This document shows, piece by piece, positions 1 through 32,662 of a stretch of DNA of 32,662 nucleotides. The notes beneath the pieces were generated by a model. That model was not told where the DNA came from. It ran no database searches and saw only the letters and a program-made list of their open reading frames with translations. The DNA comes from Holdemanella biformis DSM 3989 (GTDB lineage: Bacteria > Bacillota_I > Bacilli_A > Erysipelotrichales > Erysipelotrichaceae). The first letter of the stretch is position 1. Each line of letters begins with the position of its first letter. The DNA lies in assembly GCF_000156655.1 (NCBI RefSeq), contig NZ_DS996841.1:547215-579876 (forward strand). Direction: 5' to 3'. Both the position numbers and the translations under genes were made by a program.

Positions 1-881
1 GACCATTAAAGATCGTGATTCTAAATCTAATGCCCAAAAAAATAGAAACGGAAACACAAATCTTACGATTAATTTCAAAAAGTGCACTACAAGTTGATAT
101 TGATTTTATGATGGTAAAAAACCATGTTTCTAAAAATACAAGCCAAGATCATTTAGTTAAATTCTACACATACTTTGAAAAATTAAAAAATAATTATTAC
201 GATGGAATGATCATTACAGGAGCTCCAGTAGAACATCTTGAATATGAAGATGTTGATTATTGGAATGAACTTGAAGAAATCATGGAATGGTCTAAGACTC
301 ATGTATATTCCACACTACATATTTGTTGGGGAGCACAAGCTGGACTTTATTATCATTATGGAGTTCAAAAGCATATCTTGCCAGAAAAAGTATTTGGCAT
401 CTTCCCAGAACAATTAGTCGATGAATATGACTTTTTAACGAATGGCTTTGATGAAATTCACTATACACCTCACTCTAGACATACGGCAATCGATGAAGAT
501 GCCGTCAAAAAAGTGAAATGCTTATCCATACTATCTAAAAACGATGAAATTGGATCAAACATCATTGTCACAAAAGACTATCGTCAAATATTTATTTTAG
601 GTCATTTAGAATATGGAAAAGAAACATTAAAAGATGAATATTTCAGAGATTTAAAAGCCAATAAACCCATCCATATTCCATTCAATTATTTTCCCGATGA
701 TGATCCAGAAAAAGAACCTATTTTAAAATGGAGAAGCCATGCCAATCTTCTATATCGAAACTGGCTAAACTATGTATATCAATTAACACCATTTGAAATT
801 GAAGAAATTGGAAAAATAAAAGAACCCATTGGTACGGGTTCTAGAGAAGATCATGGCTATGCCAAGACATTTACGAAGTAA
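1..881 (+). CDS. metA: homoserine O-acyltransferase MetA, probably acetyl-CoA dependent (5' end outside window)
   Basis: Transfers an acyl group to the hydroxyl of L-homoserine, the first committed step to methionine, in the cytoplasm. The reading frame is open from base 3 to a stop at 879-881, so about 35 N-terminal residues lie outside the window. Counting from the GTG codon at 15, the nucleophile is Cys104 (HICWGAQAG) and the other catalytic residues are His197 and Glu199 (LGHLEYG). With an offset of 38 these match Cys142, His235 and Glu237 of the family. Glu73 in ITGAPVEHLE then falls at family position 111. Glu there marks acetyl-CoA users such as B. cereus, and Gly marks succinyl-CoA users such as E. 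coli. O-acetylhomoserine is therefore the inferred product. The gene is convergent with cysK, so methionine and cysteine synthesis lie side by side. Confidence 0.96.
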   Translation, partial: PLKIVILNLMPKKIETETQILRLISKSALQVDIDFMMVKNHVSKNTSQDHLVKFYTYFEKLKNNYYDGMIITGAPVEHLEYEDVDYWNELEEIMEWSKTHVYSTLHICWGAQAGLYYHYGVQKHILPEKVFGIFPEQLVDEYDFLTNGFDEIHYTPHSRHTAIDEDAVKKVKCLSILSKNDEIGSNIIVTKDYRQIFILGHLEYGKETLKDEYFRDLKANKPIHIPFNYFPDDDPEKEPILKWRSHANLLYRNWLNYVYQLTPFEIEEIGKIKEPIGTGSREDHGYAKTFTK

Positions 882-899
882 TTTTTTACTTCGTTTTTT
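873..899 (+). terminator. intrinsic terminator of metA
   Basis: The perfect 9-bp stem ACGAAGTAA / TTACTTCGT (873-881 and 886-894) has a TTTT loop and is followed by a T5 run. The left arm contains the metA stop codon. The T run lies on the plus-strand side, so it serves metA; there is no T run in the cysK direction. Confidence 0.8.
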
Positions 900-1830
900 A
901 TTGTTCTGCAAACATTGGAGTGGATAAATAACGCTCACCTGTATCTGGTAACAATACGACGATTGTTTTCCCTTTGTTTTCGGGACGTTTTGCGATTTGA
1001 ATAGCGGCATATGTAGCAGCACCACTTGAAATACCCACTAGCATACCTTCATTATGTGCAATTAAACGACCTGTTTCATAAGCTTGTTCATTTGTGACTG
1101 TAAATACTTCATCATATACACTTGTATCCAAAGTATTCGGAACAAAACCAGCACCAATACCTTGAATACCATGAGGACCTGCATGACCTTGTGAAAGTAC
1201 TGGACTTGTTGCAGGTTCAACCGCAACCACTTTTACATTTGGATTTTGATCCTTCAAATATTTACCTGTACCACTTACAGTACCACCTGTTCCAACACCG
1301 GCAACAAAAATATCAACTTTCCCCTCTGTATCCTTCCAAATTTCTGGACCAGTCGATTCATAATGAGCCTGAGGGTTTGATGGATTTTCAAATTGACTTG
1401 GAATAAAACTGTTTGGTGTAGCAGCTGCTAATTCCTGAGCTTTTGCGATAGCCCCCTTCATCCCAGCCTTTCCATCTGTTAAAACAACTTTTGCGCCATA
1501 CGCCTTCAATAAGTTACGACGCTCTACACTCATTGTTTCAGGCATTGTCATAATAGCCTTATATCCCTTAGCTGCTGCAACAGACGCAATACCAATACCT
1601 GTATTTCCACTTGTTGGCTCAATCAATGTAGCTCCTGGCTTAATCAACCCTTTTTTCTCAGCATCTTCAATCATTTTCTTTGCGATACGATCCTTTACAC
1701 TTCCAGCTGGATTAAAAAATTCTACTTTCGCAACTACACTAGCATCTAAACCTTCTTTTTCTTCAATATGTGTTAATTCTACTAATGGTGTATTTCCAAT
1801 TAAATCTGAAATTGCTTTATATACTTTCAT
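898..1830 (-). CDS. cysK: cysteine synthase A (O-acetylserine sulfhydrylase)
   Basis: PLP-dependent beta-replacement enzyme making L-cysteine from O-acetylserine and sulfide in the cytoplasm. It has 310 residues, the usual CysK length. Visible family marks are the PLP lysine K46 in NPAGSVKDR, the substrate-binding loop PTSGNTG at about 72-78, [11 protein letters not shown] in the middle, and the phosphate-binding GTGGT. The start at 1830 has AGGAGG at 1839-1844. The gene has its own consensus promoter (1936-1964) and a transcribed leader of about 100 nt that encodes a Cys-rich peptide (1856-1894), which suggests cysteine-responsive control. The minus-strand stop at 898 is four bases beyond the metA terminator stem, so the genes are tightly convergent. 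Confidence 0.96.
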
Positions 1831-1855
1831 TTTCTTTTCCTCCTATTAAACAAAT

Positions 1856-1894
1856 TCAATATAATTCATTTAAAGAGCTACAACATCGTTTCAT
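1856..1894 (-). CDS. 12-residue Cys-Cys-Ser-Ser leader peptide upstream of cysK
   Basis: A short frame reading MKRCCSSLNELY and a TGA stop lies between the cysK promoter and cysK. It has a consensus site GGAGG (1903-1907) eight bases before its ATG, which is why I take it as translated. Its codons 4-7 are TGT TGT AGC TCT, that is Cys-Cys followed by Ser-Ser: the end product and the precursor amino acid of the CysK pathway. The stop lies 11 bases upstream of the cysK AGGAGG. By analogy with amino-acid leader peptides, ribosome stalling at the tandem Cys codons could sense charged tRNA-Cys. I see no strong alternative hairpin or T run in the leader, so control through re-initiation or site accessibility fits better than classical attenuation. 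Function is inferred. Confidence 0.6.
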   Translation of the reverse strand: MKRCCSSLNELY

Positions 1895-1935
1895 AATTAG
1901 TACCTCCACTTATTATTCCTAGTAACTTTATAGGC

Positions 1936-1964
1936 ATTATAGGAGTTTGACTTCCCATTGTCAA
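1936..1964 (-). promoter_or_regulatory. consensus sigma-A promoter of cysK
   Basis: Reading the minus strand, TTGACA (1959-1964) is followed after exactly 17 bases by TATAAT (1936-1941). Both hexamers match consensus perfectly. Transcription should start near 1929, giving a leader of about 100 nt before cysK. Confidence 0.88.
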
Positions 1965-1965
1965 C

Positions 1966-1992
1966 AAAAAAATGATAGAAATTCATCTATCA
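1966..1992 (-). terminator. intrinsic terminator of the HTH gene
   Basis: On the minus strand a 7-bp stem TGATAGA / TCTATCA (1973-1979 and 1986-1992) with a 6-base loop is followed by T7. It starts directly after the HTH gene stop and ends against the -35 box of cysK, insulating the two genes. Confidence 0.82.
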
Positions 1993-2406
1993 CTAATCCA
2001 ACAACTCTAACCTATACTCCATCAAACACTCATTGGTTTCATATACACTCTTATGATTCTCAATACAATATACCAATAATGCATCTCTTTTTACTTTTGG
2101 ATACAACATGCCATTATTCGATAACGACAATAAGTTGTTTGTCATACGTAAATCTAAACCTAATCCTAAACTTAACTGAATCACCTTATCTTTATTAGGA
2201 ACCTTGGATCCATCAAATATTTGATACCCATAATTCCTTTGAATCGTTGTCTTCGATAAAACTTGTGCCTTAGTTACATGTTTAATTTCTAATATGTGAT
2301 TTAAATACTGTGAAAAAGTTAAATCATCTAGACTTTCCATTAAAGTATTTAAACCATCACTCTTTGTTTCTTGAATTGTTTTTAATAATTGATTTGTCTC
2401 TACCAT
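1993..2406 (-). CDS. small HTH (XRE-like) regulator divergent from the kinase
   Basis: A 137-residue protein of predicted helical content. Residues about 30-80 (SQYLNHILEI, KAQVLSKTTI, YGYQIFDGSKVPNKDKVIQL) resemble a diverged lambda-repressor-type helix-turn-helix; the rest is helical and unassigned. I start it at the ATG at 2404-2406. The frame extends to a TTG at 2436, but that would run over the kinase promoter. No ribosome-binding site precedes the ATG, and an AT-rich -10-like stretch lies within about 9 bases of it, so the mRNA may be leaderless. Only 33 bases separate this start from the divergent kinase start, so the two genes must share control DNA. A DNA-binding role controlling the kinase/lipoprotein module is inference from context. 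Such HTH-kinase pairs are familiar in Firmicutes, from memory. Confidence 0.72.
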   Translation of the reverse strand: MVETNQLLKTIQETKSDGLNTLMESLDDLTFSQYLNHILEIKHVTKAQVLSKTTIQRNYGYQIFDGSKVPNKDKVIQLSLGLGLDLRMTNNLLSLSNNGMLYPKVKRDALLVYCIENHKSVYETNECLMEYRLELLD

Positions 2407-2418
2407 AATACTTATAAT
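2389..2418 (+). promoter_or_regulatory. probable promoter of the kinase gene
   Basis: TTGATT (2389-2394), an 18-base spacer and TATAAT (2413-2418), ending 21 bases before the kinase ATG. The promoter overlaps the 5' end of the divergent HTH gene, so binding by that protein at its own start could affect both directions. Confidence 0.55.
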
Positions 2419-2439
2419 ATACACAAGAAAGAGCAATTT

Positions 2440-3408
2440 ATGAAGACTTTACAAATAATTAAACAAGATCAAGATAAAAACATTTCATTAGTAGAACATG
2501 AAACAACACACACTAAATATATCCAGAAAGAATTGAATTATTATGATAAGACTCTTTATCAAACGCTTCAAAAGATAAAGAATCCTTACTTACCTAAAAT
2601 TTTTGTGATACAAGAAAATGACAACCATCTAATACTAATTGAGGAATATATAGAAGGTAAAACGTTGGATCAACAATCCTTTTCAAAAGAACAAGTTAAA
2701 GACATCATGCATCAATTATGCGAGTGTTTAGATTCATTACATAAGTTAAATCCACCTATTATTCATCGTGATATCAAACCAGAAAATATTATTTACCATG
2801 ATAGTAAGGTTACACTCCTTGATTTTGGCATTGCTCGTTTTCTAGATTCCAAGAAAAGTAAAGACACTCTTATTTTAGGCAGTGTTGGCTATGCAGCACC
2901 CGAACAATTTGGTTTTCAACAATCCAATCCACAAACTGACATTTATGCCTTGGGTAAATTAATGAACTACTTATTAAATGGTTCACTAGAACATCAAAAC
3001 AATATCCCATTTGATTTAAAACAAGTCATCTTAAAGGCAACACAATTAGATTATAAAAATCGCTATAATTCTGTGAAAGAAATGGATCTAGCCATTCAAC
3101 AAAAACTAGTTGTTATTCCACCTCTTAATAATGACACATTCAAATCTAAGATGATCAGTCTTGCCTGGATCGTATTTACGCTTATGATTGTGGTAGATAT
3201 GGAGCCAGGTGAAACCATCAATAATAGCTTTATCAATAAACTGAGTTGTTTTTTGTTTATATATTTTGGTTTATTCCTTTACTACAACAAGAATTTATTC
3301 CATAAACACATGTCTAAAGTGCCTTGGCCAATCCTTTATTCCATCATTTTCTTTCTATTTTTATGTCTAGACGTATGGTTTTTTATGTGGATTGATTCCC
3401 TAATTTAA
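2440..3408 (+). CDS. membrane-anchored Ser/Thr protein kinase
   Basis: A Hanks-type eukaryotic-like kinase. From the ATG at 2440 (322 residues) it shows the catalytic loop HRDIKPEN (109-116), DFG (128-130) and the activation-segment end APE (153-155). A candidate ATP lysine is K26, but the glycine-rich loop is degenerate, so the N lobe is short and diverged. The C-terminal third has three hydrophobic segments (about 238-253, 269-283, 296-319), with a short loop and no large extracellular sensor such as PASTA repeats. The frame runs upstream to 2389, but the start at 2440 follows the promoter and an AAAGAG-like site. It sits between a divergent HTH gene and an Ltp-type lipoprotein, suggesting a small surface-response module. 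Its substrates cannot be told from the sequence. Confidence 0.85.
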   Translation: MKTLQIIKQDQDKNISLVEHETTHTKYIQKELNYYDKTLYQTLQKIKNPYLPKIFVIQENDNHLILIEEYIEGKTLDQQSFSKEQVKDIMHQLCECLDSLHKLNPPIIHRDIKPENIIYHDSKVTLLDFGIARFLDSKKSKDTLILGSVGYAAPEQFGFQQSNPQTDIYALGKLMNYLLNGSLEHQNNIPFDLKQVILKATQLDYKNRYNSVKEMDLAIQQKLVVIPPLNNDTFKSKMISLAWIVFTLMIVVDMEPGETINNSFINKLSCFLFIYFGLFLYYNKNLFHKHMSKVPWPILYSIIFFLFLCLDVWFFMWIDSLI

Positions 3409-3410
3409 AT

Positions 3411-3438
3411 GTATGCTCGCGGCATACCAAACCTTTTT
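3411..3438 (+). terminator. weak hairpin after the kinase gene, possible terminator
   Basis: Stem GTATGC / GCATAC (3411-3416 and 3422-3427) with a five-base loop. A T5 run begins six bases after the stem, which is further than in a strong intrinsic terminator, so partial read-through into the lipoprotein gene is likely. Confidence 0.35.
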
Positions 3439-3479
3439 ATATTTTTCTTATACTAAAGAAAAAGAAATAAGGAGTATAT

Positions 3480-4073
3480 ATGAAAAAGGGTTTAAAAGTA
3501 TTTTTAACAGCCGCTATTGTCTTATCGGCTGTCGCATGTTCAACAACGAGTGATGAAGAGACAAAGACTAAAGAAACAAAAGAAAAAATAGTAGAAACAA
3601 AGGAAGATACAAGTGTTCCAAAAGAGTATCGTAATGCACTGCATAAAGCTGAAAATTACAGTAAAATGATGCACATGTCCAAACAAAGAATTTATGATCA
3701 ACTAACTTCAGAATATGGAGAAAAGTTTGATGCAGAAGCTGCACAATATGCGATTGATAATCTAAATGCGGACTATAATGAAAATGCATTAAAATGCGGA
3801 GAAAACTACAAAAAGACGATGCATATGTCAAAAGCTCGAATCTATGATCAATTAACTTCTGAAAGCGGAGAAAAATTCACAGCCGAGCAAGCACAATATG
3901 CGATTGACAATATTAAGGGAGACTATTTAGAGGCAGCCTTAAAATCTGCCAAGAATTATCAAGAAACTATGAACATGTCAAAAGATGCCATCTATGATCA
4001 ATTAACTTCGGAATATGGAGAAAAATTCACGGCTGAAGAAGCACAATATGCCATTGATAATTTAGATGAATAA
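3480..4073 (+). CDS. Ltp-family surface lipoprotein with three 50-residue helical repeats
   Basis: A 197-residue exported lipoprotein. It has a signal peptide (MKKGLKVFLTAAIVLSAVAC) with the lipidated cysteine at residue 20, a charged Lys/Glu/Thr linker (21-50), then three near-identical units at 51-100, 101-150 and 151-197. Each unit contains MSK..IYDQLTSE.GEKF.AE.AQYAIDN. This matches the Ltp-like helix-turn-helix repeat of host cell surface-exposed lipoproteins. In the streptococcal phage TP-J34 protein Ltp these repeats block DNA injection by related phages, but chromosomal relatives have unknown roles. The start has AAGGAG five bases upstream and a TATACT -10-like box at 3449-3454. It follows the kinase on the same strand. 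A defence or envelope role is inferred. Confidence 0.85.
   Translation: MKKGLKVFLTAAIVLSAVACSTTSDEETKTKETKEKIVETKEDTSVPKEYRNALHKAENYSKMMHMSKQRIYDQLTSEYGEKFDAEAAQYAIDNLNADYNENALKCGENYKKTMHMSKARIYDQLTSESGEKFTAEQAQYAIDNIKGDYLEAALKSAKNYQETMNMSKDAIYDQLTSEYGEKFTAEEAQYAIDNLDE
3630..4070 (+). repeat. tandem 150-bp repeat encoding the Ltp units
   Basis: Three head-to-tail units of exactly 50 codons (3630-3779, 3780-3929, 3930-4070, the last three codons short). The protein is more conserved than the DNA, which differs at many third positions, so the units are kept by selection rather than being a fresh duplication. Confidence 0.85.
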
Positions 4074-4088
4074 TCCTATACTAAAGAC

Positions 4089-4616
4089 ATGAAACTCGCT
4101 ATATTATTTCCTGGAATTGGATATCACACGGATAAACCATTACTATATTATTCAAAGAAGATATTAAAGAATATGGATTATGAAATCAAAGAAATTCATT
4201 TTAAAAACCTAGACTTTGATTTAAACAAATCTAAAGATGAGGCATATAAACAAGCCAAAGATCAAATTGAACAAATAGATTTGGATATGTATGATTCCAT
4301 TCTCTTTATCTCAAAAAGTATAGGTACTTATTGCGCAGCTAAACTTGCCCATGAATATAAGTTAACTGCCAATATCTATTTCACGCCATTAGATTTTACT
4401 TTGGAATATCTTCAACAAAAAGATTTAGTGTATTCTGGAACTCAAGATCAGTGGGCTACCTTCGATAAGATTGAACATTATTGTATTCATCATCTTATTG
4501 AATTTCATAGTATTGTTGATGGAAATCATTCCTTGGAAACAGGAAATATTCAAACAGATATTGAGAATTTGAAACAAATCATGTATCGTGTAGAAACATT
4601 TATCCACAGCTTATAA
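4089..4616 (+). CDS. small alpha/beta-hydrolase fold protein
   Basis: A 175-residue protein that looks like a compact alpha/beta hydrolase. It starts with a strand and LFPGIGYH oxyanion-type loop, has the nucleophile elbow SKSIG (Ser at about 78, fitting G/S-x-S-x-G), a candidate acid Asp in SGTQDQW (about 119) and a candidate catalytic His in GNHSLETG (about 144). Substrate unknown. Its ATG is 15 bases after the lipoprotein stop with no ribosome-binding site; instead TATACT (4077-4082) sits six bases before the ATG, which would give a leaderless mRNA if it is a real -10 box. It may otherwise be read from the lipoprotein transcript. It ends inside a strong terminator. Confidence 0.72.
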   Translation: MKLAILFPGIGYHTDKPLLYYSKKILKNMDYEIKEIHFKNLDFDLNKSKDEAYKQAKDQIEQIDLDMYDSILFISKSIGTYCAAKLAHEYKLTANIYFTPLDFTLEYLQQKDLVYSGTQDQWATFDKIEHYCIHHLIEFHSIVDGNHSLETGNIQTDIENLKQIMYRVETFIHSL

Positions 4617-4632
4617 GGCTGTGGATATTTTT
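4601..4632 (+). terminator. intrinsic terminator of the hydrolase gene
   Basis: Perfect 10-bp stem TATCCACAGC / GCTGTGGATA (4601-4610 and 4618-4627) with a 7-base loop and a T5 run at 4628-4632. It overlaps the last codons of the hydrolase gene. Confidence 0.9.
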
Positions 4633-4642
4633 AATTGAACTT

Positions 4643-4804
4643 TTAACACTCAAAATCACTCACATCATGCAACAAACACGCAATCATTAAATCTTCTACA
4701 TTCAATCCTTCTTTTTTTGCGATTTCCTTTCCAATATTTGTGACACGATATGTATCCTTTATTTTCAATTTCAAATAGTCTTGAGCCTTAACTAAGTACT
4801 CCAT
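4643..4804 (-). pseudogene. N-terminal remnant of an HD-domain phosphohydrolase
   Basis: A 53-residue frame from an ATG at 4802-4804 to a TAA at 4643-4645, too short for most ORF scans. It contains TYRVTNIGKEIAKKEGLNVE and then LMIACLLHDVSDFEC. The RV..IG..IA...G and LLHD pattern is the start of an HD metal-dependent phosphohydrolase domain. The first histidine of the usual H-TYRV motif reads Asp, and the protein stops just after the HD pair, so the later metal ligands are missing. It is most simply a truncated, inactive remnant, although the frame is intact over its length. There is no ribosome-binding site, but TATAAT lies six bases before the ATG. It is divergent from aroB. Confidence 0.6.
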
Positions 4805-4823
4805 ATATTCATTATATTATTTC

Positions 4824-4842
4824 TTTCAGAAAATTTCTGAAA
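4824..4842. promoter_or_regulatory. 19-bp palindrome upstream of the aro operon, candidate operator
   Basis: TTTCAGAAA, one central base, then TTTCTGAAA: a perfect 9-bp inverted repeat. It lies between the divergent HD remnant and aroB, about 45 bases before the aroB start, close to where the -35 region would be for a TATGAT-type -10 at about 4860. The loop is too small for an RNA hairpin of note, so a protein-binding site is the better reading. Confidence 0.45.
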
Positions 4843-4886
4843 AAAGCTTATGTTCATGGTATGATATACGAAAGGAGTTTTTTATT

Positions 4887-5900
4887 ATGAAGTTAAATGT
4901 CGATTTAGAGAATCATTCATATCCAATATATATTGAAAGAAACGCAATTCAAAAAGTACATGAATATATTCCTGTATCAAGAAAGATTGCGATTATCACA
5001 GATACAGGTGTGCCTGAAAAATGGGTCAATATTGTCAAACAACAATGTCCAGATTCATTTGTATGCACCATACCACAAGGTGAACCATCCAAATGTTTTG
5101 ATCAATATAAAAAGCTTTTAGAAGAAATGATTTCACACAACATGTCTAGAAAAGATGCCATTATTGCACTAGGCGGTGGGGTTGTCGGAGATCTTGCAGG
5201 CTTTGTTGCTGCAAGCTACATGCGCGGCATTGATTTCTACAACATTCCAACGACTGTATTAAGCCAGGTTGATTCAAGTGTAGGTGGAAAAGTAGCCATT
5301 GATATGGGTTCCTATAAAAATATTGTAGGGGCATTTTGGCAACCTAAAACTGTTATTATCGATCCAAACGTATTATCTACGCTTTCCCTTCGCCAACAAC
5401 ACAACGGTCTTTGTGAAGCACTTAAAATGGGACTGATTCTAGATGATCATTTAGTCTCTTTATTTGAACAAGAAACATTAGATATCGATGCGATTATTAC
5501 GCGTTCTATTGAATTAAAGCGAGATGTAGTTCAACAAGATGAAAGAGAAAGTAATCTTAGAAAGATTTTAAACTTTGGACACACCATTGGACACGCCATT
5601 GAATCTGCATATGGATTAAATACATATCTTCATGGAGAATGCGTGGCGATGGGTATGTTATTCTTTATTGAAGATGAGACATTAAAACAACGCGTATTAA
5701 ATATATATAAAAAGCTAGATCTGCCACAAGTACCAGACTATGATACTGCCACACTATTAGAATATGTAACACATGATAAGAAAAGCAGTCATAATACCAT
5801 ATCTACAATTCTAGTAAAACAATCTGGTTCTTATATCATCAAAGAACTTTCTTTTAAAGAAATACAAGAAGTATTAGAAAGAGGACCTTATGAAAAATAA
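4887..5900 (+). CDS. aroB: 3-dehydroquinate synthase
   Basis: Second step of the shikimate pathway: cyclises DAHP to 3-dehydroquinate, NAD+ and metal dependent, cytoplasmic. The 337 residues are typical, if slightly short. Visible marks are the NAD-binding GGGVVGDLAGF (96-106), the active-site stretch TTVLSQVDSSVGGK (122-135), and the metal ligands E177 (CEALK), H232/H236 (FGHTIGHAIE) and H249 (LHGE). AAAGGAG lies about 10 bases upstream of the ATG. First gene of the overlapping aroB-aroC-aroA-tyrA operon; its 3' end overlaps aroC by 11 bases, implying translational coupling. The upstream palindrome may be the operon's operator. Confidence 0.96.
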   Translation: MKLNVDLENHSYPIYIERNAIQKVHEYIPVSRKIAIITDTGVPEKWVNIVKQQCPDSFVCTIPQGEPSKCFDQYKKLLEEMISHNMSRKDAIIALGGGVVGDLAGFVAASYMRGIDFYNIPTTVLSQVDSSVGGKVAIDMGSYKNIVGAFWQPKTVIIDPNVLSTLSLRQQHNGLCEALKMGLILDDHLVSLFEQETLDIDAIITRSIELKRDVVQQDERESNLRKILNFGHTIGHAIESAYGLNTYLHGECVAMGMLFFIEDETLKQRVLNIYKKLDLPQVPDYDTATLLEYVTHDKKSSHNTISTILVKQSGSYIIKELSFKEIQEVLERGPYEK

Positions 5901-6999
5901 TTTCGGTACAAATATATCTTGGACATTATTTGGTGAAAGCCATGGTCCTGCCATCGGTATTACATTAGATGGTCTTCCTGCAGGCTTTAAGGTGGATATG
6001 GAACAAATCAAATCGGACATGGATAAGCGTAAGGCAACAGGTAAAATTTCAACCCAAAGACACGAAGCGGATGAAGTGCATATTCTTTCTGGAATGTATA
6101 ATGGCTATACAACAGGTACAGCACTTACCATTCTAATTGAAAACCAAAACACAAAGTCAAAAGACTATTCTGCTTTTCATGGAAGATTGCGTCCTGGACA
6201 TGCTGATTTTACTGCCTTTGAAAAATACAATGGATATCAAGACTATCGTGGTGGCGGACACTTTTCCGGAAGACTTACCGCATGCATTGTAGCTGCTGGA
6301 AGTATATGTCGACAAATTCTGAAATCACAAGGCATAGTAATTGGATCACACATTGAAAGTTTATATACTCTATCGGATATTCCTTTCTCTAAAGACTACA
6401 CTGTTCTAGAAAAACAAATTCAAGAAGTCAATGATAAAAATTTTGCGGTTTTAGATAATCAAGTCAAAAATCAAATGATTCAAGAAATCGAAAAAGCAGC
6501 TGCTGAAGGTGATTCATTAGGTGGTGTTTTAGAAACCGCCGTTATAGGCCTTCCCGCAGGACTAGGAGAACCTTTCTTTGATTCTGTAGAAAGCATTTTA
6601 TCCCACTTGATTTTCTCTGTACCAGCCGTCAAAGGTGTTTCCTTTGGCGAAGGATTTCGCTTTGCGAAATTAAAAGGCTCACAAGCCAATGATGCCTTCC
6701 GTTTTAATGATAAAATTGAAACAAAAACCAATAATAATGCCGGAATCAATGGTGGCATCACAAATGGTATGCCAATTTTGATCCATACTTGCATTAAGCC
6801 AACGCCATCGATTTTTAAAACACAAGAATCTGTGGATTATCTTTCAAAAGAAAACGTGGATCTTAAAATTCAAGGAAGACACGACCCATGCATCTTGCAC
6901 CGAGCAAGAATTGTTGTGGATAGTGTAGTTGCGTTTGGTTTATTAGATTTATATATGTCTAGGCTTGCCATTAAGCCACTTCAGGGGGATTTTGAATGA
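5890..6999 (+). CDS. aroC: chorismate synthase
   Basis: Last step to chorismate: anti-1,4-elimination of phosphate from EPSP, using reduced FMN. Residues about 12-20 carry the family signature LFGESHGPAIG; RPGHAD, YRGGGHFSGR and GRHDPC near the C terminus are also conserved. Length 369 fits the family. It begins inside aroB (AGAGGACCTTATG gives the site) and its TGA overlaps the aroA ATG by four bases. In the pathway it acts after the next gene, aroA. Confidence 0.97.
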   Translation: MKNNFGTNISWTLFGESHGPAIGITLDGLPAGFKVDMEQIKSDMDKRKATGKISTQRHEADEVHILSGMYNGYTTGTALTILIENQNTKSKDYSAFHGRLRPGHADFTAFEKYNGYQDYRGGGHFSGRLTACIVAAGSICRQILKSQGIVIGSHIESLYTLSDIPFSKDYTVLEKQIQEVNDKNFAVLDNQVKNQMIQEIEKAAAEGDSLGGVLETAVIGLPAGLGEPFFDSVESILSHLIFSVPAVKGVSFGEGFRFAKLKGSQANDAFRFNDKIETKTNNNAGINGGITNGMPILIHTCIKPTPSIFKTQESVDYLSKENVDLKIQGRHDPCILHRARIVVDSVVAFGLLDLYMSRLAIKPLQGDFE

Positions 7000-8258
7000 A
7001 AGTAAAAGTAACACCAAGTAAAGTACATGGAAATGTAAAAATACCTGCATCCAAATCTATGGCGCATAGAGCTTTAATTTGTGCCTCATTAAGTGATGGT
7101 ACAAGTATTGTTTCTAATGTCACAAACTCAAAGGATATTGAAGCAACCGTTGGCTGTATGAAAGCTTTGGGAGCTAACATTAAACAAATCGATGAAACTA
7201 CATATGAAGTAACAGGTACTAATCTTTTCAAACAAGAAGGAAATATTACATGTAATGCGAATGAATCCGGTTCTACTTTACGTTTTTTGATTCCACTTGC
7301 TGCATGTACAAATGCCAAAGTTAAATTTTTAGGTCAAGGAAGATTGCTTCAAAGACCTATGGATGTATATGCGAATGAATTTAAGAAACAAAATATTGAA
7401 TTCAACCAATCCGATAAAGAAATTATTGTGAGTGGAAATCTACAAGCAAAAGACTATGTTGTACAAGGAGATATTTCCAGCCAATTTATTACAGGATTCA
7501 TGTTTGTCCTTCCATTATTAAATCAAGATAGTACACTAACAATTACTAAGCCTTATGAATCGAAGAGCTATGTAAATTTAACGATTCAAATGCTAGCTAA
7601 ATTTGGCATTGAAATCATTGAAACTAGTTCAAATTCCTATTTAATCAAAGGAAACCAACACTATAAAGCACAAGACGTTTCTGTTGAAGGAGACTTTTCT
7701 CAGCTAGCCTTTTTTGCGGTATTAGGCACTTTAAACAATGCTCTTTCATGCTCCAATATGGATATGTCTAGTATTCAAGGTGATAAGGCAATACTAGATT
7801 GTATTCCTAGTTTTACAAGTAACAAGGATACAATCACGTTCACAAAAAAACAACCTGCACCACAAACTATCGACTTATCTAATTGTCCAGATTTAGGACC
7901 AATCTTATGTGTCTTAGCCAGTTTCACAAATGGTGAAACAAATATTGTGAATGCAGCTCGTTTACGTATGAAAGAAAGTGATCGTATTCTTGCTATGGAA
8001 ACCGAACTTAAAAAATGGGGTGTGGACATTACATCCACATTTGATTCGATTCAAATTCATGGTAAAGAACACTACCAATCAAATAAGGCAATTGAAATCT
8101 TTGGACATAATGATCACCGTATCGTTATGGCAATGACCGTATTTGGATTATGTGCAGAATCTGAATGTATTATTGATGATGCCCAAGCCATCACAAAGAG
8201 TTATCCTACTTTCTTTGAAGACATTCAAAGCTTAGGTGGAAAGGTTGAGATTCTATGA
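6996..8258 (+). CDS. aroA: EPSP synthase (3-phosphoshikimate 1-carboxyvinyltransferase)
   Basis: Joins phosphoenolpyruvate to shikimate-3-phosphate. 420 residues with the N-terminal IPASKSMAHRAL (catalytic Lys and shikimate-binding Ser), NESGSTLRFL, the C-terminal RMKESDRI and HNDHRIVMAM motifs, all in the usual order. The ATG overlaps the aroC stop (ATGA) and its own stop overlaps the tyrA ATG in the same way, so the three genes are translationally coupled. aroD, aroE and aroK are not in the window, so the pathway is split over several loci. Confidence 0.97.
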   Translation: MKVKVTPSKVHGNVKIPASKSMAHRALICASLSDGTSIVSNVTNSKDIEATVGCMKALGANIKQIDETTYEVTGTNLFKQEGNITCNANESGSTLRFLIPLAACTNAKVKFLGQGRLLQRPMDVYANEFKKQNIEFNQSDKEIIVSGNLQAKDYVVQGDISSQFITGFMFVLPLLNQDSTLTITKPYESKSYVNLTIQMLAKFGIEIIETSSNSYLIKGNQHYKAQDVSVEGDFSQLAFFAVLGTLNNALSCSNMDMSSIQGDKAILDCIPSFTSNKDTITFTKKQPAPQTIDLSNCPDLGPILCVLASFTNGETNIVNAARLRMKESDRILAMETELKKWGVDITSTFDSIQIHGKEHYQSNKAIEIFGHNDHRIVMAMTVFGLCAESECIIDDAQAITKSYPTFFEDIQSLGGKVEIL

Positions 8259-9109
8259 CAAACATTGCGATTATCGGACTTGGATTAATGGGAGCAAGTT
8301 TTGCGAAGAAACTAACACACTTAAACTACAACGTGTATGGTATTGATGTTTCTCAACAAACGATTGATAAAGCCAAAGAATTAAAAATCATCGTAGATGG
8401 TAGCACAAATCCTTTAGATGTCATTTCAAAATGTGATACATTTATCTTCTGTCTATATCCAACTAAAATTCTTCCTTGGATTGAAGTCTATCAAAATGAT
8501 ATTCCTAAAAATTCATTATTAATGGATATTAGTGGTGTAAAGACAAATATTGTCAAACCCATTCAAGACGTATTACGAGAAGATCTTGAATTATTAAGCA
8601 TTCACCCCATGTGTGGTAGAGAATCTCGTGGTATTGAATTTAGTGATGAAACGATTTTTAAAGGTTCAAACTTTATTCTTGTTCCTACTCAAAAGAATAA
8701 AAATGAAACAGTTGAAGCCATAAAGGAATTAGCTAATAAGATGGAATTTGGTAGAATCTGTACTCTATCTATTGAAGAGCATGATAAAATGATTGGCTTC
8801 TTATCCCAATTGACCCATGTCATTGCGGTATCTTTAATGAATACACATGATAATGCACATCTTGTAGAATACACAGGAGATAGTTTTAGAGATTTAACAC
8901 GTATTGCGAAAATCAATGAAGATTTATGGACGGAACTCTTCATTATGAATAAAGATATCCTATTAGATGAAATCAACCAGTTTATCGATTCAATCTCTCA
9001 CTTTAGAGATTCTTTAGAACAAGAAGATACACAAGAAATGAAGCGTTTATTCATTCAATCTACAAAGCGTAGAGATAAGTTTAATAAAACCGATGCAAAG
9101 AAGAGATAA
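8255..9109 (+). CDS. tyrA: prephenate dehydrogenase
   Basis: Oxidative decarboxylation of prephenate to 4-hydroxyphenylpyruvate, the tyrosine branch after chorismate. It has 284 residues with an N-terminal Rossmann motif GLGLMGASFA (8-17), then HPMCGRESRG with the catalytic-type His and GIEFSD. It stops after the helical dimerisation region. There is no C-terminal ACT domain of the kind that senses tyrosine in many homologues, so feedback control is probably absent or placed elsewhere. Fourth and last gene of the operon, overlapping aroA by four bases and ending inside a terminator. Confidence 0.94.
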   Translation: MTNIAIIGLGLMGASFAKKLTHLNYNVYGIDVSQQTIDKAKELKIIVDGSTNPLDVISKCDTFIFCLYPTKILPWIEVYQNDIPKNSLLMDISGVKTNIVKPIQDVLREDLELLSIHPMCGRESRGIEFSDETIFKGSNFILVPTQKNKNETVEAIKELANKMEFGRICTLSIEEHDKMIGFLSQLTHVIAVSLMNTHDNAHLVEYTGDSFRDLTRIAKINEDLWTELFIMNKDILLDEINQFIDSISHFRDSLEQEDTQEMKRLFIQSTKRRDKFNKTDAKKR

Positions 9110-9124
9110 TCCTCTTCTTTTTTT
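9097..9124 (+). terminator. intrinsic terminator of the aro-tyrA operon
   Basis: Stem AAAGAAGAG / CTCTTCTTT (9097-9105 and 9112-9120), 6-base loop, T run to 9124. It contains the tyrA stop codon. Confidence 0.85.
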
Positions 9125-9163
9125 GCACTTTTTTTGGCATAATAAAAAGTGGAGGTTTTACAA

Positions 9164-10018
9164 ATGAAAACGAATACAATAAAAAGTTTTTTAACTATTA
9201 CACTCGCCATGTTTATCATCAGTGTCGCCATATATTTCTTCTTAATTCCTAGTGGTGTTATTACCGGAAGTGTTACTGGTTTAGCTATGGTTTTAGCTAA
9301 AATCACAAGTCTATCTATTTCTACACTTACCTTTGTGATCAACGCCTTATTGTTGATTCTAGGTATCGTTCTAATTGGTAAGGAATTTGGGGCAAAAACG
9401 ATTTATGCCTCTTTATTATTACCTTTATTTCTAGCTGTATTTGAAAGAATCTATCCAAACAACATTTCTTTAACCCAAAATGCTGTTTTTGACATGGCTA
9501 CATATACATTGATTTTAGCTTTTGGACAAACTATACTATTTCGTGTAAACGCATCGAGTGGTGGAACAGATATTATTGCGAAAATCGTCAATAAATATAC
9601 ACATATGGATCTTGGTAAAGCTTGTACATTAGTTGGTCTACTCATTTGTACAACAAGTCTAATTGTATATGATATTGGTGCTTTAGTGGTTGGTGCTTTG
9701 GCAACTTTAGCCAATGGTCAGGCTGTAGATTATTTTATTGATGGTTTTAATAAGAAAAAGAAGATTTGTATCTTATCCAAAGAATATGAAGTGATTCAAG
9801 ATTATATTATGAACACATTAAAGCGTGGTGTTACTTTATATTCGGCAAAAGGTGGTTATGATAAGACAGAACATACAGAGCTTGTCACAATTATGGCTAC
9901 AAATGAATATAAAAAATTACTATATTATCTTCAAGAAAGTGATATTGAAGCATTCGTTACTGTATCTACAGTTAATGAAGTCATCGGTACTTGGAACACT
10001 AAGAAAAATCACGTTTAA
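9164..10018 (+). CDS. YitT-family integral membrane protein
   Basis: A 284-residue protein with about five hydrophobic segments in its first 190 residues (starting TIKSFLTITLAMFIISVAIYF) and a soluble C-terminal domain of about 80 residues beginning near KKKICILSKEYEVIQDYI. This order, a YitT membrane domain followed by a DUF2179-type domain, is standard for the family; conserved pieces seen are the PSGVITGSVTGLA loop and NASSGGTDIIAKI. Function and substrate are not established. The start is the ATG at 9164 because GGAGG lies nine bases upstream; an in-frame GTG at 9149 would include that site. It is a single gene behind the aro terminator. Confidence 0.88.
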   Translation: MKTNTIKSFLTITLAMFIISVAIYFFLIPSGVITGSVTGLAMVLAKITSLSISTLTFVINALLLILGIVLIGKEFGAKTIYASLLLPLFLAVFERIYPNNISLTQNAVFDMATYTLILAFGQTILFRVNASSGGTDIIAKIVNKYTHMDLGKACTLVGLLICTTSLIVYDIGALVVGALATLANGQAVDYFIDGFNKKKKICILSKEYEVIQDYIMNTLKRGVTLYSAKGGYDKTEHTELVTIMATNEYKKLLYYLQESDIEAFVTVSTVNEVIGTWNTKKNHV

Positions 10019-10110
10019 AAGGACTCAGCCTCATAGTTTAATTGCACTTTCGATAATCCTTTTTGTATTCGAAATGGATTGTGATATTTTGTTTTTTAAT
10101 ATACAAAAAG

Positions 10111-10141
10111 ACTGTAGCGACTCACATATCGCTACAGTTTT
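10111..10141. terminator. bidirectional intrinsic terminator
   Basis: Perfect 10-bp stem ACTGTAGCGA / TCGCTACAGT with an 8-base loop. Plus side: TTTTATTATTT; minus side: TCTTTTTG. It therefore can end both yitT and the minus-strand EIIA remnant. Confidence 0.85.
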
Positions 10142-10142
10142 A

Positions 10143-10932
<790 letters not shown>

Positions 10933-11039
10933 CTTCTTCTCCCTAACCAAAATATGTATACTATACCTTTATCATATATGGCTTTTGAATCGAATGATAT
11001 ATACAATGAAAGAAAAATATTCAATTCAATTAAATATAC

Positions 11040-11070
11040 AAAAAAAGACCATGGAATAAATCCATGATCT
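11040..11070 (-). terminator. strong terminator, apparently the displaced original rplM-rpsI terminator
   Basis: On the minus strand, stem AGATCATGG / CCATGGTCT (one G-U pair) with a 7-base loop and T7. The nearest gene that could feed it is none within the element: it lies about 26 bases beyond the left copy of the rpsI 3' end (11097-11113), in the direction rpsI is transcribed. Before integration it would have followed rpsI directly. Confidence 0.8.
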
Positions 11071-11096
11071 TGAAATCTCTTGTACGTAAATATAAT

Positions 11097-11113
11097 TAAC
11101 GTTTAGAGAACTG
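11097..11113. repeat. attL: left copy of the integration-site repeat
   Basis: TAACGTTTAGAGAACTG. On the minus strand it reads CAG TTC TCT AAA CGT TAA, matching the last codons of rpsI with a TAA stop. Identical to attR over the first 14 bases and mismatched at only one of 17. Confidence 0.85.
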
Positions 11114-11171
11114 AATGTTTCTTTATTTAAAGCACATTCAGTTATTTTTGCGTCTTATACGCGTGCTTAAA
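11109..11171. other. left-end arm of the element: hairpin plus GCGTGCTTAAA repeat
   Basis: A long imperfect hairpin joins AACTGAATGT (11109-11118) to ACATTCAGTT (11134-11143), with CTTTA / TAAAG stacked inside; it overlaps the att core. Next comes CTTATACGCGTGCTTAAAG (11154-11172). GCGTGCTTAAA recurs at the right end (26371-26381), with two more GCGTGCT copies there. Shared short repeats at both ends are typical arm sites for a tyrosine recombinase; binding is inferred. Confidence 0.5.
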
Positions 11172-11516
11172 GTGCATTTTAGATATTTATTATATGATCC
11201 GATCTTTCTGGTATATTTGAATATTTAAAGTTGCGTGGAACCACCAAATCCATAAAATAGATCCACCGAATTCATTTAGACAGAGCTACTATCATATCCA
11301 CGAACAAGACCACTTCAAATTTTAAAATAGCTCTCATTATTGTTTGACTTTTGAACAATCTTCTCGAAGTTATCTATCTTGAATATATTAGGGATAAATA
11401 ATAAATCAACCTTTAAACACTCATAAGTTTTCTGCATTACAATTCTTATAGCCCATATTTAATCGTTTATATCTAATTGCAGATTACCTGAAAAACATGT
11501 TTTGTAAACGAAGTTT
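11172..11516. other. gene-poor left part of the element
   Basis: About 345 bases of AT-rich sequence with no convincing gene. The best open frame is on the minus strand at 11315-11437 (40 residues, starting MQKTYECLKVDLLFIPN). It has no ribosome-binding site, and a frame this short is expected by chance in DNA this AT-rich. No terminator was found after the ABC exporter gene that ends at 11517. Confidence 0.5.
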
Positions 11517-13135
11517 CTATATTAAAAAAACTTTTTTTTCTTTTGATTCAAGATACTCTAAGTCATCATGAGAAATAATTATTATTATTTTGTTTTCAAT
11601 TTTATTAATGCATTGTTGAAAAAATCTCGAACTCTCTTTATCTAAAGCCGAAGTTGGTTCATCAAACACTAATACATTTGCTTTAGATAATAAAGCCCTA
11701 ATAATACCAATTTTTTGCTTTTCGCCTCCTGACAGATTTGAATTTAATGGATGCAAAACAGTATTAATCCCATCATCCATATTATCAATTATTTCAACCA
11801 TATTAAAACCTTTTAACAAATATTCTAAGTATCTACCATTGTAATTATCATTTGGAATTAGATTCCGTTCAATAGTATCTTCAATAATTAATGGTTCTTG
11901 CAAGCAAACAGCCACATTCTTAAAAATAAAGTAATTCATATCAATTTTTTTCATATCAATACTATTCACTAATATACGTCCACCATAATCATTACCAAAC
12001 ACGCCTAAAATAACTTGTATAAAAGTACTCTTCCCAGTACCGTTTTTTCCTAAAATTCTATAAATATTTCCTTTTTCAAAAGAGCCATTGTAATGTATTA
12101 ATTCCTCTTGATCTATATATCTAAAAGAAAGATGATCAAAATACACAGTGTTAACATCTTCAATCAGTTCTTTTCCATTCATTTTTGATATATTATGGTA
12201 AATACTTAATCTATCACAACTAACTCTACATTTTTGCACATTATTCCAAAAATTTAATATTATCTGTGTGTTTGATATAACGTTAGCATAATAATTAGTA
12301 ATTGTTACTACCATGCCAACAGTAATGTGATGTTTAACCACTAAAATCGCACCGATTATATAAATTAGAATTTGAGTCAAAATAGACACTAAATTTATAA
12401 AAATGTTATTGCAAGATTCTATAAATTGTTGTTTCTTATTTACAGAGAAAAAATGCATAAATACCTTATTTTCAAAGGATTTAATATTTTCAAACAACGA
12501 ACACATTTTAATAGATTTTAAATAATACACAAGTTGATATAATGCACCAAAATAAGCTCCAGTGCTTTCTAACACTTGTTTATTAGAATTATATATTTTA
12601 TCCTTAAAATAATAATATATAATCAAATATAAAATCGTAGAAATTAGTAGAACAAATACAAATAGAATTGACTGTGTCAATACAATAAAAATCATAAATA
12701 GAATTGAAAATATCGCAATGATTATTTGTTGGACCGAGCTTAAACAAAACATAATAATATCATTACAATCATTATTTATCGTTTGATTCAAAACAGAAGG
12801 ATCTTTGTTTAATAAATTTTTATATGATATTGAATATAAATTGTGTATTTCATCTACATTTGCTTCATTTCCACATTTTACTTGAAGTAAAAAATATAGG
12901 TAAGATCCAATAATAGAGAAAGCCAATGAAAAAAGCATTATTAGGATTAAAACAATGATATTTTTTATGAAAATATTTAAATCAGTTTTAACCAAACTAT
13001 CAATTACAGCTCCTTCCATAATTGGAATAAACAGCTCACTTAAACTAATTAGTATTTGTGATGCAAAATAGACAAAATATAAAGTCTTATATTTAAAAAA
13101 TATATTTAAAAACCATACAACAATATTTTTTTCAT
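11517..13135 (-). CDS. ABC exporter (fused membrane and ATPase domains), start out of frame across an A7 tract
   Basis: Likely exporter of the modified peptide. The open frame from the ATG at 13019 encodes 500 residues: a half-exporter membrane domain (several hydrophobic segments in the first 280) and an ATPase domain with Walker A GKNGTGKST, signature LSGGEKQKIG, Walker B VLVFDEPTSALD and the H-loop ISHD. No C39 peptidase domain is seen, so any leader removal needs another protease. The same frame continues 38 codons upstream with a good first membrane segment, but lacks a start there. The natural ATG (13133-13135, overlapping the preceding stop as ATGA) is followed by A7; one more A would join it in frame as MKKNIVVWFLNIF. 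Either slippage or phase variation restores it, or the gene is damaged. It is the last gene of the cluster. Confidence 0.85.
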
Positions 13136-14457
13136 AAGCTCATCTTATCTTTCTGTCGAACACTCACAAAATTCACAAATAGTAAAACAAAAATAAAAAC
13201 GACACATATACAAATCGAATTCAACCAGTTTTGCATACCACAACCCGATAAAACACTCAAACTCGGACTTATACTAAATGGATTTATAAAAGATATCAAA
13301 TCCATTCTTTGACTGATGACATATAAAATAATACAAATTATTCCAGATAAATAATTAAATCCTGTTTTTGTGAAGGTATATACACAAAACATAGCCATTT
13401 GAATATAAAGTTCTAATTTCAGAAGAATTAATGGTAAAGATATTATTAAAGCTTTCCATAATGGAATAAAAGATAAATCAGGTATAAATCCTAGTTCTGT
13501 CGCATAATATTCAGACATATTATTTATGACATAATTGTCTGTATGATACATCCTTTTAAAAGAGAAGAAATGTTTAGTGTCAGCCAACAGCCATATATCC
13601 CATCCTGCAAAGCCATTACTAATTCCTAGCAAAAGAAAAGGAATACCTATTGATGCAATCATAAGAAGTAAAAAAGCTATAAATAATTTTACTTGTATGT
13701 GTACGAAAAAGTGCACATCATTTAATTGTTCGAGCTCAAAAACACCTGTCTTTTTTTCGTACATTAAAACAACAACACAATAAACCAAACATAAAGGCAT
13801 AAACAAATACGCAAATGAACTGTCTATTCTTAACTGGTGTGCTAAAAAATACCATGGACCTTTTCCTACATATTGTTCCGTATTTGTTTCTAATTGATGT
13901 AGCTGTTCTTGAACAGATAATTCAACGGTTCTATATTCCTCTTTTTTATTTTGAGATATTTGGCTTCCAATCATAAAAATCCGACTCTGCTCAAATGAAA
14001 TGTCTGCTTCTTCAAAGCCTAATTTATGAACTTGGCGCATAAATTTTTGATCACCATTCTTTTTTAAAGCATCCAAATGATACAGCTTATCCCATAATGT
14101 AATTTCATTATATCTTTTTATTAATCCTTTATTTTTAAAAACTTCTTTTCCATATTTGTTAAATAAATTCCATCCAGCTTTGGCATTATCAATAGCCCAG
14201 CTTAAATAATCCTGATAACTATTCCAATACACCTTTTCCTCTGCACTCATATGTTTTACGGCCATGTATTGTAGATTGATATCTGATAAAGCTCTTTGGT
14301 ATTGTTGAATCTGCGTTTCAAAAATATTCATATTCTGTTCCACATCATACTCATGTCCCATATAATTTGGTACTTGCACCATGTTCAATACTAATAAAAT
14401 GAAAAAGATAACAGCACTCACTTTGTTCTTTAATACACTTTTTATTTCTAAACTCAT
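13132..14457 (-). CDS. ABC-2 type permease subunit B of the cluster
   Basis: A 441-residue membrane protein: one N-terminal helix (AVIFFILLVLNMVQV), an extracytoplasmic helical region of about 180 residues rich in Gln, Lys and Glu, then five or six hydrophobic segments from about residue 215 to the end. This layout (TM, large outer loop, TM bundle) is common in ABC-2 permeases of bacteriocin immunity systems. It is six bases downstream of the other permease and its TGA overlaps the exporter's ATG. With the ATPase at 15474-16352 and the permease at 14462-15469 it should form an ABC complex protecting the producer. The immunity role is inference from context. Confidence 0.8.
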   Translation of the reverse strand: MSLEIKSVLKNKVSAVIFFILLVLNMVQVPNYMGHEYDVEQNMNIFETQIQQYQRALSDINLQYMAVKHMSAEEKVYWNSYQDYLSWAIDNAKAGWNLFNKYGKEVFKNKGLIKRYNEITLWDKLYHLDALKKNGDQKFMRQVHKLGFEEADISFEQSRIFMIGSQISQNKKEEYRTVELSVQEQLHQLETNTEQYVGKGPWYFLAHQLRIDSSFAYLFMPLCLVYCVVVLMYEKKTGVFELEQLNDVHFFVHIQVKLFIAFLLLMIASIGIPFLLLGISNGFAGWDIWLLADTKHFFSFKRMYHTDNYVINNMSEYYATELGFIPDLSFIPLWKALIISLPLILLKLELYIQMAMFCVYTFTKTGFNYLSGIICIILYVISQRMDLISFINPFSISPSLSVLSGCGMQNWLNSICICVVFIFVLLFVNFVSVRQKDKMSL

Positions 14458-14461
14458 AAAC

Positions 14462-15469
14462 TTAACCTAAATCCAATCTTTCTAAATAGAGACATGAAAT
14501 GAACTGTATGCATATTGCGCCTATAAAAAACAAAGATGTATAGGCCCATAAAGTTTCAATATGCAAATATGTATACATAAAAACAAATAATAATCCCGTC
14601 AACATTAGACTCATTCCTTTATTTTTCGTCAACAAAGATAAACATTGTATGCATGAAGCACTAAACAAAACCCATCCAAGTACAGAAAGAATATGATGAG
14701 ACAAGTAAATAATCACTGGTGTTGTTCCAATCAATAACTCTATGCCACTTCCACAATTTATATATCCAATCAAATACAATACAACGAAAAATAGTATACT
14801 AAAAAAAACAGTGATAAGAATATGTAACAACGCGCGAAGTATATATACATATTTACGACTTTTCCCTATTGTAAATAAATATCGAAATGTATTGTTTTCT
14901 AAATCTTTAGACCATATATCCACATTCCACACTAGAATCAAAATCATGAATAAATAAAAGAAAAGATTGTTTCCTTTTAAAAATTGCACCATCAAATAAC
15001 AACCCGTCGGTTTATTTTGATATACAAAGTCATAATATTCATTTTCAATATATGTTTTTTCCATTTGAATTCGTTTTTTTAAGTCTTGTTTATTATTTTG
15101 AAGAATCGATTTAAAATTGGATAAATCCATACCTGAATCAATATATTTTAAAATGTTTTGATCCCTATCATACATATCTTTTGCGATTGTTTTTGCATCC
15201 TCGTCATTTTTCCAATCACTTAATAACTTTTGACAATAAATACTATCCTCTCTAAAAAAGGCATTCAGTTTTTCTTTTGGAAGAATATTGATTCTTTGGT
15301 TTTCTTCATTTAACGTTTCATAATAATACATGATTTGATTGGATGCATATTGTTCATATTCAGTATTGTATTTAAAAAAATACACGGATAAAACGCCAAT
15401 TAAAACAAGGATCAATGCTAGAATATTTCTTTTTGAAAAAAGAAATTTAAATTCATTTTTTAATAACAT
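14462..15469 (-). CDS. ABC-2 type permease subunit A of the cluster
   Basis: A 335-residue membrane protein with the same plan as its downstream neighbour: N-terminal helix (ILALILVLIGVLSVYFF), an outer loop of about 120 residues, then about five hydrophobic segments. Low similarity between the two permeases suggests an old heterodimer like the E and G subunits of lantibiotic self-protection transporters. Spacing is four bases after the ATPase gene and four before the next permease, so all three are one operon. Confidence 0.8.
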   Translation of the reverse strand: MLLKNEFKFLFSKRNILALILVLIGVLSVYFFKYNTEYEQYASNQIMYYYETLNEENQRINILPKEKLNAFFREDSIYCQKLLSDWKNDEDAKTIAKDMYDRDQNILKYIDSGMDLSNFKSILQNNKQDLKKRIQMEKTYIENEYYDFVYQNKPTGCYLMVQFLKGNNLFFYLFMILILVWNVDIWSKDLENNTFRYLFTIGKSRKYVYILRALLHILITVFFSILFFVVLYLIGYINCGSGIELLIGTTPVIIYLSHHILSVLGWVLFSASCIQCLSLLTKNKGMSLMLTGLLFVFMYTYLHIETLWAYTSLFFIGAICIQFISCLYLERLDLG

Positions 15470-15473
15470 ACGC

Positions 15474-16352
15474 TTAACCCTTATATAGTTCCTTATAATA
15501 TGTTTCCAAATCCTGATGCACTTCAGCTAAGGAATAAACCAAAACATCATTTTGAATCAGTATTTGCAAGGACTTAGAAAACTCTTCTTTGGAATCACAT
15601 TGCATATAAAGAATATGCTCTTTAATAAAAGAATTTTTTAAAAGGAGCAATACATTTTTCGGATTAGAAACTTCTAATCGATAAATCGAATGATTTTGAC
15701 GAAGTTCGTCCATATTCTTCTCTTTGATCAACTTTCCACTTTTAATAAATAAAGCTCGATCAGCTAATTTATCGAGTTCACTTAACTGATGAGAAGATAA
15801 TAAAATACTTGTTCCTTCATTTCGTATAGTTAAAAGCTTATTTCTTAAATCAAATATAGCTTGTGGATCTAAACCATTCGTAGGCTCATCAATAATAAGT
15901 AATTTAGGTTTGGACATCATAGCCAAAGCCAATACTAATCTTTGTTTCATTCCCATCGAATAATGTTCTGTGGCTCGATATAAGCCATCCTTTAAATCAC
16001 TGAATTGCTCCATTTCCTCAATTCTTTTAGAATCTAAATGCTTCCAATTTGCCATGATTTTAAAATGTTCATGTCCAGATAACTCTGGATATAAAGATGG
16101 ATATTCAATACTTACACCTATATTTTTTAACGCATTGGATGAATCACTCTTTAAATCATATCCACAGATAGTAATTTTCCCTTCACTCATATGATATAGT
16201 CCTGTAATACATTTCATGATTGTACTTTTTCCAGCACCATTTGGCCCAATCAATCCTACAATTTCATTTTCAAATATTGAAAAACTAATATTATCTAAAA
16301 TCCTATGATTTTTAATCTGCTTTGAAACGCCTTCTACTTTGAGTATTTCCAT
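15474..16352 (-). CDS. ABC transporter ATPase (BcrA/LanF-like), probable immunity
   Basis: A 292-residue ATPase with Walker A GPNGAGKST, the variant signature YSMGMKQRL, Walker B LLIIDEPTNGLD and SSHQLSELDKLADR. The MG variant of the signature and the C-terminal extension are typical of BcrA/NatA-type subunits that pair with ABC-2 permeases, two of which follow at once. I place the start at the ATG at 16350-16352 (MEILKVEGVSK), preceded by a G7 run about nine bases upstream. An upstream in-frame ATG at 16370 would use an AAGGA only three bases away. It follows the precursor gene after the hairpin at 16388-16414, so its expression may be a fraction of the precursor's. Confidence 0.85.
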   Translation of the reverse strand: MEILKVEGVSKQIKNHRILDNISFSIFENEIVGLIGPNGAGKSTIMKCITGLYHMSEGKITICGYDLKSDSSNALKNIGVSIEYPSLYPELSGHEHFKIMANWKHLDSKRIEEMEQFSDLKDGLYRATEHYSMGMKQRLVLALAMMSKPKLLIIDEPTNGLDPQAIFDLRNKLLTIRNEGTSILLSSHQLSELDKLADRALFIKSGKLIKEKNMDELRQNHSIYRLEVSNPKNVLLLLKNSFIKEHILYMQCDSKEEFSKSLQILIQNDVLVYSLAEVHQDLETYYKELYKG

Positions 16353-16387
16353 ATATAAATTCCCCCCCATATTCCTTCCCTATATAA

Positions 16388-16414
16388 TAAGGGATAACAA
16401 AATGTTATCCCTTA
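16388..16414 (-). terminator. strong hairpin after the precursor gene, probable partial terminator or mRNA-stabilising stem
   Basis: A perfect 12-bp stem, TAAGGGATAACA / TGTTATCCCTTA with a three-base loop. The sequence after it on the minus strand is ATTATATA rather than a T run, so termination would be weak. Placed between a bacteriocin-type precursor (stop at 16463) and the transport genes (start 16352), it would fit the common pattern of high precursor and lower downstream transcript. Confidence 0.65.
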
Positions 16415-16462
16415 AATACTTATAGCTTAAATCCCAATAATTCGGTTTAGTTTTCACTTTAT

Positions 16463-16621
16463 TTATCCCATAGATACTTTATTTCCACTTGGAGTTACAC
16501 AAATCATATATCCTAGACAAGAAGCATTTTTTGTGCAATTAGTTACAGTTCCTGAATTTCTTGTACACGAACAATTTCCAATAGGTGAAATTGAGTTATG
16601 TGGTTTAATCAAATATTCCAT
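16463..16621 (-). CDS. cysteine-rich RiPP precursor peptide (52 residues)
   Basis: A small gene with AAAGGAGG (16630-16637) eight bases before its ATG at 16619-16621 and a TAA at 16463-16465. It starts MEYLIKPHNSISPIG (leader-like, residues 1-15) and continues with a core rich in Cys, Thr, Ser, Asn and Gly. Cysteines are at 17, 19, 29, 35 and 41, in the order C-x-C-x9-C-x5-C-x5-C. It lies between a radical SAM/SPASM maturase and transporter genes, the classic place of a precursor. It has no GG-type cleavage site. The MxYxIKP start recalls, from memory, the Clo7bot/CcpM group of Cys-rich peptides. C-x-C plus radical SAM suggests thioether crosslinks (sactipeptide or ranthipeptide), which the sequence alone cannot decide. 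Confidence 0.85.
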   Translation of the reverse strand: MEYLIKPHNSISPIGNCSCTRNSGTVTNCTKNASCLGYMICVTPSGNKVSMG

Positions 16622-16696
16622 GTATAAGCCCTCCTTTCATCTTTTCACATGCATGTTCAATTTTAAGCTACAATATATTATTGGGTTAGTACAGAC

Positions 16697-17995
16697 CTAT
16701 ATGTTATTCATTAAGATATAGGATTTTTCAATATTTTTTTGTATATTCTTTCTAATGTAATCACAATCAGGATTATACCCATCTCTTAAGATTCTATGCA
16801 AACAACCTCCGCCCATACAAATCGGTAGAACCGAACAATTCTTACACTTTTTGTTTTCTAGTGGATTATATAACATATAATCATAATAAATATGATTCAT
16901 ACTACAATATTTAAAATCAGAAATATTACCAATACAATATTCTAAATCTCCCATTTCTTCCCAACATTTATATAGTGATCCATCTGCATCTATTACGAGA
17001 CCAGTTAATGTATCACAAACACAATGAGTAGCCATTGCCTCTGGATAATACTGTTTATAATCATTGGATTTTTCACTTTTAAGACTTGATTCTATTTCCT
17101 TAAACTCTTTAGAAGTATACGTATATGTATTGTAAACATCACTTTTATCATAAACAGCAGCAATATAAAAATTAATATACCTATTATAAGGTGAATCAGT
17201 CATAAGTCTTTTTAATTCATTTACACCATCTATGTTATTTTTATCCACATTCATTCTAACTGAAATAAATGGAAAATTGCAATTTGAAGAAATATCCCCA
17301 AAGTCTTTTATATTATTTAATATTCGGTCAAAAGTTGGCTTTTTCCCTATTAAATATCTACGATTGTCATGATAACTTTTTGGTCCATCAAGTGTAATTT
17401 GTATATTTTTAATTTTACAGTCAATCAATTTTACCATTACTTCCTTTGTTAAAAGGTATCCATTTGTAATTATGCTAGCAAAATACCTAACATTATTTAA
17501 TTTACATAATTCTATTAATCGTTTGCTAAGTGTACATATAGTTTCCATTTCTAGCAAAGGTTCTCCACCATACCAAGTAATGTTTACGGCCTCTAAATGT
17601 GACATTTCTTTTTCAATGAATTTATAAATATCATTTACTGTACTATCTGTCATTTTTCCAGGGCGTAATACATCTTTTTCAAAACAGTATGGGCATCTAA
17701 AGTTACAATTTGACGTTGGAGCTATCGTTAAATTCAAAATATTGTTTGAAAATCTACTAGCTAAAACATTATTCTTAACAATATCTAGTTCATTAGTTTT
17801 ATCTTCTAATAAATATCCTCCATAAACAAGAGCTTCTTTTAACTCTTTGGTAATTGTGCTTTTTGTACCTAAATCACATTTTTTTAATTGTTCATACTCA
17901 TTTAAACTTAGCTTAGCCAATGCATTAGTTCTTGCATTGAACATGATTATATTGTCACCATTTTTAAAACAATAATTATAAAGTGACTGTTTCAT
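16697..17995 (-). CDS. radical SAM/SPASM peptide maturase
   Basis: 432 residues from the ATG at 17995 (AAAGGA eight bases upstream); the frame extends upstream to 18070 but that part covers the promoter. Residues 1-80 (YNYCFKNGDNIIMFNARTN and on) form an N-terminal part like the peptide-binding region of SPASM maturases. C97, C101 and C104 (CNFRCPYC) bind the 4Fe-4S cluster that cleaves SAM, and YGGEP (142-146) is the SAM-binding motif. The C-terminal SPASM region has about ten cysteines (325, 327, 344, 354, 364, 384, 387, 393, 398, 411), enough for two auxiliary clusters. Directly upstream of the Cys-rich precursor, so it most likely crosslinks it. The crosslink type is unknown. Confidence 0.93.
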   Translation of the reverse strand: MKQSLYNYCFKNGDNIIMFNARTNALAKLSLNEYEQLKKCDLGTKSTITKELKEALVYGGYLLEDKTNELDIVKNNVLASRFSNNILNLTIAPTSNCNFRCPYCFEKDVLRPGKMTDSTVNDIYKFIEKEMSHLEAVNITWYGGEPLLEMETICTLSKRLIELCKLNNVRYFASIITNGYLLTKEVMVKLIDCKIKNIQITLDGPKSYHDNRRYLIGKKPTFDRILNNIKDFGDISSNCNFPFISVRMNVDKNNIDGVNELKRLMTDSPYNRYINFYIAAVYDKSDVYNTYTYTSKEFKEIESSLKSEKSNDYKQYYPEAMATHCVCDTLTGLVIDADGSLYKCWEEMGDLEYCIGNISDFKYCSMNHIYYDYMLYNPLENKKCKNCSVLPICMGGGCLHRILRDGYNPDCDYIRKNIQKNIEKSYILMNNI

Positions 17996-18015
17996 TTCAA
18001 ATATCCTTTCTTCTA

Positions 18016-18064
18016 AAAGAGCTCTTTCTGATTTCAATATAAAGTAATTATAATAAAAAAACAA
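18016..18064 (-). promoter_or_regulatory. promoter and palindromic candidate operator of the maturase-precursor operon
   Basis: Minus strand: TTGTTT (18059-18064), 17 bases, TATATT (18036-18041). Just beyond the expected start of transcription is the perfect 12-bp palindrome AAAGAGCTCTTT (18016-18027), then the maturase ribosome site. The palindrome is a plausible site for the HTH-TPR regulator encoded immediately upstream. Confidence 0.5.
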
Positions 18065-18074
18065 TATCAATTTT

Positions 18075-19343
18075 TTAATTAAGTTTTAGCCCTATTTCTT
18101 CAATTATTTGGTTTGCATATGACATTTTGTAGAAATTTTCTTGCAATTCTTTCACCTTTTTTAATTTATTTTGTAATCCATGATCAAGATATAACTCATT
18201 CAATTGTTTTAAAACAAAAATTGCTCTATCATATTGTCCATTTTTTAATGCGATTTGATAACAGGTTTCAAAATTAGCAATGGCTTTCATAGGTTTATTA
18301 TCCATCATATACTTTAAAGCGCGGATAAAACTCTTATGATATTTTGAATCCTTTACATCTCTAAAAAAAGAAGCAATACACTCTTTTGATTTCGTATATT
18401 CATGGCCAAAATAGTATAGAAGACATTTATACATTCTTAAATCTAAGTCATCTGTAAATTGTTCATCGATTCTGTTTAGATAATCAAATCCGCTTTTTAT
18501 ATCTTTTTGAATTAGCGAAGTAAAAACTAAATTTGATAAAATGCAATACTTCATGATTTCGTTTTGTCTTTTAATGGATTCATTTAATAGCTTTAAAAAC
18601 AGCTTATTTGCTTCATCATAACGAGATGTATACATGTAAAGTACACCTTGATTCAACAACAAATAATATAATCGATCGAAAGACAATTGCTGAACTGCCA
18701 TTTTTAAACTCTTATGAATATACTGCTGTGCCAAATTAAAATACCCTAAATCCAAGTAAATACTGCAATAATGGTAATTTATCATTAAATGATTACCCTT
18801 ATTAGATAACGCCTTATCTAAGTATCCTAATGCTTCTTTTATTTCATTCGAATATATCTTCTCTAATGCCATTATATCGTAATAAATGGATAATTCCCTA
18901 ACCGAAAAGTTATTCTTTCCTAATTCAATAATTCCTTTGTATAAAGCTGTATCCACTTCTTTTTGGTTAATGATAGCATCCATATACAGAATCAGATAAT
19001 ATTCAAATCTGGCATAGGAACAAGCTATATTCTTTGTGTCTTTTACTATTTGAATAGTTTCATTCAACTCTTCTTTTTTTAAATCTGTATACAAATCATA
19101 AATATCATATACATGATTTACAATTAGATCTCTATCCAAATCAAAATTAAATGTTTGGCCACATATTTCTGAAAATAAAGTAATCTTCTCATTTGTTGGT
19201 TTATTCTTACCAGTTTCAAATTGTGAAATTGTTGCTTCACTCACATCCATATTCTGTGCAACTTTTTTTATAGGAATCTTTTGCTCTGTCCGAATGCTCT
19301 TTAAAACATTTCCTATTAGTATACGACTAAACTTTTCTTGCAC
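18075..19343 (-). CDS. HTH-TPR regulator of the RRNPP (peptide-sensing) type
   Basis: 422 residues: an XRE helix-turn-helix at about 10-65 (LKSIRTEQKIPIKKVAQNMD then VSEATISQFETGKNKP) followed by about 350 residues of helical repeats with TPR-like pairs such as ALGYLDKALSNKGN, YFNLAQQYIHKSLKMA and RYDEANKLFLKLL. This is the plan of Rgg, PlcR and NprR regulators, which bind re-imported signal peptides in the TPR groove; NprR has nearly the same length. It begins with a GTG whose G is shared with the stop of a small secreted-peptide gene (TAGTG), so the two are translationally coupled. Four bases after it the maturase region begins. Control of the RiPP genes by a peptide is inferred. Confidence 0.85.
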   Translation of the reverse strand: MQEKFSRILIGNVLKSIRTEQKIPIKKVAQNMDVSEATISQFETGKNKPTNEKITLFSEICGQTFNFDLDRDLIVNHVYDIYDLYTDLKKEELNETIQIVKDTKNIACSYARFEYYLILYMDAIINQKEVDTALYKGIIELGKNNFSVRELSIYYDIMALEKIYSNEIKEALGYLDKALSNKGNHLMINYHYCSIYLDLGYFNLAQQYIHKSLKMAVQQLSFDRLYYLLLNQGVLYMYTSRYDEANKLFLKLLNESIKRQNEIMKYCILSNLVFTSLIQKDIKSGFDYLNRIDEQFTDDLDLRMYKCLLYYFGHEYTKSKECIASFFRDVKDSKYHKSFIRALKYMMDNKPMKAIANFETCYQIALKNGQYDRAIFVLKQLNELYLDHGLQNKLKKVKELQENFYKMSYANQIIEEIGLKLN

Positions 19344-19531
19344 TATTGCTCACCTTTATTTCCGCAGCACAATGATGGTTCATACTCATTTGAATCTTCA
19401 TGTTGATTCTCATCGTTATTACGCGTATTCTCAACCGGATTATCGTCCTGTACACCCTCTGCATAGATTTCAATAACGGGTGAGCCAAATACGCATAATA
19501 ACAAAAATAAACTTGCTATTATTTTTTTCAT
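19343..19531 (-). CDS. secreted 62-residue peptide, candidate pro-pheromone for the adjacent regulator
   Basis: AGGAGG (19540-19545) lies eight bases before the ATG. Residues 1-24 (MKKIIASLFLLLCVFG through IEIYA) form a Sec signal peptide with a likely cut after IYA. The remaining 38 residues are acidic and Asn-rich and end in SLCCGNKGEQ. The size, export signal and one-base overlap with an RRNPP-type regulator resemble the precursors of Phr, PapR, NprX or SHP signals, whose active part is the C-terminal 5-10 residues. In those systems the peptide gene is usually downstream or divergent, while here it is upstream. It has no similarity to the 52-residue RiPP precursor. Signal function is inference. 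Confidence 0.6.
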   Translation of the reverse strand: MKKIIASLFLLLCVFGSPVIEIYAEGVQDDNPVENTRNNDENQHEDSNEYEPSLCCGNKGEQ

Positions 19532-19596
19532 TCCCTTTTCCTCCTATCCCTAATTTTAATTCATTTTATATTTCATTCAATACGCAATATTTAATT

Positions 19597-19622
19597 AAAA
19601 AAACATAGTCTATTTAAACTAT
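19597..19622 (-). terminator. probable terminator of the XRE regulator gene
   Basis: Minus strand: ATAGT / ACTAT stem extended by a G-U and an A-T pair, four-base loop, then G and T7 (19597-19603 on the plus strand as A7). The stem overlaps the gene's stop codon. Confidence 0.55.
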
Positions 19623-20275
19623 TTGGTAACCCTTTTGTTACCAATAACCTCACTACGATCAGGATCGAATAATACTACATCAATATAGAAATCTAAATGA
19701 TGATATTTTTCTTTTTCAAATAAATCATACATTTGATGCTGCTTTTCATCTTTATTGTCAAATAAAATATGTAATCCTCTAAATGAATCCATAATAGATA
19801 ATGTTAATGACACTGCATCTCCTAAATAACCAATAAAATTTTTATCTTCCAATACATCATTTATAGATATTCTCTCAAAAAAACGATTGCAACTCGCAAC
19901 GATCACTATATTCTTATTTTCCCTTTTCTTTATAATTTTCGCATCAAAAGTACGCATATAATTTTCTGTTAAATGTAATTCAAACGGACTAACGGTAATA
20001 TTCCATCCTAATAAATACATATATGCTAAATATCTGCATGCCAAATATCTATTTTTTATGTCTTCTTCATCAAATAAAATATGCATAATCACATCATTTT
20101 GACTGCTCTTTGTATATTCACATATATTCTCTAATAATTTATCACTAGGAAATTTTGTGGTTCCATTCTCAATTAATTTAAGTGCAGTCACACTAATATT
20201 CATTTTTTTCGCCATGCTAACTTGTGACTCTTCACGATCCAATCGAATGTTTTTCATATAAGTTGCAAATGCCAT
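19619..20275 (-). CDS. XRE-family regulator of the mobile element
   Basis: 218 residues with an N-terminal helix-turn-helix (about 5-60: YMKNIRLDREESQVSMAKKM then NISVTALKLIENGTTKFP) and a C-terminal domain of about 130 residues with alternating strands and helices (IKKRENKNIVIVASCNRFF, HHLDFYIDVVLFDPD) that I do not recognise. GAGGTGAT precedes the ATG. A TTGAAA-17-TATAAT promoter drives it, back to back with the promoter of the excisionase-replication-mobilisation genes. That arrangement is usual for the repressor that keeps an integrated element quiet, possibly with the C-terminal domain sensing an inducer; both are inference. Confidence 0.78.
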   Translation of the reverse strand: MAFATYMKNIRLDREESQVSMAKKMNISVTALKLIENGTTKFPSDKLLENICEYTKSSQNDVIMHILFDEEDIKNRYLACRYLAYMYLLGWNITVSPFELHLTENYMRTFDAKIIKKRENKNIVIVASCNRFFERISINDVLEDKNFIGYLGDAVSLTLSIMDSFRGLHILFDNKDEKQHQMYDLFEKEKYHHLDFYIDVVLFDPDRSEVIGNKRVTK

Positions 20276-20298
20276 ATTATCACCTCTGTCCCTATTAC

Positions 20299-20327
20299 AT
20301 TATATTAAAAATAGTAAGTATTTTCAA
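20299..20327 (-). promoter_or_regulatory. promoter of the element XRE regulator
   Basis: Minus strand TTGAAA (20322-20327), 17-base spacer, TATAAT (20299-20304). About 24 bases before the start codon. Confidence 0.75.
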
Positions 20328-20336
20328 TTTTTTGAG

Positions 20337-20365
20337 TTGCATTTACTTTCTATAGGTAGTATATT
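20337..20365 (+). promoter_or_regulatory. promoter of the element mobilisation operon
   Basis: TTGCAT (20337-20342), 17-base spacer, TATATT (20360-20365). Only ten bases separate its -35 box from that of the divergent XRE regulator promoter, so one operator could control both. Confidence 0.6.
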
Positions 20366-20370
20366 GTTGA

Positions 20371-20603
20371 TGTAGCAAGTATATGCATTTGCGTAGCAAT
20401 AATTTGCTTGCTACACATTGACAATCTTTAAAGGAGGAAAATTTATTATGTATGTTGAACATTAAAAAAGATCCATTAGATAAAGTTTGGTCACCGCATC
20501 TAATGAATCTACTCAAATGAAGAACTGTTTTTATAATGTCTTCACGTAAGCATTATAGCAAACATTTCTTTTTCCAACAAAATAAAAAAGGAGGAAAATT
20601 TGT
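20371..20603 (+). promoter_or_regulatory. structured leader of the mobilisation operon with a five-residue ORF
   Basis: From the expected transcription start the RNA has a 9-bp stem TGTAGCAAG / CTTGCTACA (20371-20379 and 20407-20415) with a competing inner pairing GTAGCAA / TTGCTAC. Then comes an AAAGGAGG site and a mini-frame MYVEH (20448-20465), an 8-bp stem CATTAGAT / ATCTAATG (20474-20481 and 20498-20505), and ATAATG / CATTAT near 20540. The site before the mini-frame (AAAGGAGGAAAATTT) is repeated almost exactly before the next gene at 20604. The lay-out suggests translational or transcriptional attenuation of the transfer genes, but no mechanism is proven by the sequence. Confidence 0.45.
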
Positions 20604-20831
20604 ATGGAAAACACAAAACTATATATTGAAACGCCTGTTTTTACAGGTAGAAATGTTCCTATTAATGAATTAGCAAAAGCCATTGGGAAAGATGCCCAAT
20701 ACATTCGAATCGGTCTTCAACAAGGTGTTTTAAATTTTGGCTATGCTATGAAAAAAGACAATTCAAGCGAATACAACTACTATTGTCCAGATAAGAAAGT
20801 ATGGGAAGAAACAGGGTATTTCAATGGATAA
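20604..20831 (+). CDS. small excisionase-like DNA-binding protein
   Basis: 75 residues with a basic-helix pattern of a winged-helix or Xis-type protein: INELAKAIGKDAQYIRIGLQ is the helix-turn-helix part, followed by GVLNFGYAMK and YYCPDKKVWEETGYF. Proteins of this type head the mobilisation cassettes of related Firmicute elements, from memory. AAGGAGG precedes the ATG and the stop overlaps the next gene by eight bases. Directionality factor for the recombinase, or replication accessory factor, are both possible. Confidence 0.65.
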   Translation: MENTKLYIETPVFTGRNVPINELAKAIGKDAQYIRIGLQQGVLNFGYAMKKDNSSEYNYYCPDKKVWEETGYFNG

Positions 20832-21852
20832 TAATATTGAACTTATCACCGGAAATGAGATCAGACATAAAACATATTTTGAAAACAACTATATTGTAGA
20901 TTCTCTTATCAAAGGAAATAAGGTTAGTATTTTAACTGGTGGAAGTAAAACTGGTAAATCCACATTAGCATTACAACTCGCAAATTCAGTTTCTAAAGGC
21001 ATTCCATTTCTTAATAACAATACGATCCAATGTGATGTTCTCTATATTTGTTTAGATAACGATGAAGATTTGATTGCAGAAAGATTGAAACTGATGAATC
21101 TTGAAATGGATGATTCTGTAGTTTTTTGTTTCAATAAAAACATAGTTTTAGAAGATACTTCTTCAAATCAAGATGATATATTATTACTCGAAGTTGTTAC
21201 GGAAACATTAATTTCTCATCCATTTCTTAGACTAGTTATTATTGATCTATTCGATAATATTCGCAATCTAACTATTAAAACAGAAGCAAATAATGTTAAA
21301 GATACAGAAGATATGGAATATTTAAAAGGAATTGCTGATGGTTTAAAAATTCATATTTTACTACTTAACCATGATACGAAAAACGGAACTCAAAATGGTT
21401 ATTGTTCATCCAAAGGAGGTGTAAAACTTGTGGGATCATGCAATGGCACTTATCTACATTTAATTCGAAGTGGTATTGGACAAACAAGTGCTACGCTTGA
21501 AGTTGGTGGAAGGAATATTAAAGAAGAAATCCTACAATTACATTTAGATACATCAACCCTTACGTATTCATTAAGCGAAGAAAATATTAATGATGATATG
21601 CCATATGAAATAGGTATAATTCGAAACTATATCATTAAAAACAATGGATATTCAGGCACTATCTCCAATCTTTTACAACTCACTAAATTAACAATTGCAG
21701 CAAATAGAGCATCGCGATTATTAAATACACACAAGGACTTACTAGCTTCAGAAGGAATTACTTTTTCAATTGATCCTAGCCGTTCGAATGGAAGAATCTA
21801 TACTTTTCAAGTTGAACAAAAGGACGATAAGGACGATACTTTATGCATATAG
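20824..21852 (+). CDS. RepA-like AAA/RecA-fold ATPase of the element
   Basis: 342 residues with a Walker A ILTGGSKTGKSTLAL (36-50), a Walker B LVIIDLFDN at about 138-146, and HILLLNHDTKNGT, where a polar residue follows a hydrophobic strand as in hexameric RecA/DnaB-like helicases such as plasmid RSF1010 RepA. The C-terminal 90 residues look like a winged helix. In mobilizable elements such proteins sit between the excisionase-like gene and the relaxase and are thought to help replicate the circular form. The last codons overlap a large inverted repeat (21821-21874). Confidence 0.75.
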   Translation: MDNNIELITGNEIRHKTYFENNYIVDSLIKGNKVSILTGGSKTGKSTLALQLANSVSKGIPFLNNNTIQCDVLYICLDNDEDLIAERLKLMNLEMDDSVVFCFNKNIVLEDTSSNQDDILLLEVVTETLISHPFLRLVIIDLFDNIRNLTIKTEANNVKDTEDMEYLKGIADGLKIHILLLNHDTKNGTQNGYCSSKGGVKLVGSCNGTYLHLIRSGIGQTSATLEVGGRNIKEEILQLHLDTSTLTYSLSEENINDDMPYEIGIIRNYIIKNNGYSGTISNLLQLTKLTIAANRASRLLNTHKDLLASEGITFSIDPSRSNGRIYTFQVEQKDDKDDTLCI

Positions 21853-21874
21853 TTATTTATCGTCCTACCGTCCT
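21821..21874. repeat. inverted repeat spanning the end of the RepA-like gene
   Basis: Two left AGGACGATA-type units (21821-21829, 21830-21838) face TATCGTCCT (21858-21866) and CGTCCT (21869-21874). They can form a 9-bp inner and 6-bp outer stem. The left half codes for KDDKDD at the protein's end. No T run follows, so it is more likely part of the transfer or replication origin than a terminator. Confidence 0.55.
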
Positions 21875-21893
21875 AGGATTTAATAAAACCTTT

Positions 21894-21951
21894 GTTACTT
21901 TGTCGAAAGTAACGCAAATGCACTTTTGTCATAAACAAAAGATGCCTTGCG
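21894..21951. other. candidate origin of transfer (oriT)
   Basis: Directly upstream of the relaxase gene are two hairpins. GTTACTTT / AAAGTAAC (21894-21901 and 21906-21913) has a four-base GTCG loop. CTTTTGT / ACAAAAG (21923-21929 and 21935-21941) has a five-base loop and is enclosed by CGCAA / TTGCG (21913-21917 and 21947-21951). MobV-family oriT sites are short hairpin clusters just upstream of the mob gene, which is what is seen. The nick site cannot be placed from the sequence. Confidence 0.65.
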
Positions 21952-21966
21952 CTCTACGAGGTTCAT

Positions 21967-23088
21967 ATGGAACAAAGCATTAGCTTTAAAATTGGCAAAG
22001 GAAGCATCGCTCACAATGCAAGAGATTTTACTGCAAGTAATGTCGACAGCAATCGAAGCCAATATAATATTGAATATGTTAATAAAGATCTAAAACAAAC
22101 TTATCATAAATTATTTGATGATGCCGTCACAAAATACAACGCTAGACAAACTCGTAGTGATCGTACCATTCCAAATTATTATGAAAAAATAAGAATGGGT
22201 AAACAAGAAAAATTATTCCATGAAGTTATTGTTCAAGTTGGAAATATGGACACAATGAATTGTCTTGGAAAAAATGGTGAACTAGGAAAAGTAATTCTCG
22301 ATGAGTATATGAAAGGTTTTCAAGAACGTAATCCGAATCTCTATGTATTCTCTGCTCATCTTCATATGGATGAACAGACACCTCATCTTCATATTGACTT
22401 TATTCCTTTTACTACAGGAAGTAAAAGAGGACTCGAAACTCGTGTTTCATTGAAACAAGCCTTAAAATCTCAAGGATTTAATGGAGGGAGTCGATCAGAA
22501 ACAGAGTGGAACCAATGGGTGAATGCTGAAAAAATGGAAGTTGCCAAAATCATGAATAAGTATGAAGTTAAATGGGTCAACCTTGATACACATAATAAAC
22601 CACTTGATGTTCTTAACTTTAAAAAAGAAAAAAGAAAAGAAGAAATTTCAAAATTGGATCATGAAATATTAACATTGAAAAAGCAATATAATTCGCTACA
22701 AAATATGACCCCCTATCTAAATGATGCGTTTAACGCTTTAAACAATGAAGAATTATGGTTGTTACCAGAACCAAATAAGCTCACACTTGCTTCAACATAT
22801 CATAAAAATATTGTTCAGCCAAAATTTTCCAAATTAAGAGCATTTATACAACCGTTGATCAACCAAGTATTTGATATTGTAAAAGAATTAATAAATCTGA
22901 AAACTCAACTGATCTTTTTAAAAAGCGAAAATACTGAATTAAAAAATTCAATAGATGAATTATCTTATGAAAATCGAGAATTAAAAAGAGATATGAACAA
23001 GCTCAAAAAATTCTTTGGTAAAGATACAATTGAAAATGCTCTTACTTTTAAGATTGTCAAATCCAAAAGAAAGGAAATTCATAAATGA
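21967..23088 (+). CDS. MobV-family relaxase
   Basis: 373 residues. Nicks the element at oriT and leads the strand into the recipient. The N-terminal motif HNARDFTASNVD (16-27) contains the candidate nucleophile His16; HLHMDEQTPHLHIDF (131-145) is the metal-binding HxDExxPHxH motif of the MobV/Pre family. The C-terminal part is coiled-coil rich (KKEKRKEEISKLDHEI, LKSENTELKNSIDELSYENR), as in other MobV proteins. Its gene overlaps the integrase gene by four bases (ATGA), so mobilisation and integration are coupled. Confidence 0.93.
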   Translation: MEQSISFKIGKGSIAHNARDFTASNVDSNRSQYNIEYVNKDLKQTYHKLFDDAVTKYNARQTRSDRTIPNYYEKIRMGKQEKLFHEVIVQVGNMDTMNCLGKNGELGKVILDEYMKGFQERNPNLYVFSAHLHMDEQTPHLHIDFIPFTTGSKRGLETRVSLKQALKSQGFNGGSRSETEWNQWVNAEKMEVAKIMNKYEVKWVNLDTHNKPLDVLNFKKEKRKEEISKLDHEILTLKKQYNSLQNMTPYLNDAFNALNNEELWLLPEPNKLTLASTYHKNIVQPKFSKLRAFIQPLINQVFDIVKELINLKTQLIFLKSENTELKNSIDELSYENRELKRDMNKLKKFFGKDTIENALTFKIVKSKRKEIHK

Positions 23089-24233
23089 GAAAAAGAAATA
23101 AACATATGCGATTGCCTAGTGGTTATGGGTCAATTGTAAAAATGAGTAACGCAAACAGAAGACGAAGACCTTATATTGTTCGCATAACAACAGGTTATGA
23201 TACAGATAAACAAACAGGCAAGACTAAACAAGTGATTGGCATTATTGGTTATGCTAAAACTCGCGAAGAAGGACTTCAAATGCTAGCGAAATATCATGAG
23301 AAGCCATACGATTTAAATCAAGGAAATCCCTCTTTTCGAGAAGTCTTTGAAGATTGGTTTGATGAAAAGTTCAAAGACAATATGGAAGCCAAAAAAATAA
23401 ATAGTTACCGAGCCGCATATAATACGTGCACACGAATCTTCGAATACCCATTTAGAGATATTAGAACCAGTGATCTTCAAAATATTATTGATAATTGTGG
23501 TAAAAACTACCCTACTCTAAGAAATATTAAAATCTTATTTAACCAAATGTACGCATATGCGATCAAGAACAATCTTTGCAGCACAGACTACGCAAAATTT
23601 GTAGATATAGCCAAATACAAAGATAGAAATCCGAATAGCTATGATCGGCAACCATTTTCAAAAGAACAATTGAATGTATTGTGGTCACAAAAAGAAGATA
23701 TATACATCCAAATGATTTTAATTCTTTGTTATACAGGTGTACGAGTAAGTGAATTATTGGATTTAAAGAAGCAAAATGTTAATCTTGATGAACATTTTTT
23801 CACTATTACTAAATCAAAAACACAAAGTGGAATCCGTAAAGTTCCGATTGGTACTATGATTTATCCATTCTTTAAAGCCTGGTATGAATCGAGTCAATGT
23901 GATTATGTATTCCACACGCCCGATCAAAAACATTTTACGTATCGTAACTATTACGACAGCTACTGGAATCCATTTATGGTTCGATTCGAATATGATCAAA
24001 CACCACATTGTTGCAGACACACATGTGTATCTCTACTTGCAACTGCACAGGTATCACAAACATATCAAAAACTAATAGTTGGTCACAAAGGTGCTATGTC
24101 TATCACGGAAAGCGTGTATACTCATATTGAAATGTCAGAACTTATTAAAGCAATTGATTCTGTTTATTATCCAGAAGAAATAATTAAAGAAGTAAAAAAA
24201 TCAAAGAAAAGAAGTGAACACTGTGAGAGATAA
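23085..24233 (+). CDS. int: tyrosine recombinase (integrase)
   Basis: 382 residues. The N-terminal 60 residues are basic (RKRNKHMRLP, NRRRRPYIVR), resembling an arm-binding domain; a core-binding domain follows (about 85-185); the catalytic domain has Arg220 (CYTGVRVSEL), Lys in ITKSKTQSG (about 243-245), His308 and Arg311 (HCCRHT), His334 (VGHKG) and the nucleophile Tyr345 (ESVYTHI). The set is complete. It is the obvious enzyme for integration at the rpsI 3' end, although about 2.3 kb and two more transcription units separate it from attR. Translation probably starts at the ATG overlapping the relaxase stop. Confidence 0.95.
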   Translation: MRKRNKHMRLPSGYGSIVKMSNANRRRRPYIVRITTGYDTDKQTGKTKQVIGIIGYAKTREEGLQMLAKYHEKPYDLNQGNPSFREVFEDWFDEKFKDNMEAKKINSYRAAYNTCTRIFEYPFRDIRTSDLQNIIDNCGKNYPTLRNIKILFNQMYAYAIKNNLCSTDYAKFVDIAKYKDRNPNSYDRQPFSKEQLNVLWSQKEDIYIQMILILCYTGVRVSELLDLKKQNVNLDEHFFTITKSKTQSGIRKVPIGTMIYPFFKAWYESSQCDYVFHTPDQKHFTYRNYYDSYWNPFMVRFEYDQTPHCCRHTCVSLLATAQVSQTYQKLIVGHKGAMSITESVYTHIEMSELIKAIDSVYYPEEIIKEVKKSKKRSEHCER

Positions 24234-24295
24234 GAATTATATTTATAAGCAGAAGAATCCTTTAATAGTCCATGTCATGAAGGAAGTTCATATTC

Positions 24296-24323
24296 TTGGA
24301 TTATACGCATAATAGTGTATAAT
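24296..24323 (+). promoter_or_regulatory. promoter of the structured RNA
   Basis: TTGGAT (24296-24301), 16-base spacer and a consensus TATAAT (24318-24323), 60 bases after the integrase stop. The only thing downstream on this strand is the structured non-coding stretch. Confidence 0.65.
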
Positions 24324-24329
24324 GCAAAT

Positions 24330-24612
24330 AAAAGTAGAAATACCAAATCAGTATGGCTCCTACCGCCATAAGCGTAGGGCGTTAAAGTGTGGAAGGATAT
24401 GAGTCCTTCCTTTTATTTTTCCTACGGGAAAGAGGCCAGCAATGCCGGTGTTAATACACACCGAACCGTACTCTGCAATTTTCCTTTCCACTTGCTTGTT
24501 GAGTGCAGTTATCCAAAGCCTCTTTTAACACAGAATTTCATTCTGTGGCTACACGTTTTGCGAACGCTTTTTAACCAGAACCAGCTTACCGCTGGCTGTG
24601 GTCTTTTTCTTT
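24330..24612 (+). ncRNA. structured non-coding RNA, family not recognised
   Basis: GC content is clearly higher than in flanking DNA, and base-pairing is dense: CCTAC..GC / GCGTAGG (24359-24378); GGAAGGA / TCCTTCC (24391-24410) followed by T4AT5, able to terminate; TTTCC-TACG-GGAAA (24418-24431), a UNCG-type tetraloop; long-range GAGGC / GCCTC (24432-24436 and 24518-24522) enclosing CGGTGT / ACACCG (24446-24463) and CTGCA / TGCAG (24473-24508); CACAGAAT / ATTCTGTG (24529-24547); and a final CCAGC / GCTGG stem (24581-24595) with a T-rich tail. A promoter stands just upstream. The frame open across it (24387-24620) has no ribosome site and is probably spurious. The transcript may end either at 24415 or at about 24612. 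Limits and RNA nature are inference. Confidence 0.6.
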
Positions 24613-24628
24613 TAATTTAACTTGATTA

Positions 24629-24829
24629 TTAGTTTTCATATTCAAATAATTTGGCAATCAACACTTTGAGTTCACCCAAAGCAGCTGGAGTTCCAACAAT
24701 GACTCCCAAACATTCATTTCCAGTACGATAAACAACAACCTGTATAGGAGTGGCGTTCGATTGACAACGATGGTCAACTAATGACTTTGGTAACCAGTGA
24801 CACAAAAGAAATAAACGAATTATAGTCAT
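24629..24829 (-). CDS. short unrecognised ORF, possibly a gene remnant
   Basis: 66 residues. The second half (IQVVVYRTGNECLGVIVGTP then ELKVLIAKLFEYEN) looks like a real protein end, with strand-turn-helix character; the first half (IIRLFLLCHWLPKS) does not, and no ribosome-binding site precedes the ATG. It is convergent with the structured RNA. It could be the tail of a lost longer gene. I do not recognise a family. Confidence 0.3.
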   Translation of the reverse strand: MTIIRLFLLCHWLPKSLVDHRCQSNATPIQVVVYRTGNECLGVIVGTPAALGELKVLIAKLFEYEN

Positions 24830-24896
24830 TGGAAAACAAATTCGTTTGCTTCTTTAGAATCATTGACATAGTTATAATAGCTAAAAGCATACTATT

Positions 24897-24935
24897 CACT
24901 TTCAAAAATTTAAAAATTTTTATTTTTTGAAAGTG
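24897..24935. repeat. AT-rich palindrome, copy 1, upstream of the ATPase gene
   Basis: CACTTTCAAAAA (24897-24908) faces TTTTTTGAAAGTG (24923-24935) across an AT-rich centre. A near-identical palindrome lies at 24984-25020. It stands just upstream of the ATPase -35 box. Confidence 0.75.
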
Positions 24936-24940
24936 GCATA

Positions 24941-24970
24941 TTGCATACAAAGATTATAATCGGATATAAT
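24941..24970 (+). promoter_or_regulatory. promoter of the DUF4143 ATPase gene
   Basis: TTGCAT (24941-24946), 18-base spacer, consensus TATAAT (24965-24970). It lies exactly between the two palindromes, the typical setting for autoregulation or looping. Confidence 0.65.
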
Positions 24971-24983
24971 ACAAGTAAGGATG

Positions 24984-25020
24984 ACTTTCAAAAGTTTAAA
25001 AAAATTCATTTTTTGAAAGT
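24984..25020. repeat. AT-rich palindrome, copy 2, between promoter and ATPase start
   Basis: ACTTTCAAAA (24984-24993) faces TTTTTTGAAAGT (25009-25020). Both copies continue into GGCA or GAGGCA on the right side, so the match goes beyond the palindrome. This copy would lie in the 5' untranslated RNA, where it can fold as a hairpin 11 bases before the ATG. Confidence 0.75.
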
Positions 25021-25031
25021 GAGGCAACACT

Positions 25032-26240
25032 ATGAAAACCATTGAAAGAACTGAATACCTAAATCGAATAAAGAATCTGAAGGATACGCCTGATATAAAA
25101 GTTATTACCGGTATCAGAAGATCGGGTAAGTCAATACTGATGCAGGAGTATATCCAGTATCTGAAAGACAACTTTAATGATATCAACGTTATCTTTATTG
25201 ACTTTATGGATCTTTCATTTGAACACCTGAAAGAGTATCATGCGCTTCATGCCTATGTTGAAAAACGATATGTGGAAGGAAAATCGAATTATCTTTTCAT
25301 TGATGAAGTGCAGATGTGTCCAAATTTTGAACTGGCTGTAAATAGCCTATATTCAAAAAGAAAATATGATATCTATATCACCGGTTCCAACGCTTTTTTG
25401 TTAAGTGCAGATTTAGCCACTCTATTTACCGGGCGTTATATTGAAATTCATGTCTATCCATTCAGTTTCAAAGAATATTGTAATTACTACGACAACAACC
25501 ACGACATAGAAAAGCTATTTGAAGATTACACCATCAAAGGTGGATTAGCTGGGTCCTATGCCTACAACACCGAAAAAGACAGGAAGGATTATATCAAGGA
25601 AGTCTATGAAACAATTGTTACAAGAGACCTTGTACAGAAGTATTCCCTGCCAGATACTCAGGTATTACAGCGCTTAAGTGAATTTCTTATGGACAATATA
25701 TCAAACCTGACCTCACCAAGCAGAATCAGCAATATGCTATCCGAAAAGAACATATCAACCAATCATGTCACCATTGGAAAATATATCAAGTACCTGTGCA
25801 ACGCCTTTGTTTTCTATGATATCAAGCGCTACGATATCCGTGGCAAGAAATATCTTGAAAGCACAGAAAAGTTCTATTTAAGTGATATTGGCATACGTTA
25901 TGCTGTTCTTGGTACAAGAAACATGGATTATGGCAGAGTGTATGAAAACATGGTCTGTCTTGAATTATTACGTAGTGGCTATGATGTCTATGTTGGAAAG
26001 CTTTATCAGAAAGAAATCGATTTTGTTGCCCAAAGAGGTAGTGAAAAAATCTATATTCAGGTAAGTGATAATATCACTGAAGAGGAAACATTCAAAAGAG
26101 AATATGCGCCTCTTTTACAGATCAAGGATGCATATCCAAAGATTATCATCGCCAAAACCGGTCATCCAAAGTATTCATATGAAGGAATTGAAATCTTTGA
26201 TATCAGGGATTGGTTGCTAAATAAAAAACAAGCTATATAA
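25032..26240 (+). CDS. AAA-family ATPase with C-terminal DUF4143
   Basis: 402 residues: Walker A GIRRSGKSILM (27-37), Walker B NYLFIDEVQ (about 90-98), ITGSNAFLLS (sensor), then PFSFKEY, and a C-terminal DUF4143 domain ending in a nuclease-like strand pattern KEIDFVAQRGSEKIYIQVS (D-x-n-Q-x-K-like). Proteins of this family are common and multicopy in gut Firmicutes and archaea; their role is not established. A GAGG site lies about eight bases before the ATG. It sits between the integrase and the right end of the element with its own promoter, palindromes and terminator, so it looks like an independent cassette inside the element. Confidence 0.85.
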   Translation: MKTIERTEYLNRIKNLKDTPDIKVITGIRRSGKSILMQEYIQYLKDNFNDINVIFIDFMDLSFEHLKEYHALHAYVEKRYVEGKSNYLFIDEVQMCPNFELAVNSLYSKRKYDIYITGSNAFLLSADLATLFTGRYIEIHVYPFSFKEYCNYYDNNHDIEKLFEDYTIKGGLAGSYAYNTEKDRKDYIKEVYETIVTRDLVQKYSLPDTQVLQRLSEFLMDNISNLTSPSRISNMLSEKNISTNHVTIGKYIKYLCNAFVFYDIKRYDIRGKKYLESTEKFYLSDIGIRYAVLGTRNMDYGRVYENMVCLELLRSGYDVYVGKLYQKEIDFVAQRGSEKIYIQVSDNITEEETFKREYAPLLQIKDAYPKIIIAKTGHPKYSYEGIEIFDIRDWLLNKKQAI

Positions 26241-26272
26241 TCAAAAAATTAGTAAGATTAAAAATATTAAAC

Positions 26273-26299
26273 GCATCAGCATCTGCTGGTGCTTTTCTT
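26273..26299 (+). terminator. intrinsic terminator of the ATPase gene
   Basis: GCATCAGCA / TGCTGGTGC (26273-26281 and 26284-26292, one G-U pair) and T4CTT. The innermost pair probably opens to give a four-base loop. Confidence 0.75.
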
Positions 26300-26316
26300 G
26301 TAAAATTACATTTTGT

Positions 26317-26381
26317 GCGTGCTTTTCGATAACTGAGGAGTTAATTTTGCTACTTATAAGCGTGCTGTATGCGTGCTTAAA
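26317..26381. repeat. GCGTGCT repeats near attR, candidate recombinase arm sites
   Basis: GCGTGCT occurs at 26317-26323, 26360-26366 and 26371-26377, and again near attL at 11161-11167. The last right copy and the left copy agree over GCGTGCTTAAA; both ends also share CTTATA just before a copy. Repeats common to both ends but outside the core fit integrase arm-binding sites. Confidence 0.55.
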
Positions 26382-26421
26382 AAGACTTTTCAACACTATT
26401 CAGAACAATTCACAGATATAG

Positions 26422-26465
26422 AAAAAACCACCCAAAGCCCATATATAAAGGGCTTGAGTGGTTTT
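26422..26465 (-). terminator. element-borne terminator now serving rplM-rpsI
   Basis: Minus strand: AAACCACTCAAGCCC faces GGGCTTTGGGTGGTTT (one bulge and one G-U pair) and T6 follows. It lies about 40 bases after the rpsI stop, inside the element, so the integrated element restores transcription termination for the ribosomal operon. Confidence 0.85.
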
Positions 26466-26501
26466 GAATCTCCTTGCAGAGTAGTCAAAAGTATGTTCTG
26501 A

Positions 26502-26903
26502 CTAACGTTTAGAGAATTGTGGAGCACGACGAGCTGCTTTAAGACCGTATTTTTTACGTTCTTTAGCACGAGGGTCACGAGTAACGAATCCTGCAGCTTT
26601 TAATACTGGACGGTAGTCTTCACTAGCTTCCATTAAAGCACGAGTAATTCCGTGACGCATAGCACCAGATTGACCAGTGTATCCTCCACCTTGTACGTTG
26701 ATAATCACATCAAATTGATCAGCTGTGTTAGTGATTTCTAATGGTGATTTAACAACCATACGTAAAGTTTCCAATGGAAGGTATTCTTCCAAAGTTTTTC
26801 CGTTGACTACGATATTACCTGTACCTGGACGTAAAAAGACACGAGCAACAGATTTTTTACGACGTCCAACGCCATGATATTGAACAGTGTTAGATTTTTT
26901 CAT
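26502..26903 (-). CDS. rpsI: 30S ribosomal protein S9
   Basis: 133 residues, with [19 protein letters not shown] at the start and the conserved C-terminal RRAPQFSKR tail that reaches the decoding-site tRNA. GGAGG precedes the ATG by eight bases. It follows rplM by 13 bases in the usual operon. Its last bases are the right attachment site of the element: the coding sequence is kept intact, but the stop here is TAG while the displaced copy at 11097 reads TAA. Confidence 0.98.
26503..26519. repeat. attR: right copy of the integration-site repeat, inside rpsI
   Basis: TAACGTTTAGAGAATTG, covering the last codons and stop of rpsI. Pairs with 11097-11113. Confidence 0.85.
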
Positions 26904-26916
26904 ATTCTATTCCTCC

Positions 26917-27354
26917 TTATCCTCTTACCTTCAATTCAACAGGTTTTTGAGCAGCATGTGGGTGTTCGCTACCTGCGTATACGAATACGTGTCCACGTTG
27001 TACATCACCTAATTTAGTGTGAGGTAACATACCTTTGATTGCTCTTTCAACCCATTCAACAGGGTATTTCTCTTTCATTTCTTTAGCTGTACGCACACGC
27101 ATACCTCCAAAGTATCCAGAATGGTTGTAATACTTTTCAGTATTCAACTTGTTTCCAGTCATTTCGACCTTGTCAGCATTGATCACAATTACATAATCAC
27201 CACAGTCAACATTTGGTGTGTATGTAGGTTTGTGTTTACCTTTTAATACATGAGCACAAGTTGAAGCCAAACGTCCTAAAGTTTGTCCGTTTCCATCAAC
27301 TACATACCATGTACGTGTTACATCGGCAGGTTTTGCCATAGTAGTTTGACGCAT
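26917..27354 (-). CDS. rplM: 50S ribosomal protein L13
   Basis: 145 residues with WYVVDGNGQTLGRLAS at the N terminus, YVIVINADKVEMTGNK and AVKGMLPH-like AIKGMLPHTKLG in the middle. GGAGG lies nine bases before the ATG at 27354. First gene of the rplM-rpsI operon, behind an L13-type leader and its own promoter. Confidence 0.98.
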   Translation of the reverse strand: MRQTTMAKPADVTRTWYVVDGNGQTLGRLASTCAHVLKGKHKPTYTPNVDCGDYVIVINADKVEMTGNKLNTEKYYNHSGYFGGMRVRTAKEMKEKYPVEWVERAIKGMLPHTKLGDVQRGHVFVYAGSEHPHAAQKPVELKVRG

Positions 27355-27361
27355 ATCTAAT

Positions 27362-27417
27362 TTCCTCCTTGATTTGAGCGTTTACCGGGGCTCAAAAGGC
27401 CAGAGTTTAGCCACCTA
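27362..27417 (-). promoter_or_regulatory. L13 leader RNA (ribosomal-protein autoregulatory element)
   Basis: Minus-strand RNA starts with AGGTGGCTAAACTCTGGCC, then a hairpin TTTGAGC / GCTCAAA (27390-27396 and 27373-27379) with CCCGGTAAAC in its loop, and ends at the rplM ribosome site. Its size, place and the GAGC-CCCGG-GCTC core agree with the Firmicute L13 leader, where free L13 is thought to repress its own operon. Assignment is from memory of the motif. Confidence 0.7.
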
Positions 27418-27419
27418 AT

Positions 27420-27448
27420 ATGATATGCAATATCCATATAAAAGTCAA
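27420..27448 (-). promoter_or_regulatory. promoter of rplM-rpsI
   Basis: TTGACT (27443-27448), 17-base spacer, TATCAT (27420-27425) on the minus strand, just upstream of the L13 leader. Confidence 0.75.
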
Positions 27449-27453
27449 TGAAA

Positions 27454-27489
27454 AAAAGAAAAAGTTTAGCTTTATTTTTGCCAAACTTT
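27454..27489 (-). terminator. intrinsic terminator of the truA-PHP phosphatase genes
   Basis: Minus strand: AAAGTTTGGC / GCTAAACTTT, 10 bp with one G-U pair and a 9-base loop that contains the stop codon of the upstream gene, then TTCTTTTTTT. It separates that transcript from the rplM promoter. Confidence 0.85.
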
Positions 27490-28296
27490 AATCTTTTCTG
27501 CTTTTATTTTTTTATAATCAATTGAAGGTACATCATCAATGATTTCTACATCAAATTTAGATAGTTTTTCTAAAGCCAAATTATATAATTTTTGATCCAA
27601 ATCACCTACTCTATGTGCATCCATACCTAGAATTGCCTTCACATTATATTGAGCAGCGATTTGCCAAAACTTAGTGTGTGGATACTCCTCATACCCCATA
27701 CGCATATTGTGTTGCATACCCAATACGTTAAATTCTAATGGAACATTATAATCTTGACTGATCTTACAAATACGGTGAAATCCCTCTTCAATTTCAGGTG
27801 TGATAAAACCACCTGTATCTCTTAAAATCAATTCAGGATGAGCTAAGTATGCATACATACCTGTTTTCATACCTTCGACACAAGTATCGAAATATCCTTT
27901 AATATATTCTCCTTTAGCCCCACCTAAATAAATATGATCCTCATCTGTACCATAATAATGATTGCCAAAAATCAAATAATCAATTCCATTTTCAATACAG
28001 AAATCCAACAACCAATCCATATACTTAGGAAAGTATTCTGCCTCTAAGCCAAAACGAATTTCAATCTGCTTCTTATATCGATCTTTCAAATATAAAACAC
28101 TATCTTTATAATTCGCAAATTCATCCAGTTTCATACGCATATGTGCCACAAAATCGGAATCATATTTCCAACATGTATGATCTGAAATACCTAATACTTC
28201 AAAGCCATTTTGAATGGCAGCACGAACCATTTCCTCATCCTCACCATACGCATGATGACAACGTGAAGTATGTGTATGAAAATTAGTTTGTCTCAT
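27472..28296 (-). CDS. PHP-domain phosphoesterase, histidinol-phosphatase (HisJ/HisK) family
   Basis: 274 residues. The N-terminal FHTHTSRCHHAYG carries the first HxH metal ligands, LGISDHT the next, LEAEYF an acidic ligand, FGNHYYG and LAHPEL further His ligands, and LGMDAHRVGD the last Asp-x-His: the trinuclear metal site of the PHP superfamily is complete. Members hydrolyse histidinol phosphate in histidine synthesis, but no other his gene is here, so another phosphate ester is equally possible. The start overlaps truA by 14 bases. Confidence 0.82.
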   Translation of the reverse strand: MRQTNFHTHTSRCHHAYGEDEEMVRAAIQNGFEVLGISDHTCWKYDSDFVAHMRMKLDEFANYKDSVLYLKDRYKKQIEIRFGLEAEYFPKYMDWLLDFCIENGIDYLIFGNHYYGTDEDHIYLGGAKGEYIKGYFDTCVEGMKTGMYAYLAHPELILRDTGGFITPEIEEGFHRICKISQDYNVPLEFNVLGMQHNMRMGYEEYPHTKFWQIAAQYNVKAILGMDAHRVGDLDQKLYNLALEKLSKFDVEIIDDVPSIDYKKIKAEKIKVWQK

Positions 28297-29026
28297 TATA
28301 TTTTACCTCCACTAAATATAAACCACAGCTAGACGCATTATAACGACATGCCGACTTATCTTTTGCATCTAACATTCTTTGGACATCATCAACACCTATC
28401 TTATGTTGACCAACCGCAATTAAAGTACCCGTCATCATTCGAACTTGATACCTTAAAAAACCTGTACCCTCAAAGATAAAATGCACATCCATACCCTCTT
28501 CAATAATTTCAATATTTGAAATCGTTTTGACTCTAGGCTTTCTCGGATCGATTTTACTTGAGGCAAAACTCGTAAAATCATGAGATCCCAAGAATACTTT
28601 TGATGCATTTTTCATCGCCTCAATATCCAATTTTTTAGTTAATAAATTACGATACTTATAATTAAAAGGATTCTTTATATCGTACGAACAATAATAATCA
28701 TAACGTTTGCCTACAGCACTAAAACGTGCATGAAAATCATCGGGCATTTCTTCCGTTTTTAAAATACGAATATCTTTGGGAAGCAATGCATTTAATGCTC
28801 TTTCATATTGAATAGCCGGAATATTTTTATTTGTTTCAAAATGAAAAACTTGACCAAACGCATGAACACCAGCATCCGTTCTTCCACTCGCAACAACATC
28901 CACATTCTCTTTTGTGATCTTATACAAAGCTTCTTCAATCACTTGTTGAATGCCTAAGGCATTCTCTTGTTTTTGCCAGCCTGCATAATTAAAACCATCA
29001 TAGCTGACAAGTGCTTTTACAATCAT
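28283..29026 (-). CDS. truA: tRNA pseudouridine(38-40) synthase
   Basis: 247 residues from the ATG at 29024-29026 (MIVKALVSYDGFNYAGWQ), which overlaps the ecfT stop as ATGA; the frame reaches 29053 but without a start supported by context. The catalytic Asp is in ASGRTDAGVHA, and RYDYYCSYDI and GTGFLRYQVRMMTGTLI are conserved in TruA. It modifies the anticodon arm of many tRNAs. Its position directly after the ECF transporter genes is the standard Firmicute order. Confidence 0.96.
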   Translation of the reverse strand: MIVKALVSYDGFNYAGWQKQENALGIQQVIEEALYKITKENVDVVASGRTDAGVHAFGQVFHFETNKNIPAIQYERALNALLPKDIRILKTEEMPDDFHARFSAVGKRYDYYCSYDIKNPFNYKYRNLLTKKLDIEAMKNASKVFLGSHDFTSFASSKIDPRKPRVKTISNIEIIEEGMDVHFIFEGTGFLRYQVRMMTGTLIAVGQHKIGVDDVQRMLDAKDKSACRYNASSCGLYLVEVKYNETN

Positions 29027-29820
29027 AATACCCAAATACCAATACAAGCACAAAGAACGACAACACTTAAAATCATTGAAGCATAATCGATAGTCTGCAT
29101 CTTTAACACTTTGTAACGTGTTCTTTTTCTAGAAGGATCATACCCTCTAGCTTCCATCGCATTCGCAAGTTGATCTGCACGATCAAATGCAGAAACAAAT
29201 AGTGGAACAATCAACGATAAAATAGCCATAATTTTTTCTTTGATACTCCCATTTTCTAAATCCACACCACGACTAGCCTGCGCATTCATAATACGCTGTG
29301 TTTCTTCAATTAGTGTTGGAATAAAACGCAACGCGATACTGATCATCATCGCAATAATGTGAGCTGGTACACCAATTTTTTCAAAAGGCTTCAACAATTT
29401 TTCAATTCCCAAAGTCAAATCCAAAGGCTTTGTTGTTGCTGTTAATACAGTTGTGATAATAACCATCAACATTAAACGTACGACAATATACAAAGTTTGA
29501 TTTACGGCATCGCTATAAATTGTAAATCCCTTAATCGAAAACAAAGGTGTTCCTGTTTTAATAACCAATAGGTTAATAACCAACAAGAAAGCCATCATCC
29601 ATAACATTGGTTTCATTGTTCTTAAGGCATATTTAATATTTAATTTTGATAAATACAAACTCAATAAAATGAAAATACCTATAATCACATATCCAAGGAC
29701 TCCTGCAGGAATAAATATCGCAACCATTAAAAACAACATGATCATAATCTTAGATCGAGGATCCATCTTATGAACCACAGAATCTAATGGTATATATTGT
29801 CCTAACGCAACATTATTCAT
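29023..29820 (-). CDS. ecfT: energy-coupling factor transporter transmembrane protein EcfT
   Basis: 265 residues with about five or six membrane helices and a cytoplasmic coupling region with the two Ala-Arg-Gly type motifs (NAQASRGVD and NAMEARGYDP) that dock on the ATPases. With EcfA1 and EcfA2 it forms the shared module that powers vitamin-specific S components, none of which is in the window. The gene overlaps ecfA2 by eight bases and truA by four. Confidence 0.95.
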   Translation of the reverse strand: MNNVALGQYIPLDSVVHKMDPRSKIMIMLFLMVAIFIPAGVLGYVIIGIFILLSLYLSKLNIKYALRTMKPMLWMMAFLLVINLLVIKTGTPLFSIKGFTIYSDAVNQTLYIVVRLMLMVIITTVLTATTKPLDLTLGIEKLLKPFEKIGVPAHIIAMMISIALRFIPTLIEETQRIMNAQASRGVDLENGSIKEKIMAILSLIVPLFVSAFDRADQLANAMEARGYDPSRKRTRYKVLKMQTIDYASMILSVVVLCACIGIWVL

Positions 29821-30673
29821 GTTTCTTCACCTGCTTTTCTATTGAATCCACAAGTGAATTCATATCCATAATATCTGGATCCATCTCAAATCCATTTTCT
29901 TCTAATTGCATTTTTAAACGCACAATACTAGGTGGATTGATACCAATCTCATGTAAATATTCAGGATGCTTAAAAAATTCCTTCACATCCGCTTCCTGCG
30001 TTACTTCACCATGACTCAACACAATCACATGATCACAATAGTTCATGACATGCTCCATATCATGTGTAACTAAAAGAACCGTTTTTCCTTCTTTTTTATT
30101 TAGATTCATAAACAAAGTCATCATTTCCTGAGCACCTTGAGGATCAAGCCCTGCTGTTGGCTCATCTAAAACTAAGACTTTTGGATTTAATACTAAAATC
30201 CCCGCAATCGCAACACGACGTTTTTGTCCTCCACTCAAATCAAAAGGAGAACGATCCAAATAACTTTCATCCAAACCTACAACAGGCAATATTTTCTTTA
30301 CGAGTTGGGAAGCATCTTCTTCACTTGTTCCAAAGTTTTTTGGTCCAAACGCAATATCCTTACCAATCGTTTCTTCAAACAATTGATATTCAGGAAACTG
30401 GAATACAAGCCCAACTTCCTTTCTTAATTGTTTAACATCCTTAATTTTCAACAAAGGCTGAATATGGAAACCACAAATATCCAAAGTACCCGCTGTTGGA
30501 ATCAACAAACCATTTAAATGCTGAACTAAAGTAGATTTACCAGAACCAGTCTGCCCAATAATAGCTGTAACTTTTCCTTCTGGAATTGAAAGATCGATAC
30601 CCTTTAATGCAGCATGTGAAAAAGGTGTATTTTCATTATATGTGTGTTCTAACTTCTTTATTTCAATCGACAT
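29813..30673 (-). CDS. ecfA2: energy-coupling factor transporter ATPase EcfA2
   Basis: 286 residues. Walker A GQTGSGKSTL, Q-loop VFQFPEYQLFEETI, signature LSGGQKRRVAIAG, Walker B VLVLDEPTAGLDP, H-loop VTHDMEHV. The FPEYQLFEETI stretch marks the A2 partner. Overlaps ecfA1 by 16 bases and ecfT by eight. Confidence 0.95.
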   Translation of the reverse strand: MSIEIKKLEHTYNENTPFSHAALKGIDLSIPEGKVTAIIGQTGSGKSTLVQHLNGLLIPTAGTLDICGFHIQPLLKIKDVKQLRKEVGLVFQFPEYQLFEETIGKDIAFGPKNFGTSEEDASQLVKKILPVVGLDESYLDRSPFDLSGGQKRRVAIAGILVLNPKVLVLDEPTAGLDPQGAQEMMTLFMNLNKKEGKTVLLVTHDMEHVMNYCDHVIVLSHGEVTQEADVKEFFKHPEYLHEIGINPPSIVRLKMQLEENGFEMDPDIMDMNSLVDSIEKQVKKHE

Positions 30674-31476
30674 AACTTTCCAACCACCTCATCTAAACGA
30701 CATACATTTTCTTTGAAGATTTTACGCTTCTTTAATTCCTTCGAAATCTTTAACGCAAAAGGAATATCCAACTGCATTCTAGCCAATTTATCTTCTTGTT
30801 TAAAAATTTCCATTGGCGTTCCCTGCAGCGCAATCTCACCATTTTCTAACACTATGACATTTTCAGATTGAGCTACCTCTTCCATATCATGGGTAATGGA
30901 TAAAATTGTGATATTCTTTTCTTCATGTAACTTGCGAATCTGCGCATTGATACTCGCCTTACCTTGAGGATCTAACATGCTTGTTGATTCATCAAAAATA
31001 ATGATATCAGGTTCAATGGCCAAAATACCTGCAATCGCAACACGTTGTTTTTGTCCACCAGATAATTTAGTTGGCTCTGCACTTAAAAAATCCGTCATTC
31101 CAACACGACTTGCGACATCTTCAATAATACCTTGCATCTTTTCTTGTTCTACACAATGATTTTCTAAACCAAAGGCAATATCATCTGCCACTGTAGAACC
31201 AATAAATTGATTATCCGGATTTTGGAATACTATTCCAACATGACTTCTCAATTCATAAACACTTTCTTCATTGAGTTCTTTACCTAAAATCTGAATTTTT
31301 CCCTTTTTCGCCTCCAACAAACCAATGATTAGTTTTGCCATTGTACTCTTACCAGAACCATTATGTCCGATAATCGTTGTATAGCTTCCTTTTGGGATTG
31401 AAAAAGAAACATCTTTTAATATATCATTTTTCCCATCATAGGAAAAAGTTAAATGTGAAACTTCAATTGCTTCCAT
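30658..31476 (-). CDS. ecfA1: energy-coupling factor transporter ATPase EcfA1
   Basis: 272 residues from the ATG at 31474-31476 (MEAIEVSHLTFSYDG), chosen because GGAGG lies seven bases upstream; the frame extends to 31560 but through non-coding sequence. Walker A GHNGSGKSTM, Q-loop VFQNPDNQFIGSTV (the A1-type sequence), signature LSGGQKQRVAIAG, Walker B IIIFDESTSMLDP with Ser in place of the usual Pro, H-loop ITHDMEEV. First of the three ECF genes. Confidence 0.95.
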   Translation of the reverse strand: MEAIEVSHLTFSYDGKNDILKDVSFSIPKGSYTTIIGHNGSGKSTMAKLIIGLLEAKKGKIQILGKELNEESVYELRSHVGIVFQNPDNQFIGSTVADDIAFGLENHCVEQEKMQGIIEDVASRVGMTDFLSAEPTKLSGGQKQRVAIAGILAIEPDIIIFDESTSMLDPQGKASINAQIRKLHEEKNITILSITHDMEEVAQSENVIVLENGEIALQGTPMEIFKQEDKLARMQLDIPFALKISKELKKRKIFKENVCRLDEVVGKLCRLK

Positions 31477-31504
31477 CACATATCCTCCACCATAAACGGA
31501 ACTA

Positions 31505-31960
31505 TTATACCATATTAAAATGAAATCCTTTATATTCAGCACTCGCATTTGTGCAAGCATTTACAAGTGTATCGGATAAGATTTTTAAATCACTCTCATT
31601 TACACCGTCATGATAAATTACATCTACAATTTTATCTTCATCATCATAAGAAGAAGTTAAGCCGTTCTTTGCAATTTCTGTCTGGAATTGTTTTGCGCTA
31701 TCCTTTGAATCAAAACTATAGGTTAATGTTACTGGAAGAATATCTTCTTGTGCTTCTTTAAATCCCATGATATCTGCTTCCATATGTTTTAATGGACTTT
31801 CATTTGATTCAATCTCTTTTTCGATAGGTTCATCAATGTCTGGACATAAGAATTCATCTAATTCTTCCTGTCTTTGTTTGTCACGACGCATTTTACCTGC
31901 AACTGCACAAGCTCCAACTGTAATGGTTGCAGCACCTAATAAAAACTTAAAAAGCTTCAT
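31505..31960 (-). CDS. membrane-anchored protein of unknown function
   Basis: 151 residues. A hydrophobic N terminus (FKFLLGAATITVGACAVAG) with VGAC at 15-18 could be a lipobox or simply a signal anchor; RRDKQRQEE follows, then an acidic linker, and a C-terminal domain of about 75 residues (TLTYSFDSKDSAKQFQTEIA and onward to EYKGFHFNMV) with strand-helix-strand-helix pattern, faintly like the RraB fold. I do not recognise the family. The ribosome site AGGAGG is embedded in the last codons of the preceding methyltransferase gene, so the two are co-expressed. It lies between that gene and ecfA1. Confidence 0.7.
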   Translation of the reverse strand: MKLFKFLLGAATITVGACAVAGKMRRDKQRQEELDEFLCPDIDEPIEKEIESNESPLKHMEADIMGFKEAQEDILPVTLTYSFDSKDSAKQFQTEIAKNGLTSSYDDEDKIVDVIYHDGVNESDLKILSDTLVNACTNASAEYKGFHFNMV

Positions 31961-31962
31961 AG

Positions 31963-32532
31963 TTATTTCCTCCTTGTTACGGCAACTCCATCTCCATAAT
32001 CATAAAATGCGGTTTCATAATCTGAAAGATTTGCCAAATACGTATGATAATCATGGATCTTACGAACTAATTGGCGTGTATTACGATTTTGAGTCAATTC
32101 CGGATGTTGTACAAGCCCATGAAAATTCATATTATCTGATACAATTATACCATTCTCATTCAAATGCATACAATATTTCTCAAAAAAACGTTGATATTGT
32201 GCCTTAGCTGCATCTATAAAAATGCAGTCAAACATACCATCCACATTCACTTCAAGAGCATCGCCCTCGATCAATGTGATTTGATCAGATAATCCACTTT
32301 CTTCAATATTCTTTTTAGCCTGAACAATCATTTCCGAATTTCTTTCAATTGTGACAACTCTCATTCTAGGATCTAACTTAGCAACTTCAATCGATGTACG
32401 AGCAATCGCAGTCCCTAACTCTAAAAATGATAAACATTGATTTTCTTGAAGTTTTTCCAATAAAAAGGAAAGTCCATCATCCATCATGATAGGCACTTGA
32501 TGTTCTTTTGCGTATTGTTCTAAATCACTCAT
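31963..32532 (-). CDS. SAM-dependent O-methyltransferase, TrmR (YrrM)-like
   Basis: 189 residues with the class I methyltransferase motifs: FLELGTAIARTSI (SAM-binding), VVTIERNSEM (acidic ribose contact), DALEV, and FDCIFIDAAKAQYQRF followed by IIVSDNMNFHG, which carries the metal and catalytic Asp residues of the catechol O-methyltransferase-like group. In B. subtilis the similar YrrM (TrmR) methylates 5-hydroxyuridine in tRNA wobble positions; that assignment here is by family resemblance. AAGGAG lies nine bases before the ATG. It follows the rplQ terminator. Confidence 0.82.
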   Translation of the reverse strand: MSDLEQYAKEHQVPIMMDDGLSFLLEKLQENQCLSFLELGTAIARTSIEVAKLDPRMRVVTIERNSEMIVQAKKNIEESGLSDQITLIEGDALEVNVDGMFDCIFIDAAKAQYQRFFEKYCMHLNENGIIVSDNMNFHGLVQHPELTQNRNTRQLVRKIHDYHTYLANLSDYETAFYDYGDGVAVTRRK

Positions 32533-32556
32533 ATTTTTAAGCTCCTTAAAAGAAAA

Positions 32557-32580
32557 GTGAAGTAGTAACTACTACTTCAC
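32557..32580 (-). terminator. terminator at the end of rplQ
   Basis: Perfect 11-bp stem GTGAAGTAGTA / TACTACTTCAC with a two-base centre (in practice a four-base loop), followed on the minus strand by TTTTCTTTT. The stem contains the rplQ stop codon. Confidence 0.85.
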
Positions 32581-32662
32581 GAATTGTACAATAGCCATTG
32601 GGGCTGCATCTCCACGACGGATACGTGTTTTAACCACACGAGTGTATCCACCATTACGATTG
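32572..32662 (-). CDS. rplQ: 50S ribosomal protein L17, C-terminal end (gene continues outside window)
   Basis: The last 29 codons read NGGYTRVVKTRIRRGD, then AAPMAIVQFVK and a TAG stop at 32572-32574. This is the conserved L17 C terminus. In Firmicutes rplQ ends the rpsM-rpsK-rpoA-rplQ operon, so that operon should lie beyond the window's right edge. Confidence 0.95.
   Translation of the reverse strand, partial: NRNGGYTRVVKTRIRRGDAAPMAIVQFVK

Follow-up and report, generated by a model that had tools for sequence, protein, structure and literature searches.

A gene cluster of Holdemanella biformis DSM 3989 very probably makes a RiPP modified by a radical SAM/SPASM maturase, a reading based on homologous leaders beside related maturases, a blind leader score, a supported maturase clade, fold matches to CteB and TigE and ABC genes shared with related loci. 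The cluster lies in the window, by which we mean the whole 32,662-nucleotide stretch of DNA that was analysed, and it is a new example within an unnamed sister branch of Clo7bot, not a new kind of system. Its two central genes are:

16463 to 16621, minus strand: 52-aa Cys-rich RiPP precursor, leader MEYLIKPHNSISPIG(N), core from about C17
16697 to 17995, minus strand: radical SAM/SPASM maturase, 432 aa, with an N-terminal RRE-like domain (TIGR04334, 286 bits; PF04055)

The precursor ORF translates as MEYLIKPHNSISPIGNCSCTRNSGTVTNCTKNASCLGYMICVTPSGNKVSMG, with cysteines at positions 17, 19, 29, 35 and 41, a core free of Asp and Glu, and a strong ribosome site (GAAAGGAGGGCTTATAC) preceding its ATG, which confirms the five-cysteine ORF, its place and its ribosome site as given in the initial annotation. 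It is the sole ATG ORF in the window which combines a length of 40–80 aa, at least five cysteines and a strong ribosome site, and none of 60 Markov-shuffled windows yielded an ORF of this kind. Searching RiPP precursor models, as that annotation had advised, we found no NCBIfam precursor model matching the 52-aa peptide; TIGR04333 (cut-off 31 bits) gave no match up to an E-value of 10, while two of three Clo7bot control peptides scored above 31 bits and the third 27.6. Plasmids searched by tblastn returned no match to the precursor, and a sub-threshold match to the spider-toxin Pfam model PF08092 (E 0.09) was taken as chance. The lack of a close homologue of the entire peptide in the plasmid and NCBIfam searches would fit a chance ORF, with the maturase acting on another substrate. 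Nevertheless, this explanation is scarcely credible, being contradicted by leader homology and opposed by the blind leader score, the ribosome site, the position of the ORF and its rarity.

The leader start M-x-[YFW]-[ILV]-x-x-P is common to the window peptide and to small cysteine-rich ORFs near the nearest maturases, these partner ORFs lying within about 1.5 kb, mostly a few hundred bases, of the closest maturases. Leader-like starts at these loci read MEYIIEP (L028), MEYLVHP (L068), MKYLVNP (L070), MKFLVEP (L078), MHWIKKP (L073), MQFLQQP (L027), MNILIPP (L056) and MKVIIES (L069). The initial annotation had named the absence of a conserved small ORF beside related maturases as an observation that would count against it; what we found there were homologous leaders. 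Such leaders accompany homologous maturases from seven or more further lineages, which strongly supports the precursor–maturase pairing. On a leader profile built from positions 2–7 of 14 leaders, from which the window peptide was left out, that peptide scored 14.2 bits. Eighteen distinct ORFs scored as high or higher, all of them precursors, many of which had served for training; the best non-precursor ORF reached 10.1 bits among 4647 distinct ORFs, which were drawn from the loci examined, so that the score is a ranking rather than a genome-wide probability. Annotated Clo7bot peptides begin MKYIVKP or MKFIKKP, and their leader start M-x-[YF]-[ILV]-x-K-P is also that of the window peptide. A scan of 21 relatives with TIGR04333 gave sub-cut-off matches only, as it did in control genomes.

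Outside the leader, the peptides have only abundant cysteines in common, with 3–12 in each core and with core length, cysteine number and spacing different in each relative; PISPSGC in the L078 precursor corresponds to SISPIGNC in the window peptide. The spacing C-x-C-x9-C-x5-C-x5-C, which had been flagged as unlike that of any characterised product, is real. Because core cysteine patterns differ in every relative, such an odd spacing is to be expected and on its own does not point to new chemistry.

At locus L068, the 72-aa precursor (5937–6155) has 12 cysteines and CETLCAAN repeat units, and the adjoining S41 peptidase gene (4402–5844) could encode a leader protease. Nif11-like leader peptides occur near Clo7bot-related maturases at L034 (1–324) and L038 (6675–6884), hinting at leader swapping within the enzyme group. 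Five loci from Bacilli MAGs (L006, L007, L009, L012 and L013) carry, at about 7800–8030, a conserved peptide of 40–44 aa ending in LDACGCTGNGxC or close to it, just upstream of a more distant radical SAM/SPASM gene followed, as judged by eye, by PP2C-like and kinase-like genes; these genes would form a RiPP-like cluster of their own, in which the core is fixed.

The maturase contains the CNFRCPYC motif and ten C-terminal cysteines, as first described, and matches PF04055 (Radical_SAM). Five homologues all retain six of the ten cysteines (C350, C369, C409, C412, C418 and C423; 457-aa numbering). The TTG start listed at 18070 is probably unused; given the Shine–Dalgarno sequence AAAGGA and the alignment with the starts of homologues, translation is better assigned to the ATG at 17995, and the gap between maturase and precursor is 75 nt. 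The general marks of radical SAM/SPASM RiPP systems are all present, namely a CX3CX2C motif, SPASM cysteines, an RRE and an adjoining small precursor. Comparison with maturase models, also advised in the initial annotation, gave TIGR04334 (Clo7bot) as the best NCBIfam match, but every family scored well under its cut-off: 286 bits against 600 for TIGR04334, followed by TIGR04463 (259), CefB (199), FlmE/OhkG (187), geopeptide (158) and PapB (NF047865, 121 against 340). The pair does not belong to TIGR03974, for which the maturase scored 76 bits against a cut-off of 425 and the precursor has five cysteines.

In a tree of 25 rows, the window maturase falls in a clade (support 97/96) with those of L070, L078, L068, L027, L028, L069 and L056, outside which lie L055 (annotated Clo7bot), L071 (Clo7bot-type) and L076 (TIGR04463); the mutual relation of the window clade, Clo7bot and TIGR04463 is weakly supported. 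The nearest maturases are 36–40% identical and come from other genera. No homologue above about 40% identity was seen in samples of about 1,900 genomes, and because these were searched in samples closer maturases may exist; with homologues no closer than this, core conservation and acceptor residues cannot be deduced. Viral contigs held distant maturases only. Judged from sequence, the clade appears as sister to Clo7bot, with no curated NCBIfam model separating it. That the cluster is instead a genuine but divergent Clo7bot system is improbable and disfavoured: TIGR04334 is the best match and annotated Clo7bot peptides have the same leader start, but the maturase score is less than half the cut-off and its clade is separate and supported, TIGR04333 does not match the peptide while it does match Clo7bot controls, and there is a single precursor, not many.

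We modelled the maturase with AlphaFold (pLDDT 72, pTM 0.64) from nine sequences, with parts of the C-terminal SPASM region at low confidence. Like RRE domains, the model has three strands and two helices at its N terminus. Among the top rows, CteB (5wgg; model residues 4–426, Z 24.0, rmsd 5.0) and TigE (8vpo; residues 1–426, Z 20.0, rmsd 4.2) were the only solved maturases to align over the full chain; TigE is not known to be a thioether synthase. The product of the window cluster is probably thioether-crosslinked, a bond type deduced from the cysteine-rich cores, and since the structural relatives comprise both a thioether synthase and TigE this chemistry is plausible rather than settled. 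An antimicrobial role, raised as a possibility in the initial annotation, found no support. A non-thioether bond (C–C, ether, epimerisation or cyclopropanation), with the cysteines serving as disulfides or metal ligands, is an unlikely alternative to which the full-chain match of TigE and the second-best rank of TIGR04463-type enzymes lend some weight, but of all features only cysteine persists through the divergent cores, and CteB also aligns, with the higher Z score.

CteB forms a thioether, and its leader is bound as a β-strand on the RRE (PMC8326336); by analogy, the β-prone EYLI of the window leader suits strand binding of the same kind. PapB-type enzymes link Cys to Asp or Glu (PMC9413430), and such links do not apply here because the core has neither residue, so that acceptors would have to be Thr, Ser, Asn, Ala or other residues.

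The minus strand carries, in this order, a 62-aa ORF, an HTH-TPR regulator, the maturase, the precursor, a hairpin, a BcrA-like ATPase, a pair of membrane proteins and lastly an ABC exporter:

19343 to 19531, minus strand: 62-aa signal-peptide ORF overlapping the regulator start, candidate pheromone
18075 to 19343, minus strand: HTH-TPR regulator, RRNPP-like (HTH_3 and TPR)
16388 to 16414 (approximate), minus strand: strong hairpin with a 12-bp stem, between the precursor and the ABC genes
15474 to 16370, minus strand: ABC transporter ATPase of the lantibiotic-protection (BcrA-like) type (TIGR03740, 210 bits, below cut-off)
14462 to 15469, minus strand: ABC-2 type permease (PF12730, E 9e-5, under the gathering score)
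13132 to 14457, minus strand: second membrane protein, probable ABC permease from its hydrophobic sequence and position, with no family match
11517 to 13019, minus strand: ABC exporter with membrane and ATPase parts (PF00664, PF00005), lacking a C39 peptidase

The hairpin (RNA fold −20.2 kcal/mol, z −2.94) is a possible terminator, processing or attenuation site. The BcrA-like ATPase, a candidate for export or self-immunity, shares 39% identity with its counterparts next to the L070 and L078 maturases; for the ABC exporter, identity to an ABC gene beside the L068 maturase is 31% over 506 aa. Given these similarities, the ABC genes probably belong with the system. No protease was identified in the cluster. 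The regulator matched no solved RRNPP receptor by sequence. At L027, a TPR regulator with one in-frame stop lies divergent to the maturase. The 62-aa ORF was considered as a second precursor and ruled out by its leader-profile score of 2.8. Rgg/SHP control is known for streptococcal RaS-RiPPs (PMC13361665), and by analogy with it the cluster may be controlled by a peptide-sensing HTH-TPR regulator.

The whole cluster lies within an island present in one of two sister genomes, which includes:

10288 to 24882, no strand: 14.6-kb island with the whole cluster, absent from sister genome G001
23085 to 24233, plus strand: tyrosine integrase (PF00589, 1e-15)
21967 to 23088, plus strand: Mob/Pre relaxase (PF01076, 8e-17)
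20824 to 21852, plus strand: RepA-like AAA_25 ATPase (PF13481, 5e-17)
11097 to 11110, minus strand: 14-nt exact copy of the rpsI 3′ end, candidate att site, the other copy lying in rpsI at 26503–26516

Alignment with G001 runs to 10287 at about 95% and resumes at 24883 at about 94%; in place of 10288–24882, G001 carries PTS, 6-phospho-glucosidase-like and RpiR-like genes. The 14-nt rpsI 3′ end has two matches against 0.03 expected, which suggests a putative rpsI-directed integrase, the rpsI 3′ end being a known target of streptococcal IMEs (PMC5357655). The 14-nt repeats and the edges of the island fall at different positions. Simple integration between rpsI and its neighbour is unsupported, as G001 has the same gene beside rpsI; with this shared gene separating rpsI from the island, the insertion has no simple history. 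Relaxase and integrase DNA matched nothing among plasmids. The RiPP cluster is carried as cargo by an island that is probably mobilizable. At the left edge of the island, a PTS IIA gene remnant (10138–10287) with an internal deletion of about 150 nt, intact in G001, lies beside a decayed glycosyltransferase gene (10267–10940). Two near-identical palindromic 38-nt repeats (24898–24935 and 24984–25021) upstream of an AAA_14/DUF4143 gene, possibly operator sites, are kept in G001.

Taken together, the shared ABC genes, the HTH-TPR regulator with its secreted peptide and the integrase/relaxase island absent from G001 suggest a regulated, mobile RiPP cluster. We propose that the leader MEYLIKP would pair as a β-strand with the maturase's N-terminal RRE domain, and that the enzyme's 5′-deoxyadenosyl radical and SPASM clusters would install crosslinks starting from some of the core's five cysteines; these links would most likely be thioethers (ranthi- or sactionine). 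The leader would then be cut off by a protease and the product exported by the adjoining ABC transporters, one of which may also confer self-immunity, while the adjoining regulator would control expression by sensing the secreted peptide.

A leader tag, M-x-[YFW]-[ILV]-x-x-P, and a maturase clade emerge from the window cluster together with its relatives, which makes further members easy to find. They also allow testing of how far a leader-reading enzyme tolerates very diverse cysteine-rich cores, and the substrate, a small peptide of 52 aa with five cysteines, lends itself well to in vitro work. A bolder and rather doubtful proposal is that the window maturase represents a subfamily not described before, with Clo7bot and TIGR04463 as sister groups. 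A single type of leader-reading enzyme would there act on very different cysteine cores through an uncharacterised bond, and in the window it would be spread by a quorum-regulated mobilizable element.

Clo7bot itself is a known peptide family, chemically uncharacterised, and we found no papers on Clo7bot, TIGR04334 or TigE/TigB in the literature searched. With Clo7bot (TIGR04333, maturase TIGR04334/CtpM; for example the Paraclostridium bifermentans plasmid NZ_CP094934.1) the window shares the leader start M-[K/R/E]-[Y/F]-[I/L/V]-x-K-P, a Cys-rich core, a radical SAM/SPASM maturase about 33% identical and a nearby ABC transporter, but it has one precursor where Clo7bot has about nine, adjoining regulator and mobility genes, a pair under both model cut-offs and a maturase in a separate clade. 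The SCIFF/CteB ranthipeptides are alike in RRE–radical SAM–SPASM architecture, full-chain fold and several cysteines in a short peptide, and differ in maturase identity (about 18%), in gene context and in that the window precursor lacks a SCIFF model match. TIGR04463, CefA/CefB and TigE are related through the second-best family score and the whole-chain fold match of TigE; however, scores are below cut-offs, the TIGR04463 reference is on a separate branch of the tree, and the window has neither the Cys-every-fifth repeat nor a partner methyltransferase. The streptococcal Rgg/SHP-controlled RaS-RiPPs resemble the window only in how they work, with an HTH-TPR regulator and a small secreted peptide by a radical SAM RiPP operon, whereas precursor and maturase subfamily are unrelated and regulation in the window is inferred. 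The IMEs at the rpsI 3′ end (PMC5357655) likewise have a tyrosine integrase, a relaxase and a copy of the rpsI 3′ end, but in the window the cargo is a RiPP cluster, and rpsI is separated from the island by a gene that G001 also has. By these comparisons, the window cluster would work like known leader-guided radical SAM RiPP systems.
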